43,706 nucleotides of DNA from Gammaproteobacteria bacterium (GTDB lineage Bacteria; Pseudomonadota; Gammaproteobacteria; Steroidobacterales; Steroidobacteraceae), in NCBI GenBank assembly GCA_029865465.1, contig JAOUGW010000002.1:1-43706 (forward strand), written 5' to 3'. Numbering within the stretch: the stretch's first letter is position 1; each line of letters begins with the position of its first letter. Below, piece by piece: positions 1-43,706 of the stretch. The translations under genes and the position numbers were made by a program. The notes under the pieces were generated by a model. It saw only the letters and a list, made by a program, of their open reading frames with translations, was not told the DNA's origin and made no database searches.

Positions 1-1
1 G

Positions 2-1354
2 GTGTATCCGCTGCTCGACGTCGTCAACGGCCGCGTGCTCTGGGCAGCGCTGGTCGGCGGCAGCGTGTTTCTCACGTTGCTGCCGTGGTTGCCGCCGCTG
101 CGCAAGGCACCCGCCGCCGTGGTCGAACTCGACAACTGCAATGGCTGCGGGCGCTGTTTTGCGGACTGCCCGTTCGGTGCGATCACGATGAGCGGACGGA
201 CCGACGGCACGGCGTTCGACCAGGAAGCCCGTGTCGACGCCGACATGTGCATGAGCTGCGGCATCTGCGTCGGCGCTTGCCCGACGGCAACGCCGTTCCG
301 TCGAGCAGGCGCACTGGTGGCCGGCATCGAGCTGCCTGCCCTCCCCATCGCAGGCCTGAGGGACCAGGTCCTGGCCGCAACCGGTGCATTGCGTGGCAGC
401 GACCGCGTCGTCGTCTTCCGGTGCGCGCACGCCGGCGCCCTCGACGCCCCGGCGGATCCAGGAGTCGCCGTCGTGCCCATGCCTTGCGTCGCCATGCTGC
501 CGCCGTCGTTCATCGACCTGGTGATCTCGCGCAAGCATGCCGACGGCGTGTTGATCGCCGGCTGCGCCGAGGAAGACTGCTTCGAGAGGCTCGGCAATCG
601 GTGGGTGGACGAACGCATCGCCAACGAGAGGGATCCAAACCTCCGCAATCGGGTGGATCGCGACCGCGTAGCCGTCTCGTGGGCATCGCCGGTGCAGTCG
701 CATCGGACGCGCGAGAGCCTGGCGCAATTCCGGCAACATCTGCGTGCATTGGCCGCGTCGCCGCACGTGGGCCGGACGGGAACGGCGTGGCGCGCACAGT
801 TCAGCCAACTGGCGGCACCCCTGAGGGTCGTCGGGATGACAGCGGTGCTCGGGGCCGTCGCGTTCCTGATCGGCTGGTTCGCCACGCGGCCCGCGTATGC
901 ATACCTGGACCGCGACCAGGCCTTGCTCAAGCTGAGCTTCAGTCACGCCGCGCAGCCGCTGCAGCCCTGTCGACACTACAGTCCCCAGGAACTGGCGGAG
1001 TTGCCTTTCAACGAGCGCAGCGCCACGACCTGCAAGCGCGGGCGCTGGCCCGTCTACCTGGAGTTCGAGCTCGACGGTCGGACCATACACCGGGCGACGC
1101 ACCAGGCCGCGGGCCTCTGGGACGACGGGCCTTCCACCGTCTACGCAAGCTTCCGCGTGCCTGCCGGCCAGCACAGGCTGGCGCTGCGACTGCGCGACAG
1201 CGGTCGGGCGACGGGATTCGACTATGCCAGTTCCGCGACCGTCTCCCTGACGCCCGGCCAGAACTTCGTCATCGATTTTCGCGGCACGGAAGGGGGCTTC
1301 CAGTTCGGCCGCGCACCGGCGCATGGCCGGTCCACGCGGGAGGTGCCACCATGA
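2..1354 (+). CDS. Membrane 4Fe-4S / MvhD-type electron-transfer protein (5' partial)
   Basis: Probably the C-terminal part of a larger membrane redox protein. The ORF opens at the window edge inside a hydrophobic segment that resembles the end of a cytochrome b-like membrane domain, so the GTG at base 2 is unlikely to be the true start. Two 4Fe-4S motifs follow (CNGCGRCFADCP and CMSCGICVGACP, about residues 46-95). Next comes a cysteine-containing region (FRC, MPC, GCAEEDC, about 135-200) that looks like the MvhD/hydrogenase delta-subunit fold. A transmembrane helix near residues 275-295 is followed by a roughly 150-residue domain I do not recognise, probably outside the membrane. Inferred role: moving electrons between a membrane quinol/haem module and an iron-sulfur partner. 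Its stop overlaps the next start (ATGA), so it is translationally coupled to the hemerythrin gene. Confidence 0.72.
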   Translation: MYPLLDVVNGRVLWAALVGGSVFLTLLPWLPPLRKAPAAVVELDNCNGCGRCFADCPFGAITMSGRTDGTAFDQEARVDADMCMSCGICVGACPTATPFRRAGALVAGIELPALPIAGLRDQVLAATGALRGSDRVVVFRCAHAGALDAPADPGVAVVPMPCVAMLPPSFIDLVISRKHADGVLIAGCAEEDCFERLGNRWVDERIANERDPNLRNRVDRDRVAVSWASPVQSHRTRESLAQFRQHLRALAASPHVGRTGTAWRAQFSQLAAPLRVVGMTAVLGAVAFLIGWFATRPAYAYLDRDQALLKLSFSHAAQPLQPCRHYSPQELAELPFNERSATTCKRGRWPVYLEFELDGRTIHRATHQAAGLWDDGPSTVYASFRVPAGQHRLALRLRDSGRATGFDYASSATVSLTPGQNFVIDFRGTEGGFQFGRAPAHGRSTREVPP

Positions 1355-1752
1355 CGTTACTGCAGTGGCGCGACGAATACCGCATCGGCATTGCCGAAGT
1401 GGACCACGAGCACCAGGAACTGATTGGCCTCATCAACGAAGTGCATGCCGCTTTGGGGGCGGACCGGTCCTCCGGGCGCATCGAGGAATTTCTCGGTGAA
1501 ATCTACGCGCGCATTGCGGCGCACTTCGCCCTGGAGGAGAAGGACATGCGGGCGCACCGGTATCCGGAATTCAGCCAGCACACGGCGGATCACGAGCGGC
1601 TGCTCGACGATATCCGCGACATCATGGACGAGCATGGCGAGAGCGGCGTGCTCGATGACCAGGCGTTCTCGTACCGCCTGGCGGCCTGGTTCGGCGACCA
1701 TTTCAAGACCCACGACGCGCGGCTGCACCGTTTCCTGCGGGTTCAGCGCTAG
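1351..1752 (+). CDS. Bacteriohemerythrin
   Basis: A 133-residue hemerythrin-like four-helix protein expected to bind O2 at a non-haem di-iron centre in the cytoplasm. The sequence shows the family ligand pattern: a histidine in VDHEHQEL, a histidine and glutamate in HFALEEKDM, the histidines in HTADHERL, and the C-terminal HFKTHD. The N-terminal LLQWRDEYRIGI is typical of bacteriohemerythrins. The ATG overlaps the upstream stop by four bases, so I infer coupling to the iron-sulfur protein and perhaps oxygen sensing, storage or protection for that electron-transfer unit. The length is normal for single-domain members. Confidence in the family is high. The physiological role is inference from context. 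Confidence 0.93.
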   Translation: MTLLQWRDEYRIGIAEVDHEHQELIGLINEVHAALGADRSSGRIEEFLGEIYARIAAHFALEEKDMRAHRYPEFSQHTADHERLLDDIRDIMDEHGESGVLDDQAFSYRLAAWFGDHFKTHDARLHRFLRVQR

Positions 1753-1844
1753 GCGCCAGGGACGCGATACGGTTCGGAAGGTACCTGCGTTGCGAGCATA
1801 GACATGAAGAATAGCCAGGCCTGCAATCAGCCGGTGCAGCGGTC

Positions 1845-2263
1845 TTGAATCCCCGGTTGCCCCGCATCCTGCTGCTGGCCACCGTGGCGTTCGTCGCCGC
1901 GCTGATCGGCGCGCGGGCACTGCTGCCCGACGTCACAGCGCTGCCACAGCTCGAACGCGCGGTGTGGTTGCCCGATCTGCCGACCACCCAGCACCCTGCC
2001 GTGTTGCTCGTGACCGTCGACCCGTCGCGGGACGACGCAGCGACGCTGGCGCCATACGTCAGGTACCTCGACCCGGCTTTCCATGCAGTGACGGGCGACG
2101 AGGCCAGTCTCGCCCGACTGGCACGAGCGCTCGGCGCCGCGTATACCCGCGCGAGCATGGCGGCCGGCTCGTCGCGACCTCTGGCGCGCCGCACGACGCG
2201 GACGTCCTTGCGCGCGACTATCGCACGCTCGTGGCGCGCGGCATCGGGATGGGGCGTCAATAG
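1845..2263 (+). pseudogene. Decayed Sco1/SenC copper chaperone
   Basis: The TTG-started frame gives an N-terminal membrane segment (residues about 7-25) and a clear Sco C-terminal block (VLLVTVDPSRDD ... LARLARALGAAYTR). The final Sco-like stretch (RLVATSGAPHDADVLARDYR) lies in another frame ending at 2263. Two pieces expected of Sco are missing. The thioredoxin-fold segment with the CxxxC copper ligands should lie between the N-terminal PDL and HPAVLLV. The segment with the conserved histidine should lie between AAYTR and the final block. The second gap also breaks the frame, near base 2150. Without Cys and His ligands this cannot be a working Cu(A) assembly factor. It meets the dsbA-like gene tail to tail with a 7-base overlap. 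Confidence 0.75.
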
Positions 2264-2988
2264 GCGCTCTGCAGCGCTTCGCTGACGAGCGCCCGCAGTT
2301 GCTGCTCACCAAAGCTCGGCATGGGGCGTCCGTTGACGAAGTATTCCGGCGTCGCAGTGACTTTCAGCGCCACGGCATCGTTGCGGTCCCGCTCCATGCG
2401 CTGCGCGACTTCGGGCGCATTCATGTCCACCATGAGTTGCTCCAGGTTCAAGCCTGCGCCGGCAATTGCCTGCAGAACCAGATCCGGTTGGACAGTGTGA
2501 CTGGGAGCCCATTGCGCTTGTGATGCCAGCAGCGCTTCCAGGGTCGCCAGGTACTTGTCCTGCCTGCGGCTCGCTTCCAGGAGCCTCACCACGTACTCAG
2601 AGCCGTCGTGGAATGCGACGTGGCGAATCGACAGGCGGATCCTGTTCGGATTGTCGGCCATCAACTGCTTCACGATCGGGAAGAAGTGGGCACAGGTTTC
2701 ACACGCCGGATCGATGAATTCGACGATGTGCACCCTGGCGTTCGCGTCGCCGAGCGTCGGTGAATGGTCACTCGCGAGTGGAGCATGGTTCGCGGTGACC
2801 GCGCCCTGCGCAGACTGCGGCCGGTCGTCCCGGTACAGCAGCGTCCCCACCACGACGGCAACCAGCGCGGCGACGACGGAACCGATGACGATACCCTTTC
2901 GGCTGGTCCGGCTCGCTCCGGGTACCGGGTCCACAGGCGGATCCTGGCGTGCCGGGTTCGGTTTGTTTCTCATGGTCTTTCGGCTCAT
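2257..2988 (-). CDS. DsbA-family thioredoxin-like protein, membrane-anchored
   Basis: A 243-residue protein with a basic N-terminus, one transmembrane helix (about residues 32-51) and a periplasmic thioredoxin-like domain of the DsbA/DsbG-like type (DSBA_3/thioredoxin_4). It contains an active-site C96-E-T-C99 and the cis-proline region TATPEYFVNG near the C-terminus. It is expected to act on protein disulfides or protein thiols outside the cytoplasm. I chose the ATG at 2988 because GGGAG lies about seven bases before it; the longer ORF has no good ribosome site. No DsbB- or DsbD-like partner is visible nearby. It ends in the Sco relic, and the two may once have served the same cytochrome-oxidase or thiol pathway (inference). 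Confidence 0.87.
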   Translation of the reverse strand: MSRKTMRNKPNPARQDPPVDPVPGASRTSRKGIVIGSVVAALVAVVVGTLLYRDDRPQSAQGAVTANHAPLASDHSPTLGDANARVHIVEFIDPACETCAHFFPIVKQLMADNPNRIRLSIRHVAFHDGSEYVVRLLEASRRQDKYLATLEALLASQAQWAPSHTVQPDLVLQAIAGAGLNLEQLMVDMNAPEVAQRMERDRNDAVALKVTATPEYFVNGRPMPSFGEQQLRALVSEALQSAY

Positions 2989-3260
2989 GGGGGCTCCCGT
3001 TGCGTGCCGTGAACGGCGGTTGCGGTGGTACCGGCAATCTGGCCATTCTCGCCCGGATGAGATCGTATTTGACACACCGCGCTGGGCGGGCTCGGGATGT
3101 CGGCCGCTCGATGCTGTCCCCGGTCACCACCTCACTGCAATGACTTAGGTTCAGAATGGCGCGACGCAAGACCCGGCCCGGTTGCGATGGACTGCGCATC
3201 CAGAGTCCGGGACGCGTGGCGACCGGTCGGGTCGCGATGGAATCCAGAGGGGTTCGAACG

Positions 3261-5363
3261 ATGAATGGCTTTACGCAATCGTCGGCGCAAGCTTCACGAC
3301 CTGGCAAACGGGAGCCATCCCCCTTTGACAGACTGTTCGAGCCGGTCACGCTCGGCCCGGTCACCGCACCCAACCGGTTCTACCAGGTTCCGCATTGCAA
3401 CGCGCTCGGCCACCGCATGCCGAACGCACTCGCCGCGATGCGAGGAATGAAGGCCGAAGGCGGCTGGGGCGTCGTCTGCACCGAGGAAGTGGAGATACAC
3501 CACAGCAGCGACCTGGCGCCCTACGTCGAAGGTCGCCTGTGGGACGACGACGACATCCCGGCCATGGCGCTGATGGCGGACGCCGTTCACCAGCACGGTG
3601 CGCTCGCGGGCATTCAATTGGCATACAGCGGCGCCAACGCGACGAACCTATACTCGCGCACGCCGCCGCTGGGACCGCGCTCCATGGGCACCATCGGTGG
3701 TACGGGCTGGGAGCCCGTCCAGTCGCGCCGCATGGACAAGACGGACATCCGCAATGTGCGCCTGTGGCACCGGCAGGCGGCATTGCGCGCGAAGCGTGCC
3801 GGCTTCGACATCGTCTACTGCTATGCCGGGCACGGCATGACCGTGGCGATGCAGTTCCTGATGCGCAGCTGCAACGACCGCACCGACGAATATGGTGGCT
3901 CGCTCGAGAATCGCGCTCGCCTGCTGCGAGAACTGATCGAGGATACCAAGGACGCGGTGGGCGACTCCTGTGCCGTCGCGGTGCGGCTGGCTGTCGATGA
4001 ACTGCTGGGCAGCGACGGCATCACGCACGAGGGCGAGGGCCACGACGTCATAGCCATGCTGGCGGAGTTGCCGGACCTGTGGGACGTCAACCTCAGCGGC
4101 TGGAACAACGACTCGGTCTCATCACGTTTTGCGAAGGAGGGCTACCAGGAACCGTACACCCGTCTTGTCAAGAAGCTGACCAGCAAGCCGGTGGTCGGCG
4201 TGGGGCGCTACACCTCACCGGACTCGATGGTCTCCGCCGTGCGGCGCGGCGTGCTCGACCTCATCGGCTCCGCCCGCCCGTCCATCGCGGATCCGTTCCT
4301 GCCGACGAAGATCCGCGAGAATCGCATCGAGGACATCCGCGAATGCATCGGCTGCAATATCTGCGTCACTGCCGACATGCGCAGCGTTCCGATCCGCTGC
4401 ACGCAGAACCCGACGATGGGCGAGGAATGGCGGCGCGGCTGGCATCCCGAGACTGTCAATCGCAGGACGACCGACGAAGGAATACTGGTCGTCGGCGCCG
4501 GCCCCGCCGGCCTGGAAGCTGCGCGCGCGCTTGGCCAGCGCGGCTACCACGTCACGCTCGTCGAGGCTGGCCGCGAGCTCGGTGGGCGCGTCCTGCACGA
4601 AGCCTCCCTGCCCGGTCTGAATGAATGGCGGCGCGTGGCTGATTGGCGCATCAGCCAGTTGCTACGAATGCCAAACGTCGATGTTTACCGCGCCAGCCCG
4701 ATGGCAGCTGCCGACATCCTGGACACCGGGATTCGGAACGTCATCCTCGCCACGGGCTCCGCCTATCGGCGCGACGGAATCGGCCGCACGCTGTGGCGGC
4801 CCATCGCGGGTCATGCACTGTCCAACGTTCTGACACCCAACGACGTCTTCGAAGGTCGTGCGCCAGCAGGGCGCGTGCTCATCTATGACGACGATCACTA
4901 TGTGATGGGCGGCGCGCTGGCAGAACTCTGCGCAGGCCGCGGCTGCACCGTAACGCTCGTCACGCCTGCACCCGAGGTTTCGTACTGGACGCGATTCGCG
5001 CTCGAGCAGGAGCGAATCGAAGCGGGACTCCGCAGCCTCGGCGTGAAACTGCTCACCAGGCATACGCTGTCGCTGGTCGGACTCGATTCGGCCACCGTCA
5101 TCGACTGTGTGAGCGGCACTGCTTGCGCGATTCCCGTCGACAGCGTGCTGCTCGTGACGGACCGGGTTCCCGCCGACACCCTGTACTACGAACTGCAGCC
5201 CGCGCTGACCGACGGCAGGCTGCGCTCGTTACGCATCATCGGCGACGCCGAGGCGCCGAACCTGATTGCACAGGCCGTCTTTGCCGGTCACCTGGCCGCC
5301 CGCGAATTCGACGAGGCGCCGGTCCACGGCACGCCCTTCAGGGTCGAGCGGGTCACGGTTTGA
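3261..5363 (+). CDS. Trimethylamine-dehydrogenase-family flavoprotein (FMN, 4Fe-4S, NAD(P)-like domains)
   Basis: A 700-residue flavin amine dehydrogenase of the TMADH / dimethylamine dehydrogenase / histamine dehydrogenase family, which oxidises amines and passes electrons to an electron-transfer flavoprotein. Domains: TIM-barrel old-yellow-enzyme fold (1-350), a 4Fe-4S site (C362-x2-C365-x2-C368-x11-C380), then a dinucleotide-binding domain starting VVGAGPAGLEAAR. The NRFYQVPHC motif keeps the cysteine (C46) that in TMADH carries 6-S-cysteinyl-FMN. By remembered alignment, Tyr60 of the TMADH aromatic bowl is E76 here and Trp355 is lost, while Trp264 and Asp267 seem kept (GWNND). The substrate is therefore probably not trimethylamine. 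The ATG at 3261 has AGAGGGG upstream; the track's 3156 start lacks this. A perfect TTGACA lies at 3069-3074 but I see no convincing -10. Confidence 0.85.
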   Translation: MNGFTQSSAQASRPGKREPSPFDRLFEPVTLGPVTAPNRFYQVPHCNALGHRMPNALAAMRGMKAEGGWGVVCTEEVEIHHSSDLAPYVEGRLWDDDDIPAMALMADAVHQHGALAGIQLAYSGANATNLYSRTPPLGPRSMGTIGGTGWEPVQSRRMDKTDIRNVRLWHRQAALRAKRAGFDIVYCYAGHGMTVAMQFLMRSCNDRTDEYGGSLENRARLLRELIEDTKDAVGDSCAVAVRLAVDELLGSDGITHEGEGHDVIAMLAELPDLWDVNLSGWNNDSVSSRFAKEGYQEPYTRLVKKLTSKPVVGVGRYTSPDSMVSAVRRGVLDLIGSARPSIADPFLPTKIRENRIEDIRECIGCNICVTADMRSVPIRCTQNPTMGEEWRRGWHPETVNRRTTDEGILVVGAGPAGLEAARALGQRGYHVTLVEAGRELGGRVLHEASLPGLNEWRRVADWRISQLLRMPNVDVYRASPMAAADILDTGIRNVILATGSAYRRDGIGRTLWRPIAGHALSNVLTPNDVFEGRAPAGRVLIYDDDHYVMGGALAELCAGRGCTVTLVTPAPEVSYWTRFALEQERIEAGLRSLGVKLLTRHTLSLVGLDSATVIDCVSGTACAIPVDSVLLVTDRVPADTLYYELQPALTDGRLRSLRIIGDAEAPNLIAQAVFAGHLAAREFDEAPVHGTPFRVERVTV

Positions 5364-5526
5364 CATACCTACCGACTGCCGGTGAGTGACCGCCGCGTCT
5401 GCAGGCGTCCAGGCGGGCCGATCGTCCTGCGACGGCGCTGCGGATGCCGTCCCCGAGCAAGCAGGGCAAAGCATGGAATCAAGTCACGTAATCTCCCTAT
5501 GTCACGCACGCGTGCCGGGGCGTATG

Positions 5527-5537
5527 CTGCATAGCAG
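5527..5537. promoter_or_regulatory. Candidate PhaR-type operator (CTGC-N3-GCAG)
   Basis: CTGC-ATA-GCAG lies 38 bases before the phasin-like start. The symmetry extends to TGCTGC-ATA-GCAGCA, and an overlapping CAGCA-AA-TGCTG follows at once. CTGC-N3-GCAG and TGC-rich sequence upstream of phaP are the reported targets of the polyhydroxybutyrate regulator PhaR in alphaproteobacteria. The match of motif to gene is suggestive, but no phaR lies in the window. Confidence 0.45.
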
Positions 5538-5575
5538 CAAATGCTGTTTCGTGGCATCCGTCCAAGGAGCAATCA

Positions 5576-6118
5576 ATGGTTGCCTATCTGAATGAGTTCG
5601 CGAGTGAACAGCGGCAGGTCCTGGCTGAGCAGGTGCAGAAGTTCCGTCAGCAGCCGATCGAGTCGATGCGCGAAGTCGCCGCGACTTCCGCTGACGGCAT
5701 CAAGTCGCTGAAGGCGCCCGTCCGCGCGTTTGCGCACTCGGGCGTGAAGCTGGTGGCGATATCGCAGAGCGCCATGCAGAACCTGATCGAACTGGAGTCG
5801 GAGGTCGTCACGTCGGCACTGACGGCTGCGGCTCTGCGTCTCGAGCGCGCCGCGGCAGCGGAGAACGTTGCCTACCTGCTGATCGAACAAGCCGAAATGC
5901 TTGGCGCTACCCGTGATCGCGTCGCAGATGAGGTGGCCCGTGCAGTCGAGATCTTCAGGGTTGCGGGCCGCGAAGTGCGCAAGGTCGGGACCCACCTGTA
6001 TGGCCAGGTCTTCGAGCGGGCCGAGGAAGCTCCCCTCAAGGCGAAGGGCGCCCGTGCCCGCAAGGCGAAGCGCGCGGTCCGGAAGCCGACCCCTCGCGCG
6101 CGCAAGGCCGCCGCCTGA
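5576..6118 (+). CDS. Phasin-like granule-associated protein
   Basis: A 180-residue, mostly helical protein with the phasin-family look: an amphipathic helical body (about 1-145) and an Ala/Lys/Arg-rich basic tail (KAKGARARKAKRAVRK). Phasins coat polyhydroxyalkanoate granules. Basic AAKP-like tails in some members have been linked to nucleoid binding, so this protein could tether granules to DNA (inference). The start is well fixed by AAGGAG six bases before ATG. A CTGC-N3-GCAG element lies in the leader and a strong hairpin follows the stop, so the gene appears to be monocistronic. No PHA synthase or depolymerase is present in the window, so the granule role is not confirmed by neighbours. 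Confidence 0.72.
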   Translation: MVAYLNEFASEQRQVLAEQVQKFRQQPIESMREVAATSADGIKSLKAPVRAFAHSGVKLVAISQSAMQNLIELESEVVTSALTAAALRLERAAAAENVAYLLIEQAEMLGATRDRVADEVARAVEIFRVAGREVRKVGTHLYGQVFERAEEAPLKAKGARARKAKRAVRKPTPRARKAAA

Positions 6119-6170
6119 GCGCCGGAAGCGCCCGGACCGACCCGCAGCGACTTGACCTTTCCCCCCTGCA

Positions 6171-6200
6171 AGCGCCCTCCCTGGAGGGCGCTGCCTTTTC
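6171..6200 (+). terminator. Rho-independent terminator after the phasin-like gene
   Basis: A perfect 10-bp inverted repeat (AGCGCCCTCC / GGAGGGCGCT) separated by two bases is followed by GCCTTTTCC. It lies about 50 bases after the phasin-like stop and before the CHASE2 gene. Confidence 0.75.
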
Positions 6201-6287
6201 CACGACCTTCTTCCCGGCTGCAAGGGCCGCCAGCCTGGCCCGGCAGCCTGCCAAACCTGCCATCATTTGCGGGGAGGGGAATCGTCG

Positions 6288-8132
6288 ATGATCGGCAGGC
6301 TGACGGACCGCGTGCTCTCCTGGATCGACGCCAGCCTGGCGGCATTCGGCCACGGCTTCATCCTCGCGTGGACCAGGGTCGAGCGCAGTTACCGGCGGCC
6401 GTTCTCGCAAGTCGCGTTGCGGCTGAAGTTCGCGTTTTATCCGCTGCTCGCGCTTGGCGCGATCGCCTGGCTCGCCTGGGACTGGAGCCACGCCCGCTCG
6501 CTCAACTCGGCCGAGGATGCGATCTTCGATCGCGTGGTCCAGTGGCGGCCGTTCGAACCGCAGCCTTCCGGTCGCGTGGTCGTGGTCGAAATCGACGAGT
6601 GCTCGATCGAATATTTCCGCGCCCGCAACGAAGGCGGCTGGCCGTGGAGCCGTCAACGGCACGCGGATCTGCTCGACCAGCTGGATCGAGCCGGGGTGCG
6701 CGCCGTCGGCTACGACGTGCTGTTTACCGATCCGTCGCAAAGCGATCCGGTCGGCGACGCAACCCTGGAGGCCATGGCGCAAGGCGGCGGCGGCCGCTTT
6801 GTCTTCAGTTCCACGCGACTGCATCCGGATTACGATGCGGGTTCGCCCGTGCGGGCGTCGCAGTCCCCGGCGGCGTTCGCGCTGCATGCCCATCCGCGAA
6901 TCGATCCGCAGGTCGCGTTGTTGCTGCCCTACGGCGAGGCGATGGCGGGCTTCAGCGCAATTGCCAACGTGACTCGCAGCGAGGATGGCGTACTGCGTGA
7001 CATTCCGTTGCGCGAGACCGTCGGCGACTGGGCCCTGCCGTCGCTGCCGTTGCGCCTGGCGACGACCGCGACGGCGCGATCACCTGGCGACCTCGCGGCC
7101 ATGGTGCGGCCGAACTGGCGACGGGACACGCGGCTGCCACGCATCAGCGCCGCCGACCTGCTGGCTGGCGGCCAACCCGTCTGCCGCGATGCGACGACCG
7201 CGCCGCCGGTCCTGAAGGATCGCGTGGCGCTGGTCGGCTACACGGCCTCCGGTCTCAACGATGCCAAGCCCACCCCGGTCGATCCGGTGATGCCGGGCGT
7301 GGAGGTCATGGCCGAGGCCACCGAGGCATTGATTGCCGGCAGCGCCATTCGGGCGCCGCCGGCGTGGCTCAAGTATGTCATTGCCATGCTGCTGGTCGCG
7401 CTGACCACGTTCGCTTTCTACCGCGGCGAACCGGCCACCGACATCGACTCGGTCTTCGTCGCCGCCAACGTGACGATGTTGACGGCCGCGTTCGTGGGTC
7501 TCACGTTCTTCGGGTTCTTCTTCGACATCTTCGCCAGCATCGGGTTTGTCGCCCTGGTCTTCGGCCTGTGTCGCCTGTACGCCGGCATACAGCGCGGACG
7601 TGCGGTGGGCAATGGCGATTTCCTGCCGGAGTTTGCGCCGGACCGGGACCGCTGGCTGGCGGTCGCGCGCCTGCGCTTCGTACCCGACGCGCAGCTCGAC
7701 GCCAGGGCCGCGGCGCGACGGCGACGGGAGTACCGTCGCCGGCTGCGGCGCTTCCTGTACGCCGGCAGCGATGCGGTGATGCTGGAGGGCGTGGTGGAAC
7801 GCAAGAGCTGGCTGCACGAAGCCCTGGACGACTTGATGGTGCTGGTCTGGCACGGTGCAAGCGAGGCTGCGGCGCGCGCTGCCGCCAGGCACGATCTCGC
7901 AAGGCTCGAGCGGCAGCTCGCGGAATACGACGAGCGCCTGCCCGATGACGGCAGCGTGCGCATCGCCTTCGCCTGCGCCGAAATCGACGATGGCGCCGCT
8001 GACACCGATCGCGGCGAGCGCCGGCGCCTGCGGGAACTGGTCGGCCAGGTGGTGGCTGCCGCGGGCGAATCGCCACTGGCGCGGCGCGCGACCTTCTTCG
8101 ATCATAGGGACGTGTCGTCGGGAGGCTCGTGA
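6288..8132 (+). CDS. CHASE2-domain membrane sensor without a recognised output domain
   Basis: A 614-residue membrane protein. One transmembrane helix (about 48-66) leads into a periplasmic CHASE2 sensory domain (about 70-360; note VVVVEIDECSIEYF, WPWSRQRHADLLDQL, GYDVLFTDPS). Three closely packed helices follow (about 365-440), the usual CHASE2 topology. The roughly 170-residue cytoplasmic tail is rich in Arg, Ala and Glu and probably helical. I see no histidine kinase, GGDEF, cyclase or Ser/Thr kinase motif in it. ATG 6288 is chosen over the TTG at 6267 because GGGGAGGGGA precedes it. The stop overlaps the M48 start by one base (TGATG), so the two are co-translated, suggesting that the sensor and the protease act together. 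Confidence 0.82.
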   Translation: MIGRLTDRVLSWIDASLAAFGHGFILAWTRVERSYRRPFSQVALRLKFAFYPLLALGAIAWLAWDWSHARSLNSAEDAIFDRVVQWRPFEPQPSGRVVVVEIDECSIEYFRARNEGGWPWSRQRHADLLDQLDRAGVRAVGYDVLFTDPSQSDPVGDATLEAMAQGGGGRFVFSSTRLHPDYDAGSPVRASQSPAAFALHAHPRIDPQVALLLPYGEAMAGFSAIANVTRSEDGVLRDIPLRETVGDWALPSLPLRLATTATARSPGDLAAMVRPNWRRDTRLPRISAADLLAGGQPVCRDATTAPPVLKDRVALVGYTASGLNDAKPTPVDPVMPGVEVMAEATEALIAGSAIRAPPAWLKYVIAMLLVALTTFAFYRGEPATDIDSVFVAANVTMLTAAFVGLTFFGFFFDIFASIGFVALVFGLCRLYAGIQRGRAVGNGDFLPEFAPDRDRWLAVARLRFVPDAQLDARAAARRRREYRRRLRRFLYAGSDAVMLEGVVERKSWLHEALDDLMVLVWHGASEAAARAAARHDLARLERQLAEYDERLPDDGSVRIAFACAEIDDGAADTDRGERRRLRELVGQVVAAAGESPLARRATFFDHRDVSSGGS

Positions 8133-9463
8133 TGCGCAACATCCTGTTCGCCCTGTTCACGCTCGCGCCGCTGGCATCGAGCGCGGGCGCCGCGGAGCTG
8201 CCGGCCGTCGTGCACAAGCCGACCGCGGACGTGTATGCCCAGCCCAGGTTCGATGCGCCGAAGCTCGCGACCCTGCAGCGTGACACGGAGGTCAGGATTT
8301 CCGCGCAGCAGGGGCTGTGGTACCAGTTACTGCTGTCCGCCGGGGCGCCGGGCTTCGTGCGCGTCAATGACGTGCGCGTGGCCTATGCCGGAGCAGAGGA
8401 TGGCGAAGCCAACCTGCGTGTGCTGATGGGAGGCAAGGCCGGCAAGGGCCGCGTCACCGAGACCGCCGGCGTGCGCGGCATCGACGAGAGCGATCTGCGA
8501 TCCGCATCGCTCAACCAGGCGCAACTGGACGCGATGGTCGGTCATCGGGTCGATGGATCCGCGGCTGCCGCGTATGCCGCGGAGCAGGGCTGGCAGGCGA
8601 CACGCGTGGCGTATGCCGGGGAGGCCAGGGCCGCGAAGAAGTCCGGGAATCCGCCAGCGGAGCCCGCGGCTTCGAAGACGGAGCTGGCGAGATCCGTGGG
8701 TGGCCTGCTCGGTTCACTGGGGGTCAATGTCGGCACGAAGCTGGACACGGCCGCCAAGGTGGCGCCGAAGTCCGAGGACGAGCTGGCCGCGGAGGAAATC
8801 GCGCTCGGCCCGGAACTCGCAGGCCGAATTCTCGGCGCGCGCCCGTTGTGGAGCGATGAAGGCGCGCAGCAGCATGTCAACCTCGTCGGACGCTGGGTCG
8901 CGTCGCAGACTAGTCGTCCCGGGCTGCCATGGACCTTTGGCGTGATCGACACGCCCGAGGTCAACGCATTCGCTGCGCCGGGCGGCTTCATCCTGGTCAC
9001 GCGCGGCCTGTACCAGCTGTTGTCGTCGGACAGCGAGCTCGCGGCGGTGCTCGGGCACGAAATCAGTCATTGCGTGCAGCGCGATCACTACAACGTGATC
9101 CACAAGCAGGAAGTGACGGCCGCCGGCAAGGACCTGGCGATGCAGGACGTCAGCGCCGGCAACGACAGCGTCGCCGGCAGCTACGCGCGGCGTTACGCCG
9201 AGAAGCACGGCGCCGCCATCATGCTGACATCACTGGATCGCAACGCGGAGTATCGCGCGGACGAAGCCGCGGAATTCTATCTCGCCCGAGCCGGCATGAA
9301 TCCGCTGGCCTTATATGCAGTCCTGCAGAAACTCACCGCACTCGGCAGCGAGTCGGCGAGCCTGGCGCAGCTCTACAAGACGCACCCGCCGCTGGCTGGG
9401 CGGCTCGATCGCATCGATCAGCGCGGGCTTGGCGCGCTGGAAACCTACGCGACGCGCGAGTGA
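8132..9463 (+). CDS. Exported M48-family zinc metalloprotease with SH3-like domain
   Basis: A 443-residue protein with a signal peptide (cleavage probably after SSAGAA), an SH3-like domain (about 25-90) and a long linker. The M48 peptidase domain (about 215-440) has zinc motif H309-E-I-S-H313 and third ligand E373 in NAEYRADE, the BepA/Oma1-like arrangement. The catalytic set is complete, so it should cleave or quality-control envelope proteins in the periplasm. A linker segment (LRVLMGGKAGKGR ... SASLNQAQLDAMVGHRVDG) matches nothing I know. ATG 8132 follows GGGAGG. The track's GTG at 8129 is possible but less likely. It is translationally coupled to the CHASE2 sensor upstream. Confidence 0.88.
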   Translation: MRNILFALFTLAPLASSAGAAELPAVVHKPTADVYAQPRFDAPKLATLQRDTEVRISAQQGLWYQLLLSAGAPGFVRVNDVRVAYAGAEDGEANLRVLMGGKAGKGRVTETAGVRGIDESDLRSASLNQAQLDAMVGHRVDGSAAAAYAAEQGWQATRVAYAGEARAAKKSGNPPAEPAASKTELARSVGGLLGSLGVNVGTKLDTAAKVAPKSEDELAAEEIALGPELAGRILGARPLWSDEGAQQHVNLVGRWVASQTSRPGLPWTFGVIDTPEVNAFAAPGGFILVTRGLYQLLSSDSELAAVLGHEISHCVQRDHYNVIHKQEVTAAGKDLAMQDVSAGNDSVAGSYARRYAEKHGAAIMLTSLDRNAEYRADEAAEFYLARAGMNPLALYAVLQKLTALGSESASLAQLYKTHPPLAGRLDRIDQRGLGALETYATRE

Positions 9464-9536
9464 GCGCCGGGACGCATTCGGGTGCTGCGTCGCAGTCATG
9501 CAGGGCAGTGCAGCGGAGGCGGACGAGGAACGTTCG

Positions 9537-9662
9537 TCAGGCCGGTCGTGGCGGGGGCTCGTCCTTCTGCTGCTGACGGCGCTGCTGCTTCTCTTCGCGC
9601 TTCTTCTTCGCGGCCTCTTCGCGCTGCTTCTTCTGCTGCGAGTAATTCGGGGGTCTGGGCAT
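9537..9662 (-). CDS. Small basic protein, 41 aa (missed by the ORF track)
   Basis: A 41-residue ORF, too short for the track, on the minus strand: it begins MPRPPNYSQQKKQREEAAKK and ends QQKDEPPPRPA. It is very rich in Lys, Arg, Gln and Glu, has no hydrophobic segment and is probably helical. Similar short proteins starting MPKPPNY or MPRPPNY and continuing with Lys/Arg/Glu runs recur in proteobacterial genomes as conserved hypotheticals (from memory). GGAG sits six bases before ATG. The plus-strand reading of the same DNA gives an artificial poly-Leu peptide, which is only its antisense. Function unknown; a nucleic-acid or ribosome contact is conceivable from charge alone. Confidence 0.72.
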   Translation of the reverse strand: MPRPPNYSQQKKQREEAAKKKREEKQQRRQQQKDEPPPRPA

Positions 9663-9818
9663 GGAGTCTCCACTTGCAATCGTGACTATCGAGCAGGGTA
9701 ACGGTTGCACGGTCCGGGGAACAGTGGTGGCCGTGGCGGGGAGGCCGGGGACCGCCTGCGGATGCTAGGCTCTGGAGGGCGGACGAACCACTGCCCCTCC
9801 AGCGAGGATCAAGACAAC

Positions 9819-10922
9819 GTGTTCGACATCACTGCCTCCGTGCGGCTGCGTCCCTCCCCGTATTATGAAGCCACGCTGGCCGAGGGCGTCACCGGGTTCC
9901 AGCCGTATAACCGCATGCTCCTGCCCACGAGCTTCGGCGATCCGGAAGCGGAATACTGGCGCTTGATCAAGGGTGTCGTGCAATGGGACGTCGGCTGCGA
10001 GCGGCAGGTGCAGCTGACGGGGCCGGACGCCGGGCGGCTCGCGCAGATCCTGAGTCCTCGCGACCTGACCCGTTGCAGGGCAGGCCAGGGCAAGTACGTG
10101 CCGCTGTGCAACCACGCGGGCGTGCTGATCAATGACCCGGTCCTGCTCAAGCTCGACGAGGACCGTTACTGGCTGTCGATCGCGGATTCTGACATCTGGC
10201 TCTGGGCGCAGGCGATCGCCGCCGAGCGCCGGCTCGACGTCGAGATCAGCGAACCCGACGTCTCGCCATTGGCGGTACAGGGGCCACGAGGCGAGGACGT
10301 GGTCGCTGCGATCTTCGGTGACTGGGTACGCGAGCTGAAGTACTTCTGGTTCCGTGAGACTGCAATCGAGGGCATCCCGCTCGTGGTCGCACGCTCGGGC
10401 TGGTCGAAGCAGGGGGGATTCGAGCTGTACCTGATGGACGGAGCACGCGGCACGCAGCTGTGGAATATCGTCAAGGAAGCCGGCAGGCGCTGGGACATCG
10501 GCCCCGGCGCGCCCAACACCTGCGAGTGGGTGGAGAGCGGACTGCTGTCTTTCGGCGCCGACACCGATGACGCCACGAACCCTTACGAAGTGCGCCTGGG
10601 CAAGTACGTGGAATTACAGGTGCCGGACGAGGTGATCGGCATACAGGCGTTGCGCCGCATCCATGCCGCAGGTCCCCGGCGTCACCAGCTCGGCCTGGTG
10701 CTGCACGGGCACGAGCCGATCGCGCTGCGCTCGAGCTGGCACACGATCCGCAAGGGCAACGAGAACGTGGGTAGCCTCACCAACTGCATGTGGTCCTACC
10801 GTCTCAAGCGGAACATCGGCTATGCATTGATCTCGATGGCCTGCAACCCGGGCGACGCTGTTGAGGTCATTCACGAGGGGCGGCCGCTCGCCGGCGCCCT
10901 GACGGGGTTGCCGTTCCTCTAG
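9819..10922 (+). CDS. DmdA-like / GcvT-family THF-dependent demethylase
   Basis: A 367-residue aminomethyltransferase-fold protein. It resembles dimethylsulfoniopropionate demethylase DmdA (about 369 aa) more than true GcvT. Shared features as I remember them include YNRMLLPTSF, VVQWDVGCERQV, NDPVLLKLDE, ISIADSD-like LSIADSD, ARSGWSKQGG and WVESGLLSFG. The fold binds tetrahydrofolate and accepts a methyl or one-carbon group. No glycine-cleavage P or H genes lie beside it, so a stand-alone demethylase role is likely. The substrate (DMSP, a betaine or another methylated compound) cannot be read from sequence. GTG at 9819 (GAGGA upstream) gives the family length; the track's 9705 start adds a non-conserved extension. 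It converges on the MFS gene. Confidence 0.8.
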   Translation: MFDITASVRLRPSPYYEATLAEGVTGFQPYNRMLLPTSFGDPEAEYWRLIKGVVQWDVGCERQVQLTGPDAGRLAQILSPRDLTRCRAGQGKYVPLCNHAGVLINDPVLLKLDEDRYWLSIADSDIWLWAQAIAAERRLDVEISEPDVSPLAVQGPRGEDVVAAIFGDWVRELKYFWFRETAIEGIPLVVARSGWSKQGGFELYLMDGARGTQLWNIVKEAGRRWDIGPGAPNTCEWVESGLLSFGADTDDATNPYEVRLGKYVELQVPDEVIGIQALRRIHAAGPRRHQLGLVLHGHEPIALRSSWHTIRKGNENVGSLTNCMWSYRLKRNIGYALISMACNPGDAVEVIHEGRPLAGALTGLPFL

Positions 10923-10939
10923 CCTCCGGGTCAGTGCGC

Positions 10940-12244
10940 TCACGGCCTGCCGGTCGGCGGTTCCAGCGCGTCTGCAGGCACCGCGACCGGGTGCTTGCGG
11001 AAGATTGCAGTGATGCCGAACAGCATGATGGCGATTGCGCCCAGCAGCGCGTAGTTCTGCACGAAGCTCGTGTACTCGGACAGGCTGCCGAATGTCTTCG
11101 AGCCCGCGGAGTGGCCGAGGTTGGCCATCGACATGTAGACCGCGAACTGCGTGGCCGAGATGCGAGTGGAGCAGATGCTCATGGCCAGGGCGATGACGCA
11201 GACCATCGTGACAGGCTGCATCAGCACGTACGCCGACAGCATGAACAGCACGTAGGTGCTGTTGGTCCAGAGTTGCTGGGTTCCGGCCAGCAGGAATGCG
11301 TGTACGCAGACCACGCCGATGGTCAGCAGCAGCATGGTCCTGGCGCCGAAGCGGTCGATCAGCGGCCCGAGCGCGAGCGCCGCAAAGGCTCCGGTGAGCC
11401 CCATCACGGCCACGAGTTGTGACCACTGGGCCGTCGTGAACGAAAAGAGCTTTACGGCTGCGATCGGCATCAGGGCCTCGCCGTAGCCAGTGACCACTCC
11501 GTCGAAGAACATGATCAGCGATACGACGAGGCTGGTGCGTCCCCAGAGCACCGCGTTCAGGTCCTGCGCGACGCTCTTGAACGAGCTTGCGACACTGCGT
11601 TGACCCACGGCCTCGCCCTGTGTCCAGGGCAGCAGGCGCTCGCCCTCACGTTCCCGCACGAAGAAGAAAGCGATCAGGACCAGGCCCGCACCGGCCGCGG
11701 CGACCACTCCAGTGACGGCCAGGCCGTACTTGACGAGCAGGGTTCCCGAGAGCGCGGCCGTTACCGCCCACCCGACGGCCTTGCCACAGCTCATGAACGC
11801 ATTGATCCGGCCGTGCTCGGACTCGGGCACGAGATCGATCGCCATGCCGTCCACGGCCACGTCCTGGGTGGCCGTGAACGAATTGATGACGACACCGAGC
11901 GCCGTCAGCAGCCCGATCTGCGCCATGGGGTCGTCGATGACAGCCAGGCTCAGGAGGCTCAGCACAAGCCCGAACTGGGCGCCGAGTACCCACGGGCGGC
12001 GACTGCCCATCGGCCGGTAGGCGAATCGATCCATGAGCGGGCCGGTGACCAGCTTGAAAGCCCACGGCAGCACGATGATCGCAAGGTAGGAGGCGATGGC
12101 GCCGCTGCTGGCCCCCTGGCTCGCCAGCCAGGCCGGCATGGCGATGTGCAGGAGGCCCTTTGGAATGCCCTGCGCAAAGTAGAGCGCCGCGCCGCTTGCA
12201 TAGCGCACGGCCGGGCTCCTCGACATGTAGAGCGTCGACGCCAT
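10940..12244 (-). CDS. AmpG-like major facilitator permease
   Basis: A 434-residue inner-membrane protein with about 12 predicted transmembrane helices. It has the AmpG/PAT-type MFS start (SGAALYFAQGIPKGLLHIAMPAWL) and the ATQDVAVDG motif in the fourth-fifth helix region. AmpG imports anhydromuropeptides, and other members of this branch move peptides, acetyl-CoA or unknown solutes. I cannot assign a substrate. ATG 12244 is preceded by AGGGGGACAGAACC, so the longer 12307 start is rejected. It lies convergent to the DmdA-like gene with 17 bases between stops, so the two are not co-transcribed. A second, distinct AmpG-like permease lies at 39969-41270. Confidence 0.85.
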   Translation of the reverse strand: MASTLYMSRSPAVRYASGAALYFAQGIPKGLLHIAMPAWLASQGASSGAIASYLAIIVLPWAFKLVTGPLMDRFAYRPMGSRRPWVLGAQFGLVLSLLSLAVIDDPMAQIGLLTALGVVINSFTATQDVAVDGMAIDLVPESEHGRINAFMSCGKAVGWAVTAALSGTLLVKYGLAVTGVVAAAGAGLVLIAFFFVREREGERLLPWTQGEAVGQRSVASSFKSVAQDLNAVLWGRTSLVVSLIMFFDGVVTGYGEALMPIAAVKLFSFTTAQWSQLVAVMGLTGAFAALALGPLIDRFGARTMLLLTIGVVCVHAFLLAGTQQLWTNSTYVLFMLSAYVLMQPVTMVCVIALAMSICSTRISATQFAVYMSMANLGHSAGSKTFGSLSEYTSFVQNYALLGAIAIMLFGITAIFRKHPVAVPADALEPPTGRP

Positions 12245-12544
12245 GGTTCTGTCCCCCTGCCAGGCGACCGCTGTGCGGAAAGCGCCGGCCTGTCGTTCTT
12301 GTTGCACTCAGATTCTAGCGCGTCAGAACCATGCCGGAACATGGATGTCCGACCTCGCCCGGGACGATGCGGATTTCGATCCGGTCGCGACTGGCGCAAG
12401 GCCGGCCAGGCGCTACCCGGGCCGCATCTCCAGCCACGCCTTGTTCGAAGATCGGGCGAATGTCAGAGTCTTTGACTGCATCCAAGCCGGTGTTGCACGA
12501 TAGCCCCGGATCGATCGATACCAACATCAGCAGGGGAGATCAAT

Positions 12545-12913
12545 ATGAAGCGACTCACGGTAGTGCTGGCAGCCCTGGTGGGTTTATTCGTGCTCGCGAA
12601 TACCGCCGAAGCGACGGTCCTGCGGGTCGTCGTGGTTGAAACCAACGACGTGACCGCCTACATGGGGCAGTTGAACACTCTCAAAGCGAGCCTGCAGCGC
12701 CTCGGCAGCAAGTCGACGGTGCGGGCCTGGCGCGCGCGCTTTGCGGGCCCGAACGCGGGCTCGATCGTCGTTGCGGTCGAGTATGCCGACATGGCGACCT
12801 TCGCAGCGGAGGACTCCATGATCGCGAAGGACGCGGAATACCAGGCGACGCTCAAGAGCATGAGCCAGATGCGCAAGATCGTCTCGGACAGCCTGTACGA
12901 AGAGCTGAAATAG
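12545..12913 (+). CDS. Small exported protein, possibly ferredoxin-like dimeric barrel
   Basis: A 122-residue protein with a clear signal peptide (LTVVLAALVGLFVLANTAEA) and a mature domain of about 100 residues. The alternation LRVVVVETNDVTAYMGQLNTL, SIVVAVEYADMATFAAED and a final helix resembles NIPSNAP/antibiotic-monooxygenase-like dimeric alpha-beta barrels, but I cannot name the family with confidence. GGGGAG lies six bases before ATG. A weak sigma70-like pair (TTGACT at 12472, CACGAT at 12496, spacing 18) lies upstream. It appears monocistronic and converges on the amine dehydrogenase operon. The 300 bases between the MFS start and this gene hold no other ORF that I can support. Confidence 0.7.
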   Translation: MKRLTVVLAALVGLFVLANTAEATVLRVVVVETNDVTAYMGQLNTLKASLQRLGSKSTVRAWRARFAGPNAGSIVVAVEYADMATFAAEDSMIAKDAEYQATLKSMSQMRKIVSDSLYEELK

Positions 12914-13039
12914 CCGATGCGCGGCCGGTCGCCGTCGTCCGGCGGCAACTGGCGCCTGCCCGGACGGGGAAATGAACCAGAAGCCGGCTGCCGGCTCCGT
13001 GGACACGATCCCGAGTCGATTGCGCCCGGTCGGGCCTGG

Positions 13040-13462
13040 TCAACGCTGGGCGCCGGACGCGTAAGCGTCCGGCCAGAGCTGGTTGCGCAGCTTCTGCGGG
13101 TCTGCCAGCACGTTCGCGCGTGATCTGGCAACCTCCGCGCCGCGCAGAGGTTCGAAATTCTCTGGCAATGTGTCCCGGTTGTACTCGAGGAGCAGCCAGT
13201 TCAGGACGGCCGCCAGTTCGTCGTCGCTGAGTGGAGCCTGCGCCGCGCCAGGCACGCGGGCGATGTAGTCCCGCCCTTCGGCCGATGCCACGATGCGACC
13301 GAGTGGACCCGACAGCGACGGCACGTCGGGCGGAACGCCGCTGGCGTCCACAAGGTGACACCCGGCGCAGTGCATCAGGTAGTCAGACCGGGGATTCGCG
13401 AGCGAGGGCGCCGCCAGCGCCAGCAGCGAGCCGGCAACGAGTCCGGTGAGGAAGCGTCGCAA
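13040..13462 (-). CDS. Periplasmic monohaem cytochrome c of the amine dehydrogenase operon
   Basis: A 140-residue protein with a signal peptide (cleavage near PSLA-NP) and one haem c motif C32-A-G-C-H36. It lies seven bases after the light-chain gene, as the last gene of the operon. The inferred job is to take electrons from the TTQ enzyme, or relay them from a copper protein, towards the terminal oxidase. After the haem motif the protein contains no methionine and no histidine, so the usual distal haem ligand is missing. The start appears to be TTG at 13462, giving a normal signal peptide; no in-frame ATG or GTG fits. VARSRANVLADPQKLRNQL near the C-terminus is charged and of unknown purpose. 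Confidence 0.83.
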   Translation of the reverse strand: MRRFLTGLVAGSLLALAAPSLANPRSDYLMHCAGCHLVDASGVPPDVPSLSGPLGRIVASAEGRDYIARVPGAAQAPLSDDELAAVLNWLLLEYNRDTLPENFEPLRGAEVARSRANVLADPQKLRNQLWPDAYASGAQR

Positions 13463-13469
13463 GACGGGA

Positions 13470-14012
13470 TCACCCTTGGCCGCCAGCCTCGCCGAGCACG
13501 ATCCCGACGGTGCAGTGATACGCGCGGCTTTCGGTGCCGAAGCACCAGATCACGCTGCTGCTCTTGCTCGGGTAATACACCGGCCGTGCCCGCTCGGTAT
13601 TGTGGCAGTGACAGCGATTGCAGAATGCCTTGCCGCAGCAGTCGTTGTAGGAAATCAGGTAGTCTCGGTCATCCACCGGATTGCGACAGGTGCCGACCCA
13701 GGTGATGGGCGACGGCTCGGCGCCGGGCGGGCAGGAAGTGTGCGTGCCGCCGCAGCAGCTGCACAACGTGCCGCTCAGCGCGCAATAACGCCAGTAGTCG
13801 CAGCTCTGCGGGTCACCGAGCTCGGCGACTGATTCCGCGGCGAAGGCCCGCACGACCGGCAACAGGGGCAGCACCGCCGCGCCTGTCAGCACCGTGCCCA
13901 GCCGGGCCAGGAAACTGCGGCGTGAAGTCGTCCTGGCCAGCTTGCGGCTGCCTTCTCTGGTCTTGCGATCCAGCCATTGCCAGGTTCCATCGACGATCTT
14001 CGAGTTCTTCAT
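13470..14012 (-). CDS. aauA: TTQ amine dehydrogenase light (beta) chain, aromatic-amine-dehydrogenase-like
   Basis: A 180-residue catalytic subunit carrying tryptophan tryptophylquinone. A long N-terminal leader with SRRSFLARLG (Tat-like twin arginine) precedes a hydrophobic stretch. The two TTQ tryptophans are W105 (SPITWVG) and W156 (VIWCFG), and the catalytic aspartate is D124 (YNDCC), with the family's spacing. The mature part has 14 cysteines. As I recall, methylamine dehydrogenase light chains have 12 and aromatic amine dehydrogenase has the two extra, in the same CSCCGG and CxRCxC places. LCSCCGG, PPG-x2-PSPI and DYLISY also favour the aromatic amine enzyme. It starts by ATGA overlap with the D gene. 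The expected reaction is primary amine to aldehyde plus ammonia in the periplasm. Confidence 0.87.
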   Translation of the reverse strand: MKNSKIVDGTWQWLDRKTREGSRKLARTTSRRSFLARLGTVLTGAAVLPLLPVVRAFAAESVAELGDPQSCDYWRYCALSGTLCSCCGGTHTSCPPGAEPSPITWVGTCRNPVDDRDYLISYNDCCGKAFCNRCHCHNTERARPVYYPSKSSSVIWCFGTESRAYHCTVGIVLGEAGGQG

Positions 14013-14638
14013 GTTGGCTGTCCCTTGAGGGCGGCTTCCTCCTGGCGGTCCGCGATTCCAGCAAACTCCTGCAGCGACCGGATGCCAGACCGCATCGATT
14101 CCACCAGGCTTTCGAGGTGTTCCCGCGTGTTCACGAGGCCCTTGCTCTTCAATACGCCGTCGCCGCCGATCAGGATGGCGAACGGGAGCTTGCTGACCGC
14201 GTAGCTCAGGCCGAGCGCCTGCGATACGACGTAAGGATACGCGTCGATGCGCAGATCGCGGACGTAGGCCCGGTGCTGCTCGAGCTTGTCGCCGTCGCTC
14301 GCGAATACCAGCCGCAGGCGCTCGGCCTGCGCCATGGACAGTGCCGTCGGCACGAGTGCCTTGCAGACCGGACAGGTCGGCGAAACCCACAGCACCAGTG
14401 TCGCGCGCCCGTCCGGGCCCGGTCCGCCCACGCTCACCTCCGCGCCGCTCAGGTCGCGATAGGCGGCTGGCTGAGTGCGTTCGCCGACCTTCGGCCCGGT
14501 CGTTGGCATCAGCGCTCCGGCCGGCGATACCCGCTCGTGCAGCACGCCAACCTGCCGCGCCAGCGCCAGCACGACCAGCGCCAGCACGATGACGACGCAC
14601 CAGAGCACGGCGTTGGATATCAGCAACGCGTCAGTCAC
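14009..14638 (-). CDS. aauD: MauD/AauD-type thioredoxin-like maturation protein
   Basis: A 209-residue protein with an N-terminal membrane helix (about 8-28) and a periplasmic thioredoxin-like domain containing C89-P-V-C92 in SPTCPVCK. MauD/AauD is needed for correct light-chain folding, presumably by forming or shuffling its many disulfides. The start is GTG at 14638, which overlaps the E-gene stop by eight bases. The stop overlaps the light-chain start by four (ATGA). The length matches the roughly 200-residue family norm. The cis-proline region KLPFAILIGGDG is present. It is expected to work with the E gene product on the light chain while the latter is in the periplasm. Confidence 0.88.
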   Translation of the reverse strand: MTDALLISNAVLWCVVIVLALVVLALARQVGVLHERVSPAGALMPTTGPKVGERTQPAAYRDLSGAEVSVGGPGPDGRATLVLWVSPTCPVCKALVPTALSMAQAERLRLVFASDGDKLEQHRAYVRDLRIDAYPYVVSQALGLSYAVSKLPFAILIGGDGVLKSKGLVNTREHLESLVESMRSGIRSLQEFAGIADRQEEAALKGQPT

Positions 14639-15182
14639 GCAGCCTTCTCCACGACGAGATCGCCGCGCCGTTGCGCAGCAACTGGGAGACCCCGGCGTGC
14701 AGCAAGCCGCAAGCCGCCAGGGCCAGGGCGAGCGTGAGCCAGTCGTAGCGACCGAGCTCACGGCTTGCCGCCGGCAACGTTGCGAGCACAGCCAGGGCGC
14801 CGAGTAACAGGTTGCGTGCCACCAGCCACCAGGACAGTGGCTGGTCCTCGCCCGCTGCGCCGCCGAACCCGCAGCCGCAGCTGATGTGGACACGACCACG
14901 CCAAAGGTTGATCGCAATGGCGCAGGCATAGAGAGCCAGCAATCCTGCGGTGAGGACCGCAACGGTATCGATTTCGTGTCCCGTGAGCCAGGCGAGGCCC
15001 AGCGAGGCCTCGAGCACCGGGATCAGCGCTGCCGTGGGACGCAGTAACGAGCCGGGCAGCAACCGGTAATCGCCCAGTGCGGCAATGAACCTTTCCCGCG
15101 CGGCGACCTTGTGCCATGCCGAAAGCAGCAGCAACAGTGCGCACGCGACCGCGATCACGAGCCTGAACAAAGGATCAATCAT
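14631..15182 (-). CDS. aauE: MauE/AauE-type membrane maturation protein
   Basis: A 183-residue polytopic inner-membrane protein with about four or five hydrophobic segments and a conserved-looking HISCGCGFGG loop (C102, C104). MauE/AauE is required with MauD for light-chain stability. By fold class it resembles DoxX/VKOR-like redox membrane proteins, and a redox exchange between its cysteines and the CPVC of the D protein is a reasonable inference. ATG 15182 overlaps the heavy-chain stop by eight bases, so translation is coupled. The order B-E-D-A is the one reported for both mau and aau operons. Confidence 0.87.
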   Translation of the reverse strand: MIDPLFRLVIAVACALLLLLSAWHKVAARERFIAALGDYRLLPGSLLRPTAALIPVLEASLGLAWLTGHEIDTVAVLTAGLLALYACAIAINLWRGRVHISCGCGFGGAAGEDQPLSWWLVARNLLLGALAVLATLPAASRELGRYDWLTLALALAACGLLHAGVSQLLRNGAAISSWRRLRD

Positions 15183-16308
15183 TGGGCGTCAGCGTCTGCA
15201 GCAGGGCGCCGTTGACGCCCGGTTTCTCGATGGTGTGCAGCAGCGCGAGCTTGAGCCCGTCATAGATGTTCAGCTTGTGGTCCTTGTCGAGCACGTACAG
15301 CCGGGGGGATGGTTCCTGGCTCGAGAGGATGCCTTCCGCGGCGACCGGCAGTACCTCGCGCGCGACACGCTTGCGGCGGCTGGTATCAAACACCCAGATT
15401 TCCGTGCCTTCGGCGTCCTGCGTGTCGACCTTCCCCTTGTGCATCAGTGAGTACAGGAGAGACGTATTGCGGTGCATGGTGAAAGGCTGGTCGCCTCCCG
15501 GCCGCCACTGTTCCTTCTCGCCCCCGTCTTCCTTGTCCTCGGCATTCAGCATCGACCAGGCCTCGCCGACCTTGATGCGGTCACCGTCCACTCCGACTTC
15601 GCGCACCAGTCCATCGTGCGTGATCAGCATCCAGCCGCCACTGGAGCGCACGACCCGGTCGAAGACCGGGTCCTGTTCCATCACGAAGAACGATTCGCTG
15701 CGGACGCGCCCGGCCTCCTTGCCGTTCTTGTCCAGCGTGATGAACTGCAGGGTGCCGTCGCCGCAGAGCATCAGGAATCCCCGCGGACCGGCGGGCATGA
15801 TGATGCCGCAGCCGGGCGTCGAAATCTCCGCCGTCAACTTGCGCTCGACGACGTCCACCACGCTGACGGATTGCGCTGGCGTCATGTTGAAGACCACTAC
15901 ATGACGCTCGTCGTCCAGCAGTGCGATGTGCTGGCGTATGGGCAGCGCCGCCGCCTTGTCGGGGATGTCGATTTCCGCCTTGGTCGTGAGATCGCGCATG
16001 TCGATCACGGTCAGCACGTCGCTGCGCGTGCCGCGCACGCCACGCGCATAGAACGAATCGACGAAATAGGCTTCCTTCCGCGACGGCAGCGTGACCACGG
16101 CTGGAGTAAACACGCTGTGCGAGATCAGGCCCTTCATCTGCTGGTCTGCGGCATCGAAAATGTAGCTGGCTTCCCAGCCGTTCATCATGAACCAGCTCGG
16201 CTGCGGCTCGGGCAGCACCGTCTTGCCGACCGTTTCGGCCCGCAGCGGCGTGACGAAAAACTGGCTCGCCATTGCGAGCAACAGGGCCGGCAACATGACG
16301 ACGCGCAT
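15175..16308 (-). CDS. aauB: TTQ amine dehydrogenase heavy (alpha) chain
   Basis: A 377-residue periplasmic subunit with a signal peptide (MRVVMLPALLLAMASQFF..., cleavage near PLRA-ET) and a repeated-blade sequence typical of the seven-bladed beta-propeller heavy chain. Recognisable blocks include GWEASYIFDA, PSRKEAYFVDSFYARG, DVLTVIDMRDL, GCGIIMPAGPRGFLMLCGDG and a late EIWVFDTSRRKRV. It does not hold the cofactor but frames the active-site channel and docks the electron acceptor. It is slightly shorter than characterised homologues (about 410-430). ATG 16308 follows GGGGGGAAAAGAAAG; the 575-residue ORF of the track is an artefact extending into the upstream relic. It is the first gene of the operon, divergent from the M14 relic. 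Confidence 0.88.
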   Translation of the reverse strand: MRVVMLPALLLAMASQFFVTPLRAETVGKTVLPEPQPSWFMMNGWEASYIFDAADQQMKGLISHSVFTPAVVTLPSRKEAYFVDSFYARGVRGTRSDVLTVIDMRDLTTKAEIDIPDKAAALPIRQHIALLDDERHVVVFNMTPAQSVSVVDVVERKLTAEISTPGCGIIMPAGPRGFLMLCGDGTLQFITLDKNGKEAGRVRSESFFVMEQDPVFDRVVRSSGGWMLITHDGLVREVGVDGDRIKVGEAWSMLNAEDKEDGGEKEQWRPGGDQPFTMHRNTSLLYSLMHKGKVDTQDAEGTEIWVFDTSRRKRVAREVLPVAAEGILSSQEPSPRLYVLDKDHKLNIYDGLKLALLHTIEKPGVNGALLQTLTPND

Positions 16309-16407
16309 CTTTCTTTTCCCCCCGGAATCCAGTGGCTCTGTCCCGAGCCGTTGGCACCGGGCGGAGTATAGGCACAAACCAGGGCCATTCGCGCGAGTCT
16401 CCTTTCC

Positions 16408-17063
16408 ATGTACCGTGCCAATCCATCCTGGCTGCCTGCCGGCCTGCTTCTCGTCCTCACTGCCATGCCTGCATCCGCCTCGCCTGCGGAGAGTCGGAGC
16501 GAGCGCACGACGATCGCCGAGCGATCCGGGTTGACTCGCACCGGCCGCGACCACGAAGTGGAAAGATTGTGCGCTGCATTTGCCGCGCGCTGGCACGGCA
16601 AGGCGCGCTGCTTCGAGTTCGGGCGCTCGCCAGAGAACCGGCCGTTGCTCGCTGTCGCCGTGTCGGACGATGGCGTCCTCCCCGAGTTCGTCCGTGCCGA
16701 CGATCCGGCCTCCGGCCTTGCCGCGGAGGTGCGCTCGCCCCGCTACAGTCTCAGCTATTGGGCCACCCGCAACCGCTTCGGCGGCCTGGTCGAGACGCAC
16801 TCCTGGCAGGAATATCCATGATGTTCGTGCCGATTGCGCAGCCGAAGGCGCGGCTGGTGATGTCGCTGCTGGAGCCGCAGGCGCCAGACTCGTTCCTGTC
16901 ATGGGGCTATTTCAGCACGGCTTTCGAACGCAACGAGTACGTGGAGAACTACGTCATCGAGGCCGTGGCGCGCCAGATGCTGTCGCAGGACGCGGCGCTC
17001 ACGGAGGAGTTCGAGCGGCGGTTGCGCGAGGATCCGCTGCGCACGCAGGAATCCAGGGCGGGC
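16408..17063 (+). pseudogene. Decayed M14 zinc carboxypeptidase
   Basis: Three pieces of an M14-type metallocarboxypeptidase in order. Frame one starts at ATG 16408 with a signal peptide and an N-terminal block (VERLCAAFAARWHGKARCFEFGRSPENRPLL). The stretch with the HxxE zinc motif should follow VAVSD but is absent. The frame then resumes with RYSLSYWATRNRFGGLVETHSWQEYP, which holds the catalytic glutamate region. After its stop, a second frame (about 16818-17060) carries the C-terminal part (SLLEPQAPDSFLSWGYFSTAF, QMLSQDAALTEEFERRL). It then ends abruptly against the next gene's stop. At least two internal deletions, one frameshift and a truncation make it a pseudogene. No intact copy is in the window. 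Confidence 0.7.
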
Positions 17064-17073
17064 CGGAGAGACC

Positions 17074-17874
17074 CTACTGCTGCAGCGGCTGCAGGTCGAG
17101 GATCGAGTTCAGCACCGTGCCGAGCAGCGAGTCGGAACCGTTGGCATTGTTGCCATAGGTGCGACGCCCGTAGTAGCCGTCCTCATAGCCCCGCTGGAAT
17201 CCCTCGCGGAAGTAGTAGTTGTAGTCGTCCTGCCGCACGTAGCGGCCGTCGAAGCCGTAGTTGGAGTCCTGGTAGGCGAACGATCCCCGGTAATCGAAGC
17301 GCCAGTGGTCCTGCTTGTCCGCGCGCCCCGCCTGGTAGCCTTTCTGGTAGCCGGTGTTCGAGGCCTGCCGGAGCTGGTTGGCGCCGTACTGATTGGTCTG
17401 GTAGTTGTTGTCGCCCCGGCGGTACTGGTAGGTCGGAGGCGTGTAGTAGTACGGGTCGTTGTCGTAGTCGTAGCGGTCATTCTCGAGGCGCGCCTGCTGT
17501 TGACGCAGTTGCTCGTAGTACGCCTGCTGGTAGCGGTAATGGGCCAGTCGCTTCTGTTTCTCCAGCTGCTGCGCGTTGCGCAGCGCAATCGCCTGCTGTT
17601 GCGCGATACGCTGGTTGTACTCTGCGATGAGCCTCTTCTGCTGGCGGATACGCTCCTGTTGCTCCTGCTGCGAGAGGCGATGATGCTGCTTGTCCTTCGC
17701 CTCTTTCTTTTCGTCTTTCTGCTCTTGCTGGTCTTGTTTGTGCTGCTGTGCCTCGGCCTTGTGCGGGGCCGACACTTCCTGTCCGTACTGGGCGTGGCTC
17801 GCGAAGCTCATGGTCGCCAGCGCCGTGCTCAGCGCGACCGTCAATCCAAGGCGAGTCAGGGCGCTGGTCTTCAT
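17074..17874 (-). CDS. Exported Gln-rich coiled-coil / Tyr-rich protein of unknown function
   Basis: A 266-residue protein with a signal peptide (cleavage near SHA-QY). A highly charged Gln/Lys/Glu helical region (about 35-130; coiled coil likely: QQEQQERIRQQKRLI) is followed by a Tyr/Asn/Asp/Arg-rich region (about 130-240). That region has recurrent aromatic-glycine units such as GYQKGYQAGRADKQDHW and FREGFQRGYEDGYYG. This suggests an envelope-associated, possibly self-assembling or matrix protein, but I recognise no family. ATG 17874 has GGAGA upstream; the TTG 17889 start is less likely. Its stop abuts the M14 relic. An inverted repeat (17917-17940) lies in its leader. Confidence 0.72.
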   Translation of the reverse strand: MKTSALTRLGLTVALSTALATMSFASHAQYGQEVSAPHKAEAQQHKQDQQEQKDEKKEAKDKQHHRLSQQEQQERIRQQKRLIAEYNQRIAQQQAIALRNAQQLEKQKRLAHYRYQQAYYEQLRQQQARLENDRYDYDNDPYYYTPPTYQYRRGDNNYQTNQYGANQLRQASNTGYQKGYQAGRADKQDHWRFDYRGSFAYQDSNYGFDGRYVRQDDYNYYFREGFQRGYEDGYYGRRTYGNNANGSDSLLGTVLNSILDLQPLQQ

Positions 17875-17916
17875 CGCATGTCTCCGCAACTGGACCGACC
17901 CATCTGTCGGCAGTAA

Positions 17917-17940
17917 AGACGGGTCGTACTGACCCCGTCT
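17917..17940. repeat. Inverted repeat upstream of the Gln/Tyr-rich exported protein
   Basis: AGACGGGTC and GACCCCGTCT flank a five-base loop, giving a nearly perfect stem with one extra C. It lies 42 bases before the minus-strand start at 17874. Read on the minus strand it is followed by TTTA. It could be an operator or a weak terminator. The rest of the 17875-18162 gap shows only a short AGTCCG/CGGACT pair. Confidence 0.4.
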
Positions 17941-18162
17941 ACTCAGCGTATGCCCTGGGATCCGGATTCATCTGTACGGCAAGACACAGTCGGGACGTCG
18001 CCGCGGCGCCGGTTCGAGGTCGACACGGGCAAGGCTGTGCGCCTGTTCACAGTCCGGCCACGATTCTGCGGACTCGCGGCGAGCCGTTGCTAGCATGCGC
18101 AGCACACGAGACCCGGCGTCGGGCCATCCGGGCTGCGAACGGCCGCATAGGAGTGAAGACCC

Positions 18163-18597
18163 GTGAGACGCTTGCTTGTCGCCCTCATCGCATCGGTTGT
18201 CGCTGTTCCGGCGTTCGGCACCGACGTCAGCGCCTCGATCGGGATCAGCCAGCCCGGTCTGTACGGGCAGATCAACATTGGCGATTTTCCGCGGCCGGCT
18301 GTGATCTATGCCGAGCCGGTCTGGGTCCAGCGCCCGCCGAAGGTCGCCTATCTGCAGCCGATCTACCTGCGCGTGCCGCCGGGCCACGAGAAGCACTGGA
18401 GCAAGCACTGCGGCAAGTATGGCGCGTGCGGCCGCCCGGTCTATTTCGTGCGCGAGGACTGGTACCAGGCACAGTACGTGCCGCGCTACAGGCAGCAAGA
18501 GTATTACGCTCGCGGCGCGAGCGATGAGCACGACTCGGAGCGCGGTCATGGCAACGGCAAGAGCAAGGGCCACGGCCGCGAGCGCGGCGATGACTGA
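18163..18597 (+). CDS. Exported protein of unknown function with HWSKHC motif
   Basis: A 144-residue protein with a signal peptide (LLVALIASVVAVPAFG-TD). The mature part starts with ISQPGLYGQINIGDFPRP, followed by a Pro/Tyr-rich stretch (PVWVQRPPKVAYLQPIYLRVPPGH), a KHWSKHCGKYGACGRPVYFV block with two cysteines, and a hydrophilic His/Gly/Arg/Asp tail. Small exported proteins with RVPPGH-x-KHW-x-KHC recur in beta- and gammaproteobacteria as hypotheticals (from memory). A metal-binding role is possible from the His/Cys block but unproven. GTG 18163 is preceded by GGAG at normal distance. It is monocistronic and converges on the TIR gene. Confidence 0.73.
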   Translation: MRRLLVALIASVVAVPAFGTDVSASIGISQPGLYGQINIGDFPRPAVIYAEPVWVQRPPKVAYLQPIYLRVPPGHEKHWSKHCGKYGACGRPVYFVREDWYQAQYVPRYRQQEYYARGASDEHDSERGHGNGKSKGHGRERGDD

Positions 18598-18634
18598 TCG
18601 CCGCTTCCCAGTTGCGTGAGTCTGCTCGGGCTGG

Positions 18635-20443
18635 CTAGCCGGCCGACGGCGAAGCCGGGCGGCTGCTCAAGTCGCGCAGCATTTCGATGAAGGCGGGATC
18701 GTCGCGCAGGGAGACCAGGTCCGGGTCGTTCTGCATCCAGCCGAAATTGGTGTAACCGGCTTCGACGGCCTGGCGCAGCGCGTCGATGGCCCGGCTCGAC
18801 TCGCCAAGACCGACGTACATGCACGCGGCGTTGTAGAGCATGACCGGATCGCCGGGGCTGAGCACGAGTGCCTTGGCGCCCTCGCGGATCGCCTCTTCCT
18901 TGCGACCAGCCCAGCCGAGCTTGCTCGCGTAGATCAATCGCGCGCGCGCATCGTCGGGATTCTGCAGCAGGTAATTCGGCATGATTTCGAGCAGGCGACG
19001 ATAGACCGTTGCCGCTTCTTCGTCGCGCCCGAGCCCGGCGCATGTTTGCGCCACGTCCAGGTGGCCCGCATAGAAGCTCGGCTTGATCTCGGCCACGCGC
19101 CGGAAGAGGTCGAGCGCCTGTTCGAGCTTGCCCTCGGTGAAGTAGATCCGCCCGAGCGTCCAGTGCGCGATGAAGTCATCGGGGTCGATTTCGATCGCCT
19201 TGGTGCACGAGGCGGTGGCCTCGTTCAGCTTGCCCCAGAGAAAATAGGACAGTCCCATCGCCCGGTACGCTTCCGACAGGTTGTTGTCGTACATCAGCGC
19301 CTTGAAGCTGAGTTCCTGCGCCAGTTCGCGATAACGCTCCTCGCGCGCGATCAGCTGGTACATCTGGCCGTAGGCGCTGGAGCAACCGGCATACGCGGAC
19401 GCGTAACGCGAGTCGAGTTCGATCGCCTTCTCGAACAGCTGGATCGCGTATTCGACGCTGCGCTTGGTCAGCCGGTAGAGCTGGTCCTGGCCACGCAGGT
19501 AAAGGTCGTAGGCTTCCGCATTGAGGGTCTGCCGCTTGGTGAGCGACAGTCGTTCCGAGAAAGTGAGCTTGAGCTTCAGTGCCTCGACGATCTGCTGGGC
19601 GACCTGCTCCTGGATGTCGAAGATATCGTCGAGCTTGCCCTTGTAGGTGTTGCCCCAGAGCTGCAGGTTGGTCACGACGTCGACGAGCTGCACGGTAATG
19701 CGCACCGAATCCTGGAACCGGCGGACGCCACCGCCGACGATGTAGCGTGCGCCGAGCGCATTGCCGATCGCGAGCACGTCCTGGCCCCGGCCCTTGTGCT
19801 GCATCGAGGCCCAGCGTGAAATCAGGTTGATCTCGCTCACGAGCGACAGCCTCGCGATCAGTTCCTCGGTCAGCCCGTCGCTGAAGTAGTCGGTCTCGGG
19901 ATCCGGGCTGATGTTGTCGAACGGCAGCACGGCCACCGCCCCGCGCTCCGGGAGGGAGTCGGCCGCATGCGCTGCGGCGGCAGGGGCAGGTCGTGTTTCC
20001 GCACCGGCGCCGGCAGCAGGCTGCGGGCGCATGATGGTGACGCCCAGGCCCGTCAGCGAGCGCAGGACGGCCTGCAGGTTTTCCTCTGGATCGCCGTGGT
20101 AGAACTCGATGTGCTGGATGCCGGCGAGCGGGTACTTGAGGCCGAGTGGAATCGTCGTCGGCTCGAGGTGAACGGGCAGGATGTTGCCCTTGCGTTCGCT
20201 CGTCAGCATCACTTCCTTCGCCACGTTGTGGGAGCTGACAGCCGACGGCGAGACCATCAGCAGCAGCACCTTGGCCCCCTCGAGCGCACGCACGATGGAT
20301 TCGCCCCAGAGCGCTGCGCCGTCGATGCCGCCCTGGTCGATCCAGATATTCACGCCGGCGGCCCGCAGTTTGCCGGCAAACTCGAGTACCCGCGCCTTGT
20401 CTTCGCGCGAATAGCTCAGGAAAACATCTGCGGTTTGAGCCAA
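18635..20443 (-). CDS. TIR - FlgO-like - TPR signalling protein
   Basis: A 602-residue protein with three parts. A TIR domain (about 5-130; VFLSYSREDK, VNIWIDQGGI, VSPSAVSSHNVAKEV with E77 near the place of the NADase glutamate) is followed by a Pro/Ala linker. Next comes a FlgO/TolB-like domain (about 168-300; VAVLPFDNISPDPETDYFSDGLTEEL), seen in CadC-like regulators and class III cyclases. A TPR solenoid runs from about 310 to 600. There is no signal peptide, so it is probably cytoplasmic. In related TIR_2/TPR proteins the TIR domain may bind or cleave NAD. Whether this is defence, signalling or housekeeping cannot be told here; no defence neighbours are present. The start is TTG at 20443 with AGGG about seven bases before it. 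Confidence 0.82.
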   Translation of the reverse strand: MAQTADVFLSYSREDKARVLEFAGKLRAAGVNIWIDQGGIDGAALWGESIVRALEGAKVLLLMVSPSAVSSHNVAKEVMLTSERKGNILPVHLEPTTIPLGLKYPLAGIQHIEFYHGDPEENLQAVLRSLTGLGVTIMRPQPAAGAGAETRPAPAAAAHAADSLPERGAVAVLPFDNISPDPETDYFSDGLTEELIARLSLVSEINLISRWASMQHKGRGQDVLAIGNALGARYIVGGGVRRFQDSVRITVQLVDVVTNLQLWGNTYKGKLDDIFDIQEQVAQQIVEALKLKLTFSERLSLTKRQTLNAEAYDLYLRGQDQLYRLTKRSVEYAIQLFEKAIELDSRYASAYAGCSSAYGQMYQLIAREERYRELAQELSFKALMYDNNLSEAYRAMGLSYFLWGKLNEATASCTKAIEIDPDDFIAHWTLGRIYFTEGKLEQALDLFRRVAEIKPSFYAGHLDVAQTCAGLGRDEEAATVYRRLLEIMPNYLLQNPDDARARLIYASKLGWAGRKEEAIREGAKALVLSPGDPVMLYNAACMYVGLGESSRAIDALRQAVEAGYTNFGWMQNDPDLVSLRDDPAFIEMLRDLSSRPASPSAG

Positions 20444-20706
20444 GTTCTTGCCCTGGTGCGTCCAAGGTCCTGTGGAGCGGGCAGGTCGGCGTCGAGGCCT
20501 CTTCTGAGCCCAAGGCTAGCGGATACGCGGCGGTGTGCAAAGCAGAGGGCGGACCGCTGCCGTTCGATGCAGCGACGTGCGCTGCTAACTGTATGAAAAG
20601 AAAAGCATTATTATCTCCACACGCTGCAGCTCAAAGCCCGCGGCCAGCGCGAGTGACGGCGGCAGCGTCGTACGAGCGTCCATCGCCGCCGGGCCGGCCG
20701 ATCCGG

Positions 20707-23520
20707 TCAGCCTGCTGCCGAACGCGGCCGGAGGTCCGCCACGCGATAGCGACCGGTCGCGGTGAGGTCGGTGCGTGCAGCGCGCTCCGCCACCCGCAGG
20801 TTGGCGCGGCGATCCATGAACGGGGTCCGAGCCACGACGTCGAGCGTGCTCGAGCGGGCAAAGAGGAATCCCTGGCCCGCTACGCAGCCGAGGCCCAGCA
20901 GGGTCGCCACCTGGCTTTCGTTCTCGATGCCTTCGGCGACCGTCTCGAGGCCGAGCGTCGTCGCGAGCATCACGACGGCACGCGCCAGTTCTGGACCGCC
21001 GTCGTGCTCGGTCAGCCGGCTCACGAACGCGCGATCGATCTTCAGGATGTCGATGGGGAACCGGTGCAGGTACGAGAGCGACGAGTAACCCATGCCGAAG
21101 TCGTCGATCGCGAGGCGCACGCCGAGCGCTTTCAGCTCGCGGAAGCGTTCCAGGTTGGCCTCCGTGTTCTGCATGATCGTGCTCTCGGTGAACTCGATCA
21201 CGAGGCTGCCGGGGTCGAGCCCTGATACCTCGAGTGCATGGCGCACATCCCCGACGAGGTCGCCCTGCTGCAGGTGGCGGCCGGAAATGTTCACGGCCAC
21301 GCGCAGGCCGGTGCCAGCCTCGACGGAATCGCGCCACGCTCGAATCTGTGTGCACGCGTCGACGAGGACGCGACGACCCAGTTCGACGATCCGGCCGGAT
21401 TCCTCGGCGATCGAAATGAACGCGCCTGGCATGACGATGCCCCGCTGCGGGTGATCCCACCGAACCAGGGCTTCGACGCCGAGCAGCTCGCGGCTCACCA
21501 GGTCGACGACGGGCTGGAACTCGACGAAGAACTCGTCACGGACGAACGCGAGGTCGATGTCCTGCTCGAGTCGCAGGCGGTCGTGCAGCTGTTCCTGCAT
21601 GTGCGGCTGGAACAACACGCAGCGCGCCTTGCCGGCCGCCTTCGCGTGGTACATGGCGATGTCGGCTTTGCGGAGCAACTGCTCGGCATCGTCACCCGGC
21701 TGTGAGCACGCGGCACCGATGCTCGCCGTCGCGTCGGTTTCCCGGCCGTCGACCAGCAGCGGTCGGCTGAACGCCGCGGTAATCGGCGCCGCGATGCGCT
21801 CGACGTCCACATCGCTGTGGATATCTTCCAGCAGGATCGCGAATTCGTCGCCGCCCAGGCGTGCCACGGTGTCCGATGGCCGCGTCGACTTGACCAGCCG
21901 CTGCGCCGCTGCCTGCAACATGCGGTCGCCGGCGTCGTGTCCGAGCGAGTCATTGACGGTCTTGAAGTTGTCGAGGTCGAGGAACATGACGGCGACTCGC
22001 TGCTGCGTCCGTTGCGCCAGCGCCAGCGCGTGCTCGACCCGGTTCCAGAAGAGGCTGCGATTCGCCAGCAGCGTCAGCGGGTCGTGGAACGCCAGTTTGC
22101 GCAGCTGTTCTTCCAGGGCCCGGCGCTCGCTGACGTCGCGGAAGTTCAGCGCCAGCCCGCCAATGGCCGGATCGTCCATCAGGTTGCTGCCGACGCACTC
22201 GAGGGTGCTGCGCCGTTCGCCCGTCTCGACGACCAGTTCGATCGGCCCGACGACCCGCCCGTGCGTTGCCGCCACCTCGGCGAGGAACGCGGCCAGCCGC
22301 TCGTTGTCGCCATCGGCCCAGCGCTCGAGGAGGTTCCGGCCCACCAGGTCGTCCGGGTGGGTCGCAAAGGTGCGTTCGGCCGCCGGCGAGGCGAACAGCA
22401 GCGTTCCCTCTGCGTTGGTGATCATGATCACGTCGGAGGCGTTCTTGATCAGTGATGCGTACCGGGCTTCGACGATGTCGGCGGCGCGTTGCTCGCGCAG
22501 CAGGGCGTCGTCGCGCGAGAGCACGCCCTGGCGCACCACGACCAGCGACGTCAGCACGAAGATGATGACGGTCATCGTGTTCACGGGGCTGACGGCCGTG
22601 CTGCTTTCCACGTACACCAGCACCAGGAACGACACCATCATGGCGATGTACGGCATCCCTTCGACGAGTGCGATGCTGAATGCACTCGGGGCGCGGCGTA
22701 CGCCGGGCTCGCCCCGCAGCTGCTCGCGCGCAGCAGCCGCAAGCCAGACGTAGCACGACAGGTAAATGACATCCGAGACGCTGCCCGGAATGTAGCTGCC
22801 GTCCACCTTGGACATGGCCCAGACGATGTCGGCCACGGACATCGACGAAAAGCCGAGAGTGAGCAGCAGCAGGGCGTGGCGGCGGATGGGCGTGGCGCCC
22901 GAGTGCATCAGCAGCACGCCGCAGGCCAGCAGCATGAGGCAATTGAGGCCGATGTAACTCTGTGCCAGCACGTACTTGAGCACGTCAGGTTCGCGCTGGG
23001 CGTCCGCCGTCGGCGAGATCACGAGGAACCAGAAGAATGCGCCGAATCCCAGCATGAGGATCGCGGTGTCGAGTCCGAGCCGGACCCATTGCACTCGAAC
23101 GGCGGCGGTGCGGATCACCGTCAGCACCGCGGCGAAGACGAGCGGGTAGAACCCCAGGAAGAACACGTCGCCGAGCGACGGGAACGGGTCGATCCCGTAC
23201 AGCCAGTAAGTCGAATGCAGCAGGTTGCCTGTGCTGTAGGTGGCCAGCGCGGCCGTTAGCAGCCACCAGGTACGGCGCGGGCCCGGGTCGGCGGAGCCGT
23301 GCGCGGCAGCCCCGGTCAGGATGGCCACGCAGATGCTCGCCGCCGAATCGGAATACAGGTTGAAGACGTCGAGCCACGGCGATGAAAGACCGTCGATCAG
23401 GATCAGCGCGATGGCGATAGCGATGTAGACGAACAACCCGACGGCAACGGCGCCGGTCCAGCCGGCGCCGAACCGCTCGCACTTCGTCATCCCGTCGTTC
23501 TCTGGCCGCCTTGGCGACAT
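20707..23520 (-). CDS. Membrane PAS-GGDEF-EAL cyclic-di-GMP enzyme
   Basis: A protein of about 937 residues. The N-terminal half (about 20-330) holds eight or nine transmembrane helices forming a MASE-like membrane sensor. A PAS domain (about 355-470) is followed by GGDEF (RLGGDEFAIL near 555, with an RPSD inhibitory-site motif five residues before it) and EAL (EALVRW near 680, DDFGMGYSSLSYL, KIDRAFV, ETVAEGIE). Both catalytic motifs look intact, so it could make or degrade cyclic-di-GMP; many such tandem proteins act mainly as phosphodiesterases. The start is uncertain: ATG 23520 is used here, with ATG 23490 as an alternative nearer the first helix. It stands alone, with 263 bases to the TIR gene in which I see no further gene. 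Confidence 0.9.
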   Translation of the reverse strand: MSPRRPENDGMTKCERFGAGWTGAVAVGLFVYIAIAIALILIDGLSSPWLDVFNLYSDSAASICVAILTGAAAHGSADPGPRRTWWLLTAALATYSTGNLLHSTYWLYGIDPFPSLGDVFFLGFYPLVFAAVLTVIRTAAVRVQWVRLGLDTAILMLGFGAFFWFLVISPTADAQREPDVLKYVLAQSYIGLNCLMLLACGVLLMHSGATPIRRHALLLLTLGFSSMSVADIVWAMSKVDGSYIPGSVSDVIYLSCYVWLAAAAREQLRGEPGVRRAPSAFSIALVEGMPYIAMMVSFLVLVYVESSTAVSPVNTMTVIIFVLTSLVVVRQGVLSRDDALLREQRAADIVEARYASLIKNASDVIMITNAEGTLLFASPAAERTFATHPDDLVGRNLLERWADGDNERLAAFLAEVAATHGRVVGPIELVVETGERRSTLECVGSNLMDDPAIGGLALNFRDVSERRALEEQLRKLAFHDPLTLLANRSLFWNRVEHALALAQRTQQRVAVMFLDLDNFKTVNDSLGHDAGDRMLQAAAQRLVKSTRPSDTVARLGGDEFAILLEDIHSDVDVERIAAPITAAFSRPLLVDGRETDATASIGAACSQPGDDAEQLLRKADIAMYHAKAAGKARCVLFQPHMQEQLHDRLRLEQDIDLAFVRDEFFVEFQPVVDLVSRELLGVEALVRWDHPQRGIVMPGAFISIAEESGRIVELGRRVLVDACTQIRAWRDSVEAGTGLRVAVNISGRHLQQGDLVGDVRHALEVSGLDPGSLVIEFTESTIMQNTEANLERFRELKALGVRLAIDDFGMGYSSLSYLHRFPIDILKIDRAFVSRLTEHDGGPELARAVVMLATTLGLETVAEGIENESQVATLLGLGCVAGQGFLFARSSTLDVVARTPFMDRRANLRVAERAARTDLTATGRYRVADLRPRSAAG

Positions 23521-23909
23521 TCTTCTGCGAGCCTCTTCCAAACGCGGCAGCCCCTTGGATCTGGTACATCTAGCCCGAGGGGTTCAGCAAGGGTCTGTGA
23601 CACGCGTACGAATATGTCGACTCCGCTCGTGACGCAGTTCACAGGCCGGGCCGCCCCCCGGCAGCGTCGGTTTTCGTCGCCGATTGCAGGGTCGCTGATT
23701 GCGGATTGCAGGGTCGCTGATCGTGCGGAGAGAGGCGGCGCCGGGCTGCGCAGACGGGCATCAGGCCGCTCCGAAATGTGAACCCGGCGCGATTCTTCCG
23801 CCGGCTGATATGTCACATTCGCCGCGAATTGTGGCAGGCTGCCGGCCGCTTCGACGCTGGCTCAAGAGATGGGCGGGCGGCCCGGGGCTGCGAGACTCGT
23901 GAAGGAGCG
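23521..23909. other. 389-base intergenic region between divergent genes
   Basis: The region lies between the GGDEF-EAL start and the PBP7 start, so it should hold both promoters. I see no supported ORF. Its only clear structure is a tandem pair of 18-base direct repeats (separate entry). No RNA gene was recognised. Confidence 0.6.
23682..23721. repeat. Tandem 18-bp direct repeat, 22-bp period
   Basis: GATTGCAGGGTCGCTGAT occurs at 23682-23699 and again, identical, at 23704-23721. The 22-base spacing is about two helical turns, which would suit a protein binding on one face of the DNA. It lies about 190 bases before the pbpG start and 160 before the GGDEF-EAL start. It could be a slippage product or regulator sites. 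Confidence 0.8.
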
Positions 23910-24785
23910 ATGGACGACATGCGGAGTTGGCACAAGAGGATCGGCTCGACGGCGTTGGCGGGCTTACTGCTGACCGTGTTTGCATCGACGGCCGCCCTGG
24001 CAGCAGCGCAAGGAACCGCGCTGCCCGGGACGATCCCGGACGTGCGCTCCCACGCCTATTACGTCCTCGACGAGTCCGCCGCGTCGGTGCTCGCCGCGCG
24101 CAATGAGCACATCGCCGTTCCGATCGCCTCCATCACCAAGCTGATGACTGCCCTGGTCGTGCTCGAGGGCGGCCAGTCGATGGACCAGCTCGTGACCATC
24201 AACGCCGACGACGTGCGTGGCACCGCCGGCAATGCCTCGCGGCTCGCTTCCGGTTACAAGCTGAGCCGGCGAGACCTGCTGCACCTGGCCCTGATGTCGT
24301 CCGAGAACCGTGCCGCGTACGCGCTGTGCCGGGCCTATCCTCGCGGTCTGCGCGCCTGCGTGCAGGCCATGAACAAGAAGGCCGTTGCACTCGGCATGAC
24401 CTCGGCCCATTTCGTCGAGCCCACGGGCCTGTCGAGCGGCAACGTGGCGAGCCCCGTGGACCTGGCCAAGCTGGTGCTGGCGGCCGCAGGCAACCGGACG
24501 ATCCGCGACTACTCGACCTCTGCCGGGCACACGGTGACGGTCAACCGACGACAACTCGAGTTCCACAACACCAATCTGCTGGTGGCGAACCCGGCCTGGC
24601 GAGTCGACGTGCAGAAGACCGGCTACATCCCGGAGGCCGGGCGCTGCCTCGTGATGCAGACCGTCATCGACGGCCGCCCGGTCGTGATGGTGCTGCTCAA
24701 CTCCTATGGCAAGTACACGCGAATCGCGGATGCCAAGCGGGTCCGGACCTGGCTCGAGTCGCGGAGCCGCGTCGCCGCCCTCTAG
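23910..24785 (+). CDS. pbpG: D-alanyl-D-alanine endopeptidase (PBP7-like, S11 family)
   Basis: A 291-residue periplasmic serine peptidase with a signal peptide (about 10-33). The three penicillin-binding motifs are present: S74-I-T-K77, S131-E-N133 and KTG near residue 230 (QKTGYIPEAG). The pattern SSENRAA, VEPTGLSSGNV and FHNTNLLV closely follows PbpG/PBP7, which cuts D-Ala-mDAP cross-links in peptidoglycan. All catalytic residues are present and the length is normal. AAGGAG lies three bases before the ATG at 23910 and twelve before the one at 23919, so either may be used. It stands alone and faces away from the GGDEF-EAL gene. Confidence 0.92.
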   Translation: MDDMRSWHKRIGSTALAGLLLTVFASTAALAAAQGTALPGTIPDVRSHAYYVLDESAASVLAARNEHIAVPIASITKLMTALVVLEGGQSMDQLVTINADDVRGTAGNASRLASGYKLSRRDLLHLALMSSENRAAYALCRAYPRGLRACVQAMNKKAVALGMTSAHFVEPTGLSSGNVASPVDLAKLVLAAAGNRTIRDYSTSAGHTVTVNRRQLEFHNTNLLVANPAWRVDVQKTGYIPEAGRCLVMQTVIDGRPVVMVLLNSYGKYTRIADAKRVRTWLESRSRVAAL

Positions 24786-24842
24786 ACCGGCTGCACACAC
24801 GCAGTGTGATCGTTGCAGCACCGCGCGCGGCGGCGTGAAATA

Positions 24843-24866
24843 GGGCACACATGACTGTGTGTACCC
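24843..24866. repeat. Inverted repeat just upstream of the 163-aa protein
   Basis: GGG-CACACA-TGAC-TGTGTG-TA-CCC forms a near-perfect hairpin ending 19 bases before the ATG at 24886. A looser CACA/TGTG pair lies about 40 bases further upstream. It may be a regulator site or an mRNA hairpin near the ribosome site. Confidence 0.4.
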
Positions 24867-24885
24867 TGTTCACGGAGGACGCCCT

Positions 24886-25377
24886 ATGACGCTGCAGGAC
24901 TGGGGAGCGATCGGCGAGGTCGTCGGAGCGCTGGCCGTGGTCGTCACGCTGGTCTACCTCGCCAAGCAGATCGGCCAGAACACGCGTGCCATGGAAGAGG
25001 CCCGCAAGCTCGCGCTGGCGCAGACCTACCAGGTGCGTTCCGATGCGTTGCAGGCCATGCTGGTGCAGGCCGCCGATTCCGAGTTCATCGGACCGATCAT
25101 CATCAAGCTGACGGAACTCGGTTATCCCGGGGACGTCAACGCGCTGGATTCGTTGACCGATGCGGAACGCGGGCGGTTCCGGATGTGGCAGATCGCCCAG
25201 CAGACGCACTGGGACAACATGCACTACCAGTTCCAGCAGGGCTACCTCGACCACGAGTATTATGAAGACGCGTTCAAGGATCGCGTCGTCAGGCTCGCAC
25301 CGACCTGGAAGGCACTCGGACTGACCAGCGGGCGTCGCAGCTTCTTCGCCGAGATCGACCGTCTGTCGCAGCGGTGA
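24886..25377 (+). CDS. Small membrane-anchored protein of unknown function
   Basis: A 163-residue protein with an N-terminal hydrophobic helix (IGEVVGALAVVVTLVYLAKQI, about 8-28) and a soluble helical domain (LTDAERGRFRMWQIAQQTHW, QQGYLDHEYYEDAF). Proteins of the form WGAIGEVVGAxAVVVTLxYLA are common hypotheticals in marine and soil gammaproteobacteria (from memory). No function is known to me. ATG 24886 has GGAGG seven bases before it, so the longer 24859 start is rejected. An inverted repeat lies in its leader. The following 297 bases up to the V-ATPase operon hold no supported gene, apart from a small CATCAG/CTGATG hairpin and a candidate promoter. Confidence 0.68.
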   Translation: MTLQDWGAIGEVVGALAVVVTLVYLAKQIGQNTRAMEEARKLALAQTYQVRSDALQAMLVQAADSEFIGPIIIKLTELGYPGDVNALDSLTDAERGRFRMWQIAQQTHWDNMHYQFQQGYLDHEYYEDAFKDRVVRLAPTWKALGLTSGRRSFFAEIDRLSQR

Positions 25378-25579
25378 CGAAGTGGTCGGCCATCAGCCGC
25401 TGATGCCTGCGCCGCGACGCCAGACGCGAGAATCCGTGCATTCATTGCTCCAGGCGCCTGCCGCCCGCTACCTAGTCCCGGGTGCCGCTGTCATCAAGTA
25501 ATTCGACTGGCTCCAGATTGCGTTCGGCCGGTGCGAGGCCGACGGTGTCGGCAATCAGCGGCGCTTCCTCAAGTGCGGA

Positions 25580-25607
25580 TTGCCCGGGTGCGAGAACGGA
25601 CTAGACT
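25580..25607 (+). promoter_or_regulatory. Candidate sigma70 promoter of the V/A-ATPase operon
   Basis: TTGCCC (25580-25585) and TAGACT (25602-25607) are separated by 16 bases and lie about 70 bases before the first ATPase gene. The match is moderate and was judged by eye only. Confidence 0.35.
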
Positions 25608-25674
25608 TTCCCGGCGGGGCAATGGATCTGCCGAATGTCAGCTCCGGCAGGCCGTTGCCGCCTGGCTCCGCCCG

Positions 25675-26004
25675 ATGCAACAAAGCACCCTGCAAGAGAT
25701 CCTCGGCGTCGAAGAGGAAATTCGGGAGAAGCTCGACGCCGAGCGCGAGAAAGCGGGCCAGTGGCTCGAGGATGAGCGGCGCCGGCTTCTGGCGGAGCAC
25801 ACGGCCGAGATGGGGCGTCTGCAAGGCAGCTCGAGCCAGGGCGAGGCTGCAGCAAGGGAGGCCGCGCGTAGGAGCGCCGCGGAGATCGTCAGTCAGGCGC
25901 AAGCAGCGGCACATGCCATGGAGCGCGATCGCGACGATGCCTTGAGAGATCTCGTTGCCCGGCACATCGCCTGCATCGTCCCGGGGTCTTCCAGTGCTCG
26001 TTAG
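25675..26004 (+). CDS. V/A-type ATPase subunit H/G-like (peripheral stalk)
   Basis: A 109-residue helical, Ala/Arg/Glu-rich protein at the head of the ATPase operon, where the peripheral-stalk subunit (NtpF/AhaH/Thermus G type) normally sits. The pattern ILGVEEEIREKLDAEREKAGQWLEDERRRLL and the later AEIVSQAQAAAHAMERDR suits a right-handed coiled coil that pairs with subunit E. Sequence conservation in this subunit is low, so the call rests on composition and position. ATG 25675 has no strong ribosome site, and an earlier in-frame start is conceivable. The end overlaps the subunit I start by 11 bases. Confidence 0.75.
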   Translation: MQQSTLQEILGVEEEIREKLDAEREKAGQWLEDERRRLLAEHTAEMGRLQGSSSQGEAAAREAARRSAAEIVSQAQAAAHAMERDRDDALRDLVARHIACIVPGSSSAR

Positions 26005-27874
26005 GATGTCCAAGGTCGAGATCACGGGTCCTCGCGACGAGCTGCTGCCCGTGCTCGAGACGATCGAGCGTGCCGGAGTCCTGCAGATCGATCCCGAGAT
26101 CAAGGGGCGAATCGACGAAGGCGCCGTGCCGCAGGTCCGCCCGCTGGCCCTCGACGGCAAGATGCTGGCCGAGCGGCTGTTCCTCGAGGACCTTAGCGTG
26201 AAGGTCGATCGGCTGCTGGAACTGCTGCCGAAAGTTGCAACGCGGGAGTCCTACCTGAGCGCGTCGCGTGCGATGAACTCCATCGCGGCGGTGATCGGCA
26301 AGCACCTGGCGTCTGCCGAGGAACGCGCGCGACGACGGGAGGCGTTGCAGGGGGAACTGGCGCAACTCAACCGTTACACGGTGTTCCTCTCGACCGTCGA
26401 GTCGCTGGCTCCCAAGGGTGCCGAGGCCGCGGGTCTCGAGTTCATCGGCGTCGAAGTCCGTGACCCCGCCGCGCTGGAGCAACTGACCCGCGTTGCGGGC
26501 CGGCTGCTGCTCGGCACGGAAGTGCGCACTGCGCGGGCCGAGGATGGCTCCTACATCGGGTTGCTCACGACGGAAAAGGATCTCGCGGCCCGGCTGAAAG
26601 AAGGCCTGCGTGATAACCACATCCCGGAAATCGCGTTGCCCGGTTATCTCGCAGGCCTGTCGTTGCCGGAGAAGATCCGGGCGACACGGGCGCGTCTGGA
26701 GGCACGGCGGGCCGATCTCGCGGCAATTGACGAGGAGGCTCAAGACTTCGCGCTGTCATGGCGCGGACTCTACGCGAACGTCCGGGAGTGGCTGGGCCGC
26801 CGACTCGTGCTGTTGCGGACCAGCGCGTCAATGTACGAAACTGACCGCTGCTTCGTGCTGTACGGCTGGATGCCGTCCGTCAGCGTGGATGGGTTGCGCA
26901 AGTCGCTCGTGGCAAAGCACGGTGAGACGGTGGTCGTCGAGGAACGCGAGATCCTGCAGCAGGATCTCGACGACGTGCCGGTGGCGCTGCGCAATCCGCC
27001 GTATTTCCGGCCGTTCGAGCTGTTACTGCGGCCGCTGCCCGCGCCCCGCTACACGTCGATCGATCCGACGCCGTTCATCGGCATATTCTTCCCGCTGTTC
27101 TTCGGCATGATCCTCGGCGACATCGGCTATGGGCTCGTGTTGCTGCTGGTGGCGGCCGGTCTCGTCGTGTTCGCCAGGGGCCGTCGGACGTTGCGGCAGA
27201 TCGGGCAGATCCTGGCAGTTGCCTCCGTCTACTCCATCATTTTCGGGGTGCTGTACGGGGAGTGTTTCGGTGCATCGGGCGCGCAGTGGCTCGGCTTCGA
27301 ACGGGCCTGCATCGACAGGCGCACATCGATCGTGCCGATGCTCTACTTCGCCCTGGCCATCGGAGCCGTCCATGTGCTCATCGGGCTGGCCCTGGGCATC
27401 GTCTCGTCAATGAAGGGGCACCACAGGCGCGAAGCGCTGTCCCGGCTGTTCAGCATCCTGGCCTTGCTCTGCGTGGCGGGAGTGCTCGCGTCCTATTTCG
27501 CACCGGTCGCCGCGCTGCTCAGGAAACCGCTGCTGATGGCGATGCTGGTGATCGGCCCGGTGCTGTTGCTGACGGGCGGATTGCTGGCGCCGTTCGAGTT
27601 GCTCCGGCACCTCGGCAACATCGTTTCCTACGCGCGCATCATGGCCGTTGGCCTCGCATCGGTGCTGCTCGCGTACGTTGCCAACGAACTCGCCGGCGCT
27701 GCGGGCAGCGTCTGGGTGGGCATCGCTGTCGCTGTGCTGCTGCATGCGTTCAATATCCTGCTCGGCGTGTTCGCGCCGACGATCCACGCGCTGCGCCTGC
27801 ACTACGTCGAGTTCTTCGGCAAGTTCATCGAAACAGGCGGCCGGCGCTACGAGCCGCTCAAGAAGGTCGACTGA
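25994..27874 (+). CDS. ntpI: V/A-type ATPase subunit I (a-type stator, ion channel)
   Basis: A 626-residue membrane subunit. A cytoplasmic N-terminal half with coiled-coil arms (about 1-335) is followed by a membrane half with about seven or eight helices (PFIGIFFPLFFGMILGDIGYG begins the first). The helix SYARIMAVGLASVLLAYVANEL contains the arginine expected to face the rotor ring glutamate during ion transfer. GTG at 25994 gives the common MxVxMSKVEI-like beginning; ATG 26006 is the alternative. It overlaps the H gene and is followed ten bases later by the proteolipid gene. It forms the stator ion half-channels of the V/A rotary enzyme. Confidence 0.92.
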   Translation: MLVRMSKVEITGPRDELLPVLETIERAGVLQIDPEIKGRIDEGAVPQVRPLALDGKMLAERLFLEDLSVKVDRLLELLPKVATRESYLSASRAMNSIAAVIGKHLASAEERARRREALQGELAQLNRYTVFLSTVESLAPKGAEAAGLEFIGVEVRDPAALEQLTRVAGRLLLGTEVRTARAEDGSYIGLLTTEKDLAARLKEGLRDNHIPEIALPGYLAGLSLPEKIRATRARLEARRADLAAIDEEAQDFALSWRGLYANVREWLGRRLVLLRTSASMYETDRCFVLYGWMPSVSVDGLRKSLVAKHGETVVVEEREILQQDLDDVPVALRNPPYFRPFELLLRPLPAPRYTSIDPTPFIGIFFPLFFGMILGDIGYGLVLLLVAAGLVVFARGRRTLRQIGQILAVASVYSIIFGVLYGECFGASGAQWLGFERACIDRRTSIVPMLYFALAIGAVHVLIGLALGIVSSMKGHHRREALSRLFSILALLCVAGVLASYFAPVAALLRKPLLMAMLVIGPVLLLTGGLLAPFELLRHLGNIVSYARIMAVGLASVLLAYVANELAGAAGSVWVGIAVAVLLHAFNILLGVFAPTIHALRLHYVEFFGKFIETGGRRYEPLKKVD

Positions 27875-27884
27875 GGAGAAAACC

Positions 27885-28118
27885 ATGGATGCTGTCGTGA
27901 ACATGGACAAGGTCCTGATGGCCTTCGCCGCCGCGCTGGCGCTGGGGATCAGCGCACTCGCCACCGCCTGGGTGCAGTCGCGGATCGGTGCGTCCGGTGC
28001 GGGTGCGCTGGCCGAAAAGCCGGAGCTGACGGCGACGATCATCATCCTGCTGGCGATTCCGGAAACGATCGTGATCCTGGGCTTCGTGATCGCCGCGATG
28101 ATCCTGCTGCAGGTATGA
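27885..28118 (+). CDS. ntpK: V/A-type ATPase proteolipid subunit K (c ring)
   Basis: A 77-residue, two-helix hairpin with the ion-binding glutamate in LLAIPETIVILGFVIA. The family includes four-helix forms (about 155 residues, Enterococcus) and two-helix forms (Thermus type); this is the short form. The first helix (FAAALALGISALATAW) does not show the glutamine that I would expect for the classic Na+ site, so proton coupling is slightly favoured (weak inference). ATG 27885 follows GAGGAG. It makes the rotor ring that contacts subunit I. High expression relative to its neighbours would be expected because many copies are needed. Confidence 0.9.
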   Translation: MDAVVNMDKVLMAFAAALALGISALATAWVQSRIGASGAGALAEKPELTATIIILLAIPETIVILGFVIAAMILLQV

Positions 28119-28121
28119 GCG

Positions 28122-28706
28122 ATGGGCCGGGAGGCGCTGATCGAGTCGCTGCGCAACAGGGCGACCGAGGACGTGGAGGCGCTCTGGCGCGACGTCCGGG
28201 CGCAGGCTGAGGCGTACCGCCTCGAACTGGCGCACGCGCTCGAGCGGCAGCGCGTGCGGGAAGCGCAGGCGGCAGCCGCGCTTGCACGACAGCTTCAAGA
28301 CGATGCGACCGCCGAAGCACGGCATCGTGCCCGCGAGATCCGTACCCAGGCCGTACTCGTTCTCGCGGATCGACTCTACAGGCTGGCAATCATGCAGCTG
28401 CCGACAATGCGCGTAGCGAACGGTCTGGAGCTCTTCCAGGCACTGGCTCGCGAGTTGCCGCAGCGGGACTGGCAGCGCGTCCGCGTGAATCCAGCGGATC
28501 GGGAGGCCGCGTCCGAGCGATTCCCGTCCGCTGAAGTCGTGTGCGATCCGGCCATCTGTGGCGGATTGCATGTGGAAGCGGACGGGGGGCGGATCCGCGT
28601 GAGCAACACGCTCGAGACACGCCTGGAAACGGCGTGGCCCGACGTGCTCCCGCGACTGATCAACGACCTGCCAGGGGAGCCCGATGGCCATCGAACTGCT
28701 TCGTGA
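28122..28706 (+). CDS. ntpE: V/A-type ATPase subunit E (peripheral stalk)
   Basis: A 194-residue protein with a long N-terminal helix rich in Ala, Arg and Glu (about 1-85) and a C-terminal alpha/beta domain (about 95-190; CDPAICGGLHVEADGGRIRVSNTLETRLE). GG(L/V)-x-VE-x2-DG-x-I-x2-SNTLE is the recognisable subunit E signature. It pairs with the H-type subunit to hold the A3B3 head against the stator. It begins three bases after the K stop and overlaps the subunit C start by 23 bases. The length is normal. Confidence 0.92.
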   Translation: MGREALIESLRNRATEDVEALWRDVRAQAEAYRLELAHALERQRVREAQAAAALARQLQDDATAEARHRAREIRTQAVLVLADRLYRLAIMQLPTMRVANGLELFQALARELPQRDWQRVRVNPADREAASERFPSAEVVCDPAICGGLHVEADGGRIRVSNTLETRLETAWPDVLPRLINDLPGEPDGHRTAS

Positions 28707-29622
28707 CATCGCGTCCGACGGCTACCCGACGGACTATCTGCTGGCGCGGGTGCGTGCCCGGCGCGCGGCGCTGACGGCGCAGTGGCGAGCGATCCATGCA
28801 CGCGGCCTGCCTGCGGAGGTCACGGACGACGCCATCTGGGAAGGATTCCTGCGTGAACTCGGCTGGCTGCGAGGCCAGATGAATCGCCGACTCCGGACGA
28901 GCGTCGATCCGGTGTTCGGGTTGTTCGAGCTGAAGACCCTCGTGCTGTGCCTGCGCTGCAAAGCCGTGCAGCGGGACGCCGAGATCGCGCGGCTGCTCGC
29001 AGCAAGCCAGGTCTCCGACGCGCTGCGACAGGCGCTGTTGCAGGAAACGGATGTCCCGGCCGCGGTCGCGTCCATTGCCGTCGCATTGGAGCCTGCGGAC
29101 GATGCCGAGGCATCGCTGCGACGCGCCTATGCGCAGGCAGGGCTCAAGGGCTTCGAGACACGACTGACGCGGAGCTATCTCGGGCACGTGAACGACGCCC
29201 GCCTGCATCCGCTCGTCCGGAGATTCTTCGCGTCCTTCGTCGATCTGCGCAATCTCATGACGCTCTACAAGCTGCTGCGCTGGGAAATGGACGACGCGGC
29301 GGCGTTCCTGACGGGTGGCACGATCGGAGTGGAACGCCTGCAGCGCATTGGGGCAGCCCGGGACGCTGCGGGCCTCGATCCCATGGTCCGCGAGATTGCG
29401 GGCCGCGCGGCACCGCCGCTGGCGACGGCAGAAGGTTCCCTCGAGACGATCCTGCTCGGCAGCCTGTCCCACAAGGTTCGCAGCCTGGGCCGGCAGGAAG
29501 ATCCGGTCGGCACGGTCCTCGACCATGCGTGGCGCGTCTACATCCACGCGCGCAATCAATCCCTGCTGCTGCACGCCGGCCATCTCGATTCAGCAGGACT
29601 CGAGAAGGAGCTGGTCGCGTGA
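28684..29622 (+). CDS. ntpC: V/A-type ATPase subunit C (central-stalk socket)
   Basis: A 312-residue all-helical protein of the V-ATPase C/AC39 (d-type) family, which sits on the membrane ring and couples the D/F shaft to it. Recognisable parts include YLLARVRARRAAL at the start, a middle LRTSVDPVFGLFELKTLVLCLR (family: nLE-x-K-x2-LR) and the later HVNDARLHPLVRRFFASFVDLRNLMTLYKLLRW. It is close to the usual 320-340 residues. ATG 28684 lies inside the end of the E gene. The stop overlaps the F start by four bases (GTGA). Confidence 0.88.
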   Translation: MAIELLRDIASDGYPTDYLLARVRARRAALTAQWRAIHARGLPAEVTDDAIWEGFLRELGWLRGQMNRRLRTSVDPVFGLFELKTLVLCLRCKAVQRDAEIARLLAASQVSDALRQALLQETDVPAAVASIAVALEPADDAEASLRRAYAQAGLKGFETRLTRSYLGHVNDARLHPLVRRFFASFVDLRNLMTLYKLLRWEMDDAAAFLTGGTIGVERLQRIGAARDAAGLDPMVREIAGRAAPPLATAEGSLETILLGSLSHKVRSLGRQEDPVGTVLDHAWRVYIHARNQSLLLHAGHLDSAGLEKELVA

Positions 29623-29942
29623 GAAAGATCGTAGTGATCGCTCCACCCGATTCGCGTCCCGGTTTCGCACTGGCCGGGGTCCGGCAGCTGAGCGCGAGCC
29701 CGGACGAACTGCCGGTCCTGCTGCGACAGCTGGTGCGCGATCCGCTGAATGGCGCCGTCATCGTCGACGAGCGGTTGGCGACTGGCAGTGCCCGCGAATA
29801 CATCCGGGAGCTCGATCGACGCTGGACCGGCCTCGTCATCGTACTTCCTGCGCCCGAGCGGGCAGGTGCCGTCGCGGAGGAGGATTACGTCCTGCAACTG
29901 ATTCGTCGTGCGATCGGCTACCAGGTGAGGTTGAGCCTGTGA
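29619..29942 (+). CDS. ntpG: V/A-type ATPase subunit F (central stalk)
   Basis: A 107-residue alpha/beta protein with the subunit F layout: RKIVVIAPPDSRPGFALAGVR, then NGAVIVDERLA and LVIVLPAPERAG. It forms the rotating shaft together with D. It starts with GTG at 29619 after AAGGAG, overlaps subunit C by four bases, and overlaps subunit A by four bases at its end. The small size and low conservation are normal. The assignment is supported by its position between C and A, as in Enterococcus (where it is called NtpG) and archaeal operons. Confidence 0.88.
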   Translation: MRKIVVIAPPDSRPGFALAGVRQLSASPDELPVLLRQLVRDPLNGAVIVDERLATGSAREYIRELDRRWTGLVIVLPAPERAGAVAEEDYVLQLIRRAIGYQVRLSL

Positions 29943-31561
29943 GCGGTCGAATCATCGGCATTTCCGGCCCGACCGTCAGCGTGGACCTGGCCGGGCTCAA
30001 GCTCTATGAGCGCGTGGTCGTCGGCGAGGCCGGACTCATGGGCGAGGTCGTGCGCCTCGAGCGAGGACGTGCCGTCGTCCAGGTCTACGAAAACACGCGC
30101 GGCCTCGCGATTGGCGAGCCGGTCGTCGGCACTGGCACGCAGTTGACGGCTCGGCTCGGCCCGGGCCTGTTGCGCCAGATGTTCGACGGGCTGCAGCGAC
30201 CGCTCGCGGCGATGCACCAGTCGCAGGGACCTTTCCTTCTTCCAGGTGGAACAGGCGCAGGCACGACCGCAGCGATGAAGCTGCGCTTCACGCCGACAAA
30301 ATCACGAGGCGACGCGATCCGGGTCGGCGAGTCTGTCGGTTACGTCGACGAAGGGGCATTCCGCCATCCGATTCTTGCTGTCGACTGCGAGGGCACGATC
30401 GATGAAATCAAGGACGGCGAGATCGGGCTGGAGGAGGCCGTAGCGGCCTTGACCGACGGCCGACGGGTCTTCGCCTGCCATGACTGGCCCGTGCGACTGC
30501 CGCGGCCCTATCGGCGCAAGCTGTCGCGCTTCGAGCCGCTGACCACAGGGCAGCGTTGCATCGACTTCCTGTTCCCGCTGGCCCGTGGCGGCAGCGCCAT
30601 TTTTCCCGGCGGCTTCGGCACCGGCAAGACGCTGCTCGAGCAATCGATCGCGAAGTTCGCCGAGGTGGACATCGTCGTCTACGTGGGTTGCGGCGAGCGC
30701 GGCAACGAGATGGCCGAGATGCTCGACGACTTTACCGTGCTCAGCGATCCGTGGAGCAAGCGGCCACTGATGGAACGCACCATCGTCGTCGTGAACACGT
30801 CGAACATGCCGGTGGCGGCGCGCGAGGCCTCGATCTACACGGCCATCACGATGGCGGAGTACTACCGGGACCTCGGTTACAACGTGTTGCTGCTGGCCGA
30901 CAGCCTGTCGCGCTGGGCGGAGGCGCTGCGGGAGATTTCCGCGGCACTCGAAGAGATGCCGGGCGAGGAGGGGTACCCCACCTATCTTGGTTCGCGCATG
31001 GCGGAGTTCTTCGCGCGTGCGGGAGTGGTCGAAACACTCGACGGCCGCATCGGCTCGCTCACGGTGCTGTTGTCGATCTCGCCTCCGGGCGGTGACTTCT
31101 CGGAGCCGGTGACGCAGGCGTGCCTGCGCAATACGGGCGCGTTCTTCATGCTCGACACTTCGTTGGCGCACCGCAGGCACTTTCCGGCAATCAACTGGTT
31201 CCAGAGCTTCTCGCTGTACGAAGCGGACGTCGTCGCGCAACTCGATCAGCAGGTTGCCGCGGAGTGGGGAGCGCTCAGGCAGCGCACGCGAGCGCTGCTG
31301 CAGCGGGAAGAGAGCCTGCGCGAGGTCGCCGAGATCGTGGGTACCGAGGGGCTGCAGGAGGCGGACCGCCTGTTGATGCGTACCACGGCGCGCATCCGGC
31401 AAACATTCCTCGCCCAGAACGCATATACCGAGGACGCCTTTTCCACGCCGGCACAGACCTACCAGAAGATCCGCCAGCTGCTCGACGAACACCAGGCGGC
31501 GAGCGAGCGGCTGGAGCGTGGCGAGTCGCCCGCGCACGATGCCGAGGTTCACCCGTCATGA
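29939..31561 (+). CDS. ntpA: V/A-type ATPase catalytic subunit A
   Basis: A 540-residue catalytic subunit. It has a beta-barrel N-terminus (IIGISGPTVSVDLAG), the A-type insertion region (about 100-190) and a P-loop G224-GFGTGKT-231 followed by the GCGERGNEMAE catalytic-glutamate block. The nucleotide-site stretch LADSLSRWAEALREIS and EEGYPTYLGSRMAEFFARAG are also present. The catalytic motifs look complete. At 540 residues it is shorter than the common 580-600, mainly in the insertion and C-terminal parts. GTG 29939 overlaps the F stop (GTGA) and the stop overlaps the B start (ATGA). It hydrolyses or makes ATP at the A/B interfaces. Confidence 0.96.
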   Translation: MSGRIIGISGPTVSVDLAGLKLYERVVVGEAGLMGEVVRLERGRAVVQVYENTRGLAIGEPVVGTGTQLTARLGPGLLRQMFDGLQRPLAAMHQSQGPFLLPGGTGAGTTAAMKLRFTPTKSRGDAIRVGESVGYVDEGAFRHPILAVDCEGTIDEIKDGEIGLEEAVAALTDGRRVFACHDWPVRLPRPYRRKLSRFEPLTTGQRCIDFLFPLARGGSAIFPGGFGTGKTLLEQSIAKFAEVDIVVYVGCGERGNEMAEMLDDFTVLSDPWSKRPLMERTIVVVNTSNMPVAAREASIYTAITMAEYYRDLGYNVLLLADSLSRWAEALREISAALEEMPGEEGYPTYLGSRMAEFFARAGVVETLDGRIGSLTVLLSISPPGGDFSEPVTQACLRNTGAFFMLDTSLAHRRHFPAINWFQSFSLYEADVVAQLDQQVAAEWGALRQRTRALLQREESLREVAEIVGTEGLQEADRLLMRTTARIRQTFLAQNAYTEDAFSTPAQTYQKIRQLLDEHQAASERLERGESPAHDAEVHPS

Positions 31562-32922
31562 CGGCCACCGCCGCCTACACCACGCGACTGAGCCGGCACA
31601 GTTACTCGACACTGCGCAGCATCCAGGGACCACTGCTCTTCGTCGAGAAGGTCAGTGACGCGCGCATGAGCGAAGCGGTCAGGATCGTGTTTCCGGACGG
31701 GCACGAGGCGGCCGGTGAGGTGCTGCGGATCGAGGGTGACACGGTACTGATCCAGGTCATCGGCGACAGCCGCGGCCTCGACATGGACCACACCGAGGTC
31801 GTGTTCACGGACTCAGTCAAGCGCGCCCCGTTGTCACCGGGCGTGCTCAACCGCACCTTCGGCGGTTCGTTCCAGCCGCTCGATGGCCTGCCGATGTTCG
31901 TGCCGGAGCGCTGGGCCCCGGTGTCCGGCTTTCCGCTTAACCCGGTCGCCCGCGAGCGCCCGCAGGAATTCATCGAAACCGGGCTGTCGTGCATCGACGG
32001 CCTGAACACGCTGGTCAAGGGCCAGAAGCTGCCGATCTTCTCCTGCGCCGGGTTGCCGTCGAGTGCCATCGTTGCCAGCGTCCTTGCGCATGCGCGTTCT
32101 GGTGGCGTCAACGTCGCGGGCACCGGTTCAGGTTCGGTGGTCGTGTTCGTGGCGCTCGGGCTCGCACATCACGAGTACGCGTTCTACCGGCAGACGCTCG
32201 AACGGCTCCAGGGTGACTTCGTCGCGTTCATCAACCTGGCGCGGGATCCGGTCGTCGAGCGTTTGCTGGCGCCGCGGTTCGGGCTCAGCGTCGCTGAGTA
32301 CCTCGCGTTCGAGCAGGGCAGGGACGTGCTGGTGGTCATCACCGACATGACCAACTATTGCGACGCGCTACGTGAGGTCTCCACCGCACGGGAGGAATTG
32401 CCGGGTCGGCGCGGCTATCCGGGCTACCTGTACTCCGACCTGGCATCGCTCTATGAGCGTGCCGGACGCATCAAGCAGCGCCCCGGTTCGGTGACACTGC
32501 TCCCGGTCGTCACGATGCCCGAGGACGACATCACGCACCCGATTCCCGACCTGACGGGGTACATCACCGAGGGCCAGATCGTGCTGAGCCGCGAGCTGCA
32601 TCAGCGCGGTATCTTCCCGCCCGTGGACGTGCTGCCGAGCCTGTCGCGGCTGATGCAGCGTGGTATCGGCAAGGGACATACGCGCGAAGACCACCGCAAG
32701 ATCGCCAATGCCCTCTACATGCATTACGCCAGTGGGCGGGACCTGCGGCGGCTGGAGGCCATCGTCGGACGCGAGAGCATGGGTGATTCCGACAAGCGCA
32801 TGCTCGACTTCGCCGAGGCCTTCGAACGCGAGATCGTGCACCAGGGCGATGCGCGCCGCGGCATCGGTGAGACATTGGATCTGAGCCTGGCATTGCTGCA
32901 GAAATTCGGCCTGTCCGCATGA
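31558..32922 (+). CDS. ntpB: V/A-type ATPase non-catalytic subunit B
   Basis: A 454-residue B subunit. It shows YSTLRSIQGPLLFVEKV at the N-terminus, a degenerate P-loop region (FSCAGLPSSAIVA, lacking GxxxxGKT, as expected for B), DVLVVITDMTNYCDALREVS, and ELPGRRGYPGYLYSDLASLYERAGR. It alternates with A in the head and contributes the arginine finger. The length is normal (450-470). ATG 31558 overlaps the A stop by four bases and its own stop overlaps the D start by four. It is clearly distinct from F-type alpha/beta chains. Confidence 0.96.
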   Translation: MTATAAYTTRLSRHSYSTLRSIQGPLLFVEKVSDARMSEAVRIVFPDGHEAAGEVLRIEGDTVLIQVIGDSRGLDMDHTEVVFTDSVKRAPLSPGVLNRTFGGSFQPLDGLPMFVPERWAPVSGFPLNPVARERPQEFIETGLSCIDGLNTLVKGQKLPIFSCAGLPSSAIVASVLAHARSGGVNVAGTGSGSVVVFVALGLAHHEYAFYRQTLERLQGDFVAFINLARDPVVERLLAPRFGLSVAEYLAFEQGRDVLVVITDMTNYCDALREVSTAREELPGRRGYPGYLYSDLASLYERAGRIKQRPGSVTLLPVVTMPEDDITHPIPDLTGYITEGQIVLSRELHQRGIFPPVDVLPSLSRLMQRGIGKGHTREDHRKIANALYMHYASGRDLRRLEAIVGRESMGDSDKRMLDFAEAFEREIVHQGDARRGIGETLDLSLALLQKFGLSA

Positions 32923-33641
32923 TCCACCCGACCCGCACCGACCTGCTGCAGCTGGAGGAAAAGGCCACGTCGATCGCGAACAGCGTGGCCATCCTGAAAG
33001 CACGGCGCCAGGCGCTGATCCGTGGCTTCCTCGAATCGGTGCGTCCCCTCGTGCGTTCCCGCGATGCGATCCGGCGCGACTACGGCATCGCCATCGACGA
33101 GCTGCACCTGAGCGAAGGACACGAGGGGGCCGCATTCGTGGAGACACTCGCCGCACTCTCGGAGCGAGAGGTGGGTGTCGACATTGCGGAGCGTAACCTC
33201 CTCGGTGTCCGCTATCGGGAGCTCGTGGCTTTCGGGCCATTTGTACGGATGCCGCCGGAACGCGCCTACGATTACACCGTCACCACGCCGCATCTCGAGG
33301 AGGCGGTCCATCGCTTCGAGTCGGTGCTGGAGACCGTGCTTGAGATCGCTGCGTTCGAGAGCAAGCTCAAGATGCTCGGCGAAGAGATCCTCGCGGTCAC
33401 GCGGCGGGTACGTGTCCTGGAGGAACGGGTCTTGCCGCGCCTGCGAACAGAGATCCGCTCCATCGTGCAGTTCCTGGGCGAGCGCGAACGCGAGGCTCAC
33501 TATCGGCTCAAGAAGTTCAAGTCGGACCGGCGCGGCGGTGCCTTCAGTGTCCCGCCTTCTCGTACGTGCCCACCAGTTCGGCGCGCGCCAGCACGTGGCC
33601 TTGCATCGCTGCCTCCACCTGCGCCCTGGTCGGGTGCTTGA
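32919..33641 (+). CDS. ntpD: V/A-type ATPase subunit D (central shaft), C-terminally extended
   Basis: A 240-residue protein, mostly two long helices forming the rotor shaft: the N-terminal part (RTDLLQLEEKATSIANSV) and the C-terminal part (FESKLKMLGEEILAVTRRVRVLEE ... EREAHYRLKKFKSDR) match subunit D. Family members usually end soon after RLKK-x-K (about 205-215 residues). Here the frame runs on for about 32 more residues of Pro/Arg/Ala-rich sequence, read antisense through the end of the PEBP gene. The extension probably reflects a lost stop and may be disordered. It is the last gene of the operon; no terminator separates it from the convergent PEBP gene. Confidence 0.92.
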   Translation: MIHPTRTDLLQLEEKATSIANSVAILKARRQALIRGFLESVRPLVRSRDAIRRDYGIAIDELHLSEGHEGAAFVETLAALSEREVGVDIAERNLLGVRYRELVAFGPFVRMPPERAYDYTVTTPHLEEAVHRFESVLETVLEIAAFESKLKMLGEEILAVTRRVRVLEERVLPRLRTEIRSIVQFLGEREREAHYRLKKFKSDRRGGAFSVPPSRTCPPVRRAPARGLASLPPPAPWSGA

Positions 33642-34080
33642 GACCGTCGAGCATGACGTCCAGCGCGTACAGCCTGTGAAAGTAGCGATGCCGGCCAATG
33701 GGCGGGCACGGGCCGCCATAGCCCGTGCGTTTCCAGTCGTTCAGGCCTTCGACCGTTCCCTTGGGCAGGGCCGCCGGCGCGATGCCCTCCGGCAGTCCGG
33801 CTGCATCCACGGGCAGGTTTGCCAGCACCCAGTGAACCCAGGTCATTCTGGGCGCGCGTGGATCAGGCGCGTCTGGATCGTCGACGATCAGCACCAGTGA
33901 TTTCGCGCCCGCCGGCATGCCTTGCCAGCGCAGTGGCGGCGAAACATCGTTGCCTTCACACGTGTAGCGCCTGGGTATCGCTGCGCCGGGGCCGAATGCC
34001 GTCGATGAGAGTTCCATTGCCATGGCGGGGCCTCCTGTCAGCAGCGCGATCAGCAAGAAGAACGTGTTTCCTGGCGTCAT
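33544..34080 (-). CDS. Exported PEBP/YbhB-family protein
   Basis: A 178-residue member of the phosphatidylethanolamine-binding (Raf kinase inhibitor-like) family with a signal peptide (FFLLIALLTGGPAMA-ME). The family marks are DDPDAPDPRAPRMTWVHWVL and GPCPPIGRHRYFHRLYALD, which build the anion-binding pocket. Bacterial members (YbhB/YbcL) have poorly known roles, and exported ones have been linked to envelope or host interactions in some species. ATG 34080 has GGAG seven bases before it, so the 34110 start is rejected. The last 98 bases overlap the ATPase subunit D frame on the other strand. Confidence 0.9.
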   Translation of the reverse strand: MTPGNTFFLLIALLTGGPAMAMELSSTAFGPGAAIPRRYTCEGNDVSPPLRWQGMPAGAKSLVLIVDDPDAPDPRAPRMTWVHWVLANLPVDAAGLPEGIAPAALPKGTVEGLNDWKRTGYGGPCPPIGRHRYFHRLYALDVMLDGLKHPTRAQVEAAMQGHVLARAELVGTYEKAGH

Positions 34081-34128
34081 TTTGCGACTCCATTGGTGGT
34101 TAGTCGACACATCGCCTGCCTGCCCGAA

Positions 34129-35850
34129 TCACGGTCGCAGCAGCCGCCTCAGGTCGGCAAGTCGCCGTGTGTTGACGACGTCGTCGGGCTCCAGCCAGCC
34201 GCGTCGAGCCTGGTCGATCCCGAAGCGCATGAGGCCGAGGTCGGCCACGCGATGCGCATCCGTTGAAATGGCGAGGCGCACCCCCGCCTCCCTGGCCATG
34301 CGGCAGCCCTGGTCGTCCAGGTCGAGCCGGTCCGGGTGCGCATTGACCTCCAGGATCCGGCCGCGCTCCCGGGCCGCCGTCAGCACGCGCTCGAGATCGA
34401 TGTCGTAGGGCTCCCTGGCGTTGATGAGCCGGCCGGTCGGATGTGCCAGGATCGAGAAATACGGGTTGTCCATCGCCCGCAGGATTCGCTCGGTCTGCTT
34501 CTCACGGCTCCGATTGAGGCCGTAATGGATCGCGCACACCGTGAAATCGAGTTCCTTCAGCACACCGTCCGGCAGGTCCAGCGAGCCATTGTCGAGGATG
34601 TCGACTTCAGCGGACTTGAGTACTTCGATGCCTTGCAGCCTGGCGTTGAGCTTGTCGATTGCGCGAACCTGCTGCAGCAGGCGACGCCGGTCCATTCCAT
34701 GCGCGATGCTGACCCGCCTGGTGTGGTCGTTCGCGGAGACGTACTCATAGCCTCGCGCCGCCGCCGCCCGTGCCATCGTCTCCAGCGAGTCGCGACCATC
34801 GGTCGCCTTCGTGTGGCAGTGCAGGTCGCCGCGGATGTCGGCGATTTCGACCAGGGCAGGCAGCCGCTTCGCGCGCGCGGCCGCGATCTCACCGCGGTCT
34901 TCACGCAGCTCGGGTGGAATGAACGGCAGGTCGACGGCGTCGAAGACGTCCTGTTCGGTGCGGCCACCCACGCTGCGGTCACCCCTGAAGATGCCGTATT
35001 CGTTCAGCTTGAGGCCCCTCGCGATCGCGAGCTTGCGCACGGCGATGTTGTGCGCCTTGGATCCGGTGAAATAGAACAGCGCTGCACCGAAGCTCGCTGG
35101 GGCGACGACGCGGAGATCCACCTGCACGCCGTTGCGCAGGCGCACGGTGCCCCGCGTCGAACCCTTGGCCAGGACTTCCGCCACGTCTTCGTAACCCACG
35201 AACGCGTTCATGACCCCGGCCGCGTTACGGTTCGCGCTGACCAGCAGGTCGAGGTCGCCCACCGTCTCGCGGCGGCGCCGGTAGCTGCCCGCGACTTCGA
35301 CGGTCTTGACGCCATCCACCGACCTGAGGTGTTCGACCAGCGGTACGGCGATGTCCTCGGCGTCGGCCAGCTTGATCCGTCGCTCCGTCGATGCGATGCG
35401 GGCCGCACGCTGGCCGATCAGCTGTTCCGTCCTTGCACCGAAGCCCTTGATCTCGCGGATACGCCCGCTGCGCGCGGCTCGCTGGAGGTCTTCCAGGCTG
35501 CGGATCCTGAGGGCCCGGTAAAGTGCCTTGGCCCGCTTCGGGCCCAGGCCTTCGATGCGGGTCATGTCGACGAGGGGCCGCGGTACCTTGGCGCGCAGCT
35601 GGTCGAGCAGCGGCAGCTTGCCGGTGTGCACGATGGTGGCGATCTTGCCGGCGAGGTCGGCGCCGATGCCGGGTAGTTCGGCCAGGTCAGCGCCCGCATC
35701 GACGAGTTCGGCCATGCTGCGTGCATGGCCGCGGATCACCCGCGCCGCATTGCGATAGGCACGGATGCGGAACGGATTGTCCTCGCGGATTTCGAGCAGG
35801 TCGGCGAGCTGCTCGAAGATGTCCGCGATTTCGCCGTTGTGTACCGTCAT
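34129..35850 (-). CDS. polX: DNA polymerase/3'-5' exonuclease PolX
   Basis: A 573-residue bacterial family-X polymerase. An N-terminal helix-hairpin-helix region (LAELPGIGADLAGKIA, IEGLGPKRAKALY) leads into the nucleotidyltransferase core with the metal motif GDLDLL (about residue 197). The C-terminal PHP domain starts with GDLHCHTKATDGRDS (about 340) and continues with ANDHTRR, AEVDIL, ILAHPTGR and STDAHR, giving the metal ligands of a 3'-5' exonuclease. It probably acts in base-excision gap filling. The length and both active sites look normal. ATG 35850 is at the end of the frame. Short gaps flank the PEBP gene and the frameshifted gene, so co-transcription is possible. Confidence 0.94.
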   Translation of the reverse strand: MTVHNGEIADIFEQLADLLEIREDNPFRIRAYRNAARVIRGHARSMAELVDAGADLAELPGIGADLAGKIATIVHTGKLPLLDQLRAKVPRPLVDMTRIEGLGPKRAKALYRALRIRSLEDLQRAARSGRIREIKGFGARTEQLIGQRAARIASTERRIKLADAEDIAVPLVEHLRSVDGVKTVEVAGSYRRRRETVGDLDLLVSANRNAAGVMNAFVGYEDVAEVLAKGSTRGTVRLRNGVQVDLRVVAPASFGAALFYFTGSKAHNIAVRKLAIARGLKLNEYGIFRGDRSVGGRTEQDVFDAVDLPFIPPELREDRGEIAAARAKRLPALVEIADIRGDLHCHTKATDGRDSLETMARAAAARGYEYVSANDHTRRVSIAHGMDRRRLLQQVRAIDKLNARLQGIEVLKSAEVDILDNGSLDLPDGVLKELDFTVCAIHYGLNRSREKQTERILRAMDNPYFSILAHPTGRLINAREPYDIDLERVLTAARERGRILEVNAHPDRLDLDDQGCRMAREAGVRLAISTDAHRVADLGLMRFGIDQARRGWLEPDDVVNTRRLADLRRLLRP

Positions 35851-35906
35851 GACCGAATACGGCCTCCACGTGTCCGGCAGCCCTGGCGTGCCCTGCCAGG
35901 GCCGTG

Positions 35907-36745
35907 CTACGGGATGACTGACTGGTCGAGCGCCTGCTGCCGTCGATGTTCCTTACGCTTCATGGCCAGGTAAGCATCGCGATCCATTTCGTGCAGCTGG
36001 GTGGCATAGGCCTCGGTCGCGTCGAGCCAGAGTTCGAGGCTGCGCTCGAACCGGTCGGGTTCCGGTGCGGGGAGGGCGGCGACGTGGGCCTCGACAGCGA
36101 GGAAGTAACGCATGACGTTGCGTTCGACCGCGCCGCGGATTCCGCGCACCGGTTGCGGCGTCCCGTCAGCGCTGGGCTTGACCATCGTGAAACCGACCTT
36201 GTCGCTGCCGGCGGTGGCGAGGTAGAGCCCCATCGCGAAGCGTGCCTGGAGACCATAGCCGAAAGAATACTGCAGGTGCAGGAATGTCTGCCCGTCCTCG
36301 AGCGTCTGATCCCGCTTCGTCGCCATGGCCACACGCAGCACGGCTCGCTCGCCATGCGAGTCGGCGCGGCAGAACTTCACGTTGGGGTGGAGGAGCAGTA
36401 CGTCGCACCAGTTGTCCGGGTTGGTCAGTGAGCCCGTGATGCTCGCGAGGGGTGGTCCACCAGCGCAATGACATCTCCCTGCGCTGAGTGGGGTCCTGCC
36501 GCAGATTCAAGATGCAGGGGTCGCTGGAACGGACCCTGTTCGAGCTGCGGGCGCAATGCCGCGTACCGCTCCCGCAGGGCATCCGCCGCCCCTGTTTCCG
36601 CGGTTGCGGCGTCCTGGTCAGTCGGCGCACCGGCCGGTTCGGCGATCGCGGGGACGCTCGACAGCCAGCTGCCAGCGGCAATGACGACGGCCAGCGCTAC
36701 CGCCGTATGGAGGAAGTTACGCTGAATGCGTTCGATCAGTGTCAT
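35907..36745 (-). pseudogene. Frameshifted exported protein of unknown function
   Basis: Two frames join into one protein. From ATG 36745, MTLIERIQRNFLHTAVALAV gives a signal peptide, then DALRERYAALRPQLEQGPFQRPLHLES and GDVIALVDHP. That frame drifts to a stop at 36425. In another frame, coherent sequence resumes (LASITGSLTNPDNWCDVLLL, then HPNVKFCRADSHG) and continues to 35907. The coordinates are one base short of an intact frame, so a single-base loss near 36440 is the simplest explanation. I recall intact homologues with an ALVDHPF...L-x-DPANWCDILxLHxNxKYCR-like core, but no known function. Either a recent pseudogene or a sequencing error. The last part (YLAMKRKEHRRQQALDQS) looks normal. 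Confidence 0.7.
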
Positions 36746-36929
36746 GACCTGCTCCGGCTCCCCCGCGAGTCCATTCCCGGGGATGGCCGGTCGCGAGCTT
36801 GAATCCCGTGGGTTTGCCGGCCCTCTCGCCATGAAAGGGCAATACCGCGCCCTGACCGGTGTCGTGACGGAAGTGACCGCGGCTGGCGTCTTCGTTCAGC
36901 GCGGAGGACTTCGCCTGGTCACTTGTCGT

Positions 36930-38861
36930 TCATTGGCCGTTTACGGAGAACGCGGCCAGCACGTTGCCGGCCATGTGAAAATACGCGCCGTAGCCGGAGT
37001 TCACGTACAAAATGCCGTCGTGCACGACCGGGCCGCCGCCCCCGATCGAGCCGCCCTGACCGGGCTTCCCGGACAGCGTCGGCAGCGGCTGCGAGGTGTC
37101 GAAGCTCCACAGCACCTTGCCGTCTTCGGTGTCGTACGCACGCACGCGACCGTCCATGTGGCCCGCGAAGATCGCGCCCGGAATCGCGACGATCGAGGCG
37201 AGGATGCCCGGATCGCAATACTGCCTGCCGTAGCACACGTCGTCGGCTGGCGTCTTCCACGACAACCTGCCTGTCACGGGGTCGAGCGCATACAGGCCCG
37301 GTCGCGAAGGTCCCGCCTCTCTCTCACGCTCCGCGGATGACTTGTCCATCGCGTTCTGCATGTCGGCGATCGGCACGTAGAGCCGCTTGCCGTCGTACGC
37401 CATGCCGAACTGGATGCCGCCCTGGATCGAGCCGCGGCCCACGCGGTTCGTCCACAGCATTCCTTTCTTCGGGTCGTCCGGATCAAGCGCGAGCGCCTGG
37501 CCACTCTTGAGGCCGACGAAAATGCGATCCGAGCCGTCCGGCAGCTTGACGAGCATCGTGCCGGAGCCGATGTCGAAGTCCGGGCCGGCCGGCTCCGGAC
37601 ACGTATCGAGCCCGATCATGCAGCCGACGTTCCACGCGTCGCCCGGCACCACCTGCCACGACCAGCGAACCTTGCCCGTCTCCAGATCGAAGGCGATCAC
37701 GGCATTGCTGCGATCGTTCGCGGGTCCCGTGTAGTTGTTGCCCGTGCCTGCGTACAGCACACCGCGCTTCTGATCGAGCGTGGGCGTGTTCCAGATCGCG
37801 GCGCCGGAGGGCGACCAAACGGGCGTGCCTGCCTTTGACTTGCCGGCTTTCTTCGGCTTCTCGTTGATCGTGTAAGTCTTCCACAACTGCTTGCCCGTGC
37901 TCGCGTCGAGCGCGAGCATGCTGCCGCGGAACGTGCAGCATGGGTATTTCGGGTCGGCCATCGCTTCTTCGAGCGACGACACCGGCACGAACAACGCGCC
38001 CTTGTGATGGACGGGTGAACCCGTGACGGTCGCACTCGGGTGTTCGTCCGCCTTCACGCGCCAGATTTCCCTGCCCGTGAACGCATCGACGGCATACACG
38101 CGGCCGATCAGGTCACCGAAGAAGGCCAGCGGTGCCGCACTGCCCGTGTCGGCGGTCGACTGCACCACGACCGGCGTGCGCACCTCCGCCGTCGTCTTGA
38201 ACGTCCAGCGAATGCAGCCGGTCTGCGCATCCAGCGCGTAAACCGTGCCATCCTGCGAGCCCGTGTAGAGCGCGCCGTACGCGAACGTCGGGCGCGAACG
38301 CATGCGCACCGTGTTCGGGAACGCCACGGCCCACTTGAGCTTGAGCTTCGGTACGTCGGTGGCCGCAAGCTTCGCGACATCCGCGGCGACGAAATGATCG
38401 TTATCGGGCGTCTGGCCCCAGCCCTGGATCGTCGGCACTTTCGTGCGGTCGAATTTCGCGGCGTCGCCGCTGCAGGTCGCTGCGACCGGCGTCCTCGGCA
38501 TGCCGACCGGGCTCCCCGACAGGTATTCGGCCACGTGATGCATCTGCTCGTCGTTCAGCTTGACCGCCATCGGCCGCATGATCCCGAGCGACAGCGCGTC
38601 GTAGATCGCCTCCGGCGACATCATGTTGAGAAAGACCTTGACCGGGGCTTTCGGCGCCTGGCCTTCGTGGCATTGCGAGCAGTGCTCGCGATAGACGAGC
38701 GCGCCCGGCTTCTTCTCCGGGTCGCCGCTCTGCGCGGCGTTCATCTTTGCCTTGATGTCGCTGAGGTCTTCCGGAGGCGGCGAGGAAACCGCGGCGTGCG
38801 AGAGCTGCAGTGCGCCGAGCGAGCACAGGACGACGGCGACGAACATCCGGACGTGGTTCAT
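36930..38861 (-). CDS. PQQ-dependent quinohaemoprotein alcohol dehydrogenase, PVADH-like
   Basis: A 643-residue periplasmic enzyme. A signal peptide (about 1-24) is followed by an N-terminal cytochrome c domain with C61-S-Q-C-H65 and then a PQQ beta-propeller of the pyrrolo-quinoline-quinone type (about 135-640; repeated blades such as GTVYALDAQTGCIRWTF and GRVYAVDAFTGREIWRV). The order haem domain first, propeller second, is that of polyvinyl-alcohol dehydrogenases rather than methanol dehydrogenases. A vicinal Cys-Cys (YPCCTFRGS) may form the adjacent-cysteine ring known in quinoprotein dehydrogenases. The substrate is a secondary or primary alcohol, not definable here. ATG 38861 follows GGGAA. 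A candidate promoter lies upstream. Confidence 0.87.
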   Translation of the reverse strand: MNHVRMFVAVVLCSLGALQLSHAAVSSPPPEDLSDIKAKMNAAQSGDPEKKPGALVYREHCSQCHEGQAPKAPVKVFLNMMSPEAIYDALSLGIMRPMAVKLNDEQMHHVAEYLSGSPVGMPRTPVAATCSGDAAKFDRTKVPTIQGWGQTPDNDHFVAADVAKLAATDVPKLKLKWAVAFPNTVRMRSRPTFAYGALYTGSQDGTVYALDAQTGCIRWTFKTTAEVRTPVVVQSTADTGSAAPLAFFGDLIGRVYAVDAFTGREIWRVKADEHPSATVTGSPVHHKGALFVPVSSLEEAMADPKYPCCTFRGSMLALDASTGKQLWKTYTINEKPKKAGKSKAGTPVWSPSGAAIWNTPTLDQKRGVLYAGTGNNYTGPANDRSNAVIAFDLETGKVRWSWQVVPGDAWNVGCMIGLDTCPEPAGPDFDIGSGTMLVKLPDGSDRIFVGLKSGQALALDPDDPKKGMLWTNRVGRGSIQGGIQFGMAYDGKRLYVPIADMQNAMDKSSAEREREAGPSRPGLYALDPVTGRLSWKTPADDVCYGRQYCDPGILASIVAIPGAIFAGHMDGRVRAYDTEDGKVLWSFDTSQPLPTLSGKPGQGGSIGGGGPVVHDGILYVNSGYGAYFHMAGNVLAAFSVNGQ

Positions 38862-38936
38862 GCGGGGTTCCCGAAGCTGGAAAGGGGGCGCCGAGGCAAG
38901 CTGGCCCATCACGCTGGACTGGCGAAGCCGCGATCG

Positions 38937-38965
38937 ATCCTAGAGAGGGGCCCTGCAAAAAACAA
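38937..38965 (-). promoter_or_regulatory. Candidate sigma70 promoter for the PVADH-like gene
   Basis: On the minus strand TTGTTT and TAGGAT are separated by 17 bases, about 75 bases before the start codon. They lie in an unusually AT-rich patch of an otherwise GC-rich window. Confidence 0.4.
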
Positions 38966-38984
38966 GCAGGTCATCCTGTTTTTT
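38957..38984 (-). terminator. Candidate terminator after the hydroxylase operon
   Basis: On the minus strand AAAAAACA and TGTTTTTT can pair around an inner CAGG-ATGA-CCTG hairpin, with a run of six T at the end. It lies about 90 bases after the hydroxylase stop and overlaps the candidate PVADH promoter, so it may separate the two units. Confidence 0.45.
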
Positions 38985-39075
38985 GGCGGCGTGCCGAGTC
39001 GCGGCATCTCGGTATCCAGCCGCCGGGCCTGGGCCTTTCTGGCTCACTGCAGCGCGGCTTGCAACCGGCCCAGGC

Positions 39076-39972
39076 CTACGAGCCAGCACCGTCCCTCGCC
39101 CACGCGGCGCGAATATTCGCCGCCGTCGGTCCGGCGCCATCCGGCCGCCAGCCCGGCGAACCGAACGCGTACCCTGCGATCTCGCGCAGGCTGCGCGCAC
39201 GCCCGACGTCACGGAACATCGCCGCCCACTCGTGGAACGCAATCCTGATCGGGTTGTACGTGCTGATGTTGTTGATCAACCCGTACCGCGGCGGATCGTC
39301 GTCCCGCTCGGCGACGAACGTGCCGAACATCCGGTCCCACACCATGAACACGCCGGCGTAGTTGCGATCGACGTACCGCGGGTTCGACGCGTGATGCACG
39401 CGATGGTGTGACGGCGTGTTGAACAGGTACTCGAACCACGCGGGCATCCGGCGGATCGCCTCGGTGTGGATCCAGAACTGGTAGAGCAGGTTGAGCCCGC
39501 TCTGCAGGAAGATCATCTCCGGCGGGAAGCCGATCAGCAGCAGCACGAACCACGGCGCCCAGGTGCCGACGAGCACGCCGGTCCAGGGTTGCCGGATCGC
39601 GGTGGAGAGGTTGTACTCCTGCGACGAGTGATGGTTGACGTGGGCGGCCCACCAGAAGCGGCACTCGTGGCTGATGCGGTGGAACCAGTAGTAGGCGAGG
39701 TCGTCCAGCACGACGATCGCCGCCCAGGCGTAGGGCGAACTCATCGAGACGTCGAACAGGCGGAACTGGTAGATCCAGGCGAAGACCGCGACCGTCGCGC
39801 CCGCCAGCGCCACGTTGGTCGCATAGTTGCCGGCGCGCATGCCGATCGATGCGAGCGTGTCCTTGAGCGTGTAGCGGCCGCGGACGAGGTGAGCGCGGAT
39901 CAACGCCATTTCGAGCAACATCAGCGCGAAGCGCGCCAGCACCAGCACCTGCGCAGTGGTCAGGGCTTTCAT
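39076..39972 (-). CDS. Membrane fatty-acid hydroxylase / sterol desaturase family protein
   Basis: A 298-residue integral membrane di-iron oxygenase. About four or five hydrophobic helices are interleaved with the histidine clusters WFHRISHE, WAAHVNHHSSQEYN and TPSHHRVHHASNP. These are the HxxxH, HxxHH and HxxHH ligands of the family. Members hydroxylate or desaturate lipids, sterols, carotenoids or alkylglycerol-like compounds using O2. All histidine boxes look complete. ATG 39972 overlaps the permease stop by four bases, so it is the last gene of a four-gene operon with a CoA ligase and a crotonase-like enzyme. A lipid-like substrate is plausible from that company. Confidence 0.88.
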   Translation of the reverse strand: MKALTTAQVLVLARFALMLLEMALIRAHLVRGRYTLKDTLASIGMRAGNYATNVALAGATVAVFAWIYQFRLFDVSMSSPYAWAAIVVLDDLAYYWFHRISHECRFWWAAHVNHHSSQEYNLSTAIRQPWTGVLVGTWAPWFVLLLIGFPPEMIFLQSGLNLLYQFWIHTEAIRRMPAWFEYLFNTPSHHRVHHASNPRYVDRNYAGVFMVWDRMFGTFVAERDDDPPRYGLINNISTYNPIRIAFHEWAAMFRDVGRARSLREIAGYAFGSPGWRPDGAGPTAANIRAAWARDGAGS

Positions 39973-41270
39973 GTCTTCGTCGACCTGCGTCGATAGCCCG
40001 GGTTGCGGAAGAATAGCATCGCGGGCACCAGCGCAAGCAGGGTCAGCAGCGCGGCCGTGGCGAAGACGGCGCCGTATCCGAATCGGTCGGTGAACAAGCC
40101 GCCAAACGTCGCGGCCACGCCCGTGACCATTACCATGAGCGAGGCCTGCAGCGAGTAATCGGTGCCCGGCGAGTGCATGCGGCACCGGTCCATCATCAGC
40201 GTGAACAGGGCGACGGTCGAAAGGCCGTCCGCAAACTGCTCGAAGTACACGATGGCGCCGATCGCATAGAGGTCGCGCACGCCGGCGACGACCAGCAGGT
40301 AGCCCGCGAGTCCAAGCGCCTGCAGCACGCCGAACGCCAGCAGGGCCTCGCGGTGGCCGATGCGCAGCAGCGTTGCGCCGCCGACGAACGCGCCGATGAC
40401 TCCTGCGGTGGCGCCAGCCACGCCTGTGATTACGCCGATCTGTGCCAGCGAGAACCCGCTGTCGGTGAGCAATGGTCCCGTCATGCGGGAGGCGAGCGAG
40501 TCACCGAACTTGTACAGCGCGACGGTTGCGAGCCACCAGCCGAGTCCGGGCCGTGCGACGAAGTCGTGGAACAACCCGGCATAGCCGCGCAGGCCGTGCC
40601 AGTCCGTGTGCGTCGCCGCCTGCTGCGTCGGCGTGCGGGCATCCTCCATGAACAGGACCGGCACGATCACGAGCAGCATCAGGCATGCCAGTCCGCCGTA
40701 GCTCGCCTGCCAGCCGTGATGCGCGACCAGCCACAGCAAGCCGCCGCTGCCCGTCACCATGCCGAGCTTGTAACCGACCACCTGGATGCTGTTGCCGAGG
40801 CCGCGCCATTCCGGCTTCAGCCTGGTGACGGCGTAGCCATCGGTGGCGATATCCTGCGTGGCGGAAGCGACGTTCGCGCAAAACAGCACTGCGAGCAGCC
40901 AGGGCAGCCGGTCGACCCAGGCTTCGAAGTCGCGCGAGGCGACCGCGAGCATCAACGTCATCGTCAGTCCGTTCAAGCCGAGCAGCCACTGTTTGCGCGT
41001 GCCGTAGCGATCGATCAGCGGGGCCCAGAGGAACTTGAGAGCCCATGGCAGCGCGAGCGCGCTGGTGAAACCGATCAGCGAAAGCGAGACGCCCTGGTCA
41101 CGCAGCAGTGCCGGCAGTGCTTTCGCAATCAGGCCGGAAGGCAGGCCCTGCGCGAAGTAGAGCAGTGCCAGCAGGCTCAAGAGACGCCAGCCGTTGGCGG
41201 CCAGCAGGGCCGGTCGCGGGGTATTGGCGGAGCCTGCCTCTCCAGGCGCTCGCTCGAGCTTGCTAGCCAT
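39969..41270 (-). CDS. AmpG-like major facilitator permease (second copy)
   Basis: A 433-residue inner-membrane protein with about 12 helices and the AmpG/PAT-type pattern: ALLYFAQGLPSGLIAKALPALL, ALPWALKFLWAPLIDRYG, and SATQDIATDGYAVT. It overlaps the CoA-ligase stop by eight bases and the hydroxylase start by four, so it is translationally coupled to a lipid-type operon rather than to cell-wall genes. This argues against muropeptide recycling as its job. Export or import of the operon's substrate or an acyl-CoA-like compound is inference. It differs clearly in sequence from the permease at 10940-12244. Confidence 0.87.
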   Translation of the reverse strand: MASKLERAPGEAGSANTPRPALLAANGWRLLSLLALLYFAQGLPSGLIAKALPALLRDQGVSLSLIGFTSALALPWALKFLWAPLIDRYGTRKQWLLGLNGLTMTLMLAVASRDFEAWVDRLPWLLAVLFCANVASATQDIATDGYAVTRLKPEWRGLGNSIQVVGYKLGMVTGSGGLLWLVAHHGWQASYGGLACLMLLVIVPVLFMEDARTPTQQAATHTDWHGLRGYAGLFHDFVARPGLGWWLATVALYKFGDSLASRMTGPLLTDSGFSLAQIGVITGVAGATAGVIGAFVGGATLLRIGHREALLAFGVLQALGLAGYLLVVAGVRDLYAIGAIVYFEQFADGLSTVALFTLMMDRCRMHSPGTDYSLQASLMVMVTGVAATFGGLFTDRFGYGAVFATAALLTLLALVPAMLFFRNPGYRRRSTKT

Positions 41271-42819
41271 CGACAGGTCGTGTTGCGAGTTCTGACTTCA
41301 AGATCTTGCCGGAGGCGTTGCGCGGCAATGCGGCGACGAACTCGACGTAGCGCGGCTTCTTGTAGCCGGCGATGTGGGCACCGACCCAGTCCGCGATCGC
41401 AGCGCGCGTCAGTTCGCGCCCTGATTTGAGGACGACGAATGCCATCACTGCCTCGCCCCAGCGTTCGTCCGGGATGCCGATCACCGCCGCGTCTGCGACG
41501 GCATCGTGCCGCAGCAGCACCTGTTCGACTTCCTGCGGGTAGACGTTCTCGCCGCCGGTCTTGATCAGGTATTTCTTGCGGTCGACCATCTTTACCTGGC
41601 CGTTGGCGAGTCGCACGAACAGGTCGCCGGTGTGGTGCCAATCGTTCTTCAGCGTCTCCGCCGTGGCGGCGGGGTGATTCCAGTAGCCCAGCATGACCGT
41701 GCTGCTGCGCACGCACAGTTCGCCGATCGATCCGGTCGGCACGTCATGGTCGTCGTCGTCGGCCAGCATGTAGTCGTAGAAGGGCATGACGCGCCCGTAG
41801 GTCGTGGGATCGTCGCGCAGCATGCCTGAATCGGCCCAGGTCACCTTGCCGCCGGCTTCGGTCTGGCCGTAGATACCGTAGTACCTGGCGCCGAGCTGCG
41901 CCTCGACGGCCTCGACCAGATCGAGCTTCTCGACACCGGCGCCGCTGATGAAGACTTTGAGCGAGGACGTGTCGGTGGCTGCGCGGGACTCGTCGGCGAT
42001 GAAGGCAGCGGAGATTCCCGGCACGAGGAACATGATGCTGACGCGATGCTCTGCAATCAGCCGATAGAACAGCTTTGGATCCGCGAGCGGCACCGTGACG
42101 ATCGTGCCGCCGAGGATGAGCTGGGAGAGCGCTGTGCCAAGACCGGCGACGTGGAAATACGGCAGGAAGGCCAGGTACACATCCGTTTCGCCCATCCCGA
42201 AGCAGGCGGCCATGTTGACCGCATAGCCCGTCCAGGTGCGCTGCGGAATCATGCAACCCTTTGGCCTGCCCGTCGTGCCGCTGGTGTACAGGAGCATGGA
42301 CAGGGACTCACCGCTGACCGACGGCTCCATTTCGCGGACCGGGTTGGTCGAAGCGACGAGGGCATTGAAATCGATCCATCCGGCACGAGTTGCGCCGTGC
42401 AGGACCTTCAGGTCAACCGTCGCGTTGCCCGCCAGCGCGGCTTCGGCGAGCGGCGCCATCTGGCTGCATGAAAAGCAGGCCCGCGCGCCGGCATCCTCGA
42501 TGATGAAGCGCAGCTCCGGTGCCGCATGTCGGATGTTCAGCGGCACGAGCACGGCGCCGATCCACGAGAGCGCCAGGATGAATTCAGTGTAGGCCTTGCC
42601 GTTCAGCGCCAGGCAGGCCACGCGGTCACCGGGGCCGATGCCATGGCTTGCGAGCCAGCCTGCCATGCGCGCAACGCGCAGGTGGAGTTCGCCGTAAGTG
42701 ATCGCCTCGCCCGTGAGGCCGTCGATGACGGCAGTCTTGCCCGCGCGTTCAAGGGCGTGACGCTTGAGCAGGTAACGGCAAGGGACTGAAGTAAGCAGGG
42801 GCTGTACGGCAGCTGGCAT
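41263..42819 (-). CDS. Fatty-acid/aryl CoA ligase (ANL superfamily)
   Basis: A 518-residue AMP-forming acyl-CoA synthetase. It has the AMP loop YTSGTTGRPKG (about residue 178), YGIYGQTEAGG (about 310), TGDLFVR (about 395) and a C-terminal domain with PRNASGKILKSEL containing the catalytic lysine (about 507). It activates a carboxylic acid to its CoA ester in two steps. The chain length or aromatic nature of the substrate is not evident. ATG 42819 follows AGAGG, which excludes the track's longer start. It lies 37 bases after the crotonase-like gene and is coupled to the permease. All core motifs look intact. Confidence 0.92.
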   Translation of the reverse strand: MPAAVQPLLTSVPCRYLLKRHALERAGKTAVIDGLTGEAITYGELHLRVARMAGWLASHGIGPGDRVACLALNGKAYTEFILALSWIGAVLVPLNIRHAAPELRFIIEDAGARACFSCSQMAPLAEAALAGNATVDLKVLHGATRAGWIDFNALVASTNPVREMEPSVSGESLSMLLYTSGTTGRPKGCMIPQRTWTGYAVNMAACFGMGETDVYLAFLPYFHVAGLGTALSQLILGGTIVTVPLADPKLFYRLIAEHRVSIMFLVPGISAAFIADESRAATDTSSLKVFISGAGVEKLDLVEAVEAQLGARYYGIYGQTEAGGKVTWADSGMLRDDPTTYGRVMPFYDYMLADDDDHDVPTGSIGELCVRSSTVMLGYWNHPAATAETLKNDWHHTGDLFVRLANGQVKMVDRKKYLIKTGGENVYPQEVEQVLLRHDAVADAAVIGIPDERWGEAVMAFVVLKSGRELTRAAIADWVGAHIAGYKKPRYVEFVAALPRNASGKILKSELATRPVDG

Positions 42820-42856
42820 GACAGGCCTCTGGTGCAAGGCGGCGTCCGTTTGCGGG

Positions 42857-43648
42857 CTATAGCCCCTGGGACGCCGGGGGGTCGGGATAGTCCGGTTGGC
42901 GTTTCTCCAGCCAGGCCTGTACGCCCTCCAGGTAGTCCCCGTGCGGGATGAGGCCCGCCCAGTAGTCGCGTTCGAGCGCCAGCGCCTGCTCAAGCGGCAG
43001 ATCGAGCCCCTCGTCCACGCAGTGCTTGATGTGCCGGACGGCGATCGGGCTGTTGTCCGCGATTTCGCGGGCGATGTTCATCGAGTTCGCCAGCAACTGC
43101 TCCGGCGCCGACACTTGCTCCACCAGGCCCAGTTCGAGCGCCTCGCCAGCGGTGAACTGCCTACCGGTGTACATCATCAACTTGGCCCGCCCCGGTCCGA
43201 CCAGGCGGGCGAGGCGCTGGGTGCCACCGGCGCCGGCCAGGATGCCGTAGCGCGCTTCCGGCAGGCCCAGGATGGCGCTGCTCGACGCCACGCGGATGTC
43301 GCAGGCCAGTGCGATCTCCAGTCCGCCCCCGAGTGCGTAACCGTTCACTGCGGCGATGGTCGGATAAGGCGTTGCGGCAATGGCGTTCATGAAGTCCTGC
43401 GCCAGTTCGACGAAGGCCTTGGCGTCCGCCGGCGTCTTCAGGGTCAGGAAACGATTCATGTCGCCACCGGCCTGGAAGTACTTGCCCGTGCCGGTGATGA
43501 TCGCGACGCGCACGGCTTGCCCGGCCAGCGTGGCCAGGGTGGAGCGAAAGTCGTCGTGCAGGGCGTCGGTGAAGGCATTCACCGGCGGGCTGTCCATGGT
43601 GATGACGGCGATCCCGTCCTGCAGCGTGAAATCAACGTGCTTTTTCAT
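42857..43648 (-). CDS. Enoyl-CoA hydratase/isomerase-family (crotonase) protein
   Basis: A 263-residue crotonase-fold enzyme. The CoA/oxyanion regions are present (QAGGDMNRF and NGYALGGGLEIALACD). The first hydratase glutamate is kept as E131 (LGLPEARYG). By alignment with rat enoyl-CoA hydratase, the second (Glu164) is leucine here, L157 in GRAKLMMYTG. A plain hydratase normally needs both, so an isomerase, hydrolase, decarboxylase or lyase-type activity is more likely. It is the first gene of the operon with a CoA ligase, permease and hydroxylase. ATG 43648. The final 58 bases of the window hold only its leader. Confidence 0.9.
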   Translation of the reverse strand: MKKHVDFTLQDGIAVITMDSPPVNAFTDALHDDFRSTLATLAGQAVRVAIITGTGKYFQAGGDMNRFLTLKTPADAKAFVELAQDFMNAIAATPYPTIAAVNGYALGGGLEIALACDIRVASSSAILGLPEARYGILAGAGGTQRLARLVGPGRAKLMMYTGRQFTAGEALELGLVEQVSAPEQLLANSMNIAREIADNSPIAVRHIKHCVDEGLDLPLEQALALERDYWAGLIPHGDYLEGVQAWLEKRQPDYPDPPASQGL

Positions 43649-43706
43649 GTCTGGCCCGGCAACAGGTGGGTGTCCGCGGCAAGGACGAGGGGGGGTCGTT
43701 GTCTTA

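Follow-up and report, generated by a model that had tools for sequence, protein, structure and literature searches.

A complete V/A-type rotary ATPase operon of probable Nitrospirota-like origin in a gammaproteobacterial genome with two other rotary ATPases

Background

The V/A-type ATPase/synthase of Thermus thermophilus is built from nine subunits and has a single-hairpin rotor subunit, and its genes are arranged in the order G/H-I-L/K-E-C-F-A-B-D. The operon that we describe here shares these traits, including the gene order, and among solved structures it is the Thermus enzyme that lies closest to its subunits K and I and to a model of its subunit A. The two systems differ in that the catalytic subunit A of our operon is 38 residues shorter than the 578-aa Thermus protein, through absence of the C-terminal end, and in that its host also has an F-type enzyme, whereas to our knowledge Thermus has none. 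The Na+-V-ATPase of Enterococcus hirae likewise occurs alongside an F-type enzyme, but its rotor subunit is a double hairpin with a full Na+ site that includes Gln65, a ligand absent from the single-hairpin K of our operon.

V/A enzymes have been called rare in Proteobacteria (PMC6504805). For the Nitrospirales, one report gives a V/A ATPase beside the F-type enzyme in 4.8% of genomes and suggests that it serves either to make ATP or, by hydrolysis, to regulate pH (PMC12342949); our likening of those enzymes to the present one is at the level of that description and not of single operons. The Nitrospirota V/A-type ATPases that we examined ourselves are the nearest to our operon in the phylogenetic tree and resemble it in their short subunit A and in being accessory to an F-type enzyme, but they differ by host phylum and are only 58-66% identical to it in A. 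We refer to the kind of V/A operon studied here as type 1 and to the kind that is common in gammaproteobacteria as type 2; the two are 41-51% identical to each other.

Gene Content of the Operon

The window, by which we mean the whole analysed stretch of 43,706 nucleotides, is contig C165 of a metagenome-assembled genome (MAG) from the Steroidobacteraceae that comprises 3.36 Mb in 367 contigs and is estimated to be 91% complete with 1.75% contamination. Positions 25675-33641 are occupied by nine contiguous open ORFs, all on the + strand, in the order H-I-K-E-C-F-A-B-D. The products of eight of them score above the curated Pfam cut-offs (gathering score) within this single operon. The predicted membrane sector consists of the stator a-like subunit I (26006..27874, 622 aa; PF01496, 1e-19), which aligns end to end with its Thermus thermophilus counterpart with both arginines (R544 and R597) conserved, and of the proteolipid c subunit K (27885..28118; PF00137, 7e-16), a protein of 77 aa that forms one hairpin, as expected from the short two-helix proteolipid of the preliminary description. 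These genes are followed by those for the peripheral-stalk subunit E (28122..28706, 194 aa; PF01991, 3e-8), the shaft socket C (28684..29622, 312 aa; PF01992, 4e-12) and the central-shaft subunit F (29619..29942, 107 aa, GTG start; PF01990, 4e-8), and then by the genes for the catalytic subunit A (29939..31561, 540 aa, GTG start; PF00006 at 3e-71, PF22919 and PF16886), the non-catalytic subunit B (31558..32922, 454 aa; PF00006 at 7e-70, PF22919; PRK04196, E 8.5e-181) and the central-shaft subunit D (32919..33641, 240 aa; PF01813 at 2e-34 over residues 9-201).

The ninth ORF (25675..26004) encodes a coiled coil of 109 aa for which Pfam and NCBIfam gave no match and PDB families gave only chance coiled coils. 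In six related operons the gene that immediately precedes I aligns with it (29-56% identity), and by its fitting size, its position and these homologues it is assigned as the putative G-like peripheral-stalk subunit H. Gaps of 1, 10 and 3 bases separate H from I, I from K and K from E; E and C overlap by 23 bases, and each of the junctions C/F, F/A, A/B and B/D is a 4-base overlap, so that the spacing of 3-23 bases reported earlier was nearly exact (gaps 1-10, overlaps 4-23). Among fully assembled operons, the nine closest to this one all keep the order I-K-E-C-F-A-B-D, which is far beyond chance.

Residues that we take, from their roles in the family, to be catalytic or to line the ion channel are all present: the Walker A motif of A (224-231), R364 at the arginine-finger position of B, R544 and R597 of I and E60 of K. 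Subunit A also has the barrel-sandwich domain (PF16886), and its match to PRK04192 covers positions 4-540 of 588. When A was modelled with AlphaFold (mean pLDDT 73), the model aligned with Thermus A along its full length with a TM score of 0.82, and on this model the protein is predicted to fold as a V/A catalytic subunit. An N-ATPase, that is, a laterally moved F-type enzyme, was considered and rejected: the models for alternate F1F0 alpha and beta subunits score far below cut-off, and A and B match best to V-type models. By its gene content the operon is judged to encode a complete V/A-type rotary ATPase, a known kind of machine, and the full set of nine subunits announced in the preliminary description is thereby upheld, eight of them by Pfam and H by position and homologues. 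The proposed design follows the Thermus and archaeal enzymes: the head would be A3B3, the D-F shaft would sit on the C socket, the ring of single-hairpin K subunits would run against the stator subunit I, and E and H would serve as side stalks.

Some further features of the window may be recorded here. Subunit D extends by about 35 aa at its C-terminus beyond most homologues, and the last part of its gene (33544-33641, +) overlaps, on the opposite strand, the end of a convergently oriented gene of the PBP/YbhB family (33544-34110, -). Elsewhere, the window encodes a TIR-domain protein with TPR repeats (18635-20443, -), a possible signalling or defence protein, and, at its edge, a ferredoxin-type 4Fe-4S protein with an FlpD/MvhD-like domain (2-1354, +).

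Coupling Ion

In sodium-type rotors the position equivalent to residue 62 of K is occupied by Ser, Thr, Gln or Arg, and that equivalent to residue 65 by a Tyr that steadies the ion-binding Glu; impaired Na+ binding is predicted for single-hairpin rotor subunits that lack one of the ligands (PMC2359735). The ion-site residues of K and I, whose inspection had been recommended, give a picture of K in which Q31, E60 and T61 are retained and are followed by I62 and L65, beside the two channel arginines of I; the complete set of Na+ ligands, including a polar residue two positions after the Glu, is not found in K. Residue 62 is always Ile or Met in type-1 K subunits, with Met in most relatives, and it is Leu in the rotor subunit of the Thermus V/A-ATPase, which is also the best PDB match of K (6qum_O, 6e-12).

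If the enzyme were a V-ATPase that pumps sodium, as in Enterococcus hirae, this would agree with the retention in K of three side chains that serve as sodium ligands (Gln31, Glu60 and Thr61) and with the Nqr/Rnf-type membrane subunit that is encoded in the genome; the latter, with a fragment of a membrane pyrophosphatase, makes a sodium cycle possible in this organism. Against it, the polar ligand, which in E. hirae is Gln65, is replaced by Ile62 and the stabilizing Tyr by Leu65, and the Thermus rotor subunit shows the same pattern. We consider sodium pumping unlikely for these reasons, and favour H+ as the probable coupling ion, with the reservation that sequence rules of this sort are not proof.

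Other Rotary ATPases in the Same Genome

A search of the assembly for an F-type operon, as had been proposed, found a complete one on contig C161 (3618-10826), with genes for atpI, a, c, b, delta, alpha, gamma, beta and epsilon and with the usual Asp in its c subunit (AGLIDAAFLIG). Contig C138 carries, at 2546-10502, a second complete but divergent V/A operon, of type 2. It shares with the window operon the V/A-type set of nine genes, but differs from it in its gene order (H-C-I-K-F-E-A-B-D) and in its A, which is full-length at 582 aa and 44% identical to the A of the window. Its H, C and E have no Pfam match and were assigned by place and size. Its K is extended by an extra segment at the N-terminus and, unlike the K of the window, carries an AEGIAIYG motif without the Gln or Thr ligands, a pattern pointing to H+. 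The genome encodes three rotary ATPases, namely the window V/A, the C138 V/A and the C161 F-type enzyme, and the former suggestion that the window operon specifies an additional enzyme holds. A literature search of partial coverage returned no report of three rotary ATPases in one cell. A FliI-like ATPase is encoded on contig C195 of the same genome.

Type 2 is also present in four of the five gammaproteobacterial carriers of type 1, and an F-type alpha subunit above the curated cut-off was detected in 11 of 14 genomes, Nitrospirota included, in which this operon or one closely related to it is present. For the five gammaproteobacterial carriers the corresponding count is three; G025 has a fragment, and in G112, a genome that is 71% complete, the only F-type matches are beta-like. 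Since most carriers have an F-type enzyme, the type-1 V/A ATPase is best viewed as an accessory enzyme.

Distribution and Origin

Type 1 was detected in four of 120 genomes of the family (two of nine in the genus) and in two of 296 sampled genomes of the order, and it was absent from the 368 other genomes of the class and the 398 other genomes of the phylum that were sampled. The gammaproteobacterial carriers number five in all (G000, the genome of the window, G112, G025, G084 and G555); nearly all relatives are MAGs, as is the window genome. In G555 the apparent loss of I, together with H, was traced to a run of N near position 13640, just upstream of K, at a scaffold join; the single contig of that carrier is accordingly not free of gaps and is no proof against misassembly. 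Some V/A subunit A of any type occurs in 44 of 369 genomes of the class, so that V/A enzymes are uncommon there but are not as such exceptional, which qualifies the statement of the preliminary description that proteobacteria normally rely on the F-type enzyme.

Outside the order, the type-1 members among the best 80 loci come only from Nitrospirota, one Desulfobulbaceae MAG and one 'Deltaproteobacteria' MAG. Their A subunits are 58-66% identical to that of the window, after which identities within the same 80 loci drop to 51% or less, in archaea and other bacteria. In a tree of A plus B (39 taxa, LG+C20), the five gammaproteobacterial copies group together, their sister is the Nitrospirota operon L043, and they lie nested within a type-1 clade otherwise made up of Nitrospirota and Desulfobacterota, each of these groupings with support of 100/100. 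A topology that joins the gammaproteobacterial type-1 copies with type 2 was rejected (delta lnL 355, p about 2e-63), as was one in which the type-1 members from outside the Gammaproteobacteria form a separate clade (p 3e-6). Mis-binning of L043 was suspected and could be set aside: its contig has the GC and tetranucleotide profile of the MAG to which it is assigned, and the sister relation is therefore not a binning error. The nesting of the five copies bears out the earlier view that the operon was acquired and points to a probable Nitrospirota-like donor, from which an ancestor of the order, or several of its members, would have taken it.

Alternatively, the order might have inherited this V/A ATPase vertically since ancient times, with subsequent loss from most of its members. 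The branching among the five gammaproteobacterial copies does follow genus, family and order, and the composition of the operon is that of its host. Vertical inheritance of an operon common in the order had been named at the outset as the outcome contrary to acquisition; the counts given above (4/120 in the family, 2/296 in the order, none in the other class and phylum samples) are those of a rare gene set, the nested position of the copies and the rejection of a separate non-gammaproteobacterial clade speak against this history, and the carriers have no flanks in common. We regard such a history as improbable; vertical inheritance at the level of the class is disfavoured, while vertical descent within the order after a single acquisition is possible. 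In the stretches that were fetched, no flanking genes are shared among carriers, not even with the copy from the same genus, and for this reason one old acquisition followed by losses is not separable from several transfers within the order.

Nor did the flanks, apart from H, contain conserved genes that hint at function, other than Hyp-like genes common to two Nitrospirota loci. Downstream of the V/A operon, these loci (L043, 4301-9813, and L045, 11348-16569) carry genes that resemble those for hydrogenase maturation (HypE-, HypF- and HypD-like by eye). Such neighbours might reflect a possible link to hydrogen metabolism.

The operon would by now be fully adjusted to the base composition of its host. 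Its GC content of 0.661 equals that of both flanks, and its tetranucleotide distance to them is 0.13-0.17, versus 0.36-0.87 to two Nitrospirota loci. The contig also agrees with the remaining contigs of the MAG in GC content and tetranucleotide profile. This host-like composition argues for an old transfer and for a contig that belongs to this MAG. Contamination by another organism, to which the division of the MAG into 367 contigs and the lack of flanks shared with the same-genus copy might lend some credence, is very hard to reconcile with that fit, with the low contamination estimate of 1.75% and with the related copies in four other assemblies of the order.

The Short Catalytic Subunit

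All 12 type-1 members have an A of 532-552 aa, versus 559-615 aa in 131 other complete A subunits. Alignment places the difference at the end of the protein, where about 45 residues present in other A subunits are absent; the alignment of the A of the window stops at position 542 of the 588-residue Pyrococcus protein and at position 535 of the 578-residue Thermus protein. A deletion of one residue slightly upstream of this end is also common to the clade. The window protein has this truncation of ~45 residues and falls within the clade, and is a type-1 member on both counts. The preliminary description was right about its unusual shortness (540 aa), but this is not peculiar to the genome and marks the whole clade; since the same truncation is found throughout, it is a trait of the clade and not decay, and the type-1 subclade would at some point have lost the last ~45 residues of A. 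That the operon is decayed and non-functional, as the missing residues of A and the extension of D into the convergent neighbour gene might suggest, is scarcely credible when an identical truncation is fixed in 12 of 12 clade members from three phyla, every frame is open and the catalytic residues are retained.

Implications

Taken as a whole, the observations are best explained, and in our judgement with high probability, by a complete accessory V/A ATPase that derives from a Nitrospirota-like donor, belongs to a subclade with a short A and is most likely coupled to H+. A bolder proposal, that it represents an undescribed, laterally spreading V/A subtype, with a C-terminally truncated A and a place as accessory to the F-type enzyme, found in cells with three complete rotary ATPases, is offered tentatively and is rather doubtful.

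The physiological role is inferred: the enzyme would act as an accessory, reversible ATPase/synthase beside the F-type synthase and the second V/A. With one carboxylate per K hairpin, the ratio of ions to ATP is high, a condition favourable to making ATP when the driving force is low, and we lean slightly towards such synthesis as the working direction over hydrolysis for control of pH or membrane potential.

The value of the finding lies in its identification of a probable donor, in the truncation of A throughout a clade and in the triple set of rotary ATPases. It would be a case in which all nine genes of a rotary ATPase passed from one phylum to another, and the shortened A that characterizes the clade provides a structural variant of the catalytic subunit that is small but clear-cut. 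If the bolder proposal is true, the three rotary ATPases in cells of this order may share work according to driving force or ion. The retention of a nine-gene rotary enzyme beside two others makes it a testable matter why a cell should keep several such motors.
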